64,000 nucleotides of DNA from Ascidia mentula (lineage: Eukaryota; Chordata; Ascidiacea; Phlebobranchia; Ascidiidae). Both the position numbers and the translations under genes were made by a program. Each line of letters opens with the position of its first letter. Position 1 is the first letter of the stretch. The notes beneath the pieces were generated by a model. That model was not told where the DNA came from. It did no database searches and was given only the letters and a program-made list of their open reading frames with translations. Positions 1 through 64,000 of this stretch are shown piece by piece. The stretch is from positions 15,562,001-15,626,000 of the forward strand of contig OX387203.1 in NCBI GenBank assembly GCA_947561715.1, in the 5' to 3' direction.

Positions 1-14
1 AGGAGTGATCCTCA

Positions 15-22
15 CTTATATG
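15..22 (+). promoter_or_regulatory. TATA element of the U6 promoter (repeated in every unit)
   Basis: CTTATATG lies at -28 to -21 relative to U6 nt 1, close to the usual place of the TATA box in type-3 Pol III promoters. The same element occurs in all 35 units, including the truncated one. Confidence 0.8.
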
Positions 23-42
23 GGGGTGAAGCACTCACTCTC

Positions 43-59
43 GTACCTGCTTCGGCGGT

Positions 60-99
<40 letters not shown>

Positions 100-148
100 G
101 GCCCCTGCGCAAGGATGACACGCAAAATCGTGAAGCGTTCCTCATTTT
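43..148 (+). ncRNA. U6: U6 spliceosomal snRNA, copy 1
   Basis: This is a 106-nt U6 snRNA, the catalytic core RNA of the major spliceosome. The ACAGAGA box lies at U6 nt 41-47 (positions 83-89), followed by AGATTAGCATGGCCCCTGCG and the internal stem-loop segment GATGACACGC...GTGAAGCGTTCC. The first 19 nt form the UUCG-capped 5' stem-loop. Compared with the human sequence known to me, the two paired 5'-stem positions that differ (3/17 and 5/15) change together and keep pairing, so the RNA looks functional. The RNA ends in TTTT at 145-148, as expected for a Pol III transcript. Confidence 0.98.
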
Positions 149-154
149 CTTTTT
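145..154 (+). terminator. Pol III terminator of U6 (repeated in units 1-34)
   Basis: TTTT at 145-148 is followed after two bases by a further T-run, reading TTTTCTTTTT. This gives a primary and a back-up Pol III stop. Confidence 0.85.
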
Positions 155-364
155 CACCATCGTTTCCGCATTAAACAATGATCAACATCGAAACAGGAAC
201 AACAGTAGTTCTAGGGATGCAGTCCAATCCTTGCACTTTGTCGGCTCAAGTTTATTAGAAGCTTTGACAGGGTGGGGGGCAAAAAAGATGGCGGAGGTAT
301 GTTGAAGTGCTCCCTCCAGTGGCAAAAAGCCGCTGCCGCCACGTCGCACAGAGCCCCATCAAAA

Positions 365-409
365 CGGATCCCTGCATTGCGCACGGTTTTCGGATCCCTG
401 CATTGCGCA
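365..409. repeat. 19-bp direct repeat in the U6 spacer (unit 1 shown)
   Basis: CGGATCCCTGCATTGCGCA occurs at 365-383 and again at 391-409 with a 7-bp gap. The TGCATTGCGCA half resembles both a C/EBP site and the 3' half of a Staf/ZNF143 (SPH) site. The spacing to the CCC half is shorter than in a canonical SPH element. Confidence 0.7.
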
Positions 410-710
410 AAATTGAATACCCAGGTTTTCTCGAATTCCAGCTTTCTCCGACAAAGAAAGTTTTGCACTTTGCCAACGTATGGGTGACAATCTCTCCAGG
501 AGCAGATTTACGGGTAAACTGGCGCGTTGTAGAGCACGTGTGGCTCATAAAAGTAACAAGACGAACTTGTTTTTCAATGTCGTCTGCAACAACACACCCT
601 ACCGAATGTTCGGACAGCCTGCTAAAAAACAATTGTTTTGGCTTCCTACTCATGAGGGGCCACAAAATATTCTTTGGGAAAAATACTGCGGTCTCGTTGG
701 ACAGAGCAAA

Positions 711-781
711 TGTCCAATCAGAGGTCCAATGCCCCAGGGGCGGTAGCCAATCCATACTTTTCTGGTTACTTTGTGACGTAA
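711..781. promoter_or_regulatory. CCAAT x3, GC box and CRE-like cluster in the U6 spacer (unit 1 shown)
   Basis: Three same-strand CCAAT motifs (714-718, 726-730, 747-751) surround a GGGGCGG (737-743) and precede TGACGTAA (774-781). This looks like a Pol II type promoter core or enhancer. It lies about 410-475 bp upstream of the next U6 start. It could be a far distal element for U6 or the promoter of an unrecognised spacer transcript. Confidence 0.45.
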
Positions 782-1122
782 TCTGAACTATTGTGACAGA
801 GGATCTCGAAAAGGGCAATTTCCCACCTACGAAACTTACTTCAATAGAAATACAGGTATGCGTTCTTCAAAACTTGGCCCCGGGAGCGATGGAGCTATGT
901 TTGCAGCGCATTTCAACGTACAGGTGCAATCGTTCAAAGAATTTTTTCCTGTGGCAGATTTATCAATTGACTTTCTTGCGGCGAACTTGGAATATTGCTC
1001 ATTTCACAAAACGGTTGTTTAAATGTTCTCGTTGCCCACCCCTGCGCTTTTCCGCTCCCCAACAGTGTAACAGGAGCAACGTACAGACAACGTAGTGGTC
1101 TTAATCCGGCGGCAACGGCTTA

Positions 1123-1139
1123 AAACCACAAATAGGAGG
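1123..1139 (+). promoter_or_regulatory. Candidate proximal sequence element position of U6 (copy 2 shown)
   Basis: The stretch at -65 to -49 of each U6 (AAACCACAAATAGGAGG) sits where a PSE for SNAPc would be in animal U6 genes. It does not clearly match the vertebrate PSE consensus, so the call rests on position only. No octamer (ATTTGCAT) was found as a distal element near -220. Confidence 0.3.
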
Positions 1140-1187
1140 ACAGCGAGGAGTGATCCTCACTTATATGGGGGTGAAGCACTCACTCTC

Positions 1188-1204
1188 GTACCTGCTTCGG
1201 CGGT

Positions 1205-1244
<40 letters not shown>

Positions 1245-1293
1245 GGCCCCTGCGCAAGGATGACACGCAAAATCGTGAAGCGTTCCTCATTTT
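1188..1293 (+). ncRNA. U6: U6 snRNA, copy 2
   Basis: Identical to copy 1. Confidence 0.98.
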
Positions 1294-2332
1294 CTTTTTC
1301 ACCATCGTTTCCGCATTAAACAATGATCAACATCGAAACAGGAACAACAGTAGTTCTAGGGATGCAGTCCAATCCTTGCACTTTGTCGGCTCAAGTTTAT
1401 TAGAAGCTTTGACAGGGTGGGGGGCAAAAAAGATGGCGGAGGTATGTTGAAGTGCTCCCTCCAGTGGCAAAAAGCCGCTGCCGCCACGTCGCACAGAGCC
1501 CCATCAAAACGGATCCCTGCATTGCGCACGGTTTTCGGATCCCTGCATTGCGCAAAATTGAATACCCAGGTTTTCTCGAATTCCAGCTTTCTCCGACAAA
1601 GAAAGTTTTGCACTTTGCCAACGTATGGGTGACAATCTCTCCAGGAGCAGATTTACGGGTAAACTGGCGCGTTGTAGAGCACGTGTGGCTCATAAAAGTA
1701 ACAAGACGAACTTGTTTTTCAATGTCGTCTGCAACAACACACCCTACCGAATGTTCGGACAGCCTGCTAAAAAACAATTGTTTTGGCTTCCTACTCATGA
1801 GGGGCCACAAAATATTCTTTGGGAAAAATACTGCGGTCTCGTTGGACAGAGCAAATGTCCAATCAGAGGTCCAATGCCCCAGGGGCGGTAGCCAATCCAT
1901 ACTTTTCTGGTTACTTTGTGACGTAATCTGAACTATTGTGACAGAGGATCTCGAAAAGGGCAATTTCCCACCTACGAAACTTACTTCAATAGAAATACAG
2001 GTATGCGTTCTTCAAAACTTGGCCCCGGGAGCGATGGAGCTATGTTTGCAGCGCATTTCAACGTACAGGTGCAATCGTTCAAAGAATTTTTTCCTGTGGC
2101 AGATTTATCAATTGACTTTCTTGCGGCGAACTTGGAATATTGCTCATTTCACAAAACGGTTGTTTAAATGTTCTCGTTGCCCACCCCTGCGCTTTTCCGC
2201 TCCCCAACAGTGTAACAGGAGCAACGTACAGACAACGTAGTGGTCTTAATCCGGCGGCAACGGCTTAAAACCACAAATAGGAGGACAGCGAGGAGTGATC
2301 CTCACTTATATGGGGGTGAAGCACTCACTCTC

Positions 2333-2349
2333 GTACCTGCTTCGGCGGT

Positions 2350-2389
<40 letters not shown>

Positions 2390-2438
2390 GGCCCCTGCGC
2401 AAGGATGACACGCAAAATCGTGAAGCGTTCCTCATTTT
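2333..2438 (+). ncRNA. U6: U6 snRNA, copy 3
   Basis: Identical to copy 1. Confidence 0.98.
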
Positions 2439-3477
2439 CTTTTTCACCATCGTTTCCGCATTAAACAATGATCAACATCGAAACAGGAACAACAGTAGTT
2501 CTAGGGATGCAGTCCAATCCTTGCACTTTGTCGGCTCAAGTTTATTAGAAGCTTTGACAGGGTGGGGGGCAAAAAAGATGGCGGAGGTATGTTGAAGTGC
2601 TCCCTCCAGTGGCAAAAAGCCGCTGCCGCCACGTCGCACAGAGCCCCATCAAAACGGATCCCTGCATTGCGCACGGTTTTCGGATCCCTGCATTGCGCAA
2701 AATTGAATACCCAGGTTTTCTCGAATTCCAGCTTTCTCCGACAAAGAAAGTTTTGCACTTTGCCAACGTATGGGTGACAATCTCTCCAGGAGCAGATTTA
2801 CGGGTAAACTGGCGCGTTGTAGAGCACGTGTGGCTCATAAAAGTAACAAGACGAACTTGTTTTTCAATGTCGTCTGCAACAACACACCCTACCGAATGTT
2901 CGGACAGCCTGCTAAAAAACAATTGTTTTGGCTTCCTACTCATGAGGGGCCACAAAATATTCTTTGGGAAAAATACTGCGGTCTCGTTGGACAGAGCAAA
3001 TGTCCAATCAGAGGTCCAATGCCCCAGGGGCGGTAGCCAATCCATACTTTTCTGGTTACTTTGTGACGTAATCTGAACTATTGTGACAGAGGATCTCGAA
3101 AAGGGCAATTTCCCACCTACGAAACTTACTTCAATAGAAATACAGGTATGCGTTCTTCAAAACTTGGCCCCGGGAGCGATGGAGCTATGTTTGCAGCGCA
3201 TTTCAACGTACAGGTGCAATCGTTCAAAGAATTTTTTCCTGTGGCAGATTTATCAATTGACTTTCTTGCGGCGAACTTGGAATATTGCTCATTTCACAAA
3301 ACGGTTGTTTAAATGTTCTCGTTGCCCACCCCTGCGCTTTTCCGCTCCCCAACAGTGTAACAGGAGCAACGTACAGACAACGTAGTGGTCTTAATCCGGC
3401 GGCAACGGCTTAAAACCACAAATAGGAGGACAGCGAGGAGTGATCCTCACTTATATGGGGGTGAAGCACTCACTCTC

Positions 3478-3494
3478 GTACCTGCTTCGGCGGT

Positions 3495-3534
<40 letters not shown>

Positions 3535-3583
3535 GGCCCCTGCGCAAGGATGACACGCAAAATCGTGAAGCGTTCCTCATTTT
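3478..3583 (+). ncRNA. U6: U6 snRNA, copy 4
   Basis: Identical to copy 1. Confidence 0.98.
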
Positions 3584-4622
3584 CTTTTTCACCATCGTTT
3601 CCGCATTAAACAATGATCAACATCGAAACAGGAACAACAGTAGTTCTAGGGATGCAGTCCAATCCTTGCACTTTGTCGGCTCAAGTTTATTAGAAGCTTT
3701 GACAGGGTGGGGGGCAAAAAAGATGGCGGAGGTATGTTGAAGTGCTCCCTCCAGTGGCAAAAAGCCGCTGCCGCCACGTCGCACAGAGCCCCATCAAAAC
3801 GGATCCCTGCATTGCGCACGGTTTTCGGATCCCTGCATTGCGCAAAATTGAATACCCAGGTTTTCTCGAATTCCAGCTTTCTCCGACAAAGAAAGTTTTG
3901 CACTTTGCCAACGTATGGGTGACAATCTCTCCAGGAGCAGATTTACGGGTAAACTGGCGCGTTGTAGAGCACGTGTGGCTCATAAAAGTAACAAGACGAA
4001 CTTGTTTTTCAATGTCGTCTGCAACAACACACCCTACCGAATGTTCGGACAGCCTGCTAAAAAACAATTGTTTTGGCTTCCTACTCATGAGGGGCCACAA
4101 AATATTCTTTGGGAAAAATACTGCGGTCTCGTTGGACAGAGCAAATGTCCAATCAGAGGTCCAATGCCCCAGGGGCGGTAGCCAATCCATACTTTTCTGG
4201 TTACTTTGTGACGTAATCTGAACTATTGTGACAGAGGATCTCGAAAAGGGCAATTTCCCACCTACGAAACTTACTTCAATAGAAATACAGGTATGCGTTC
4301 TTCAAAACTTGGCCCCGGGAGCGATGGAGCTATGTTTGCAGCGCATTTCAACGTACAGGTGCAATCGTTCAAAGAATTTTTTCCTGTGGCAGATTTATCA
4401 ATTGACTTTCTTGCGGCGAACTTGGAATATTGCTCATTTCACAAAACGGTTGTTTAAATGTTCTCGTTGCCCACCCCTGCGCTTTTCCGCTCCCCAACAG
4501 TGTAACAGGAGCAACGTACAGACAACGTAGTGGTCTTAATCCGGCGGCAACGGCTTAAAACCACAAATAGGAGGACAGCGAGGAGTGATCCTCACTTATA
4601 TGGGGGTGAAGCACTCACTCTC

Positions 4623-4639
4623 GTACCTGCTTCGGCGGT

Positions 4640-4679
<40 letters not shown>

Positions 4680-4728
4680 GGCCCCTGCGCAAGGATGACA
4701 CGCAAAATCGTGAAGCGTTCCTCATTTT
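4623..4728 (+). ncRNA. U6: U6 snRNA, copy 5
   Basis: Identical to copy 1. Confidence 0.98.
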
Positions 4729-5767
4729 CTTTTTCACCATCGTTTCCGCATTAAACAATGATCAACATCGAAACAGGAACAACAGTAGTTCTAGGGATGC
4801 AGTCCAATCCTTGCACTTTGTCGGCTCAAGTTTATTAGAAGCTTTGACAGGGTGGGGGGCAAAAAAGATGGCGGAGGTATGTTGAAGTGCTCCCTCCAGT
4901 GGCAAAAAGCCGCTGCCGCCACGTCGCACAGAGCCCCATCAAAACGGATCCCTGCATTGCGCACGGTTTTCGGATCCCTGCATTGCGCAAAATTGAATAC
5001 CCAGGTTTTCTCGAATTCCAGCTTTCTCCGACAAAGAAAGTTTTGCACTTTGCCAACGTATGGGTGACAATCTCTCCAGGAGCAGATTTACGGGTAAACT
5101 GGCGCGTTGTAGAGCACGTGTGGCTCATAAAAGTAACAAGACGAACTTGTTTTTCAATGTCGTCTGCAACAACACACCCTACCGAATGTTCGGACAGCCT
5201 GCTAAAAAACAATTGTTTTGGCTTCCTACTCATGAGGGGCCACAAAATATTCTTTGGGAAAAATACTGCGGTCTCGTTGGACAGAGCAAATGTCCAATCA
5301 GAGGTCCAATGCCCCAGGGGCGGTAGCCAATCCATACTTTTCTGGTTACTTTGTGACGTAATCTGAACTATTGTGACAGAGGATCTCGAAAAGGGCAATT
5401 TCCCACCTACGAAACTTACTTCAATAGAAATACAGGTATGCGTTCTTCAAAACTTGGCCCCGGGAGCGATGGAGCTATGTTTGCAGCGCATTTCAACGTA
5501 CAGGTGCAATCGTTCAAAGAATTTTTTCCTGTGGCAGATTTATCAATTGACTTTCTTGCGGCGAACTTGGAATATTGCTCATTTCACAAAACGGTTGTTT
5601 AAATGTTCTCGTTGCCCACCCCTGCGCTTTTCCGCTCCCCAACAGTGTAACAGGAGCAACGTACAGACAACGTAGTGGTCTTAATCCGGCGGCAACGGCT
5701 TAAAACCACAAATAGGAGGACAGCGAGGAGTGATCCTCACTTATATGGGGGTGAAGCACTCACTCTC

Positions 5768-5784
5768 GTACCTGCTTCGGCGGT

Positions 5785-5824
<40 letters not shown>

Positions 5825-5873
5825 GGCCCCTGCGCAAGGATGACACGCAAAATCGTGAAGCGTTCCTCATTTT
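5768..5873 (+). ncRNA. U6: U6 snRNA, copy 6
   Basis: Identical to copy 1. Confidence 0.98.
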
Positions 5874-6912
5874 CTTTTTCACCATCGTTTCCGCATTAAA
5901 CAATGATCAACATCGAAACAGGAACAACAGTAGTTCTAGGGATGCAGTCCAATCCTTGCACTTTGTCGGCTCAAGTTTATTAGAAGCTTTGACAGGGTGG
6001 GGGGCAAAAAAGATGGCGGAGGTATGTTGAAGTGCTCCCTCCAGTGGCAAAAAGCCGCTGCCGCCACGTCGCACAGAGCCCCATCAAAACGGATCCCTGC
6101 ATTGCGCACGGTTTTCGGATCCCTGCATTGCGCAAAATTGAATACCCAGGTTTTCTCGAATTCCAGCTTTCTCCGACAAAGAAAGTTTTGCACTTTGCCA
6201 ACGTATGGGTGACAATCTCTCCAGGAGCAGATTTACGGGTAAACTGGCGCGTTGTAGAGCACGTGTGGCTCATAAAAGTAACAAGACGAACTTGTTTTTC
6301 AATGTCGTCTGCAACAACACACCCTACCGAATGTTCGGACAGCCTGCTAAAAAACAATTGTTTTGGCTTCCTACTCATGAGGGGCCACAAAATATTCTTT
6401 GGGAAAAATACTGCGGTCTCGTTGGACAGAGCAAATGTCCAATCAGAGGTCCAATGCCCCAGGGGCGGTAGCCAATCCATACTTTTCTGGTTACTTTGTG
6501 ACGTAATCTGAACTATTGTGACAGAGGATCTCGAAAAGGGCAATTTCCCACCTACGAAACTTACTTCAATAGAAATACAGGTATGCGTTCTTCAAAACTT
6601 GGCCCCGGGAGCGATGGAGCTATGTTTGCAGCGCATTTCAACGTACAGGTGCAATCGTTCAAAGAATTTTTTCCTGTGGCAGATTTATCAATTGACTTTC
6701 TTGCGGCGAACTTGGAATATTGCTCATTTCACAAAACGGTTGTTTAAATGTTCTCGTTGCCCACCCCTGCGCTTTTCCGCTCCCCAACAGTGTAACAGGA
6801 GCAACGTACAGACAACGTAGTGGTCTTAATCCGGCGGCAACGGCTTAAAACCACAAATAGGAGGACAGCGAGGAGTGATCCTCACTTATATGGGGGTGAA
6901 GCACTCACTCTC

Positions 6913-6929
6913 GTACCTGCTTCGGCGGT

Positions 6930-6969
<40 letters not shown>

Positions 6970-7018
6970 GGCCCCTGCGCAAGGATGACACGCAAAATCG
7001 TGAAGCGTTCCTCATTTT
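6913..7018 (+). ncRNA. U6: U6 snRNA, copy 7
   Basis: Identical to copy 1. Confidence 0.98.
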
Positions 7019-8057
7019 CTTTTTCACCATCGTTTCCGCATTAAACAATGATCAACATCGAAACAGGAACAACAGTAGTTCTAGGGATGCAGTCCAATCC
7101 TTGCACTTTGTCGGCTCAAGTTTATTAGAAGCTTTGACAGGGTGGGGGGCAAAAAAGATGGCGGAGGTATGTTGAAGTGCTCCCTCCAGTGGCAAAAAGC
7201 CGCTGCCGCCACGTCGCACAGAGCCCCATCAAAACGGATCCCTGCATTGCGCACGGTTTTCGGATCCCTGCATTGCGCAAAATTGAATACCCAGGTTTTC
7301 TCGAATTCCAGCTTTCTCCGACAAAGAAAGTTTTGCACTTTGCCAACGTATGGGTGACAATCTCTCCAGGAGCAGATTTACGGGTAAACTGGCGCGTTGT
7401 AGAGCACGTGTGGCTCATAAAAGTAACAAGACGAACTTGTTTTTCAATGTCGTCTGCAACAACACACCCTACCGAATGTTCGGACAGCCTGCTAAAAAAC
7501 AATTGTTTTGGCTTCCTACTCATGAGGGGCCACAAAATATTCTTTGGGAAAAATACTGCGGTCTCGTTGGACAGAGCAAATGTCCAATCAGAGGTCCAAT
7601 GCCCCAGGGGCGGTAGCCAATCCATACTTTTCTGGTTACTTTGTGACGTAATCTGAACTATTGTGACAGAGGATCTCGAAAAGGGCAATTTCCCACCTAC
7701 GAAACTTACTTCAATAGAAATACAGGTATGCGTTCTTCAAAACTTGGCCCCGGGAGCGATGGAGCTATGTTTGCAGCGCATTTCAACGTACAGGTGCAAT
7801 CGTTCAAAGAATTTTTTCCTGTGGCAGATTTATCAATTGACTTTCTTGCGGCGAACTTGGAATATTGCTCATTTCACAAAACGGTTGTTTAAATGTTCTC
7901 GTTGCCCACCCCTGCGCTTTTCCGCTCCCCAACAGTGTAACAGGAGCAACGTACAGACAACGTAGTGGTCTTAATCCGGCGGCAACGGCTTAAAACCACA
8001 AATAGGAGGACAGCGAGGAGTGATCCTCACTTATATGGGGGTGAAGCACTCACTCTC

Positions 8058-8074
8058 GTACCTGCTTCGGCGGT

Positions 8075-8114
<40 letters not shown>

Positions 8115-8163
8115 GGCCCCTGCGCAAGGATGACACGCAAAATCGTGAAGCGTTCCTCATTTT
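8058..8163 (+). ncRNA. U6: U6 snRNA, copy 8
   Basis: Identical to copy 1. Confidence 0.98.
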
Positions 8164-9202
8164 CTTTTTCACCATCGTTTCCGCATTAAACAATGATCAA
8201 CATCGAAACAGGAACAACAGTAGTTCTAGGGATGCAGTCCAATCCTTGCACTTTGTCGGCTCAAGTTTATTAGAAGCTTTGACAGGGTGGGGGGCAAAAA
8301 AGATGGCGGAGGTATGTTGAAGTGCTCCCTCCAGTGGCAAAAAGCCGCTGCCGCCACGTCGCACAGAGCCCCATCAAAACGGATCCCTGCATTGCGCACG
8401 GTTTTCGGATCCCTGCATTGCGCAAAATTGAATACCCAGGTTTTCTCGAATTCCAGCTTTCTCCGACAAAGAAAGTTTTGCACTTTGCCAACGTATGGGT
8501 GACAATCTCTCCAGGAGCAGATTTACGGGTAAACTGGCGCGTTGTAGAGCACGTGTGGCTCATAAAAGTAACAAGACGAACTTGTTTTTCAATGTCGTCT
8601 GCAACAACACACCCTACCGAATGTTCGGACAGCCTGCTAAAAAACAATTGTTTTGGCTTCCTACTCATGAGGGGCCACAAAATATTCTTTGGGAAAAATA
8701 CTGCGGTCTCGTTGGACAGAGCAAATGTCCAATCAGAGGTCCAATGCCCCAGGGGCGGTAGCCAATCCATACTTTTCTGGTTACTTTGTGACGTAATCTG
8801 AACTATTGTGACAGAGGATCTCGAAAAGGGCAATTTCCCACCTACGAAACTTACTTCAATAGAAATACAGGTATGCGTTCTTCAAAACTTGGCCCCGGGA
8901 GCGATGGAGCTATGTTTGCAGCGCATTTCAACGTACAGGTGCAATCGTTCAAAGAATTTTTTCCTGTGGCAGATTTATCAATTGACTTTCTTGCGGCGAA
9001 CTTGGAATATTGCTCATTTCACAAAACGGTTGTTTAAATGTTCTCGTTGCCCACCCCTGCGCTTTTCCGCTCCCCAACAGTGTAACAGGAGCAACGTACA
9101 GACAACGTAGTGGTCTTAATCCGGCGGCAACGGCTTAAAACCACAAATAGGAGGACAGCGAGGAGTGATCCTCACTTATATGGGGGTGAAGCACTCACTC
9201 TC

Positions 9203-9219
9203 GTACCTGCTTCGGCGGT

Positions 9220-9259
<40 letters not shown>

Positions 9260-9308
9260 GGCCCCTGCGCAAGGATGACACGCAAAATCGTGAAGCGTTC
9301 CTCATTTT
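9203..9308 (+). ncRNA. U6: U6 snRNA, copy 9
   Basis: Identical to copy 1. Confidence 0.98.
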
Positions 9309-10347
9309 CTTTTTCACCATCGTTTCCGCATTAAACAATGATCAACATCGAAACAGGAACAACAGTAGTTCTAGGGATGCAGTCCAATCCTTGCACTTTG
9401 TCGGCTCAAGTTTATTAGAAGCTTTGACAGGGTGGGGGGCAAAAAAGATGGCGGAGGTATGTTGAAGTGCTCCCTCCAGTGGCAAAAAGCCGCTGCCGCC
9501 ACGTCGCACAGAGCCCCATCAAAACGGATCCCTGCATTGCGCACGGTTTTCGGATCCCTGCATTGCGCAAAATTGAATACCCAGGTTTTCTCGAATTCCA
9601 GCTTTCTCCGACAAAGAAAGTTTTGCACTTTGCCAACGTATGGGTGACAATCTCTCCAGGAGCAGATTTACGGGTAAACTGGCGCGTTGTAGAGCACGTG
9701 TGGCTCATAAAAGTAACAAGACGAACTTGTTTTTCAATGTCGTCTGCAACAACACACCCTACCGAATGTTCGGACAGCCTGCTAAAAAACAATTGTTTTG
9801 GCTTCCTACTCATGAGGGGCCACAAAATATTCTTTGGGAAAAATACTGCGGTCTCGTTGGACAGAGCAAATGTCCAATCAGAGGTCCAATGCCCCAGGGG
9901 CGGTAGCCAATCCATACTTTTCTGGTTACTTTGTGACGTAATCTGAACTATTGTGACAGAGGATCTCGAAAAGGGCAATTTCCCACCTACGAAACTTACT
10001 TCAATAGAAATACAGGTATGCGTTCTTCAAAACTTGGCCCCGGGAGCGATGGAGCTATGTTTGCAGCGCATTTCAACGTACAGGTGCAATCGTTCAAAGA
10101 ATTTTTTCCTGTGGCAGATTTATCAATTGACTTTCTTGCGGCGAACTTGGAATATTGCTCATTTCACAAAACGGTTGTTTAAATGTTCTCGTTGCCCACC
10201 CCTGCGCTTTTCCGCTCCCCAACAGTGTAACAGGAGCAACGTACAGACAACGTAGTGGTCTTAATCCGGCGGCAACGGCTTAAAACCACAAATAGGAGGA
10301 CAGCGAGGAGTGATCCTCACTTATATGGGGGTGAAGCACTCACTCTC

Positions 10348-10364
10348 GTACCTGCTTCGGCGGT

Positions 10365-10404
<40 letters not shown>

Positions 10405-10453
10405 GGCCCCTGCGCAAGGATGACACGCAAAATCGTGAAGCGTTCCTCATTTT
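10348..10453 (+). ncRNA. U6: U6 snRNA, copy 10
   Basis: Identical to copy 1. Confidence 0.98.
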
Positions 10454-11492
10454 CTTTTTCACCATCGTTTCCGCATTAAACAATGATCAACATCGAAACA
10501 GGAACAACAGTAGTTCTAGGGATGCAGTCCAATCCTTGCACTTTGTCGGCTCAAGTTTATTAGAAGCTTTGACAGGGTGGGGGGCAAAAAAGATGGCGGA
10601 GGTATGTTGAAGTGCTCCCTCCAGTGGCAAAAAGCCGCTGCCGCCACGTCGCACAGAGCCCCATCAAAACGGATCCCTGCATTGCGCACGGTTTTCGGAT
10701 CCCTGCATTGCGCAAAATTGAATACCCAGGTTTTCTCGAATTCCAGCTTTCTCCGACAAAGAAAGTTTTGCACTTTGCCAACGTATGGGTGACAATCTCT
10801 CCAGGAGCAGATTTACGGGTAAACTGGCGCGTTGTAGAGCACGTGTGGCTCATAAAAGTAACAAGACGAACTTGTTTTTCAATGTCGTCTGCAACAACAC
10901 ACCCTACCGAATGTTCGGACAGCCTGCTAAAAAACAATTGTTTTGGCTTCCTACTCATGAGGGGCCACAAAATATTCTTTGGGAAAAATACTGCGGTCTC
11001 GTTGGACAGAGCAAATGTCCAATCAGAGGTCCAATGCCCCAGGGGCGGTAGCCAATCCATACTTTTCTGGTTACTTTGTGACGTAATCTGAACTATTGTG
11101 ACAGAGGATCTCGAAAAGGGCAATTTCCCACCTACGAAACTTACTTCAATAGAAATACAGGTATGCGTTCTTCAAAACTTGGCCCCGGGAGCGATGGAGC
11201 TATGTTTGCAGCGCATTTCAACGTACAGGTGCAATCGTTCAAAGAATTTTTTCCTGTGGCAGATTTATCAATTGACTTTCTTGCGGCGAACTTGGAATAT
11301 TGCTCATTTCACAAAACGGTTGTTTAAATGTTCTCGTTGCCCACCCCTGCGCTTTTCCGCTCCCCAACAGTGTAACAGGAGCAACGTACAGACAACGTAG
11401 TGGTCTTAATCCGGCGGCAACGGCTTAAAACCACAAATAGGAGGACAGCGAGGAGTGATCCTCACTTATATGGGGGTGAAGCACTCACTCTC

Positions 11493-11509
11493 GTACCTGC
11501 TTCGGCGGT

Positions 11510-11549
<40 letters not shown>

Positions 11550-11598
11550 GGCCCCTGCGCAAGGATGACACGCAAAATCGTGAAGCGTTCCTCATTTT
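11493..11598 (+). ncRNA. U6: U6 snRNA, copy 11
   Basis: Identical to copy 1. Confidence 0.98.
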
Positions 11599-12637
11599 CT
11601 TTTTCACCATCGTTTCCGCATTAAACAATGATCAACATCGAAACAGGAACAACAGTAGTTCTAGGGATGCAGTCCAATCCTTGCACTTTGTCGGCTCAAG
11701 TTTATTAGAAGCTTTGACAGGGTGGGGGGCAAAAAAGATGGCGGAGGTATGTTGAAGTGCTCCCTCCAGTGGCAAAAAGCCGCTGCCGCCACGTCGCACA
11801 GAGCCCCATCAAAACGGATCCCTGCATTGCGCACGGTTTTCGGATCCCTGCATTGCGCAAAATTGAATACCCAGGTTTTCTCGAATTCCAGCTTTCTCCG
11901 ACAAAGAAAGTTTTGCACTTTGCCAACGTATGGGTGACAATCTCTCCAGGAGCAGATTTACGGGTAAACTGGCGCGTTGTAGAGCACGTGTGGCTCATAA
12001 AAGTAACAAGACGAACTTGTTTTTCAATGTCGTCTGCAACAACACACCCTACCGAATGTTCGGACAGCCTGCTAAAAAACAATTGTTTTGGCTTCCTACT
12101 CATGAGGGGCCACAAAATATTCTTTGGGAAAAATACTGCGGTCTCGTTGGACAGAGCAAATGTCCAATCAGAGGTCCAATGCCCCAGGGGCGGTAGCCAA
12201 TCCATACTTTTCTGGTTACTTTGTGACGTAATCTGAACTATTGTGACAGAGGATCTCGAAAAGGGCAATTTCCCACCTACGAAACTTACTTCAATAGAAA
12301 TACAGGTATGCGTTCTTCAAAACTTGGCCCCGGGAGCGATGGAGCTATGTTTGCAGCGCATTTCAACGTACAGGTGCAATCGTTCAAAGAATTTTTTCCT
12401 GTGGCAGATTTATCAATTGACTTTCTTGCGGCGAACTTGGAATATTGCTCATTTCACAAAACGGTTGTTTAAATGTTCTCGTTGCCCACCCCTGCGCTTT
12501 TCCGCTCCCCAACAGTGTAACAGGAGCAACGTACAGACAACGTAGTGGTCTTAATCCGGCGGCAACGGCTTAAAACCACAAATAGGAGGACAGCGAGGAG
12601 TGATCCTCACTTATATGGGGGTGAAGCACTCACTCTC

Positions 12638-12654
12638 GTACCTGCTTCGGCGGT

Positions 12655-12694
<40 letters not shown>

Positions 12695-12743
12695 GGCCCC
12701 TGCGCAAGGATGACACGCAAAATCGTGAAGCGTTCCTCATTTT
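12638..12743 (+). ncRNA. U6: U6 snRNA, copy 12
   Basis: Identical to copy 1. Confidence 0.98.
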
Positions 12744-13782
12744 CTTTTTCACCATCGTTTCCGCATTAAACAATGATCAACATCGAAACAGGAACAACAG
12801 TAGTTCTAGGGATGCAGTCCAATCCTTGCACTTTGTCGGCTCAAGTTTATTAGAAGCTTTGACAGGGTGGGGGGCAAAAAAGATGGCGGAGGTATGTTGA
12901 AGTGCTCCCTCCAGTGGCAAAAAGCCGCTGCCGCCACGTCGCACAGAGCCCCATCAAAACGGATCCCTGCATTGCGCACGGTTTTCGGATCCCTGCATTG
13001 CGCAAAATTGAATACCCAGGTTTTCTCGAATTCCAGCTTTCTCCGACAAAGAAAGTTTTGCACTTTGCCAACGTATGGGTGACAATCTCTCCAGGAGCAG
13101 ATTTACGGGTAAACTGGCGCGTTGTAGAGCACGTGTGGCTCATAAAAGTAACAAGACGAACTTGTTTTTCAATGTCGTCTGCAACAACACACCCTACCGA
13201 ATGTTCGGACAGCCTGCTAAAAAACAATTGTTTTGGCTTCCTACTCATGAGGGGCCACAAAATATTCTTTGGGAAAAATACTGCGGTCTCGTTGGACAGA
13301 GCAAATGTCCAATCAGAGGTCCAATGCCCCAGGGGCGGTAGCCAATCCATACTTTTCTGGTTACTTTGTGACGTAATCTGAACTATTGTGACAGAGGATC
13401 TCGAAAAGGGCAATTTCCCACCTACGAAACTTACTTCAATAGAAATACAGGTATGCGTTCTTCAAAACTTGGCCCCGGGAGCGATGGAGCTATGTTTGCA
13501 GCGCATTTCAACGTACAGGTGCAATCGTTCAAAGAATTTTTTCCTGTGGCAGATTTATCAATTGACTTTCTTGCGGCGAACTTGGAATATTGCTCATTTC
13601 ACAAAACGGTTGTTTAAATGTTCTCGTTGCCCACCCCTGCGCTTTTCCGCTCCCCAACAGTGTAACAGGAGCAACGTACAGACAACGTAGTGGTCTTAAT
13701 CCGGCGGCAACGGCTTAAAACCACAAATAGGAGGACAGCGAGGAGTGATCCTCACTTATATGGGGGTGAAGCACTCACTCTC

Positions 13783-13799
13783 GTACCTGCTTCGGCGGT

Positions 13800-13839
<40 letters not shown>

Positions 13840-13888
13840 GGCCCCTGCGCAAGGATGACACGCAAAATCGTGAAGCGTTCCTCATTTT
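13783..13888 (+). ncRNA. U6: U6 snRNA, copy 13
   Basis: Identical to copy 1. Confidence 0.98.
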
Positions 13889-14927
13889 CTTTTTCACCAT
13901 CGTTTCCGCATTAAACAATGATCAACATCGAAACAGGAACAACAGTAGTTCTAGGGATGCAGTCCAATCCTTGCACTTTGTCGGCTCAAGTTTATTAGAA
14001 GCTTTGACAGGGTGGGGGGCAAAAAAGATGGCGGAGGTATGTTGAAGTGCTCCCTCCAGTGGCAAAAAGCCGCTGCCGCCACGTCGCACAGAGCCCCATC
14101 AAAACGGATCCCTGCATTGCGCACGGTTTTCGGATCCCTGCATTGCGCAAAATTGAATACCCAGGTTTTCTCGAATTCCAGCTTTCTCCGACAAAGAAAG
14201 TTTTGCACTTTGCCAACGTATGGGTGACAATCTCTCCAGGAGCAGATTTACGGGTAAACTGGCGCGTTGTAGAGCACGTGTGGCTCATAAAAGTAACAAG
14301 ACGAACTTGTTTTTCAATGTCGTCTGCAACAACACACCCTACCGAATGTTCGGACAGCCTGCTAAAAAACAATTGTTTTGGCTTCCTACTCATGAGGGGC
14401 CACAAAATATTCTTTGGGAAAAATACTGCGGTCTCGTTGGACAGAGCAAATGTCCAATCAGAGGTCCAATGCCCCAGGGGCGGTAGCCAATCCATACTTT
14501 TCTGGTTACTTTGTGACGTAATCTGAACTATTGTGACAGAGGATCTCGAAAAGGGCAATTTCCCACCTACGAAACTTACTTCAATAGAAATACAGGTATG
14601 CGTTCTTCAAAACTTGGCCCCGGGAGCGATGGAGCTATGTTTGCAGCGCATTTCAACGTACAGGTGCAATCGTTCAAAGAATTTTTTCCTGTGGCAGATT
14701 TATCAATTGACTTTCTTGCGGCGAACTTGGAATATTGCTCATTTCACAAAACGGTTGTTTAAATGTTCTCGTTGCCCACCCCTGCGCTTTTCCGCTCCCC
14801 AACAGTGTAACAGGAGCAACGTACAGACAACGTAGTGGTCTTAATCCGGCGGCAACGGCTTAAAACCACAAATAGGAGGACAGCGAGGAGTGATCCTCAC
14901 TTATATGGGGGTGAAGCACTCACTCTC

Positions 14928-14944
14928 GTACCTGCTTCGGCGGT

Positions 14945-14984
<40 letters not shown>

Positions 14985-15033
14985 GGCCCCTGCGCAAGGA
15001 TGACACGCAAAATCGTGAAGCGTTCCTCATTTT
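14928..15033 (+). ncRNA. U6: U6 snRNA, copy 14
   Basis: Identical to copy 1. Confidence 0.98.
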
Positions 15034-16072
15034 CTTTTTCACCATCGTTTCCGCATTAAACAATGATCAACATCGAAACAGGAACAACAGTAGTTCTAGG
15101 GATGCAGTCCAATCCTTGCACTTTGTCGGCTCAAGTTTATTAGAAGCTTTGACAGGGTGGGGGGCAAAAAAGATGGCGGAGGTATGTTGAAGTGCTCCCT
15201 CCAGTGGCAAAAAGCCGCTGCCGCCACGTCGCACAGAGCCCCATCAAAACGGATCCCTGCATTGCGCACGGTTTTCGGATCCCTGCATTGCGCAAAATTG
15301 AATACCCAGGTTTTCTCGAATTCCAGCTTTCTCCGACAAAGAAAGTTTTGCACTTTGCCAACGTATGGGTGACAATCTCTCCAGGAGCAGATTTACGGGT
15401 AAACTGGCGCGTTGTAGAGCACGTGTGGCTCATAAAAGTAACAAGACGAACTTGTTTTTCAATGTCGTCTGCAACAACACACCCTACCGAATGTTCGGAC
15501 AGCCTGCTAAAAAACAATTGTTTTGGCTTCCTACTCATGAGGGGCCACAAAATATTCTTTGGGAAAAATACTGCGGTCTCGTTGGACAGAGCAAATGTCC
15601 AATCAGAGGTCCAATGCCCCAGGGGCGGTAGCCAATCCATACTTTTCTGGTTACTTTGTGACGTAATCTGAACTATTGTGACAGAGGATCTCGAAAAGGG
15701 CAATTTCCCACCTACGAAACTTACTTCAATAGAAATACAGGTATGCGTTCTTCAAAACTTGGCCCCGGGAGCGATGGAGCTATGTTTGCAGCGCATTTCA
15801 ACGTACAGGTGCAATCGTTCAAAGAATTTTTTCCTGTGGCAGATTTATCAATTGACTTTCTTGCGGCGAACTTGGAATATTGCTCATTTCACAAAACGGT
15901 TGTTTAAATGTTCTCGTTGCCCACCCCTGCGCTTTTCCGCTCCCCAACAGTGTAACAGGAGCAACGTACAGACAACGTAGTGGTCTTAATCCGGCGGCAA
16001 CGGCTTAAAACCACAAATAGGAGGACAGCGAGGAGTGATCCTCACTTATATGGGGGTGAAGCACTCACTCTC

Positions 16073-16089
16073 GTACCTGCTTCGGCGGT

Positions 16090-16129
<40 letters not shown>

Positions 16130-16178
16130 GGCCCCTGCGCAAGGATGACACGCAAAATCGTGAAGCGTTCCTCATTTT
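16073..16178 (+). ncRNA. U6: U6 snRNA, copy 15
   Basis: Identical to copy 1. Confidence 0.98.
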
Positions 16179-17217
16179 CTTTTTCACCATCGTTTCCGCA
16201 TTAAACAATGATCAACATCGAAACAGGAACAACAGTAGTTCTAGGGATGCAGTCCAATCCTTGCACTTTGTCGGCTCAAGTTTATTAGAAGCTTTGACAG
16301 GGTGGGGGGCAAAAAAGATGGCGGAGGTATGTTGAAGTGCTCCCTCCAGTGGCAAAAAGCCGCTGCCGCCACGTCGCACAGAGCCCCATCAAAACGGATC
16401 CCTGCATTGCGCACGGTTTTCGGATCCCTGCATTGCGCAAAATTGAATACCCAGGTTTTCTCGAATTCCAGCTTTCTCCGACAAAGAAAGTTTTGCACTT
16501 TGCCAACGTATGGGTGACAATCTCTCCAGGAGCAGATTTACGGGTAAACTGGCGCGTTGTAGAGCACGTGTGGCTCATAAAAGTAACAAGACGAACTTGT
16601 TTTTCAATGTCGTCTGCAACAACACACCCTACCGAATGTTCGGACAGCCTGCTAAAAAACAATTGTTTTGGCTTCCTACTCATGAGGGGCCACAAAATAT
16701 TCTTTGGGAAAAATACTGCGGTCTCGTTGGACAGAGCAAATGTCCAATCAGAGGTCCAATGCCCCAGGGGCGGTAGCCAATCCATACTTTTCTGGTTACT
16801 TTGTGACGTAATCTGAACTATTGTGACAGAGGATCTCGAAAAGGGCAATTTCCCACCTACGAAACTTACTTCAATAGAAATACAGGTATGCGTTCTTCAA
16901 AACTTGGCCCCGGGAGCGATGGAGCTATGTTTGCAGCGCATTTCAACGTACAGGTGCAATCGTTCAAAGAATTTTTTCCTGTGGCAGATTTATCAATTGA
17001 CTTTCTTGCGGCGAACTTGGAATATTGCTCATTTCACAAAACGGTTGTTTAAATGTTCTCGTTGCCCACCCCTGCGCTTTTCCGCTCCCCAACAGTGTAA
17101 CAGGAGCAACGTACAGACAACGTAGTGGTCTTAATCCGGCGGCAACGGCTTAAAACCACAAATAGGAGGACAGCGAGGAGTGATCCTCACTTATATGGGG
17201 GTGAAGCACTCACTCTC

Positions 17218-17234
17218 GTACCTGCTTCGGCGGT

Positions 17235-17274
<40 letters not shown>

Positions 17275-17323
17275 GGCCCCTGCGCAAGGATGACACGCAA
17301 AATCGTGAAGCGTTCCTCATTTT
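17218..17323 (+). ncRNA. U6: U6 snRNA, copy 16
   Basis: Identical to copy 1. Confidence 0.98.
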
Positions 17324-18362
17324 CTTTTTCACCATCGTTTCCGCATTAAACAATGATCAACATCGAAACAGGAACAACAGTAGTTCTAGGGATGCAGTCC
17401 AATCCTTGCACTTTGTCGGCTCAAGTTTATTAGAAGCTTTGACAGGGTGGGGGGCAAAAAAGATGGCGGAGGTATGTTGAAGTGCTCCCTCCAGTGGCAA
17501 AAAGCCGCTGCCGCCACGTCGCACAGAGCCCCATCAAAACGGATCCCTGCATTGCGCACGGTTTTCGGATCCCTGCATTGCGCAAAATTGAATACCCAGG
17601 TTTTCTCGAATTCCAGCTTTCTCCGACAAAGAAAGTTTTGCACTTTGCCAACGTATGGGTGACAATCTCTCCAGGAGCAGATTTACGGGTAAACTGGCGC
17701 GTTGTAGAGCACGTGTGGCTCATAAAAGTAACAAGACGAACTTGTTTTTCAATGTCGTCTGCAACAACACACCCTACCGAATGTTCGGACAGCCTGCTAA
17801 AAAACAATTGTTTTGGCTTCCTACTCATGAGGGGCCACAAAATATTCTTTGGGAAAAATACTGCGGTCTCGTTGGACAGAGCAAATGTCCAATCAGAGGT
17901 CCAATGCCCCAGGGGCGGTAGCCAATCCATACTTTTCTGGTTACTTTGTGACGTAATCTGAACTATTGTGACAGAGGATCTCGAAAAGGGCAATTTCCCA
18001 CCTACGAAACTTACTTCAATAGAAATACAGGTATGCGTTCTTCAAAACTTGGCCCCGGGAGCGATGGAGCTATGTTTGCAGCGCATTTCAACGTACAGGT
18101 GCAATCGTTCAAAGAATTTTTTCCTGTGGCAGATTTATCAATTGACTTTCTTGCGGCGAACTTGGAATATTGCTCATTTCACAAAACGGTTGTTTAAATG
18201 TTCTCGTTGCCCACCCCTGCGCTTTTCCGCTCCCCAACAGTGTAACAGGAGCAACGTACAGACAACGTAGTGGTCTTAATCCGGCGGCAACGGCTTAAAA
18301 CCACAAATAGGAGGACAGCGAGGAGTGATCCTCACTTATATGGGGGTGAAGCACTCACTCTC

Positions 18363-18379
18363 GTACCTGCTTCGGCGGT

Positions 18380-18419
<40 letters not shown>

Positions 18420-18468
18420 GGCCCCTGCGCAAGGATGACACGCAAAATCGTGAAGCGTTCCTCATTTT
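18363..18468 (+). ncRNA. U6: U6 snRNA, copy 17
   Basis: Identical to copy 1. Confidence 0.98.
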
Positions 18469-19507
18469 CTTTTTCACCATCGTTTCCGCATTAAACAATG
18501 ATCAACATCGAAACAGGAACAACAGTAGTTCTAGGGATGCAGTCCAATCCTTGCACTTTGTCGGCTCAAGTTTATTAGAAGCTTTGACAGGGTGGGGGGC
18601 AAAAAAGATGGCGGAGGTATGTTGAAGTGCTCCCTCCAGTGGCAAAAAGCCGCTGCCGCCACGTCGCACAGAGCCCCATCAAAACGGATCCCTGCATTGC
18701 GCACGGTTTTCGGATCCCTGCATTGCGCAAAATTGAATACCCAGGTTTTCTCGAATTCCAGCTTTCTCCGACAAAGAAAGTTTTGCACTTTGCCAACGTA
18801 TGGGTGACAATCTCTCCAGGAGCAGATTTACGGGTAAACTGGCGCGTTGTAGAGCACGTGTGGCTCATAAAAGTAACAAGACGAACTTGTTTTTCAATGT
18901 CGTCTGCAACAACACACCCTACCGAATGTTCGGACAGCCTGCTAAAAAACAATTGTTTTGGCTTCCTACTCATGAGGGGCCACAAAATATTCTTTGGGAA
19001 AAATACTGCGGTCTCGTTGGACAGAGCAAATGTCCAATCAGAGGTCCAATGCCCCAGGGGCGGTAGCCAATCCATACTTTTCTGGTTACTTTGTGACGTA
19101 ATCTGAACTATTGTGACAGAGGATCTCGAAAAGGGCAATTTCCCACCTACGAAACTTACTTCAATAGAAATACAGGTATGCGTTCTTCAAAACTTGGCCC
19201 CGGGAGCGATGGAGCTATGTTTGCAGCGCATTTCAACGTACAGGTGCAATCGTTCAAAGAATTTTTTCCTGTGGCAGATTTATCAATTGACTTTCTTGCG
19301 GCGAACTTGGAATATTGCTCATTTCACAAAACGGTTGTTTAAATGTTCTCGTTGCCCACCCCTGCGCTTTTCCGCTCCCCAACAGTGTAACAGGAGCAAC
19401 GTACAGACAACGTAGTGGTCTTAATCCGGCGGCAACGGCTTAAAACCACAAATAGGAGGACAGCGAGGAGTGATCCTCACTTATATGGGGGTGAAGCACT
19501 CACTCTC

Positions 19508-19524
19508 GTACCTGCTTCGGCGGT

Positions 19525-19564
<40 letters not shown>

Positions 19565-19613
19565 GGCCCCTGCGCAAGGATGACACGCAAAATCGTGAAG
19601 CGTTCCTCATTTT
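19508..19613 (+). ncRNA. U6: U6 snRNA, copy 18
   Basis: Identical to copy 1. Confidence 0.98.
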
Positions 19614-20652
19614 CTTTTTCACCATCGTTTCCGCATTAAACAATGATCAACATCGAAACAGGAACAACAGTAGTTCTAGGGATGCAGTCCAATCCTTGCA
19701 CTTTGTCGGCTCAAGTTTATTAGAAGCTTTGACAGGGTGGGGGGCAAAAAAGATGGCGGAGGTATGTTGAAGTGCTCCCTCCAGTGGCAAAAAGCCGCTG
19801 CCGCCACGTCGCACAGAGCCCCATCAAAACGGATCCCTGCATTGCGCACGGTTTTCGGATCCCTGCATTGCGCAAAATTGAATACCCAGGTTTTCTCGAA
19901 TTCCAGCTTTCTCCGACAAAGAAAGTTTTGCACTTTGCCAACGTATGGGTGACAATCTCTCCAGGAGCAGATTTACGGGTAAACTGGCGCGTTGTAGAGC
20001 ACGTGTGGCTCATAAAAGTAACAAGACGAACTTGTTTTTCAATGTCGTCTGCAACAACACACCCTACCGAATGTTCGGACAGCCTGCTAAAAAACAATTG
20101 TTTTGGCTTCCTACTCATGAGGGGCCACAAAATATTCTTTGGGAAAAATACTGCGGTCTCGTTGGACAGAGCAAATGTCCAATCAGAGGTCCAATGCCCC
20201 AGGGGCGGTAGCCAATCCATACTTTTCTGGTTACTTTGTGACGTAATCTGAACTATTGTGACAGAGGATCTCGAAAAGGGCAATTTCCCACCTACGAAAC
20301 TTACTTCAATAGAAATACAGGTATGCGTTCTTCAAAACTTGGCCCCGGGAGCGATGGAGCTATGTTTGCAGCGCATTTCAACGTACAGGTGCAATCGTTC
20401 AAAGAATTTTTTCCTGTGGCAGATTTATCAATTGACTTTCTTGCGGCGAACTTGGAATATTGCTCATTTCACAAAACGGTTGTTTAAATGTTCTCGTTGC
20501 CCACCCCTGCGCTTTTCCGCTCCCCAACAGTGTAACAGGAGCAACGTACAGACAACGTAGTGGTCTTAATCCGGCGGCAACGGCTTAAAACCACAAATAG
20601 GAGGACAGCGAGGAGTGATCCTCACTTATATGGGGGTGAAGCACTCACTCTC

Positions 20653-20669
20653 GTACCTGCTTCGGCGGT

Positions 20670-20709
<40 letters not shown>

Positions 20710-20758
20710 GGCCCCTGCGCAAGGATGACACGCAAAATCGTGAAGCGTTCCTCATTTT
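20653..20758 (+). ncRNA. U6: U6 snRNA, copy 19
   Basis: Identical to copy 1. Confidence 0.98.
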
Positions 20759-21797
20759 CTTTTTCACCATCGTTTCCGCATTAAACAATGATCAACATCG
20801 AAACAGGAACAACAGTAGTTCTAGGGATGCAGTCCAATCCTTGCACTTTGTCGGCTCAAGTTTATTAGAAGCTTTGACAGGGTGGGGGGCAAAAAAGATG
20901 GCGGAGGTATGTTGAAGTGCTCCCTCCAGTGGCAAAAAGCCGCTGCCGCCACGTCGCACAGAGCCCCATCAAAACGGATCCCTGCATTGCGCACGGTTTT
21001 CGGATCCCTGCATTGCGCAAAATTGAATACCCAGGTTTTCTCGAATTCCAGCTTTCTCCGACAAAGAAAGTTTTGCACTTTGCCAACGTATGGGTGACAA
21101 TCTCTCCAGGAGCAGATTTACGGGTAAACTGGCGCGTTGTAGAGCACGTGTGGCTCATAAAAGTAACAAGACGAACTTGTTTTTCAATGTCGTCTGCAAC
21201 AACACACCCTACCGAATGTTCGGACAGCCTGCTAAAAAACAATTGTTTTGGCTTCCTACTCATGAGGGGCCACAAAATATTCTTTGGGAAAAATACTGCG
21301 GTCTCGTTGGACAGAGCAAATGTCCAATCAGAGGTCCAATGCCCCAGGGGCGGTAGCCAATCCATACTTTTCTGGTTACTTTGTGACGTAATCTGAACTA
21401 TTGTGACAGAGGATCTCGAAAAGGGCAATTTCCCACCTACGAAACTTACTTCAATAGAAATACAGGTATGCGTTCTTCAAAACTTGGCCCCGGGAGCGAT
21501 GGAGCTATGTTTGCAGCGCATTTCAACGTACAGGTGCAATCGTTCAAAGAATTTTTTCCTGTGGCAGATTTATCAATTGACTTTCTTGCGGCGAACTTGG
21601 AATATTGCTCATTTCACAAAACGGTTGTTTAAATGTTCTCGTTGCCCACCCCTGCGCTTTTCCGCTCCCCAACAGTGTAACAGGAGCAACGTACAGACAA
21701 CGTAGTGGTCTTAATCCGGCGGCAACGGCTTAAAACCACAAATAGGAGGACAGCGAGGAGTGATCCTCACTTATATGGGGGTGAAGCACTCACTCTC

Positions 21798-21814
21798 GTA
21801 CCTGCTTCGGCGGT

Positions 21815-21854
<40 letters not shown>

Positions 21855-21903
21855 GGCCCCTGCGCAAGGATGACACGCAAAATCGTGAAGCGTTCCTCAT
21901 TTT
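21798..21903 (+). ncRNA. U6: U6 snRNA, copy 20
   Basis: Identical to copy 1. Confidence 0.98.
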
Positions 21904-22942
21904 CTTTTTCACCATCGTTTCCGCATTAAACAATGATCAACATCGAAACAGGAACAACAGTAGTTCTAGGGATGCAGTCCAATCCTTGCACTTTGTCGGC
22001 TCAAGTTTATTAGAAGCTTTGACAGGGTGGGGGGCAAAAAAGATGGCGGAGGTATGTTGAAGTGCTCCCTCCAGTGGCAAAAAGCCGCTGCCGCCACGTC
22101 GCACAGAGCCCCATCAAAACGGATCCCTGCATTGCGCACGGTTTTCGGATCCCTGCATTGCGCAAAATTGAATACCCAGGTTTTCTCGAATTCCAGCTTT
22201 CTCCGACAAAGAAAGTTTTGCACTTTGCCAACGTATGGGTGACAATCTCTCCAGGAGCAGATTTACGGGTAAACTGGCGCGTTGTAGAGCACGTGTGGCT
22301 CATAAAAGTAACAAGACGAACTTGTTTTTCAATGTCGTCTGCAACAACACACCCTACCGAATGTTCGGACAGCCTGCTAAAAAACAATTGTTTTGGCTTC
22401 CTACTCATGAGGGGCCACAAAATATTCTTTGGGAAAAATACTGCGGTCTCGTTGGACAGAGCAAATGTCCAATCAGAGGTCCAATGCCCCAGGGGCGGTA
22501 GCCAATCCATACTTTTCTGGTTACTTTGTGACGTAATCTGAACTATTGTGACAGAGGATCTCGAAAAGGGCAATTTCCCACCTACGAAACTTACTTCAAT
22601 AGAAATACAGGTATGCGTTCTTCAAAACTTGGCCCCGGGAGCGATGGAGCTATGTTTGCAGCGCATTTCAACGTACAGGTGCAATCGTTCAAAGAATTTT
22701 TTCCTGTGGCAGATTTATCAATTGACTTTCTTGCGGCGAACTTGGAATATTGCTCATTTCACAAAACGGTTGTTTAAATGTTCTCGTTGCCCACCCCTGC
22801 GCTTTTCCGCTCCCCAACAGTGTAACAGGAGCAACGTACAGACAACGTAGTGGTCTTAATCCGGCGGCAACGGCTTAAAACCACAAATAGGAGGACAGCG
22901 AGGAGTGATCCTCACTTATATGGGGGTGAAGCACTCACTCTC

Positions 22943-22959
22943 GTACCTGCTTCGGCGGT

Positions 22960-22999
<40 letters not shown>

Positions 23000-23048
23000 G
23001 GCCCCTGCGCAAGGATGACACGCAAAATCGTGAAGCGTTCCTCATTTT
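22943..23048 (+). ncRNA. U6: U6 snRNA, copy 21
   Basis: Identical to copy 1. Confidence 0.98.
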
Positions 23049-24087
23049 CTTTTTCACCATCGTTTCCGCATTAAACAATGATCAACATCGAAACAGGAAC
23101 AACAGTAGTTCTAGGGATGCAGTCCAATCCTTGCACTTTGTCGGCTCAAGTTTATTAGAAGCTTTGACAGGGTGGGGGGCAAAAAAGATGGCGGAGGTAT
23201 GTTGAAGTGCTCCCTCCAGTGGCAAAAAGCCGCTGCCGCCACGTCGCACAGAGCCCCATCAAAACGGATCCCTGCATTGCGCACGGTTTTCGGATCCCTG
23301 CATTGCGCAAAATTGAATACCCAGGTTTTCTCGAATTCCAGCTTTCTCCGACAAAGAAAGTTTTGCACTTTGCCAACGTATGGGTGACAATCTCTCCAGG
23401 AGCAGATTTACGGGTAAACTGGCGCGTTGTAGAGCACGTGTGGCTCATAAAAGTAACAAGACGAACTTGTTTTTCAATGTCGTCTGCAACAACACACCCT
23501 ACCGAATGTTCGGACAGCCTGCTAAAAAACAATTGTTTTGGCTTCCTACTCATGAGGGGCCACAAAATATTCTTTGGGAAAAATACTGCGGTCTCGTTGG
23601 ACAGAGCAAATGTCCAATCAGAGGTCCAATGCCCCAGGGGCGGTAGCCAATCCATACTTTTCTGGTTACTTTGTGACGTAATCTGAACTATTGTGACAGA
23701 GGATCTCGAAAAGGGCAATTTCCCACCTACGAAACTTACTTCAATAGAAATACAGGTATGCGTTCTTCAAAACTTGGCCCCGGGAGCGATGGAGCTATGT
23801 TTGCAGCGCATTTCAACGTACAGGTGCAATCGTTCAAAGAATTTTTTCCTGTGGCAGATTTATCAATTGACTTTCTTGCGGCGAACTTGGAATATTGCTC
23901 ATTTCACAAAACGGTTGTTTAAATGTTCTCGTTGCCCACCCCTGCGCTTTTCCGCTCCCCAACAGTGTAACAGGAGCAACGTACAGACAACGTAGTGGTC
24001 TTAATCCGGCGGCAACGGCTTAAAACCACAAATAGGAGGACAGCGAGGAGTGATCCTCACTTATATGGGGGTGAAGCACTCACTCTC

Positions 24088-24104
24088 GTACCTGCTTCGG
24101 CGGT

Positions 24105-24144
<40 letters not shown>

Positions 24145-24193
24145 GGCCCCTGCGCAAGGATGACACGCAAAATCGTGAAGCGTTCCTCATTTT
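24088..24193 (+). ncRNA. U6: U6 snRNA, copy 22
   Basis: Identical to copy 1. Confidence 0.98.
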
Positions 24194-25232
24194 CTTTTTC
24201 ACCATCGTTTCCGCATTAAACAATGATCAACATCGAAACAGGAACAACAGTAGTTCTAGGGATGCAGTCCAATCCTTGCACTTTGTCGGCTCAAGTTTAT
24301 TAGAAGCTTTGACAGGGTGGGGGGCAAAAAAGATGGCGGAGGTATGTTGAAGTGCTCCCTCCAGTGGCAAAAAGCCGCTGCCGCCACGTCGCACAGAGCC
24401 CCATCAAAACGGATCCCTGCATTGCGCACGGTTTTCGGATCCCTGCATTGCGCAAAATTGAATACCCAGGTTTTCTCGAATTCCAGCTTTCTCCGACAAA
24501 GAAAGTTTTGCACTTTGCCAACGTATGGGTGACAATCTCTCCAGGAGCAGATTTACGGGTAAACTGGCGCGTTGTAGAGCACGTGTGGCTCATAAAAGTA
24601 ACAAGACGAACTTGTTTTTCAATGTCGTCTGCAACAACACACCCTACCGAATGTTCGGACAGCCTGCTAAAAAACAATTGTTTTGGCTTCCTACTCATGA
24701 GGGGCCACAAAATATTCTTTGGGAAAAATACTGCGGTCTCGTTGGACAGAGCAAATGTCCAATCAGAGGTCCAATGCCCCAGGGGCGGTAGCCAATCCAT
24801 ACTTTTCTGGTTACTTTGTGACGTAATCTGAACTATTGTGACAGAGGATCTCGAAAAGGGCAATTTCCCACCTACGAAACTTACTTCAATAGAAATACAG
24901 GTATGCGTTCTTCAAAACTTGGCCCCGGGAGCGATGGAGCTATGTTTGCAGCGCATTTCAACGTACAGGTGCAATCGTTCAAAGAATTTTTTCCTGTGGC
25001 AGATTTATCAATTGACTTTCTTGCGGCGAACTTGGAATATTGCTCATTTCACAAAACGGTTGTTTAAATGTTCTCGTTGCCCACCCCTGCGCTTTTCCGC
25101 TCCCCAACAGTGTAACAGGAGCAACGTACAGACAACGTAGTGGTCTTAATCCGGCGGCAACGGCTTAAAACCACAAATAGGAGGACAGCGAGGAGTGATC
25201 CTCACTTATATGGGGGTGAAGCACTCACTCTC

Positions 25233-25249
25233 GTACCTGCTTCGGCGGT

Positions 25250-25289
<40 letters not shown>

Positions 25290-25338
25290 GGCCCCTGCGC
25301 AAGGATGACACGCAAAATCGTGAAGCGTTCCTCATTTT
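25233..25338 (+). ncRNA. U6: U6 snRNA, copy 23
   Basis: Identical to copy 1. Confidence 0.98.
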
Positions 25339-26377
25339 CTTTTTCACCATCGTTTCCGCATTAAACAATGATCAACATCGAAACAGGAACAACAGTAGTT
25401 CTAGGGATGCAGTCCAATCCTTGCACTTTGTCGGCTCAAGTTTATTAGAAGCTTTGACAGGGTGGGGGGCAAAAAAGATGGCGGAGGTATGTTGAAGTGC
25501 TCCCTCCAGTGGCAAAAAGCCGCTGCCGCCACGTCGCACAGAGCCCCATCAAAACGGATCCCTGCATTGCGCACGGTTTTCGGATCCCTGCATTGCGCAA
25601 AATTGAATACCCAGGTTTTCTCGAATTCCAGCTTTCTCCGACAAAGAAAGTTTTGCACTTTGCCAACGTATGGGTGACAATCTCTCCAGGAGCAGATTTA
25701 CGGGTAAACTGGCGCGTTGTAGAGCACGTGTGGCTCATAAAAGTAACAAGACGAACTTGTTTTTCAATGTCGTCTGCAACAACACACCCTACCGAATGTT
25801 CGGACAGCCTGCTAAAAAACAATTGTTTTGGCTTCCTACTCATGAGGGGCCACAAAATATTCTTTGGGAAAAATACTGCGGTCTCGTTGGACAGAGCAAA
25901 TGTCCAATCAGAGGTCCAATGCCCCAGGGGCGGTAGCCAATCCATACTTTTCTGGTTACTTTGTGACGTAATCTGAACTATTGTGACAGAGGATCTCGAA
26001 AAGGGCAATTTCCCACCTACGAAACTTACTTCAATAGAAATACAGGTATGCGTTCTTCAAAACTTGGCCCCGGGAGCGATGGAGCTATGTTTGCAGCGCA
26101 TTTCAACGTACAGGTGCAATCGTTCAAAGAATTTTTTCCTGTGGCAGATTTATCAATTGACTTTCTTGCGGCGAACTTGGAATATTGCTCATTTCACAAA
26201 ACGGTTGTTTAAATGTTCTCGTTGCCCACCCCTGCGCTTTTCCGCTCCCCAACAGTGTAACAGGAGCAACGTACAGACAACGTAGTGGTCTTAATCCGGC
26301 GGCAACGGCTTAAAACCACAAATAGGAGGACAGCGAGGAGTGATCCTCACTTATATGGGGGTGAAGCACTCACTCTC

Positions 26378-26394
26378 GTACCTGCTTCGGCGGT

Positions 26395-26434
<40 letters not shown>

Positions 26435-26483
26435 GGCCCCTGCGCAAGGATGACACGCAAAATCGTGAAGCGTTCCTCATTTT
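26378..26483 (+). ncRNA. U6: U6 snRNA, copy 24
   Basis: Identical to copy 1. Confidence 0.98.
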
Positions 26484-27522
26484 CTTTTTCACCATCGTTT
26501 CCGCATTAAACAATGATCAACATCGAAACAGGAACAACAGTAGTTCTAGGGATGCAGTCCAATCCTTGCACTTTGTCGGCTCAAGTTTATTAGAAGCTTT
26601 GACAGGGTGGGGGGCAAAAAAGATGGCGGAGGTATGTTGAAGTGCTCCCTCCAGTGGCAAAAAGCCGCTGCCGCCACGTCGCACAGAGCCCCATCAAAAC
26701 GGATCCCTGCATTGCGCACGGTTTTCGGATCCCTGCATTGCGCAAAATTGAATACCCAGGTTTTCTCGAATTCCAGCTTTCTCCGACAAAGAAAGTTTTG
26801 CACTTTGCCAACGTATGGGTGACAATCTCTCCAGGAGCAGATTTACGGGTAAACTGGCGCGTTGTAGAGCACGTGTGGCTCATAAAAGTAACAAGACGAA
26901 CTTGTTTTTCAATGTCGTCTGCAACAACACACCCTACCGAATGTTCGGACAGCCTGCTAAAAAACAATTGTTTTGGCTTCCTACTCATGAGGGGCCACAA
27001 AATATTCTTTGGGAAAAATACTGCGGTCTCGTTGGACAGAGCAAATGTCCAATCAGAGGTCCAATGCCCCAGGGGCGGTAGCCAATCCATACTTTTCTGG
27101 TTACTTTGTGACGTAATCTGAACTATTGTGACAGAGGATCTCGAAAAGGGCAATTTCCCACCTACGAAACTTACTTCAATAGAAATACAGGTATGCGTTC
27201 TTCAAAACTTGGCCCCGGGAGCGATGGAGCTATGTTTGCAGCGCATTTCAACGTACAGGTGCAATCGTTCAAAGAATTTTTTCCTGTGGCAGATTTATCA
27301 ATTGACTTTCTTGCGGCGAACTTGGAATATTGCTCATTTCACAAAACGGTTGTTTAAATGTTCTCGTTGCCCACCCCTGCGCTTTTCCGCTCCCCAACAG
27401 TGTAACAGGAGCAACGTACAGACAACGTAGTGGTCTTAATCCGGCGGCAACGGCTTAAAACCACAAATAGGAGGACAGCGAGGAGTGATCCTCACTTATA
27501 TGGGGGTGAAGCACTCACTCTC

Positions 27523-27539
27523 GTACCTGCTTCGGCGGT

Positions 27540-27579
<40 letters not shown>

Positions 27580-27628
27580 GGCCCCTGCGCAAGGATGACA
27601 CGCAAAATCGTGAAGCGTTCCTCATTTT
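27523..27628 (+). ncRNA. U6: U6 snRNA, copy 25
   Basis: Identical to copy 1. Confidence 0.98.
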
Positions 27629-28667
27629 CTTTTTCACCATCGTTTCCGCATTAAACAATGATCAACATCGAAACAGGAACAACAGTAGTTCTAGGGATGC
27701 AGTCCAATCCTTGCACTTTGTCGGCTCAAGTTTATTAGAAGCTTTGACAGGGTGGGGGGCAAAAAAGATGGCGGAGGTATGTTGAAGTGCTCCCTCCAGT
27801 GGCAAAAAGCCGCTGCCGCCACGTCGCACAGAGCCCCATCAAAACGGATCCCTGCATTGCGCACGGTTTTCGGATCCCTGCATTGCGCAAAATTGAATAC
27901 CCAGGTTTTCTCGAATTCCAGCTTTCTCCGACAAAGAAAGTTTTGCACTTTGCCAACGTATGGGTGACAATCTCTCCAGGAGCAGATTTACGGGTAAACT
28001 GGCGCGTTGTAGAGCACGTGTGGCTCATAAAAGTAACAAGACGAACTTGTTTTTCAATGTCGTCTGCAACAACACACCCTACCGAATGTTCGGACAGCCT
28101 GCTAAAAAACAATTGTTTTGGCTTCCTACTCATGAGGGGCCACAAAATATTCTTTGGGAAAAATACTGCGGTCTCGTTGGACAGAGCAAATGTCCAATCA
28201 GAGGTCCAATGCCCCAGGGGCGGTAGCCAATCCATACTTTTCTGGTTACTTTGTGACGTAATCTGAACTATTGTGACAGAGGATCTCGAAAAGGGCAATT
28301 TCCCACCTACGAAACTTACTTCAATAGAAATACAGGTATGCGTTCTTCAAAACTTGGCCCCGGGAGCGATGGAGCTATGTTTGCAGCGCATTTCAACGTA
28401 CAGGTGCAATCGTTCAAAGAATTTTTTCCTGTGGCAGATTTATCAATTGACTTTCTTGCGGCGAACTTGGAATATTGCTCATTTCACAAAACGGTTGTTT
28501 AAATGTTCTCGTTGCCCACCCCTGCGCTTTTCCGCTCCCCAACAGTGTAACAGGAGCAACGTACAGACAACGTAGTGGTCTTAATCCGGCGGCAACGGCT
28601 TAAAACCACAAATAGGAGGACAGCGAGGAGTGATCCTCACTTATATGGGGGTGAAGCACTCACTCTC

Positions 28668-28684
28668 GTACCTGCTTCGGCGGT

Positions 28685-28724
<40 letters not shown>

Positions 28725-28773
28725 GGCCCCTGCGCAAGGATGACACGCAAAATCGTGAAGCGTTCCTCATTTT
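28668..28773 (+). ncRNA. U6: U6 snRNA, copy 26
   Basis: The RNA is identical to copy 1. Its unit carries the spacer substitution at 29203. Confidence 0.98.
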
Positions 28774-29812
28774 CTTTTTCACCATCGTTTCCGCATTAAA
28801 CAATGATCAACATCGAAACAGGAACAACAGTAGTTCTAGGGATGCAGTCCAATCCTTGCACTTTGTCGGCTCAAGTTTATTAGAAGCTTTGACAGGGTGG
28901 GGGGCAAAAAAGATGGCGGAGGTATGTTGAAGTGCTCCCTCCAGTGGCAAAAAGCCGCTGCCGCCACGTCGCACAGAGCCCCATCAAAACGGATCCCTGC
29001 ATTGCGCACGGTTTTCGGATCCCTGCATTGCGCAAAATTGAATACCCAGGTTTTCTCGAATTCCAGCTTTCTCCGACAAAGAAAGTTTTGCACTTTGCCA
29101 ACGTATGGGTGACAATCTCTCCAGGAGCAGATTTACGGGTAAACTGGCGCGTTGTAGAGCACGTGTGGCTCATAAAAGTAACAAGACGAACTTGTTTTTC
29201 AACGTCGTCTGCAACAACACACCCTACCGAATGTTCGGACAGCCTGCTAAAAAACAATTGTTTTGGCTTCCTACTCATGAGGGGCCACAAAATATTCTTT
29301 GGGAAAAATACTGCGGTCTCGTTGGACAGAGCAAATGTCCAATCAGAGGTCCAATGCCCCAGGGGCGGTAGCCAATCCATACTTTTCTGGTTACTTTGTG
29401 ACGTAATCTGAACTATTGTGACAGAGGATCTCGAAAAGGGCAATTTCCCACCTACGAAACTTACTTCAATAGAAATACAGGTATGCGTTCTTCAAAACTT
29501 GGCCCCGGGAGCGATGGAGCTATGTTTGCAGCGCATTTCAACGTACAGGTGCAATCGTTCAAAGAATTTTTTCCTGTGGCAGATTTATCAATTGACTTTC
29601 TTGCGGCGAACTTGGAATATTGCTCATTTCACAAAACGGTTGTTTAAATGTTCTCGTTGCCCACCCCTGCGCTTTTCCGCTCCCCAACAGTGTAACAGGA
29701 GCAACGTACAGACAACGTAGTGGTCTTAATCCGGCGGCAACGGCTTAAAACCACAAATAGGAGGACAGCGAGGAGTGATCCTCACTTATATGGGGGTGAA
29801 GCACTCACTCTC

Positions 29813-29829
29813 GTACCTGCTTCGGCGGT

Positions 29830-29869
<40 letters not shown>

Positions 29870-29918
29870 GGCCCCTGCGCAAGGATGACACGCAAAATCG
29901 TGAAGCGTTCCTCATTTT
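29813..29918 (+). ncRNA. U6: U6 snRNA, copy 27
   Basis: Identical to copy 1. Confidence 0.98.
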
Positions 29919-30957
29919 CTTTTTCACCATCGTTTCCGCATTAAACAATGATCAACATCGAAACAGGAACAACAGTAGTTCTAGGGATGCAGTCCAATCC
30001 TTGCACTTTGTCGGCTCAAGTTTATTAGAAGCTTTGACAGGGTGGGGGGCAAAAAAGATGGCGGAGGTATGTTGAAGTGCTCCCTCCAGTGGCAAAAAGC
30101 CGCTGCCGCCACGTCGCACAGAGCCCCATCAAAACGGATCCCTGCATTGCGCACGGTTTTCGGATCCCTGCATTGCGCAAAATTGAATACCCAGGTTTTC
30201 TCGAATTCCAGCTTTCTCCGACAAAGAAAGTTTTGCACTTTGCCAACGTATGGGTGACAATCTCTCCAGGAGCAGATTTACGGGTAAACTGGCGCGTTGT
30301 AGAGCACGTGTGGCTCATAAAAGTAACAAGACGAACTTGTTTTTCAATGTCGTCTGCAACAACACACCCTACCGAATGTTCGGACAGCCTGCTAAAAAAC
30401 AATTGTTTTGGCTTCCTACTCATGAGGGGCCACAAAATATTCTTTGGGAAAAATACTGCGGTCTCGTTGGACAGAGCAAATGTCCAATCAGAGGTCCAAT
30501 GCCCCAGGGGCGGTAGCCAATCCATACTTTTCTGGTTACTTTGTGACGTAATCTGAACTATTGTGACAGAGGATCTCGAAAAGGGCAATTTCCCACCTAC
30601 GAAACTTACTTCAATAGAAATACAGGTATGCGTTCTTCAAAACTTGGCCCCGGGAGCGATGGAGCTATGTTTGCAGCGCATTTCAACGTACAGGTGCAAT
30701 CGTTCAAAGAATTTTTTCCTGTGGCAGATTTATCAATTGACTTTCTTGCGGCGAACTTGGAATATTGCTCATTTCACAAAACGGTTGTTTAAATGTTCTC
30801 GTTGCCCACCCCTGCGCTTTTCCGCTCCCCAACAGTGTAACAGGAGCAACGTACAGACAACGTAGTGGTCTTAATCCGGCGGCAACGGCTTAAAACCACA
30901 AATAGGAGGACAGCGAGGAGTGATCCTCACTTATATGGGGGTGAAGCACTCACTCTC

Positions 30958-30974
30958 GTACCTGCTTCGGCGGT

Positions 30975-31014
<40 letters not shown>

Positions 31015-31063
31015 GGCCCCTGCGCAAGGATGACACGCAAAATCGTGAAGCGTTCCTCATTTT
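30958..31063 (+). ncRNA. U6: U6 snRNA, copy 28
   Basis: Identical to copy 1. Confidence 0.98.
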
Positions 31064-32102
31064 CTTTTTCACCATCGTTTCCGCATTAAACAATGATCAA
31101 CATCGAAACAGGAACAACAGTAGTTCTAGGGATGCAGTCCAATCCTTGCACTTTGTCGGCTCAAGTTTATTAGAAGCTTTGACAGGGTGGGGGGCAAAAA
31201 AGATGGCGGAGGTATGTTGAAGTGCTCCCTCCAGTGGCAAAAAGCCGCTGCCGCCACGTCGCACAGAGCCCCATCAAAACGGATCCCTGCATTGCGCACG
31301 GTTTTCGGATCCCTGCATTGCGCAAAATTGAATACCCAGGTTTTCTCGAATTCCAGCTTTCTCCGACAAAGAAAGTTTTGCACTTTGCCAACGTATGGGT
31401 GACAATCTCTCCAGGAGCAGATTTACGGGTAAACTGGCGCGTTGTAGAGCACGTGTGGCTCATAAAAGTAACAAGACGAACTTGTTTTTCAATGTCGTCT
31501 GCAACAACACACCCTACCGAATGTTCGGACAGCCTGCTAAAAAACAATTGTTTTGGCTTCCTACTCATGAGGGGCCACAAAATATTCTTTGGGAAAAATA
31601 CTGCGGTCTCGTTGGACAGAGCAAATGTCCAATCAGAGGTCCAATGCCCCAGGGGCGGTAGCCAATCCATACTTTTCTGGTTACTTTGTGACGTAATCTG
31701 AACTATTGTGACAGAGGATCTCGAAAAGGGCAATTTCCCACCTACGAAACTTACTTCAATAGAAATACAGGTATGCGTTCTTCAAAACTTGGCCCCGGGA
31801 GCGATGGAGCTATGTTTGCAGCGCATTTCAACGTACAGGTGCAATCGTTCAAAGAATTTTTTCCTGTGGCAGATTTATCAATTGACTTTCTTGCGGCGAA
31901 CTTGGAATATTGCTCATTTCACAAAACGGTTGTTTAAATGTTCTCGTTGCCCACCCCTGCGCTTTTCCGCTCCCCAACAGTGTAACAGGAGCAACGTACA
32001 GACAACGTAGTGGTCTTAATCCGGCGGCAACGGCTTAAAACCACAAATAGGAGGACAGCGAGGAGTGATCCTCACTTATATGGGGGTGAAGCACTCACTC
32101 TC

Positions 32103-32119
32103 GTACCTGCTTCGGCGGT

Positions 32120-32159
<40 letters not shown>

Positions 32160-32208
32160 GGCCCCTGCGCAAGGATGACACGCAAAATCGTGAAGCGTTC
32201 CTCATTTT
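32103..32208 (+). ncRNA. U6: U6 snRNA, copy 29
   Basis: Identical to copy 1. Confidence 0.98.
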
Positions 32209-33247
32209 CTTTTTCACCATCGTTTCCGCATTAAACAATGATCAACATCGAAACAGGAACAACAGTAGTTCTAGGGATGCAGTCCAATCCTTGCACTTTG
32301 TCGGCTCAAGTTTATTAGAAGCTTTGACAGGGTGGGGGGCAAAAAAGATGGCGGAGGTATGTTGAAGTGCTCCCTCCAGTGGCAAAAAGCCGCTGCCGCC
32401 ACGTCGCACAGAGCCCCATCAAAACGGATCCCTGCATTGCGCACGGTTTTCGGATCCCTGCATTGCGCAAAATTGAATACCCAGGTTTTCTCGAATTCCA
32501 GCTTTCTCCGACAAAGAAAGTTTTGCACTTTGCCAACGTATGGGTGACAATCTCTCCAGGAGCAGATTTACGGGTAAACTGGCGCGTTGTAGAGCACGTG
32601 TGGCTCATAAAAGTAACAAGACGAACTTGTTTTTCAATGTCGTCTGCAACAACACACCCTACCGAATGTTCGGACAGCCTGCTAAAAAACAATTGTTTTG
32701 GCTTCCTACTCATGAGGGGCCACAAAATATTCTTTGGGAAAAATACTGCGGTCTCGTTGGACAGAGCAAATGTCCAATCAGAGGTCCAATGCCCCAGGGG
32801 CGGTAGCCAATCCATACTTTTCTGGTTACTTTGTGACGTAATCTGAACTATTGTGACAGAGGATCTCGAAAAGGGCAATTTCCCACCTACGAAACTTACT
32901 TCAATAGAAATACAGGTATGCGTTCTTCAAAACTTGGCCCCGGGAGCGATGGAGCTATGTTTGCAGCGCATTTCAACGTACAGGTGCAATCGTTCAAAGA
33001 ATTTTTTCCTGTGGCAGATTTATCAATTGACTTTCTTGCGGCGAACTTGGAATATTGCTCATTTCACAAAACGGTTGTTTAAATGTTCTCGTTGCCCACC
33101 CCTGCGCTTTTCCGCTCCCCAACAGTGTAACAGGAGCAACGTACAGACAACGTAGTGGTCTTAATCCGGCGGCAACGGCTTAAAACCACAAATAGGAGGA
33201 CAGCGAGGAGTGATCCTCACTTATATGGGGGTGAAGCACTCACTCTC

Positions 33248-33264
33248 GTACCTGCTTCGGCGGT

Positions 33265-33304
<40 letters not shown>

Positions 33305-33353
33305 GGCCCCTGCGCAAGGATGACACGCAAAATCGTGAAGCGTTCCTCATTTT
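33248..33353 (+). ncRNA. U6: U6 snRNA, copy 30
   Basis: Identical to copy 1. Confidence 0.98.
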
Positions 33354-34392
33354 CTTTTTCACCATCGTTTCCGCATTAAACAATGATCAACATCGAAACA
33401 GGAACAACAGTAGTTCTAGGGATGCAGTCCAATCCTTGCACTTTGTCGGCTCAAGTTTATTAGAAGCTTTGACAGGGTGGGGGGCAAAAAAGATGGCGGA
33501 GGTATGTTGAAGTGCTCCCTCCAGTGGCAAAAAGCCGCTGCCGCCACGTCGCACAGAGCCCCATCAAAACGGATCCCTGCATTGCGCACGGTTTTCGGAT
33601 CCCTGCATTGCGCAAAATTGAATACCCAGGTTTTCTCGAATTCCAGCTTTCTCCGACAAAGAAAGTTTTGCACTTTGCCAACGTATGGGTGACAATCTCT
33701 CCAGGAGCAGATTTACGGGTAAACTGGCGCGTTGTAGAGCACGTGTGGCTCATAAAAGTAACAAGACGAACTTGTTTTTCAATGTCGTCTGCAACAACAC
33801 ACCCTACCGAATGTTCGGACAGCCTGCTAAAAAACAATTGTTTTGGCTTCCTACTCATGAGGGGCCACAAAATATTCTTTGGGAAAAATACTGCGGTCTC
33901 GTTGGACAGAGCAAATGTCCAATCAGAGGTCCAATGCCCCAGGGGCGGTAGCCAATCCATACTTTTCTGGTTACTTTGTGACGTAATCTGAACTATTGTG
34001 ACAGAGGATCTCGAAAAGGGCAATTTCCCACCTACGAAACTTACTTCAATAGAAATACAGGTATGCGTTCTTCAAAACTTGGCCCCGGGAGCGATGGAGC
34101 TATGTTTGCAGCGCATTTCAACGTACAGGTGCAATCGTTCAAAGAATTTTTTCCTGTGGCAGATTTATCAATTGACTTTCTTGCGGCGAACTTGGAATAT
34201 TGCTCATTTCACAAAACGGTTGTTTAAATGTTCTCGTTGCCCACCCCTGCGCTTTTCCGCTCCCCAACAGTGTAACAGGAGCAACGTACAGACAACGTAG
34301 TGGTCTTAATCCGGCGGCAACGGCTTAAAACCACAAATAGGAGGACAGCGAGGAGTGATCCTCACTTATATGGGGGTGAAGCACTCACTCTC

Positions 34393-34409
34393 GTACCTGC
34401 TTCGGCGGT

Positions 34410-34449
<40 letters not shown>

Positions 34450-34498
34450 GGCCCCTGCGCAAGGATGACACGCAAAATCGTGAAGCGTTCCTCATTTT
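34393..34498 (+). ncRNA. U6: U6 snRNA, copy 31
   Basis: Identical to copy 1. Confidence 0.98.
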
Positions 34499-35537
34499 CT
34501 TTTTCACCATCGTTTCCGCATTAAACAATGATCAACATCGAAACAGGAACAACAGTAGTTCTAGGGATGCAGTCCAATCCTTGCACTTTGTCGGCTCAAG
34601 TTTATTAGAAGCTTTGACAGGGTGGGGGGCAAAAAAGATGGCGGAGGTATGTTGAAGTGCTCCCTCCAGTGGCAAAAAGCCGCTGCCGCCACGTCGCACA
34701 GAGCCCCATCAAAACGGATCCCTGCATTGCGCACGGTTTTCGGATCCCTGCATTGCGCAAAATTGAATACCCAGGTTTTCTCGAATTCCAGCTTTCTCCG
34801 ACAAAGAAAGTTTTGCACTTTGCCAACGTATGGGTGACAATCTCTCCAGGAGCAGATTTACGGGTAAACTGGCGCGTTGTAGAGCACGTGTGGCTCATAA
34901 AAGTAACAAGACGAACTTGTTTTTCAATGTCGTCTGCAACAACACACCCTACCGAATGTTCGGACAGCCTGCTAAAAAACAATTGTTTTGGCTTCCTACT
35001 CATGAGGGGCCACAAAATATTCTTTGGGAAAAATACTGCGGTCTCGTTGGACAGAGCAAATGTCCAATCAGAGGTCCAATGCCCCAGGGGCGGTAGCCAA
35101 TCCATACTTTTCTGGTTACTTTGTGACGTAATCTGAACTATTGTGACAGAGGATCTCGAAAAGGGCAATTTCCCACCTACGAAACTTACTTCAATAGAAA
35201 TACAGGTATGCGTTCTTCAAAACTTGGCCCCGGGAGCGATGGAGCTATGTTTGCAGCGCATTTCAACGTACAGGTGCAATCGTTCAAAGAATTTTTTCCT
35301 GTGGCAGATTTATCAATTGACTTTCTTGCGGCGAACTTGGAATATTGCTCATTTCACAAAACGGTTGTTTAAATGTTCTCGTTGCCCACCCCTGCGCTTT
35401 TCCGCTCCCCAACAGTGTAACAGGAGCAACGTACAGACAACGTAGTGGTCTTAATCCGGCGGCAACGGCTTAAAACCACAAATAGGAGGACAGCGAGGAG
35501 TGATCCTCACTTATATGGGGGTGAAGCACTCACTCTC

Positions 35538-35554
35538 GTACCTGCTTCGGCGGT

Positions 35555-35594
<40 letters not shown>

Positions 35595-35643
35595 GGCCCC
35601 TGCGCAAGGATGACACGCAAAATCGTGAAGCGTTCCTCATTTT
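35538..35643 (+). ncRNA. U6: U6 snRNA, copy 32
   Basis: Identical to copy 1. Confidence 0.98.
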
Positions 35644-36682
35644 CTTTTTCACCATCGTTTCCGCATTAAACAATGATCAACATCGAAACAGGAACAACAG
35701 TAGTTCTAGGGATGCAGTCCAATCCTTGCACTTTGTCGGCTCAAGTTTATTAGAAGCTTTGACAGGGTGGGGGGCAAAAAAGATGGCGGAGGTATGTTGA
35801 AGTGCTCCCTCCAGTGGCAAAAAGCCGCTGCCGCCACGTCGCACAGAGCCCCATCAAAACGGATCCCTGCATTGCGCACGGTTTTCGGATCCCTGCATTG
35901 CGCAAAATTGAATACCCAGGTTTTCTCGAATTCCAGCTTTCTCCGACAAAGAAAGTTTTGCACTTTGCCAACGTATGGGTGACAATCTCTCCAGGAGCAG
36001 ATTTACGGGTAAACTGGCGCGTTGTAGAGCACGTGTGGCTCATAAAAGTAACAAGACGAACTTGTTTTTCAATGTCGTCTGCAACAACACACCCTACCGA
36101 ATGTTCGGACAGCCTGCTAAAAAACAATTGTTTTGGCTTCCTACTCATGAGGGGCCACAAAATATTCTTTGGGAAAAATACTGCGGTCTCGTTGGACAGA
36201 GCAAATGTCCAATCAGAGGTCCAATGCCCCAGGGGCGGTAGCCAATCCATACTTTTCTGGTTACTTTGTGACGTAATCTGAACTATTGTGACAGAGGATC
36301 TCGAAAAGGGCAATTTCCCACCTACGAAACTTACTTCAATAGAAATACAGGTATGCGTTCTTCAAAACTTGGCCCCGGGAGCGATGGAGCTATGTTTGCA
36401 GCGCATTTCAACGTACAGGTGCAATCGTTCAAAGAATTTTTTCCTGTGGCAGATTTATCAATTGACTTTCTTGCGGCGAACTTGGAATATTGCTCATTTC
36501 ACAAAACGGTTGTTTAAATGTTCTCGTTGCCCACCCCTGCGCTTTTCCGCTCCCCAACAGTGTAACAGGAGCAACGTACAGACAACGTAGTGGTCTTAAT
36601 CCGGCGGCAACGGCTTAAAACCACAAATAGGAGGACAGCGAGGAGTGATCCTCACTTATATGGGGGTGAAGCACTCACTCTC

Positions 36683-36699
36683 GTACCTGCTTCGGCGGT

Positions 36700-36739
<40 letters not shown>

Positions 36740-36788
36740 GGCCCCTGCGCAAGGATGACACGCAAAATCGTGAAGCGTTCCTCATTTT
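36683..36788 (+). ncRNA. U6: U6 snRNA, copy 33
   Basis: Identical to copy 1. Confidence 0.98.
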
Positions 36789-37827
36789 CTTTTTCACCAT
36801 CGTTTCCGCATTAAACAATGATCAACATCGAAACAGGAACAACAGTAGTTCTAGGGATGCAGTCCAATCCTTGCACTTTGTCGGCTCAAGTTTATTAGAA
36901 GCTTTGACAGGGTGGGGGGCAAAAAAGATGGCGGAGGTATGTTGAAGTGCTCCCTCCAGTGGCAAAAAGCCGCTGCCGCCACGTCGCACAGAGCCCCATC
37001 AAAACGGATCCCTGCATTGCGCACGGTTTTCGGATCCCTGCATTGCGCAAAATTGAATACCCAGGTTTTCTCGAATTCCAGCTTTCTCCGACAAAGAAAG
37101 TTTTGCACTTTGCCAACGTATGGGTGACAATCTCTCCAGGAGCAGATTTACGGGTAAACTGGCGCGTTGTAGAGCACGTGTGGCTCATAAAAGTAACAAG
37201 ACGAACTTGTTTTTCAATGTCGTCTGCAACAACACACCCTACCGAATGTTCGGACAGCCTGCTAAAAAACAATTGTTTTGGCTTCCTACTCATGAGGGGC
37301 CACAAAATATTCTTTGGGAAAAATACTGCGGTCTCGTTGGACAGAGCAAATGTCCAATCAGAGGTCCAATGCCCCAGGGGCGGTAGCCAATCCATACTTT
37401 TCTGGTTACTTTGTGACGTAATCTGAACTATTGTGACAGAGGATCTCGAAAAGGGCAATTTCCCACCTACGAAACTTACTTCAATAGAAATACAGGTATG
37501 CGTTCTTCAAAACTTGGCCCCGGGAGCGATGGAGCTATGTTTGCAGCGCATTTCAACGTACAGGTGCAATCGTTCAAAGAATTTTTTCCTGTGGCAGATT
37601 TATCAATTGACTTTCTTGCGGCGAACTTGGAATATTGCTCATTTCACAAAACGGTTGTTTAAATGTTCTCGTTGCCCACCCCTGCGCTTTTCCGCTCCCC
37701 AACAGTGTAACAGGAGCAACGTACAGACAACGTAGTGGTCTTAATCCGGCGGCAACGGCTTAAAACCACAAATAGGAGGACAGCGAGGAGTGATCCTCAC
37801 TTATATGGGGGTGATGCACTCACTCTC

Positions 37828-37844
37828 GTACCTGCTTCGGCGGT

Positions 37845-37884
<40 letters not shown>

Positions 37885-37933
37885 GGCCCCTGCGCAAGGA
37901 TGACACGCAAAATCGTGAAGCGTTCCTCATTTT
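37828..37933 (+). ncRNA. U6: U6 snRNA, copy 34
   Basis: The RNA is identical to copy 1. The promoter differs by one base (A to T at 37815, position -13), between the TATA element and the start site. Confidence 0.98.
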
Positions 37934-38972
37934 CTTTTTCACCATCGTTTCCGCATTAAACAATGATCAACATCGAAACAGGAACAACAGTAGTTCTAGG
38001 GATGCAGTCCAATCCTTGCACTTTGTCGGCTCAAGTTTATTAGAAGCTTTGACAGGGTGGGGGGCAAAAAAGATGGCGGAGGTATGTTGAAGTGCTCCCT
38101 CCAGTGGCAAAAAGCCGCTGCCGCCACGTCGCACAGAGCCCCATCAAAACGGATCCCTGCATTGCGCACGGTTTTCGGATCCCTGCATTGCGCAAAATTG
38201 AATACCCAGGTTTTCTCGAATTCCAGCTTTCTCCGACAAAGAAAGTTTTGCACTTTGCCAACGTATGGGTGACAATCTCTCCAGGAGCAGATTTACGGGT
38301 AAACTGGCGCGTTGTAGAGCACGTGTGGCTCATAAAAGTAACAAGACGAACTTGTTTTTCAATGTCGTCTGCAACAACACACCCTACCGAATGTTCGGAC
38401 AGCCTGCTAAAAAACAATTGTTTTGGCTTCCTACTCATGAGGGGCCACAAAATATTCTTTGGGAAAAATACTGCGGTCTCGTTGGACAGAGCAAATGTCC
38501 AATCAGAGGTCCAATGCCCCAGGGGCGGTAGCCAATCCATACTTTTCTGGTTACTTTGTGACGTAATCTGAACTATTGTGACAGAGGATCTCGAAAAGGG
38601 CAATTTCCCACCTACGAAACTTACTTCAATAGAAATACAGGTATGCGTTCTTCAAAACTTGGCCCCGGGAGCGATGGAGCTATGTTTGCAGCGCATTTCA
38701 ACGTACAGGTGCAATCGTTCAAAGAATTTTTTCCTGTGGCAGATTTATCAATTGACTTTCTTGCGGCGAACTTGGAATATTGCTCATTTCACAAAACGGT
38801 TGTTTAAATGTTCTCGTTGCCCACCCCTGCGCTTTTCCGCTCCCCAACAGTGTAACAGGAGCAACGTACAGACAACGTAGTGGTCTTAATCCGGCGGCAA
38901 CGGCTTAAAACCACAAATAGGAGGACAGCGAGGAGTGATCCTCACTTATATGGGGGTGAAGCACTCACTCTC

Positions 38973-38989
38973 GTACCTGCTTCGGCGGT

Positions 38990-39029
<40 letters not shown>

Positions 39030-39044
39030 GGCCCCTGCGCAAAA
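38973..39044 (+). pseudogene. U6: Truncated U6 snRNA, copy 35 (array edge)
   Basis: The promoter and first ~70 nt match the other copies up to CCCCTGCGCAA at 39042. Two bases then differ (AA for GG), and a weak match GATGxCACGCAA continues to 39056 before all similarity ends. The 3' half of the internal stem-loop and the normal terminator are gone. A transcript could not form the catalytic internal stem-loop, so this copy is dead although its TATA element is intact. Confidence 0.93.
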
Positions 39045-39084
39045 GATGCCACGCAATCTTCTCTGTCCTGCGCACGAAAAAAAA
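39043..39084. other. U6 array junction with an inverted U6-like 12-mer and a 40-bp sequence shared with 49359-49398
   Basis: Positions 39045-39084 match 49359-49398 with one difference (C/G at 39071). The stretch begins GATGCCACGCAA, which is 11/12 identical to GATGACACGCAA of U6 at the break. It also holds AATCTTCTCTGT (39055-39066), the exact reverse complement of U6 ACAGAGAAGATT at 39013-39024, so the junction can fold back as a 12-bp stem with a 30-nt loop. A long A-tract follows. The layout suggests a recombination or template-switch event that joined the array to a sequence like the one at 49359. Confidence 0.75.
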
Positions 39085-39455
39085 AAAAAAAAAAGAAAGA
39101 AAAAAATGAAAAATAAAGCTTGACCATGCAGAAATGGTTGATGCCGACTGTGATTTGATTGCTTGTTGGCAAAAAATTAACATTCTCCTCCGAAAATCAA
39201 CCTCCAACTTTATCGTATATACTTGACCTTGTATTTCAAAAGAACTTTGTCCACTATAGAATAAATATGAAAGTCCTAATCAAAATCACATTAATCATGT
39301 CTAGGTGAAGGTGTTGTTGAAAAAGAAAACAAAATAAAATACAGCTATGTTAATACAAATTAAGTAATGCTAATTTTTCTCTCTTTGTAAAAAATTGGGT
39401 GGCCCTGAAAAGAGCCGTTGACGTTGAATGATGGTACATCATGTCGTCGTCGTCC
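39085..39455. other. Unassigned sequence between the U6 array and the first gene
   Basis: An A-rich tract (39080-39113) is followed by AT-rich sequence with no supported ORF. It is probably the 3' flank of the minus-strand gene that ends at 39456. I saw no clear minus-strand AATAAA. Confidence 0.5.
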
Positions 39456-42400
39456 TCACTGCTGCTTTGCCAACTTGGTGGTTTTCAGTCGGGCCAACCA
39501 CTCTTCTTTTGTCTCCTTAGCCGGGTTCTGTGGACAGTAGAGGTATCCCCTTTGACAACTGTGCCCCGTTTCCTTGGTACGGGGCAGTCCACACACCTTG
39601 CAGCAATTGTGGCTTTGCCTTCGCACATTTACTCGCTGAAGGCCCTTCTCTTGCCGCTTTCTGTTGCGGTATGCTGTTGTTCGGGAAGTGGAAGCTGCAG
39701 CCTCCACAACAACATTCGAGGCAACATTGTCTTCAACGAGCAATGGCTGGGGCATGGGCATGGCGCGCTTGCGGGAGACTGCCTTTCCTGCCGTGTTCTC
39801 TGGGAGCGAATAGTGATGCTCCTCTCTGTGGTCGTATGTCAGAGGAACCGGCAGGAGCTGTCGAGCAGTTGGTAATGGCTGGGAAGCGGTAGCAGCAGGA
39901 TCAGGCAGATCTAGGCCTTGAAGCAGGACTTGCTTTTCCTGCTTTTTGACTTTTTTGATGTACCTGAAATAGATTCGACACAAATTAATATTGCACAAGC
40001 AATTATCGCAACACCGAACATTAGTGTTATATAGACTTTCACGTACCATTGTGACAACGTCCTTTGGTTAATTTCAAATAGCTGGAGTGAGGTCTGGCTC
40101 ATCACATGGTGGTTGTTGATGATCAGCTGCCTGATGGAACTGTAGGCAGCTGAAATCAAGCTCCAGCGTGGAGTTGATGAAGCACCAACTTTCTTGGGGG
40201 AAGGAAACAGCCTGCAAAGGTGTTCGCAAATGGCCTCGACAAGCCGACTGCTGTCAGGCCAATTTGCAGGACCTGTCCGCTCCCCCACCATACAGCGCCT
40301 GACGCTGTCGGCTCCTGGCACTGTGGTGGTTTTGGCCCTTTTGAAGCGACCTTGGATGAGCTGAGGCTGGTGACGAGCATGATAGGCGATCTTAACTTTG
40401 TCCTGATCATGCAGCTTCTCCCACAAACCAACTATATGGGATGCCTGGTTTTGACTGATGGAGGTTTGGTCACGGAGACTGGCAAGATAGCTTGCCAGAT
40501 CCTGAACCTTGTCAAAACCAGGGATATTGTCAGGTCCAACAGACACAGATGTGTCAGCAACTGGTTCACTGGAGGGTTCAGACATCTCCACATCATCTGG
40601 CTCACCGGTGGATGGAATTGGCCACTGCACAACGCGCGCACAACCGCTGGATGCTGACATGGCGTCAGGTGGGTGGCGGCGTTTCCTCGGACTTTTGGAC
40701 AAGCTGGGGAGGGCATCGGAGGCACGAGATATGGGCACCATAGGTGCCGGGTCATTGGATGCCACACCAATGGTTTCATTATCGTCGTCCTCAAATCCTT
40801 CATCCTCATCAAAGTGAAGGTCATCCTCCTCATCAGCCTGATCAGAGTCGAGGGGTGGTGGCGCAAGGGTCTTGCCAGTTTGATGGTAGAGGTACTGAAC
40901 CCCTACAAGTTCACCTGTAAAAGAGAAAGCTACAGTTTAAGTCAACATGCATGGCTTTTACAAATAAAGTCATATTATTATCGTTATTGCATTTCTGGAA
41001 ACAAACATACCAGTGTATTTTCCGGGAAGGGGGAGGGAATTATCCAAAGGCTGGCCATGAATTTTCATGTTCAGCTTGTTCACAGCATGTAACAGGTGAC
41101 TGTCATACGACCGGATTGTCGCTTTTGGACCTTGCAAAGCAGCAGCACCGCGGTCTTTATTCCAGCGGACAATCCCTTCCAGCAAGTAGGCCTGAAAGTT
41201 TTGGTCGTTGGCAGTTACACCTGCACAATAAATAAAACAATTAAAGAACACATATCCTGAACTTTCCCAAACACACATCGGTTACATTTAACTTTTAATA
41301 CGTAGCATTGAAACATTGTTGGCTGTTTGTCATACTTCATCAAATCACTTTTAAACAATTTAGTGGATTAATAATTTTACTAACCAGGTATAAAATTCTT
41401 TAGGTGAGCATGAAACGATTCAAGGGAAGTCGAACCCCTCGCACACCGGAAGATCTTCAAAACAACACCGCCCTTGGTGAGGGTGCCTGTCTGGGTGTAC
41501 AGAGGAGGTCCTTCTTCCAGATCCTGAATGCAGACCACGTGTTGTTGTTGCGTATCCCAGGTGTGTTTCATCCTCTCGTTGTTGAAGAGAGGCACACCCA
41601 TGGTTTCTCTGCCATGGTCTGACATTAGGACCTCGATGAGATGCCCAATGAGACTGATGGTCTTATATGTGCCTCTGGTTCGCCGACGACAATGACGAGC
41701 AAGCTCCTTTCTGCCAATTTTCTTGGCGACATCATCGTCGGACAAATTCGGGAATCCCTGCACTCGCAGTTCACCCTGCTTGGCAAGAATGAGTTGGTGG
41801 AGATCTTCTGCATCCCATTCAAAAATACAAGCAGACAACTTGGACATGAATGCACTGTACAACGGATGACTTTCAGTTGTACAGCAAGTGGCCAACCTTC
41901 TCATGAAGTGCCAGATGTCCAAGCGGATGTGAATATCGGGCCACCCTGAAAACATTGAGGCAGTACTCCCTTTTCCAGATTTGGCACAGCAGTCTCTGTC
42001 CACGTACATTAACTTGGGTGGAGGCACAGCTGCAAGAGCATAGCGGTGCACTAAACCTTGAGCCATGTGATGTAGTCCAAAACCCTCTGTTGCTGTAAGA
42101 ACAGACATGAGCACCTCACCACGTTCATTACCTACGTTGGTCACCCATGCAGCTGTTCCAGCCGCATGGCCTGCAAGTTTCTTGGTGACCTTTTTTGTCG
42201 AGTCCATTTTTAATACTTCACCATAAGTTGAAGTGACCTGGGCCAAGACTTCCTCCATGCGCTGTTGAACATCCCTCACAAACACAGCAAGAAGCCACTG
42301 CGGTTGAGGTAGTTCTGCAAGTGATGGTTGCTTTTGCAAAGCGACAGGAGTCAGCAAGGCAGAGGACACAAAGGGCTCACAGGCGGTCAGGTAAGCTGCT

Positions 42401-43636
42401 GAGCGACGCAGCCACTCCTCGCTGTGACCCTCCCTCAACTTTTTTTGTAGTTGGGTGTCAGTATTTCCAAGTCCTCTTTCGCGCAGCATACAAAGTACGC
42501 GCAGCGAACATGAATAACGGTATGTCAGCACCAGTAAAAAAATGGCCTGACAAAAAACAGATCCGCATTGGATGGTGGCTTGGAGTAGATGGCTGGGGCG
42601 GGTAGAACCACATCTGATCAAGCTGGCGCAAGACCGGAGTTCCCCCTGCACCAGCAGTAAACAGAGCCCGGGACACCCAACGATGTTGATGAGGCGGTAG
42701 ACCTTCCTTCCAGGGTTTGGGAAGTAGGATCTAACAAAAAAAAACACATGATTAAGTGTAAAATCAATTTTAATGAAGAAACACATAGTATTGCTTGTGT
42801 TATATTACTTAATGTTGTTAAGTTTTATTTGTTATTTGGATAGGTTTTTGACAAATAAAAACCCAAAATTACCTCCGGGTTAGCTTTTGTAGTTGTGGTA
42901 ATTGTACCAGAACTGGTGCTGGGTTGAGATTGATCTCCTGTTAATAAAAAAACAATCACTAAAAAGTAATACAACCATGATTCTGCTAGTTCTTCAAACA
43001 GAAGTTGATACATACAAGTCTTACCAGCAAGCTCGGTCGATACAATATGCTCAACAAGCTCAGCGTCAGTGACATCATCGACTCGTTTCCCTTCACATTG
43101 CGGGAAATACAGTTGCAGCTTGTGAAGGGTCGAACCCTTGTTGACCTGACTCTTGCCAATGATGAGCGGCTGCAAATCATTTACAAAACATGAGCCAAAA
43201 TGCAAATACTAGTAACATTTATATACTTTACAGCTCATATAATGGTCTTGTACAGCACAATATGTACATAACTTGCCGGTATGAGACATGCTCAGGCGAC
43301 TGTGACTTGTACGAGTCAGACCGCTTCATCCGAGCATATTTGCCGAAGCCAACAAGTTCCTGAGCCGCTGATGCTGAGTTTGCCTTCTGAAGTTGGTGGA
43401 TTGCTGCAACAACCAGAGGAAAAGATGTTGCATAACGAAGCAGTGCAGCCTTGTTGGTCATGTGGGCAGTTGCCTTTACATTGGCTGTGCTCCGAGATGT
43501 TTCCTCCTACAACCACAGTGTTCTAATATGGAATGTGAATAGTTATCACACAACTATACAATACACAAAGGGTACACTATATTATGTTAACAAAGCAAAT
43601 GACTGCACAACTTTTGAATTCTTGGAGTTGGGTGAC

Positions 43637-43872
43637 TATATATATATATATACATAGTATATATACATGTATATAAAAAAACTGTGTATGTCATTTAGGT
43701 GTGGAAACTGTTTGTTATAGTTATATAAACATATTGTCTAAGTTATGTGTAGTTGTGTATATGTCTAGATATGGTTCCAACATAGTATATATATATATGA
43801 ACATAAAACTACATGTATATATATATATAGTACATATACATAAAACTATGTACATACACATCATACATACAA
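43637..43872. repeat. AT-rich simple repeat (TA)n/(TATACA)n
   Basis: Runs of TATATA broken by ACATGTATA and ACATA occupy most of the first intron of the 39456-44480 gene. This is low-complexity sequence with no coding value. Confidence 0.8.
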
Positions 43873-43935
43873 TATATGTAATGTACTCAAAAAAATTATT
43901 GGCCTTACCTCATGTGAAGCTGCAAGGCTGACAAC

Positions 43936-44373
43936 TAGTGATGTTCCCAGTTGCAAATTATCCGACCCGGCCGGATACGGATAGTTACCAATCAAATCCG
44001 GCCGGATAATTTGGATCCGGCAGTTTGTTAACACCGATTTATGTATTTTATCGGTATTGATTGCCAAACAGAATGCTATGTTTAGGTTAGCTTATCATGA
44101 GTGGAAGAAATAAACGTGGGTATTTAATAATATGGTACAAGACGTCAAGAAAAAACCTTAATAACAAACATCCGAAAAATCGGAAGTCGGCGAGTTTCAC
44201 AGACCGGGTCCCAAAAAACGTGTAATTTGCGAATGTTTGTCCGTTTTTAGGACAAAAATGCTTTCAAAACTATCCGGTAAAATCAAGTGTATTATCCGGC
44301 CGGGTCCGGGTATTGAAAATTGGTCAATATCCGGCCGGGTCCGGGTACCCGGATCCGGCGCAAGACATCACTA
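43936..44373. mobile_element. hAT-type MITE, 438 bp, with 8-bp target duplication
   Basis: The element starts TAGTGATGTTCCCAG and ends CAAGACATCACTA, giving inverted ends TAGTGATGT. It is flanked on both sides by CTGACAAC (43928-43935 and 44374-44381), the 8-bp duplication typical of hAT transposition. The interior is rich in CCGGCCGGAT and CCGGGTCCGGGTA motifs near both ends and has no transposase, so it is non-autonomous. Ignoring the element and one duplication copy restores an open frame (VGWVVS then LAASHE) that runs to a GTAAGG donor. The insertion therefore hit an exon. Confidence 0.92.
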
Positions 44374-44480
44374 CTGACAACCCACCCCACTTCATTTTCT
44401 AAGAGCCACAAAAAGATCTGCCCTCTATACCTTCCAAACTGCGGTTCCTCTAAATATACCGGGTTGGCAGGGTTGGCCAC

Positions 44481-44903
44481 GTATTAGCTGGGTTACAGGC
44501 AGTGTTAGTGTTTTTTGCAGTTTAGATAAGTAAATAATTTTCGTTTGTCAAGTGAATACCTATGAACTAGTATGTTTTTGTATAAGTCGTGCTTTATGTA
44601 TTTTACTAACATTAATCCACGAAAACTTATACTGGATTCCTCTAAAAATTATGTATATACAGCCCACAGGTAAGGTTTATTACATCCATGGTTTTGTAGG
44701 GTGTAGTTGCTATCAATGCTACTGGTCCAGTACTAACTTGAAAGTGATGTTTCCAGCCCCAAGTTATCCAAGTAGGCTATTGATAGTTTTTTATCACTTT
44801 TATGCCTCTTATACTCTTTAATCACTCTTAAATATGTAGATATAATTTTTGCTTTTATTAGGAAAAGAAGCAAAAGAAGAAATGAAATCTGGACTAAAAA
44901 TTC
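44481..44903. other. Unassigned AT-rich sequence
   Basis: No supported ORF, repeat or RNA gene was seen between the two minus-strand genes. A plus-strand frame at 44552-44821 shows no recognisable domain. Confidence 0.5.
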
Positions 44904-47900
44904 TCAAAGTTTCATTTTTTTGTGGAAGGTCACCTTTTCAGCCCTCCTTCGCTTTCTCTGGTGTGGCTTTTTTCCACAACAGCTTGCTGGAGGTATTGTA
45001 TGCACATTGAAAATATTTTTGCTGTTAAGATTGTGTTTCATGTATTTCAGAAAGCATTTTCCTCTTTCTTCCTTAGATAGTTCGCACCAATCTGAGTATG
45101 GTATTTCATGTTCTTTGTATTTTGGTCTTAAACTAAACGGTCCTAATTTTATTAATGCTTTTTCTGCTTCTGTGTACTGGCACTTTACCACTCCATAAAT
45201 CATTGTAACTAGTTCCGGGAGCTTCAATTGTTTCCATTCAGATTTTATCTTTGAAACATGGTTTATGCTTTCTGCATAATTGTTGGACCATCCTAAGTCA
45301 ACTTTTAACCTTGGTTCCCAAACTTTTTCTTTTAGAAGTGGCAAGAATCTGCAACTCAGATAGGTGTGAAGAGTTGATGGATATTTTTCCATAAATCCAT
45401 GCAGCATTCTTGTTTTTTCTTCCTCGAACTCTATTTCATCAACGGATAAAAGTAAGTTAAACACTTCATCAATTATTTTGTTTCTTTCTGTATTATTTAG
45501 GCCAATTTTGTCGGATGCTGTAAGTATTGCTTTAAATGCCTTGTACACAAAACATGCACTCATTTGGAAAAGCTTCCATAATGGCATGGTGCAAGGCCTT
45601 CTCGTCATCTGTTCCGAAGATAATGTTGTCGTTTTTTAATGCAAACTTTAGCGTTTGGAAAAATTCCAGGTAAGTTTGAGTGTCAGACCTTGTGTAGAAA
45701 TAATGGATGCTTTTGGGTTAAATTCCGAGTTAATGAAAGATTTTGGCACACAGTTGTTGTAAGAAATGTTTTATCCACACACAGGACAGCTTTGGAATTA
45801 CAGCAAAACCTATTTATATCTAAAATTTGTTCTTCTGTGTAACAAATTATTGAAATTGGGCGTCCCTTGTAATTTAAACACTTCTGAACAAATTCATGTG
45901 TCTGGGCCATGTCAATTATTTTCATCACCTCCTTTTTAACTGAAGTTGGGTCTTTTTGCTTTTTTAGATTGTACTTTGTATTATATATTTGCTGCAAATT
46001 CCTTGGCATTGATGTTAGATTATCTGTATTTTGCATTTTTTCATCGTATATATTTTTGGCAGTTTTCAGTGGAACTTCTTTGCGGAGCTCATCAACAACT
46101 TCTGGACAAGTCCGAATGTAGTTGCTCTGATTTGTTTTGCTATTTCCATGGGGTATTTGGAACGGTTGATTTCCTTTGTATTCAACCAGGTATAATGGTA
46201 TCACTTCGTCATTTCCATAATATTCCAAAAATGATATTCTGCGCTTGTAGTTAGTATTATTGCAATGGGAGCCAATAAATTTGTTCAGTTTTATCAAGTT
46301 TGATTTCATTGGCTGTGGATCTAACTGGTGATATTTGTATTCGGGTGTGGTTTGTTTGGTGCACATTTTGTTTCTATATTGATACAGCTGCTTGAAACCG
46401 TTCCTTTCAAAATAAGATGAGAAATAGGATTTTTTTTTCATGCTCCTCAGTCGTCCCAAAACTTGTTTTTGAACCCTAGTTTCTTTCGCTGAATGTTTTC
46501 TGTGTTTTGTATGACAAAATAACAATTTTCTTTTTTTCCGAAAGGTATGCTTGCAAGTCCAGTTGTTGTTTTGTTTGTCAAAAATTGTAGAACCTTATGG
46601 GTGGGCAGAAACTCATTGCATTCCAGTTTTCCTTCGTTAGTTTTTGAAATTGTTTCTTCAAAAGAATCAGATGTTGACTTTTTAGGATTTGAATTTTCCT
46701 CATTTGCTTTTAGATCACCAGGAGTAAAAGAGTCTTGATTTGCTTCATTTTCTGTTGAATCAAACCAAACTGATTTCGAATTTTCCTTTTTTATGCAATT
46801 GGGTAAAATGTTAAGACCAGATTTATTTTTTTATTTTTGTCCATTATTTCTTCTGTGTCTGTTGTATCCGATTCTGAATTTTCTCTTTTGTTTGCAGTTG
46901 ATGAAGTATGCGAAATGTTAAGATCAGATTTATTTTTATTTGTTGACTCTAAGGGATCTGGAACATCTGTAGTAGAATCGAAGCAAACAGAAGAAGGTGG
47001 TTCTGGTATAATTTTTTCTGACTGAGTTTTACAAGGAGATATTAAGTTTACATTGCTTTCTGAACCTTCCTGTTTAATTGGTTTCAGACAGTATCCTGTT
47101 TTGGGGTTTACTTGCTCAGAATCTACATCATATTCTATTTCAAGATCGTATTGATTGACCACTGCACAAAAATGATTTGAAGTCCAAATTTTTCCTTTTG
47201 TTTCTTGTGCAATTCTTGTCCACATTATATAAATTATTCCATTTGAACATTGACCAATTGGTGAGAATGTTTTATTTCACATGGTATACACTTCATCTTC
47301 TGGTCCATTGCATTTGGGGTAAATGGAACGTATATCCATTGCTATTGCATCACAAAGTGCCATTATGGTCCAGGTAGAAGAGTAGCCACCATCTACAATA
47401 CAGTCCTTAACGGACTCCCAGTATTCTGGAGATATAAATTTCCAGTTTTGTGCTGAAATGTTTGTTTCATATTTTTCTGCATTACAGATCATATTTATGG
47501 CATTCCTTAATCGAAGTTCAGTTGCCAAAGACTCATCACCTGCAAGCCCTACAGAAACTGCATTGAATAAGCAGTTTCCATCTGGAGTTGTTCTTACTGC
47601 AACTTTGGATTTATAATTTGGTAAGTCTTTTAACAGAACATTTGAGTGATTATCCAAATTTATGCTGTTTATCGCCAACTGTTTGTTTGTAAATGTATGA
47701 TTGAAGTTTTTCAGAAGCAAATCCTCTCTCTGTGCTTTTTTGATCAATACATCTTTACTGAAACCACACTGAAAAATAAAAAAAACTAAATAAATAACTA
47801 TCCTAAGATTGTCAAGATGTTGTTTTATGACCTTTTTCTGAACATCTGCTAAAGTGTATACTTATGTATCATGCTATGCTAAAAGTCTTCACTTATTTTT

Positions 47901-48236
47901 TAGTGCATTCTGGTACTTTTCTTTAAAACTGTTATGTCTGCTGCTAACCTTTATGCTAATTCACTAAAATAGCTTACAATGACAAACATGTGATTTTAAA
48001 ACACAAATATCATGTTCTTACAGTGCCAAGTCTTCTAAGTGACTGTTTGTAATTGAATCCTCTACTTCCTGCTGTACAACACATCTGGCACAAAAATGCT
48101 TCCTGTGTCAAATCCTTCCAGTCATTCAGATCAACATTCTCACATTTCCAGTGAAACCATTTTTTGCAATTTTCACAATAAATGCAATCTGTTTGGCAAT
48201 TTTTTTCTACATCTCCCACAGGGCCAATATTTTCTT
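44904..48236 (-). pseudogene. MULE transposase with PHD finger and OTU protease domain (decayed)
   Basis: Read on the minus strand, an exon at 48022-48236 gives a PHD-type cysteine array (CIYCENC, FHWKCE, FLCQMC) and a GTAAG donor. The next exon starts at 47768 and contains an OTU protease core, with TTPDGNCLFNAVS holding the catalytic Asp and Cys. An in-frame TGA at 47277-47279 interrupts it. The same frame continues with NKTFSPIGQ...IIYIMWTRI, then an acidic Ser-rich linker (frameshifted near 46.79 kb). Next come a region with YKYHQLDPQP and LVEYKGNQPF and a MULE core, with VLCVDKTF and FGTDDEKAL as likely first and second Asp and YAESIN further on. Another frameshift or deletion lies near 45.69 kb. 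It ends in a basic tail (HQRKRRRAEK) at 44904. The OTU-plus-MULE combination is known from animal MULEs and vertnin-like proteins. This copy is inactive. Confidence 0.75.
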
Positions 48237-49340
48237 CGAGGCATTTTTATTTGCAAAAACCAATTTGTATGAACTAAAATAATTTACTGTAAAAAGATAT
48301 CATGTCACTTTGAAGCTGGTTTACAACAACCTACTAATATTTTCCTCAGGTTAACTAGCTGTTTAGTTCTTTTAGTACACTTTTTTTTAGATGTTGTGTT
48401 GTTCATGTATTTATCAAATTTTGTTTCAATTCGCAAGACATTACATATTTGTTGCAAATGTCTCGTGTTTTTCTAAGGTACACTTTCAGATGCAGTGTTT
48501 TCAGTAACTTTGGTTCTCCTATCAACTTGCAAGACATTACACAAGTTTTTTTCTAGCAGTTACAGAATAGTAAAGGATAAAAATAGCAGTAATAGGGGTG
48601 CGTTTTCGTTTGTGTTGCGTGTATTTGCAGTAACACAAATTAACATTTTTCCTGGCATGTCTGTTTAATGCACTTGGCAAACCTCCAAAACCCACCAAAT
48701 ACTGAAAGATGTACAAGACTTGGCCTTACTTTTATGTATTTTTTAATACATAACGGGCAAAGAAACTGCATTTCACAATAAAGTTAAAAACATCGATAAA
48801 CAGTATATCACAATACTTTTGACTGAATGCACAAGTAGGCTACTGCATTTTTTCATAAAAGGACATGTCATGTTGTGGGATCCAAGTCTCTGATGATATG
48901 GCCTCTCTCAACACAACCTGCAGACAAAGTTCCCTGTTAACCCTGCCGACCCGGCATACCCTGCCCACCCGGCATACCCTGCCGACCCGGCCAACCCGGA
49001 CTTGTAAGTTATTTTCTGAATGTAACCTGAATTGGGTGTTCAAACAAAAAGCAAAATATGCGACTTACCGAAAGCCATGATTACCTTTGTCTCTCCTGTA
49101 AAGTTTGTAGCAAAAAATATTAACTGTTTGAACGGCAGAAAAAGGGACTACGATTTCTATGCCGATGATTAAATAAAAAAATTCTCACCGTAGTCATATA
49201 TCAATTATTAAATAAAATTAGCTAATTCGCAATTATTCTATTTTATTTATCTTCTTTATTAATTTTTGTAAAATAATATTCGACCGTTTTAATTTTGCAC
49301 AGACATCGTATGCGTGTTTCAATTTGTTTCAATTTTACCA
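48237..49340. other. Non-coding AT-rich sequence
   Basis: Apart from the 18-bp GC-rich repeat at 48941-49000, I see no supported gene, RNA or element ends. It lies upstream of the minus-strand OTU-MULE gene and may contain that gene's promoter or unrecognised first exons. Confidence 0.5.
48941..49000. repeat. 18-bp GC-rich short tandem repeat, about 3 copies
   Basis: CCCTGCCGACCCGGCATA at 48941-48958 and CCCTGCCCACCCGGCATA at 48959-48976 are followed by a degenerate third copy. The surroundings are AT-rich, so the block stands out in composition. Confidence 0.85.
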
Positions 49341-49358
49341 CGAACATCGCCGTTCGAG

Positions 49359-49398
49359 GATGCCACGCAATCTTCTCTGTCCTGGGCACGAAAAAAAA
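49359..49398. repeat. Second copy of the 40-bp U6-junction sequence
   Basis: This is the copy of 39045-39084, in the same orientation. It holds AATCTTCTCTGT (49369-49380), complementary to U6 nt 41-52. It lies directly upstream of the ATG at 49398 and may be the 5' leader of the microexon gene. Confidence 0.85.
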
Positions 49399-49428
49399 TG
49401 GAAAAATACTTACGTAGAGATGTCAGGT
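49398..49428 (+). CDS. Possible first exon of the microexon gene
   Basis: An ATG at 49398 opens a short frame (MEKYLRRDV plus two bases) ending at a good donor, AG|GTAAGC. Its phase fits the acceptor TTGCACAG next to the CACTA left end at 49712. From there the frame runs through the exon remnant at 55667-55739 into the microexon frame, except for one TAA at 55718-55720. The phase agreement is suggestive, but a 31-nt exon has little coding signal of its own. Confidence 0.3.
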
Positions 49429-49430
49429 AA

Positions 49431-49711
49431 GCCTTTTTCTCACCTCTCTCTCGGTCGCCTTTTTCGCTCTCTCACACATGTTTGGCGCGTCCTAAAGCAA
49501 GAAAAGAAGACTTACGTAGACAAGTCGGGTATAGTTTGGCGGGAACGTATTTGGCATAGGACACCAAAAAGTTTCTTGTTGCAAAAATAAACCTCTTTCT
49601 ATGACGTGGAAACACTAAACATTTGTTTGTGTTGGTTTACTTCTGTTGTAAAGAAAATGAGTTTTAGCAATTGCACTATCAATATTGATAAATTGTTTTG
49701 CACAGCACCTG
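49431..49711. other. Probable intron sequence left of the CACTA element
   Basis: The stretch runs from the GTAAGC donor to the TTTTGCACAG acceptor immediately left of the CACTA end. It contains a second CTTACGTAGA motif like the one in the putative first exon. No other feature was seen. Confidence 0.35.
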
Positions 49712-49739
49712 CACTGTAAAGCGTAAAGGTGGAAAATTC
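49712..49739 (+). repeat. Left terminal inverted repeat of the CACTA element
   Basis: Starts CACTGTAAA and pairs with 55639-55666. Confidence 0.88.
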
Positions 49740-50851
49740 GGTAGGGTGGAAAATTACCCACCCTACGCATGGGTGGAAAGTACAATTTACAACCCTATGT
49801 AGGTGAAAAATTAATAATCTACCTTTTTCGATCATGACCAAAGGATAAATCTTTTGATTCCACCTCAGATAGGAGGCGCACATACATTTTTAATTTTTTT
49901 ATGATAGAAACGAAAGTGCACTAAAATCCACGCTATGTTTCCGTTTGTGGCAACCACCTACACTCAGAATTTTTGATTTAGGCTAAATCGTTTACAACTT
50001 CCTCCATAGCGGTGTTTCCTCATCTGTGAGTCGCGACTCAAAGTTGGGTCGCTTATTGCAAGTAAAGCAAAAAATTGTGTATTAGGACTTGTGAATATGG
50101 ATGCTTTGTAGTTTTTTAAGTGTTTGTTACGTCAAACTGACTTTTATGCTTGTGCGCGATAATTTTGCATTATAGAATTTAAAAAATAGGGTTTCCTGAA
50201 AAAAGGTTGGGAATTATTGCTCTGTGGTAACACCACAAGTTTATTTGGTAGTAACTAGTGGAAGGAGGCGGATATGCAAAAGTTAATTAAAGAGAGTGTT
50301 TTAGCAGTATCTTCAAGCAAAAATAAAATTAATACAACAACTGTATCAATAAAGAGTGTGTTTTAGCAAAGGACGATTTAACTGCGCACCGCAGAACTTG
50401 TGCCATAACACGTGACGCGGCGGATGAATATTGGCAAAAAAGGAATTATGAAATTTTTTCTCTGCTGCATAATTCTTGAATCGTTTTAAGTTATTTTTAA
50501 TCCAAATTAATATATTGTTAAAATACTTTTGAAGAATACTCGAATCGATTAAATATATATCAAACAATTTGTAGTTGTACACGTGGGGACTACTTTGTCT
50601 TTGTGGCATGTTACTTGTTAACTGATCTCTTTATTGATTGCGTCCTGCGTCGCCTGCACGTGTTGTTGCAAAATATTTCAGTTATACAGGAGTGGTTTGT
50701 TATTTGTAGACCTGGAAGTGTTGGACAAGTTTTTTGGTTGAAAAACTGGCCCTTATATTTTGTGTGGTAAGTAGCCCTTGAAGCAGATACTTCTAATTTT
50801 CTTGAAAAAAAATATAAAAATTTAAGTTGGTAAAGTGTGTACAAGACGACC
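49740..50851. other. 5' region of the CACTA element
   Basis: Non-coding sequence lies between the left inverted repeat and the transposase start. Inverted GGGTGGAAA/CCACCCTACG motifs occur in the first 60 bp. No conserved promoter was recognised. Confidence 0.55.
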
Positions 50852-53150
50852 ATGCTAAAGTGCCCTTACCCAGGATGTGATGTGGTACAAAGTTCATTTA
50901 AGCTTCACTTAAAACATCTTCGAAGCAGCCATTTGCATGAAGGTTTCACCGATCGTTTTAAATGTACATTGGAGAACTGCAACAGGACGTACACATCTTA
51001 TGAATCGTACCGTGTGCATTTGTACAAATCACATAAATGTTTAAATGACTTGATTGATTGTGGTGAGACCAATAATAATCCTAATGCAAATTTATTAACT
51101 GTAAAGCGAAAGGATGAAGAAGTATGTGAGGAGGCTCTTCCCGAATTTCAATTTGATGACTCTTTTATGTCACTGTTTTTAAAGCTGCGCGAAAAGCACG
51201 TTTTGCCAGTAACTGTGTCTTTAGACATTATGACTGATGTTGCACAATTTGTTTGTCAGTTCCATACTGAGAGTCCTTTAACTTCTATCAAGCATTTTCT
51301 GGCTGACCAACATCAAACGTTATGTAAAAAAATCAAAAATGAATCATTTTACAGGAATTATTGCCTGTCTGTTGGTTTGGTTGAATCTAAGGAAATTAGT
51401 TTGGGTATGGACAATGGAAGTTTTCAGTATGTACCAATTACTGAAACTCTAAAAAGATATATCTCCCATAGTGATGTTGCAGACAGTATTGCCAGAAATT
51501 TACAGCATTCACATGTAGGATTATGTGATTATACAGATGGAGAAGCTTTTCGACTAAATGCATATTTTAAAGGGGATCGATATAAATTGAGAATACAACT
51601 ATATTGCGATGATATTGAAGTGTGTAACCCTCTTGGAACATCCCGTGGTATTCATAAATTAACCTGTTTTTATTTTACGATTTGCAATATGGAAAAAAAA
51701 GTATCTTTCGAATCACAGCAATATACATTTGTTAATTGTTGCCTTGTCTACACAAAATAATAAAGAATGTGGGATATGGGCCAGTTCTGCATAAATTCTC
51801 TGAAGACATGGAAAACTTGGAAAAGTTTGGTTTGACTGTTAATGTAAATGATGGCCGGACTATTCACTTTATGTGTGGAGTTTCTTGCATATGTGGGGAC
51901 AATTTGGCCATGCATGACATTGGTGGGTTTCGCAAGACATTTTCTAGTGGCCGTGTTTGCAGATTTTGTTTGTGTACTCATAATGAAGTGAAGTCCAAAT
52001 GTCATGAAAGCATGTTTGCTTTGCGAACAGCACAAAATCATATATCACATCTATTGCTGAGGATAACTCTCTAATTTCTGCATACGGAGTAAGGTGCTCA
52101 CCCATACTTTCAAACCTTTCATCATTTGATGTCATACTAGGCCTACCCCCAGATATTATGCATGATATGCTGGAGGGGGTTATTCCAGTTACTTTAAACC
52201 TGATAATTGAGGAACTTGGAAGATCAAAGAAACTGTGTCGATCTGACATTATTCACAAATTAAAAGACTTTCAGTTTGGCCGCAATGACAGGCAAAACAA
52301 GCCTGTTAGTTGGATTCTCGGAACTTCATGTGCCCTAAATGCACATGAGTCATGGTGTTTGTTTAGGATTTTTCCGTTTTTGTTGGGCCAATTTGTTTCT
52401 GTGGATTGTACTGTGTGGAAACTATATAAGTTGTTGTCAAACATTTGTGACATTGTGTTTGCCCCTGAAATTGCTACAGAATGGATCAATGAACTCGACA
52501 TACTTATACTTGACTTTTATCAGCTAGTTATGGAAGTAGATAAAACAAAACTGAAACCGAAGTTTCATTTCATGTTGCATTACCCAAGATTAATTATACG
52601 CTTTGGTCCACTACGACACTTGTGGTCAATGAGGTTTGAGTCTTATCACCAACGGGTAAAAAAGGTTGTGAAAAGATCTTGCAACTTCAAAAACATTTGC
52701 CTTACTGTAACCAAGCGTATCCAGGGACTGAGGTGCTGGGAACAAAGTGGGATGAACTGTCTAAGCAATGACAAAATGTTAAAAGGTCATGTATCCATTA
52801 AATATATTAGTGTCAACTCTATGCCAACTGCTGCATTTAATCTCCTCAGTAATACTTTTAGCGTGCTAAACCCTAACTTAGAATCGACCAGGTGCTTGTC
52901 GTTTGACTGTTGTCGCTATTGTTTTAATGATTTTTTTGTCATCGACATAATCGAGGAGCAGCCTATTTTTTTGCAAACAAAGTTTATATTGCTTATTAAT
53001 GAGGGATGGTATATAACTGGTAATTTGTATTATTCCAATTACTGGCATATTTTTAAGGCTGGAATGGAAATGAGTCGTGCTCATGATATATATGTGGTTA
53101 ACAAGCATGAGTATATAAAGCTCAATTATCGCATTTGCCCTCATGAATGA
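50852..53150 (+). pseudogene. CACTA (EnSpm, tnp2-like) transposase with N-terminal C2H2 fingers, two frameshifts
   Basis: The ATG at 50852 starts a protein with two C2H2 fingers (CPYPGCD...HLRSSH and CTLENCN...HLYKSH). The transposase region follows with LYCDDIEVCNPLGTSRGIHK and FYFTICNM, which match the Asp-rich core of animal EnSpm transposases. The frame shifts near 51755 (LVYTK to IIKNVGYG) and again near 52045 to reach GLPPDIMHDMLEGVIPVTL, then stays open through KPKFHFMLHYPRLI and MRFESYHQRVKK to a stop at 53150. Homologues read continuously across both shift points, so I treat them as mutations, not introns. RNA or a sister copy could prove otherwise. Confidence 0.8.
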
Positions 53151-53277
53151 CTTGACATAAAAACGTAAGCTAACAGTGGCCATCTGTATGCAGCTTACGG
53201 AAATCATTATTGCCTCCACTTGCTTATATAAAAGTTTATAATTGTTTTTTTTGTGGTTTTCTAGAAGCTAGTCAAAA

Positions 53278-55182
53278 ATGTTTCATGTGACTTATGGAGA
53301 TGTAAAAAAAGTTGTAACAGTAAGTTCACTGGAAAATCTACATGATGTTCTGAAAAAAACTTTTGGTGTAAAAAATATTCAGCTGCAAGTGTTTAACAGT
53401 CAATTTCAGGATTGGGTAGATGTGGAAAATAAAGAAATTATTCCAAATTTAAGTGAACTAAAATTACAATCAAGATCACCAGAGGAACCAACTACAAGCC
53501 CGAGCACTAGCACAGCAGAAGAAAGTGATGTTACATCACCATTTGAAGAGTCGTTTTCGAGCACTTGCAGCATTGAAGAAGAGTTACTAAGTGGCCATTG
53601 GTATATAAATTGCCACCATTTCCGATGTGTGTTACTGCTTCTATAAAAGAGGAAGAGGCAATTATACCAGGTAGAACTAGAAGGCAAATTGTAAATATCA
53701 TTTTTAATGATATGCGAAAATACACAAAGTAAGTATTATTTTGTTTCGTTGCAAAAACGTGCTGTGCAGTGATATTGTGTTTTTATTTTTAGTTATCCGA
53801 TGCCAAATCAGTATAGAGAAGTCTGTTTGTCTCTTGTGACAACATACCCAGCACTGCGAGACAGGTTTTCACCAACTGGATCATTTCATGTAAGCCCTCG
53901 TTTGTTAATACAAAAATTGTGTTAATTTGTATCTTTATGTTAGACTTCTTGGCTCAACATGTTGCGAGGCAAGTTCAAGGATTTCAGAAGGCATCTTGTT
54001 GAAGATGCTATTAGAAACAAAATGAAAGAAAAGTATGGCCAGTGTTACAAGCGTAGAAAGCAAGATGACGTGGTAGAGACAGTAAGCAAAAAGAGAAGAA
54101 GCAAGCTTTCGGATAGTGTGAGTTAACAACATATGTTTTCTTTTGCAAGTAAGTGTGTTTCATTAGCATTGTTTCTGTACATATACTCGGAATTCGAGTG
54201 CAGAAGATGAATTCAGCATAAATTATCACAAAGAAGTATTAAAAAAGGAAATAAAACAGAAGAATCCTAATTTTTCTGTAATCAAAGACAGGCTTATGAG
54301 GACTTTCTCTGCAAGGAGAAAATTAATTCTGGAAGGGTTGCCCATGAGCGCATTGTTTGAAGAGTACGAGGCATTACAGTTTTCGACATGGGTAAGCATT
54401 ATGTTGGAAAGTTTTTTTTTGTGGTGAGCTTTTTCAACTCATATGTGAGGATCAGTCATTTTGTTTTTGTGCAGAATGGTGAGCAAATTCATTTTTTAGA
54501 ATATAAAAATGAAAAGTTTTTGTGAAGTTATTGGAAGAAATGAAGCAAATAACCAATGTTGATGTTGAGAATCTTCTACAAACTGCGGAACTAAGAAAGG
54601 CAAAAAAGTTAATTCGTTGGGGTGATGTTCCAGAGGCTTGGAATAAAATTTTAGGTGGACATGCTACTGAGCAAAAAACTGTTTATTAATAGAATTGTTT
54701 TTGGTTTATAAAGTGTTAGTATATCTTCTTATGTATGGGGTGCTGCTTGTTAAAAAAGATTATACATGTATCATGTGTTGTTTTAGATCAAGATGTTTTT
54801 TTCTGGATGCTTTGTATTCCAACATTGTTTAAAGAAAATTTGGCCTATTTCTTTGCAATGGACAAGGCAAGTGAATTGATAATTGTTTCCCCTTTCAAGC
54901 AAATACATTAATAAATTATATTTGCAGGATGTTATCTCACCATATCCAACCTTACAGTATGATGCTGATAAAACATGCTTCTTTGTTTTTGTGGATGGTT
55001 GGGCTGTATCAGTCAGTGGTGGTATCTTGCAAGGGTTATCCACACTTATTGCTGCTTATTGGGTTTTTGATGTAACCATTCCCAAGCAAATTTCCAAAAC
55101 AATGTCATTGTTATGTGGGTATATTTTATATATTTATATATTTGAATGTAAAAGTGGAAGTGCCTGTGTTGAAAGTGATTAA
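53278..55182 (+). CDS. Second gene of the CACTA element, SAMD3-like (PB1-like start), multi-exon
   Basis: The first exon (ATG 53278) gives MFHVTYGDVKKVVTVSSLEN, a PB1/CIDE-N-like fold start. It shifts frame near 53595 to WPLVYKLPPFPMCV, followed by RRQIVNIIFNDMRKYT. Splicing at 53728/53793 and 53889/53944 gives YPALRDRF and TSWLNMLRGKFKDFRRH, the hallmark of SAMD3-like proteins that accompany animal EnSpm transposases. Later exons (about 54195-54390 and 54500-54690) hold basic and helical segments. The last exon (from 54929) gives FFVFVDGWAVSVSG and AAYWVFDVTIPKQ and ends at 55182. The 5' frame break and one unresolved exon join near 54118-54195 leave its integrity uncertain. Its role in transposition is unknown. 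Confidence 0.6.
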
Positions 55183-55638
55183 CAAACTGTAAAGTTTGGC
55201 CAGTTTGTTATGCATCAAAAATGAGCTGTTCATTTTCTTGGGAGTTCCCAGACGTAATTGTCTCATGCATTATGTGTGGATATGTTTTACATTTGAATGT
55301 AAGTGAAGTGCCTGAACCTGTGTTTAAAGTAATTAACTAACCTTGAAGTTTCGCCAGTTTGTTATGCAGTAAAAACGAACTGTTGATTTTATTGAATCCC
55401 AGACAACTGTCGTGATGCATCTAAATCGAAAAAATACAAACTGATGCTGGACAATAAAATATGTGTTTGTATTGTGCTGTAGGGTGGAAACTGCTACTTC
55501 ATGGGAGGGTATGGAAAAGTATCCTCTCCAGTAGGGTGGAAATTGCACTATCATGGGGTGGTTTAGTAACATCCACCCTTGGGTTATATAATGTATTTCA
55601 TCCCTATGGGAGAAAAAACTGTATCACCCACATAGGTG
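55183..55638. other. 3' region of the CACTA element
   Basis: Non-coding sequence includes two GTAGGGTGGAAA motifs (about 55482 and 55531) and CCACCC/GGGTGG inverted motifs leading to the right end. Confidence 0.6.
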
Positions 55639-55666
55639 CAAATTTCCACCATTACAGTTTACAGTG
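55639..55666 (-). repeat. Right terminal inverted repeat of the CACTA element
   Basis: Ends ...TTTACAGTG, the inverse of the left end. TG follows, as it precedes the left end. Confidence 0.88.
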
Positions 55667-57499
55667 TGGGGCACCCCTGCCTTCACTGCCTCAAAATGGT
55701 GCCCCAGGTGCAAACCATAATCAGGAGAAACAAGCACAAGTAAGAGTTGGAAATTTAAATGTTGAGGTCTAAGTTGAAATATATTTTGTTTCGCAGAAAA
55801 GAAAAAATATGCCCAAAGGTATTGTTATACACTTTTGCTTTGGACATGCTTAAGTAACTTTGTGTAATTTTACGCAGATACCTGACTCAAAGCGAATTCA
55901 GAAAGCTACAAGAGTAAGTAAATGTGCATTTACACATAAAATCAACTGAAAAAAATAACCCACTTGTTTTACTTTTTTAGTATGAACAAAATGTCAAAGA
56001 CGGCAAAGTAAGTAGCCTAATTGCTAAACACTTATCATGAACATGCACTAGTAGTAATTAATATCATTTGTTTGCTGTTCAGATGGGTATCACCCCAATA
56101 TTTTCAGGAAAATGTAAGTTGTATTTTAAGTAAGTCATGAAAACACAGGTGGAATAATTTTTAATGTTTTTATAAATCACATTTATATATTTATTTCCCA
56201 AGTTGTACATTACTGTTTTTGGTTCAAAAAGTATTAAATCATTGTTTTTTTTTTGTGATGTACATCACTATTTTCAGTTTAAAAAGAGAAAAGCAACTGC
56301 GGTGGTAAGTGTTGTGTAATGCTGGTTGCACAGTTCACTGCTAACATATTCAATCTGCTTATTGACACTCATACTACATTATGTTATACATCAACTTATT
56401 TGTAATATTATTAATTATGTGCAGACTGACAAAGCCAGGCAGTGCCTTGTGAGTAACTTTTGTACAAAATAAATTCTAATTTGTTCACTAACATATGATG
56501 TGTGTTTTTTTGTGTAGACAAACGGAGCCAAACAGTTTCTGGTAAGTTTTAAAAACATTTATTCTTTGACAACATTTAAACCATTACATTTTTGCAGAAT
56601 AATGAAGTGAAGCAGTTTGTTGTAAGTGACTACATTGCAATGTTAATTATAAGTTAAAATCTTTTTTTCATTAACTTACAAACCACAATTTAATTTTGTT
56701 TTTGTGCAGATTAATGAAGACAAAGCGCCAAAGGTAAGAACTAAATTGTAACACCCGTAGTGCCTATCTTCATTAACTTATAAACCTGATCTAATTTTGT
56801 TTTTGTGCAGATTGATAAAGCCAAAGTACCAGAGGTAAGAACTTAATTGTAACACCCGTAGTGCCTATCTTCATTAACTCACAAACCACATTTCAACTTT
56901 GTTTTTGTGCAGATTGATAAAGCCAAAGTACCGGAGGTGAGTAACACTACTACCTATCTTCATTAACTTACAAACCACAATTTAACTTTGTTTTTGTGCA
57001 GATTAACGAAGATAAAGCGCCAAAGGTAAGAACTAAATTGTAACACCCGTAGTGCCTATCTTCATTAACTTATAAACCTGATCTAATTTTGTTTTTGTGC
57101 AGATTGATAAAGCCAAAGTACCAGAGGTAAGAACTTAATTGTAACACCCGTAGTGCCTATCTTCATTAATTCACAAACCACATTTCAACTTTGTTTTTGT
57201 GCAGATTGATAAAGCCAAAGTACCGGAGGTGAGTAACACTACTACCTATCTTCATTAACTTACAAACCACAATTTAACTTTGTTTTTGTGCAGATTAATG
57301 AAGATAAAGCGCCAAAGGTAAGAACTAAATTGTAACACCCGTAGTGCCTATCTTCATTAACTTATAAACCTGATCTAATTTTGTTTTTGTGCAGATTGAT
57401 AAAGCCAAAGTACCAGAGGTAAGAACTTAATTGTAACACCCGTAGTGCCTATCTTCATTAACTTATAAACCTGATTTAATTTTGTTTTTACAGACATAG
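55667..57499 (+). CDS. Microexon gene with eleven 24-nt exons encoding 8-residue repeats
   Basis: No known family was recognised. Exons, each bounded by AG and GT, are 55797-55818 (22 nt), 55878-55913 (36), 55981-56007 (27), 56083-56113 (31) and 56278-56304 (27). Eleven exons of exactly 24 nt then start at 56425, 56518, 56598, 56710, 56811, 56913, 57002, 57103, 57205, 57294 and 57395. One frame stays open through all of them, including SEFRKLQDMNKM and KWVSPQYFQEN. The 24-nt exons give TDKARQCL, TNGAKQFL, NNEVKQFV, then INEDKAPK and IDKAKVPE repeats. A TAG at 57497 ends the frame. Introns are 56-164 bp. The exon remnant 55667-55739, next to the CACTA end, carries an in-frame TAA (55718-55720), so the gene may be dead or may start at a Met in the 27-nt exon at 55981. 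The product would be lysine-rich and repetitive. It converges on the Ulp1-MULE gene. Confidence 0.7.
56669..57487 (+). repeat. 292-bp higher-order tandem repeat of three microexons plus introns (about 2.7 copies)
   Basis: The exon order is A (INEDKAPK), B (IDKAKVPE, CCAGAG end), B' (IDKAKVPE, CCGGAG end with a GTGAGT donor), then A, B, B', A, B. Corresponding exons are exactly 292 bp apart (56710/57002/57294; 56811/57103/57395; 56913/57205). The introns are near identical between copies (77, 78 and 65 bp). Confidence 0.93.
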
Positions 57500-57577
57500 A
57501 AAAGCAGACATTGTAAGTACATTCACAAAATTCATGATGTGTGTCATTCACATTGCTGTTTTTATTTAGATGTCACC

Positions 57578-57583
57578 AATAAA
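57578..57583 (+). terminator. Candidate polyadenylation signal of the microexon gene
   Basis: AATAAA lies in the exon after acceptor TTTAG at 57567-57569, downstream of the TAG stop. The position fits a short spliced 3' UTR. Confidence 0.4.
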
Positions 57584-57620
57584 GAACCAAAAGATTTGTT
57601 TATTGATTTTTTTGCAAAAA

Positions 57621-57762
57621 GGGTTTTGCAACCTTCGCACAGCATAGTGGCATATACACCTCACTCGATAACAAAGCGTTTGCACTGGCTAGGGTTTTGC
57701 AACCTTCGCACAGCATAGTGGCATATACACCTCACTCGATAACCAAGCGTTTGCACTGGCTA
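57621..57762. repeat. 71-bp tandem duplication
   Basis: The sequence beginning GGGTTTTGCAACCTTCGCAC at 57621 is repeated from 57692 with one visible difference (ACAAAG/ACCAAG). It sits between the ends of the two converging genes. Confidence 0.92.
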
Positions 57763-58192
57763 GGGTTTGTAAAATATGATAACATTTTTATGATTAATTT
57801 GGACAAACAAAATATATACCATTTGATGCATCATCAACAGTTTTGCCTACACACTCTGTGTGGAACCATTGTATGCATCTTGTACATTCAACCCAAAGAG
57901 TCTTGGAATTATCATTGCAAAACTTGCACATGTCTCTTTTGGGTTTACCATTTAGGCAGTTCCCTGCAATTGTATCAAATATTTCTTTGCGGTATGAGTA
58001 TACAGAACCTCTTTGTTCAAGGCTTGTTGCCATAGTAAGCCACTTGGCATACATGCAAACAAAAACTCCACAACTGCCAGAATGAGGTTGGTGTACTCGT
58101 TTTGGGGATTCCAACGATTCAAGCTGAAATTTAAATTTTTCTGACAGCAAATGGTTGACCATTGATTTTGCCATAGAAAGACCTTTCACATA

Positions 58193-58213
58193 TACTATGT
58201 TTCCATGTCGCGA
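58193..58213 (+). repeat. Left terminal inverted repeat of the Harbinger element
   Basis: 21 bp, a perfect match to the right end. The core GTTTCCATGTCGCG recurs as a direct copy at about 58272-58285, perhaps a transposase-binding subterminal site. Confidence 0.93.
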
Positions 58214-58568
58214 TTTGGCTTAGCCCAAATATTTGGTCCATGTCTTACGTTTTTGGCCAAAAACGGGTCGTGTTTCCATGTCGCGTACGCATTCAAGCAT
58301 AACAGTGTTTCACACTTCGCTGATCAATTCCCGGGGTTTGTGTAAGTGCGAAAACCTGGCAAATCGCCTCTGTTGGTCACCAAAACAGGCAAATAGGAGT
58401 GAAATGACGGTCCATATGGCAGTTGTATGGAGGTTAATTGCATTTTATGTATTTAATGGCCAGTTTACTTAAAAAAAGGGTTCAAAAGTGTTGTTCCAGT
58501 CTAGTCACCAAAAAGACAGTTTTATGACACTTTTCTGTCAAGTATCAGAAAACGTTTGTTTATAAAGT

Positions 58569-59638
58569 ATGGAGGACACAAGGCAAAGGTGGAGTAAACA
58601 GCAGGTTTTAGACCTAATTTCAGTTGCAAAGGAGGTTAAGTTAATAGAAAAGTCTGACAGTAAATCCTGCAGAAACAAAGATCTATTAAGTGATGTGGTG
58701 ATCAAGATGAACGAAAAGGGCTACAACTTCACCATGTAAGATATTATTGTATATATGTGTCTACTTTGCAATTTTCATTAAAACTTTGTTTTTTTGTAGT
58801 TCACAAGTACGAAGAAAGTGGAAAAGCTTGAAAAGTGAATATCATAAAATAAAAATTGGTCTTGGAACATCCGGTCATTCATCAAAAGGATTAAATTGGC
58901 CATATTTTGAACCAATGGATGAATTGTTTGGTACGAGACCTCGTTCCATGGTGAGACTTATAATCAATTTGAACATAATGTTAATTGTTACAGTTTAATG
59001 TTTATGTTAAGTCATCAGCTTCCTCATTTGGATTTGAGTCTTCTGATAGGCCACCATTGCAAGAAGTTTTAGAGATGGAAAATGAGCAAGAACATCAAGA
59101 AAATGTTTTTGCAACTTTGCTAGGTAGGCATGTGATTATAAAGGGCATTAATTTGTGTTAATGTCTAACATTTGTACTGCAGAGGACAATTTAGACGAAA
59201 ATGCAAGACAGGGATTTGAAGAGGCAAGCAGCTCAAGCAGAGTGGATCCGCCATTTGTCGAATCACAAAATGTTCCAAACCTACAAGCAACGCAAGAAGA
59301 TAGCATTCAGTCAACCCCTGGAGTAACAAGAGGTAGGTTTTGATTTAAACATTCTGTATTATTGTTGTTGATTGTTTCTTTTTGCTTAGGAACATCAAGG
59401 AGATCATTTCAACGGAGAACAAGAGCAACTAGGGCTCAGGGTAAGGGACTTTGGATAATTAAATCAAAGTACATCAATTGTGAACATATATGTTTAAGAT
59501 ACTGGAAGTCCACAGGCAAGACATGAAGAATTGCTTGCACACTTCAGAGAGGTGGAGGCAAGATCAAGTGCTCAAGTAGACAGAATGCTGAACATTTTGG
59601 AACGATTAGTGGATACTATAGACTCCACTCACCGTTAA
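58569..59638 (+). CDS. Harbinger Myb/SANT-like DNA-binding protein
   Basis: This partner protein of Harbinger transposases is known to bind the transposon ends and help bring the transposase into the nucleus. Six exons (58569-58735, 58800-58950, 59012-59123, 59183-59332, 59390-59440, 59499-59638) join in frame to 256 residues. The N-terminus (RWSKQQVLDLI, then RRKWKSLKSEYHKIK) is a Myb/SANT-like trihelix. The middle is Ser/Glu-rich, then a basic patch (RRSFQRRTRATRAQ) and a C-terminal helix (LAHFREVEARSSAQVDRML). The ATG at 58569 follows TATAAAG closely. An AATAAA lies at about 59659. It converges on the transposase with about 70 bp between the stops. Confidence 0.88.
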
Positions 59639-59709
59639 GCAATTGTGTTTCCTTTCAAATAAAATGCTCAAAAATGCAACAATGAATTTTATTGAAAACA
59701 TGACATTTC

Positions 59710-61243
59710 TCAGTTCGACATATTATACAGATAATCGGCAATTGTAGCTCTAATTGTGTTATCAGATGCTGCGTCAGAGAGTGTTTGTGAGGGGACATTT
59801 TCTTCATCAACATCCCTTTGTACAGGCGTTTGGGCCTCTTCACATATATTATGTAGTATGCAGCATGCACCAACTATTAGCGGCACTTTATCAATTTTAA
59901 CATCAAGGGCTCTTTTCAAAAAACGCCCTCTTGCTTTTAATCTACCAAAAGCATTTTCAATAACAATGCGGCTACTGCTGTGGTGAAAGTTGAACTTTTC
60001 CTGCTTGTTCGTTAGTGTAGATCCTGTGTAAGGCCTCATTAACCATGGTAGCATTGGGTAAGCTGCATCCCCCAAGATCATTAGTGGGATTGCCTGGGCA
60101 CCAATAATAATCTCACTCTAAAAAAAACAACAGAATGTTATTGTATATGAAGTAAATCAGTGCATAATGACATATTTACGTATTACCTTTGGCAGATTAG
60201 ATGAGTTTTTGTAAAGGAATGATTTTTTCAAAACAGATGCATCATGCTCACTTCCAGGACATTTTATGGAAACATCTCTAAACCTTAAATTTATGAATGC
60301 AACATTATATTTTTTGTGAGTATTGCCAAACATCATCAATTCCTTACCTGTACTGATTGTCTGCTACTGCTTGCAAAACTATTGAATGAAATCGCTTTCT
60401 ATTCAAATAATCCCTCGATCCTTCACTTGGGGCACGGACTGCTATATGACAACCATCAATAGCCCCATACACTTGAGGAAAACTTGTTTTTTGAAAGTTG
60501 CTTTCAGCAAGTTGTTTTGCTTCTGATTGATTGGGCATTTTTATGAAAGTTTCTTTTCTTCTTGCAAGTGCTTGACAGAAACTGACAACATACAATGGTT
60601 AGGCATTTTATGCAAATGTTTACAATGTATTTAACACACCTGTGCAAAAAGCGATGAACTGAAGTTTTATGAACTCCAAATAAAGATCCAACCACTCTAA
60701 ATTCACAGGCTGAGGCTAATTTAAAAATTGCAATTGCAACTCTCATGTCAACAGGAACAGGTTTTCTGACCCAATAGTCATCTGCAACACAACATATATT
60801 TTATAGGCTACTGTGTATATGCATCTCCCTGTTATTTTTGGAAGTTTCTTAAAACTAACCAGGTTTCATATCATCCTCAACCAACGACACGATTTCATCA
60901 AAAGTTGATTTTCTCATCCTAAAACTTTCCATCCATTCAATGTCAGACACTGAAACTTTAAATTTTGGCCACCAATCTGTTGATCTATATTATGCACAAT
61001 TTTAAAACAAAACCTAAACAAAATTATTATCATTGCCAACCTGTTTCTCATCCAAAATCTTCGCTGCTGCTTGGTATGACAATCTTCTAACATCGACATG
61101 CATAAAATTCTTTGTAGTTGTCTATTTTTTGCATCATTTAACATAGTTATCATCACTGCATCAACAACACATTTAACCACTGTTTTTGTCTCCACTTCCA
61201 TATTGAACTTCTGAGCTGACCAACAAGCTATGCTACAACACAT
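59710..61243 (-). CDS. Harbinger DDE transposase (PIF type)
   Basis: The enzyme would cut and join the element at 3-bp target sites. Six exons on the minus strand (61041-61243, 60860-60984, 60640-60781, 60348-60581, 60187-60283, 59710-60117) join in frame to 402 residues with no stop. The catalytic Asp-Asp-Glu lie in VYGAIDGCHIAV, CPGSEHDASVL and RIVIENAFGRLK; GDAAYPMLPWLMRPY and ACCILHNICEE are further DDE_Tnp_4 signatures. An upstream helix-turn-helix-like part reads FKLASACEFRVVGSLFGVHK. The start at 61243 gives MCCSIACW; a second in-frame ATG at 61201 (MEVETKT) is equally plausible. Confidence 0.92.
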
Positions 61244-61665
61244 TCACACAGCAATACAGGGCAGGCAGGCACACAAAAAAAGCCTGTAGTGAACCTGTTT
61301 TCCTGAAACAGGAAATTTAATTGGAATAAAGCTACATACTTGACTTTTACTACTTAACGATGTACTTAAATCAAACTGATGTCGTAAATTAAGCAATTAG
61401 TGCAGTCTGCGACGAGACAACGACGTTGCTTGTATCATGCGATACGTAACTGCGCCAAAACATCCGAAAAACTACTGTTTACTGCGCAAAAAGCTACCAA
61501 ACCTTGCTGCAATTACTACATGGCCTAAAAATTACTTGGCCAAAGTCAGTTAAGGACCACCTATTTTGATGGCCCAAAAATTCAGCCGTTTTGGCCAAGT
61601 ACTCGGCCTGCGTCATTTGCGTCACTTCCATATTTGGTCACATGGCCCAAATACATGGACAAAAC

Positions 61666-61686
61666 TCGCGACATGGAAACATAGTA
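61666..61686 (-). repeat. Right terminal inverted repeat of the Harbinger element
   Basis: 21 bp, the exact inverse of 58193-58213, followed by the ATA duplication. Confidence 0.93.
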
Positions 61687-64000
61687 ATAGTCAACACAGG
61701 AATTTTGTAATGGGTCGACATACAACAATTTCCGTTTTCCAATGTTGACAGCAAGAAGAATCCAATGTCTTTTAGTTATCCAAGGCAAAAAAATTATTTG
61801 TTTTTTGTCAAGAGAGATGCCACTCCACAGTCGTTTAATAGAGCCTTTTTGTACTAATGTACGGACCACCATAGAACATACATACAGTGTATGGCTGTTG
61901 GCAGTGGTTAATCTCCACAAGTAACTGTTAATAACTTCATCAGTTAACCAGCCAGGGATGAACTCTTGATCTTTAGATTTTAACATCGCTTTTTCACTGT
62001 CCGGTAAAACAGGTTCAACTGTTTTTAGATCCAACATACAGAGAGAATGTGGCCCATTTTTTAAAATCTGCTGATCAATCTTGGTTCGTTTGTTTACAAT
62101 CTTTGGGGTTTAATGTTTGTGGCTTGCACCTTTTTATGTGATTTGTTTGCAATATAGGCTGGTGTGACAAAGTCATCATCCGTGTGTTCTAAAATAAATG
62201 TCTTGTTTGATTTTTATTTCAACCCTGTTGCAGGAAACAAGGTTTTGACTTGTGTAAAGGTCTCATGAGGTTTGCTATAGCACCAACTCTTGAAGTATAT
62301 GGATTTGGTTTTGGTTGTTTTCTGGGCAGCTCATCATTTTTCGATAGTGGATATGATGGTCTTTTTCTTTTAAGGGTCTTCAGTTTGGGGGTTTGACTTA
62401 TTCTAAAACCACCATCGAAAGAACATGCCTTCGTAAAATTTGATAACCATGTTTCAATATTTGCAGCCGCATCATCCAAAACATCTGATGAAGTAACATC
62501 ATAGGACATATCCAGCAAGGCCTTTGTCACTTCAACAAACTTATGGTGGCTTTTCTGCAATTTTGAACTTTTATTGGAAGGAACGCTGTTTTCTTCATAA
62601 TCATTTGAATGTGTTGGTTTATCAAATTGCTTGGTTGCAGGTTCATCCATTTTCTTTGATGCTTGTTGAACCGATAGTTGACCAACAATTTCTGGATCCA
62701 GTATCATATGTACTGAATTGTGGTACCATGGAGGTAGACTATACCAGTCTACATCATTGTACTTTTCAAAAACAGCAAACATGTGCTTGCAAGGCAAAAA
62801 ATACCTTGTAAAATCTGCACATGTGCATTTGGGAAAAGCAGCAGTTCCTCCGAAATTTATGGAATAAATTTCATCCTTTGAGCAACTTTTTGTCGAAAAA
62901 ACATTCCCATTCCTTTCAATTGTACTTGCTGTGACATTCGATGATTCCCCAATTCGCTGCATGCAATGCTTCACTATTTTTCGAGGTCGGTTTTGAAGGA
63001 AGAGGGGAACAAAGTCACTGTAGCTTCGATAGTGACTTGAGGATCTCATATTTTCTTGTTGATACCTAAAATGACAAGTGTAACCTATTTGCTAATGATT
63101 TTATACATTTACACATACACACAGTGTAATTTAAACTTACTTAACCAACCCTTCTGGCAGAAACTCTTTATGTAAAACTGTAATCAGGCCAGAAAGAGAT
63201 CTGTCTGTTCTAAAACGAATGTGACATTCTTTTAAAATTCGATTTTGTCATTCAACGCCATTGTTGGTTCGTATAAGAACCTTTAGGCGATCTGCTCGGT
63301 AAACCCACAACCATCTCTAAAACACAGCAAACAGTAGTAGATGTATCTGTATTAATACTATGTTAAACCTCATTTCTTCCTTCTTTTTCTGCCAACCAAA
63401 CAATAGTGAAATATTTTTGAAGCCTTTTGTTGTCTTTCCAGTAAGAGCTAGACTGAAATTTGTTTAAAGATTTTTGAAAACATTCCTTGCTTTCAGCATT
63501 TGCAATAGCTCTCATAACGGCTAACACACTTTCTCTATAATCCCCAACATTATTTTCAGATTTTTTCACCCAGCGCTCCCATGCCTGCTCTCGGTGGAAG
63601 TCACATATAAGCACTCGACAATCTGAAGTGATAAATGATAATATCATCTAGCATTAATGTCTATTTAACCTCTCTTAAAATGCAAGGTAACGAAACACTC
63701 ATAACATATATAAACAAAATCTCTTACCTTTAAAAACACTTTCAAGTGCATGAATTTCAGCATCGCATTTGTCTGTCATGAAAAATGCTGGTTTCCAATT
63801 TGGTGTCCATTGTTTAAGAACTGAGAGTGCTTCTTCTATGTCAAATTGCCGTTCATTTTGAGTGATGAAAGTTGCAACAACTTGATACCCAACGTTTGTC
63901 TTCACACAAACAAAAAACAATGGCAATGCATATTTAGATGTTTTATACGTGGCATCCATAAGGCAAATGTCTTGACCATAACGCAGTAGAAGTCTGCGCT

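Follow-up and report, generated by a model that had tools for sequence, protein, structure and literature searches.

A putative second gene built of microexons, with lineage-specific repeat exons, in a Mutator-like DNA transposon of the ascidian Ascidia mentula

Mutator-like elements (MULEs) with a second gene and host genes assembled from very small exons have both been described, and the following account draws on excerpts of the cited papers. Maize MuDR carries two convergent genes whose promoters lie in the inverted repeats, and its second protein, of unknown function, is apparently needed for integration (PMC3440606, PMC6446971). Phantom MULEs, which include tunicate elements, have one or two open reading frames, with a minisatellite after the transposase frame in aphids, and Rehavkus MULEs encode a PHD finger and contain a minisatellite before the 3′ inverted repeat (PMC6446971). 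One chordate MULE sequence, from Ciona savignyi, is reported in that source, where the words "ulp", "exon" and "intron" are absent. As for the host genes, the micro-exon genes (MEGs) of schistosomes are characterized by short symmetric exons, of at most 36 bp, whose removal leaves the frame intact (PMC8293314); they encode a signal peptide, and their introns span 0.1-5 kb (PMC10526429, PMC8293314). The bicycle genes of aphids are also made of microexons and encode fast-evolving proteins, their structure being more conserved than their sequence; megacycle, within this group, is marked by internal tandem duplications (PMC9168663).

The locus described here lies in a window of 64,000 nucleotides (C71:15562001-15626000) of the A. 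mentula genome, which was searched over 195.8 Mb in 79 contigs. Between window positions 55797 and 57418, sixteen short predicted exons of 22, 36, 27, 31 and 27 nt, followed by eleven of 24 nt, are bordered by AG and GT and keep one open frame, the exonic share being 407 of 1622 nt (25%), in agreement with an earlier note on this DNA. The gene extends further than that note proposed, since an exon 1 split in two parts and a stop exon had been missed (Table 1). The donors are GTAAGT, GTAAGA or GTGAGT, with the exception of exon 2 (GTATTG), and the introns measure 56-164 nt. The reading of the array as symmetric tiny exons stands for the eleven 24-nt exons, all in phase 0, and fails for exons 2 and 5, which are not multiples of three. 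Its further claim, that each 24-nt exon encodes one 8-residue repeat, proved correct for what is here considered a real coding microexon gene, and skipping of such an exon would thus keep the frame.

Table 1. Predicted features of the microexon gene, of the element that carries it and of the elements nested in it (window coordinates)
Feature	Position	Strand	Remarks
Exon 1, part 1 (ATG..., MSFSNCTINIDKLFCTAP)	49657..49711	+	cut by CACTG element; unbroken 126-nt exon 1 at L010 2889-3014
Exon 1, part 2	55667..55739	+	donor GTAAGA
Exon 2	55797..55818	+	22 nt in this copy; L009 and L010 have 23 nt and donor GTAATG
Exon 3	55878..55913	+	36 nt, phase 2; same size in L010, L009, L057 and L073; 54 nt in L069
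Exon 4	55981..56007	+	27 nt, phase 2
Exon 5	56083..56113	+	31 nt, phase 2 to 0; KWxPxxxFxEN motif
Exon 6	56278..56304	+	27 nt, phase 0
Exon 7	56425..56448	+	24 nt, TDKARQCL
Exon 8	56518..56541	+	24 nt, TNGAKQFL
Exon 9	56598..56621	+	24 nt, NNEVKQFV
Eight tandem 24-nt repeat exons	56710..57418	+	INEDKAPK or IDKAKVPE; introns 65-78 nt; unit ~101 bp, higher-order unit 292 bp
Repeat exon starts	56710, 56811, 56913, 57002, 57103, 57205, 57294, 57395	+	24 nt each
Stop exon (ACA TAG)	57494..57512	+	followed by one more putative intron; AATAAA ~57578
Mutator-like element	49400 to ~65463 (beyond the window; L054 base 872)		inverted ends and 8-bp target duplications
Transposase 3′ part: end of Ulp1 (C48) and PHD finger	57797..58192	-	Pfam
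Transposase: N part of Ulp1 and SWIM zinc finger	61687..63091	-	Pfam
Transposase, further coding stretch (CDFHREQAWERW)	63363..63647	-	open reading frame; MULE domain itself called on L009
71-bp tandem repeats	57620..57768		between the two convergent genes
Nested CACTG element, 5955 bp	49712..55666	+	inside exon 1; ends CACTGTAAA...TTTACAGTG; target duplication TG
Nested Harbinger element	58193..61686		DDE_Tnp_4 (Pfam); target duplication ATA; interrupts Ulp1 part of transposase; empty site in L009

The arrangement of borders exceeds what composition would generate. In 55797-57520, the pattern [CT]AG-N24-GT[AG]AG has 11 matches on the plus strand and none on the minus strand (11 and 3, respectively, across 42001-64000), whereas 500 first-order Markov sequences with the composition of the region averaged 0.068 matches and never had more than 2. 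Tandem Repeats Finder, on the other hand, recovers among the last eight exons a three-exon unit of 292 bp with 97% match, so that these exons form a tandem array and are not independent events. A minisatellite that happens to place AG and GT 24 nt apart, with no gene at all, would produce this 101/292-bp periodicity, and would also agree with the lack of an exon-intron contrast among close copies; it would leave unexplained the eight non-repeat exons upstream, the divergent lineages that share plan and phases while differing in their repeat units, and the codon-position bias between two of these lineages (see below). A chance minisatellite is therefore extremely improbable.

A 34-letter pattern made of a repeat exon and its borders has 20 genomic matches, which fall at four places on C71, and none when read backwards, while the terminal-exon pattern has eight, namely that of the window and seven further places. 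Seven other places in the genome match the array, and all seven were compared with window positions 45001-64000. Close copies share, in whole or in part, 49402-49711, 55667-57489, 57620-58192 and about 61700-64000, without the nested elements. The left end of the window copy, GGAAAAATACTTACGTAGA at 49400, is preceded by AAAAAAAT (49392-49399); the right inverted end (L054 846-872) is followed by AAAAAAAT again, the 8-bp target duplication of this copy. Likewise, the L009 copy, 6742 bp long, is flanked on each side by the 8-bp duplication TATAATTC, and its inverted ends are about 75 bp as counted by eye. Terminal inverted repeats and target duplications of 8-11 bp, by which MULEs are classified, are thus present, and a MULE-type DDE domain was recognised in L009:471-1199 (PF10551, E 1.6e-10; PF21056, E 1.4e-12).

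This domain belongs to a neighbouring gene, the transposase gene, whose open stretches are of 243, 94 and 596 codons. According to Pfam, one open stretch in L009 contains ALS2CR8, MULE and ZSWIM RNaseH-like domains, and the one of 596 codons contains SWIM, Ulp1 (C48) and PHD domains; on account of these domains the carrier is assigned to the Mutator-like elements. The layout, as defined by reading-frame direction only, is convergent, with the microexon gene on the plus strand and the transposase gene on the minus strand. A protein search with the transposase returned 12 proteins, and the only match with a named organism is LOC113474043 of Ciona intestinalis; across 98% of the SWIM/Ulp1/PHD part the two are 35% identical, and they have the three Pfam domains in common. 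The 71-bp repeats that separate the two genes were found by blastn in 4 of 27 loci near transposase relatives (L027, L028, L037 and L043, among L027-L053); since the 1.5-kb flanks of these loci barely reach the second gene, those without the repeats say little. The same repeats are 89-95% identical in L015, although the transposase region of L015 is only 51% identical, which hints at constraint on the repeats or at exchange between subfamilies. Separately, a short non-autonomous element at L010 298-732 is bounded on both sides by inverted ends of this MULE family, and its flanks carry a matching duplication.

The window copy has been entered by two other transposons. For the CACTG element, the empty site is found in L010 and was also read in L009 and L011; the element encodes a C2H2-like protein at 50834-51757 and has another coding stretch at 52008-53147, further exons, and GTAGGGTGGAAA-like repeats close to both ends. 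The further exons recall SAMD3-like proteins, and the element is presumably CACTA/EnSpm-like. A candidate 5′ part of the microexon gene in this C2H2/SAMD3-like stretch (50.8-55.2 kb) was rejected, as it belongs to the nested element. Both nested elements are later insertions into the Mutator-like element. The copy in the window is a broken relic, with a split exon 1, a changed exon-2 donor and an interrupted transposase, and the full protein cannot be made from it. The earlier note was right in proposing a coding gene, while it overlooked that the gene is a multi-copy transposon gene and that this copy is disrupted.

Positions 43-39059 of the window are occupied by a tandem array of U6 snRNA genes with 34 full copies and one cut copy, with a period of 1145 bp and one differing base in all among 33 units, the first included. 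The edge of this array is 10.3 kb from the MULE, and the MULE target (49350-49399) and the broken last U6 copy (39045-39080) share, by eye, GATGCCACGCAATCTTCTCTGTCCTG.GCACGAAAAAAAA, perhaps the tail of a retroposon. A GC-richer stretch adjoining the U6 array holds an open frame with DUF6729 (E 4e-26; 41383-42804, minus strand), perhaps another mobile element, and the minus-strand open frames at 44904-47861, including an OTU-like protease (47280-47861), look by eye like another mobile element.

The intact form of the gene can be read from the close copies, here called lineage A. In L010, exon 1 runs from ATG to CAA over 126 nt (MSFSNCTINIDKLFCTAPGAPLPSLPQNGAPGANHDQEKQAQ) and is followed by exons of 23, 36, 27, 31, 27, 24, 24 and 24 nt, six 24-nt repeat exons and the ACA TAG end; the exon-5 donor is GTTAGT, the reading frame is open and the transposase part is absent. 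L009 has an exon 1 of 135 nt, exons 2-9 of the same sizes as in L010, open reading over exons 1-9, and eight repeat exons, one of them of 23 nt. In L011, four repeat exons are present and exons 3-5 are for the most part missing. With the 23-nt exon 2 of L009 and L010 the frame of this exon differs from that of the window copy; exons 3-5 begin in phase 2, and phase 0 applies from exon 6 onward only. Both genes are whole in no single copy examined, L062 and L011 being decayed; the better copies lie at C71:14496384-14503125 and C71:15657889-15659620. L010 and L009 differ by five synonymous and five non-synonymous changes (pS 0.073, pN 0.018). Within lineage A, exons differ by 2.3-3.3% and introns by 1.4-1.9%, that is, exons are not better conserved.

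A divergent lineage B (L057 with L028, L068 and L069) came to light next to a transposase of 78% identity and through exon-1 searching. In L057, exons 2-10 measure 20, 36, 27, 31, 21, 24, 24, 24 and 24 nt and are followed by 21-nt repeats (PTSKESE, PTSKDLE) and the end GCC AAG GAT TGA, with a mutated exon-4 donor (GA) and exon-5 acceptor (GG). Both sites are sound in L069, which has a 54-nt exon 3, exons 1, 7 and 8 out of frame and no exon-6 acceptor. For L057, a model in which exon 4 had 31 nt and exon 5 had 36 nt was discarded in the light of L069 and L068. In lineage C, exons 2-6 of L073 are of 23, 36, 27, 31 and 24 nt, followed by 24 nt (AHEVNKTV), 24 nt (TNETKDTE) and ACG AAG AAA TAA; exons 1, 7 and 8 were not recognised in this copy. 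In a second copy of lineage C, L058, a script identified three repeat exons, and part of a fourth is seen by eye. Across the best copies of the three lineages, the 36-, 27- and 31-nt exons are constant and the others differ by multiples of three. Protein identity between lineages is 41-45%, and the invariant columns of a four-row alignment read K....PKG......F..LQ.....P...KW.P...F.EN.

Over 107 codons aligned between lineages A and B (L010 and L057), of which 48 encode identical residues, pS is 0.713 and pN 0.318; differences fall 44/26/57 on the three codon positions, and Fisher's test on non-synonymous versus synonymous changes gives p 3e-8, on an alignment made on protein, which favours identity. 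For this reason, the six exons of equal length were also compared without gaps: of 55 codons 24 are identical in residue, the position counts are 23/14/28 (p 0.098 with L010, 0.04 with L009, 0.03 with the window copy), and the true frame contains no stop in either lineage, against three to five in each other frame. With lineage C (exons 3-5, 31 codons), the gap-free comparison is stop-free in the true frame; the codon-position signal is weak, with counts of 10/12/16 for A-C and 7/9/11 for B-C, and stops are rare or absent in several of the wrong frames. The exons of A and B score from -0.54 to 0.70 per base in global alignment (mismatched exons: mean -0.91, best 0.04), and their introns average -0.64, a value that falls among those of mismatched introns, for which the mean is -0.80 and the best -0.26. 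That an exon plan is kept at 41-45% protein identity, together with an A-B pN of 0.32 against a pS of 0.71, argues that the gene is coding. Accordingly, the coding constraint across relatives on which the earlier note staked its reading was found between A and B and, more weakly, with C, while inside lineage A it left no exon-intron contrast. The transposase of A and B shares 186 of 243 residues (pS 0.43, pN 0.11), and the predicted microexon gene evolves faster than the transposase gene between these lineages.

The same evidence bears on the possibility that the transposon took up a host microexon gene, Pack-MULE fashion, and now carries it as a passenger. A tendency of MULEs to take in pieces of host genes is on record (PMC6446971), and a homologous microexon gene was not found in one more distant relative examined, L033/L059, whose transposase is about 53% identical. 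On the other hand, when the A. mentula genome was searched with exon 1 of lineage A and of lineage B, 10 and 8 matches (E up to 0.1), respectively, were obtained, together at ten places; the nine examined (all but C71:17322167) carry more of the microexon gene and none is a separate host gene, in a search that would miss a diverged exon 1. In addition, the gene is under purifying selection between A and B. Remnants occur in L014, L015 and L070, while L056, L071 and L072 retain little; as the gene is common to A, B, C and these remnants, an old resident is likelier than a recent passenger, and capture of a host gene is considered unlikely. Independently of this question, L059 with L033 (C69:8901886-8909200) has an apparent other convergent multi-exon gene, MTKFAED..., with a 93-nt exon ESPVNHMLKALNFLHERLKWKRHYYNLKNSP, in which no homology to the microexon gene is seen by eye.

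The number of repeat exons varies among copies. In lineage A, it is eight in the window and in L009, six in L010 and four in L011; in lineage B, two (L057 with L028) and three (L068); in lineage C, three and a part (L058) and one (L073). What is repeated is a tandem unit of exon plus intron near the 3′ end, with a phase-0 exon of 21 or 24 nt that differs in each lineage (INEDKAPK/IDKAKVPE in A, PTSKESE in B, TNVTKDTE in C). Units resemble one another inside a copy but not across lineages; separate amplification in each lineage is therefore most likely, and may have proceeded in DNA by unequal exchange or slippage. Since the repeat exon is in phase 0 and a multiple of three, units can be gained or lost at no cost to the frame, and each added unit would lengthen the protein by one repeat of seven or eight residues.

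The product predicted from L010 is 163 residues long; its calculated pI is 9.5, and lysine makes up 16% of it. Protein searches detected no homologue of the spliced product (E 0.1) or of the alignment A1 (E 0.01); both searches depend on 5-residue words in common, and microexons would escape the gene predictions behind the proteins searched. No Pfam family scored above cut-off, and exon 1 (MSFSNCTINIDKLFCTAPGAP) shows by eye no hydrophobic stretch or signal peptide. This last point touches the likeness to schistosome MEGs that the earlier note had drawn, and the possibility that the locus is a secreted, variably spliced host gene. Short exons, many of them symmetric, and repeat exons are indeed present; however, 15 of the 17 introns of the window copy are below 100 nt, against 0.1-5 kb in MEGs, exons 2 and 5 are asymmetric, and no hydrophobic signal peptide is seen by eye in exon 1. 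A host gene of this type was dropped because the gene travels with a transposase between inverted ends, and is regarded as very improbable.

Under intron definition, the size of an exon matters little. Introns of 56-164 nt suit this mode, which tolerates tiny exons, and each intron of the microexon gene would be recognised singly. The sequence CAG/GTAAGA, a consensus donor, lies inside the inverted end, and the inverted ends, as at L009 6099-6125 and L055 2383-2409, continue into CAGGTAAGA, which matches the consensus of a 5′ splice site. A leader exon shared by both genes is therefore possible. In this scheme, RNA would start in the inverted ends and the leader exon would be spliced to just before the ATG.

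P-element transposase is limited in the soma by intron retention. By analogy, the array could act at the RNA level as a splicing gate that allows protein only in well-splicing cells, for example the germ line. Twelve or more junctions are needed for one small protein, introns are as short as 56 nt and the transposase gene of the same element has longer open stretches, all of which would fit a gate; yet splice sites mostly near consensus and short introns predict easy splicing, and selection at the codon level indicates that the protein itself matters. A gate of this kind is considered unlikely, if slightly less so than host capture. The reading preferred is that of a small, basic, lysine-rich and probably nuclear protein that would help or regulate transposition, as MURB may do for maize MuDR. 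On gene layout and charge, and because MuDR has an equal plan, such an accessory role is rated the most likely function and is held with middling confidence. The transposon origin and the coding nature of the gene are much surer. Taken together, it is highly probable that the locus represents the second of two genes in a Mutator-like DNA transposon, split into microexons, with units amplified lineage by lineage and a putative MURB-like accessory function.

More tentatively, the microexon gene may be itself mobile, its protein growing by DNA duplication of exon-plus-intron units, with possible variation by skipping. If so, host genomes could acquire through such elements microexon arrays ready to be spliced, which would open a route for the origin of microexon genes; the small exons could also gate transposition by tissue. 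The series of copies, with four, six and eight repeat exons in A and other units in B and C, would make the birth of a microexon array by tandem duplication traceable, and a dozen tiny exons with such short introns would offer a compact test system for splicing.

As regards the described systems, in the excerpts of the cited sources, schistosome MEGs share with the present gene short exons, of which many here are symmetric; transposons are enriched around MEGs but do not carry them (PMC10526429, PMC8293314), unlike here. Aphid bicycle genes are putative host effectors, many with secretion signals, and lie outside transposons (PMC9168663), again unlike the gene described here. Among MULEs, a microexon second gene was not found in the portion of PMC6446971 describing Phantom and Rehavkus. 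More generally, among the matches listed, in titles and the beginnings of abstracts, no transposon with a second gene built of microexons was found, so that both components are known while their combination in a transposon was not met with in the literature searched. A close counterpart is maize MuDR (mudrA plus mudrB). In contrast to MuDR, the second gene here is made of microexons, with exon units that have been amplified, Ulp1 and PHD domains are present in the transposase, and the Pfam and protein searches found no homology for the second protein. In common with it, as far as the excerpts describe MuDR, the element belongs to the Mutator superfamily and consists of two convergent genes, one of which encodes the transposase.
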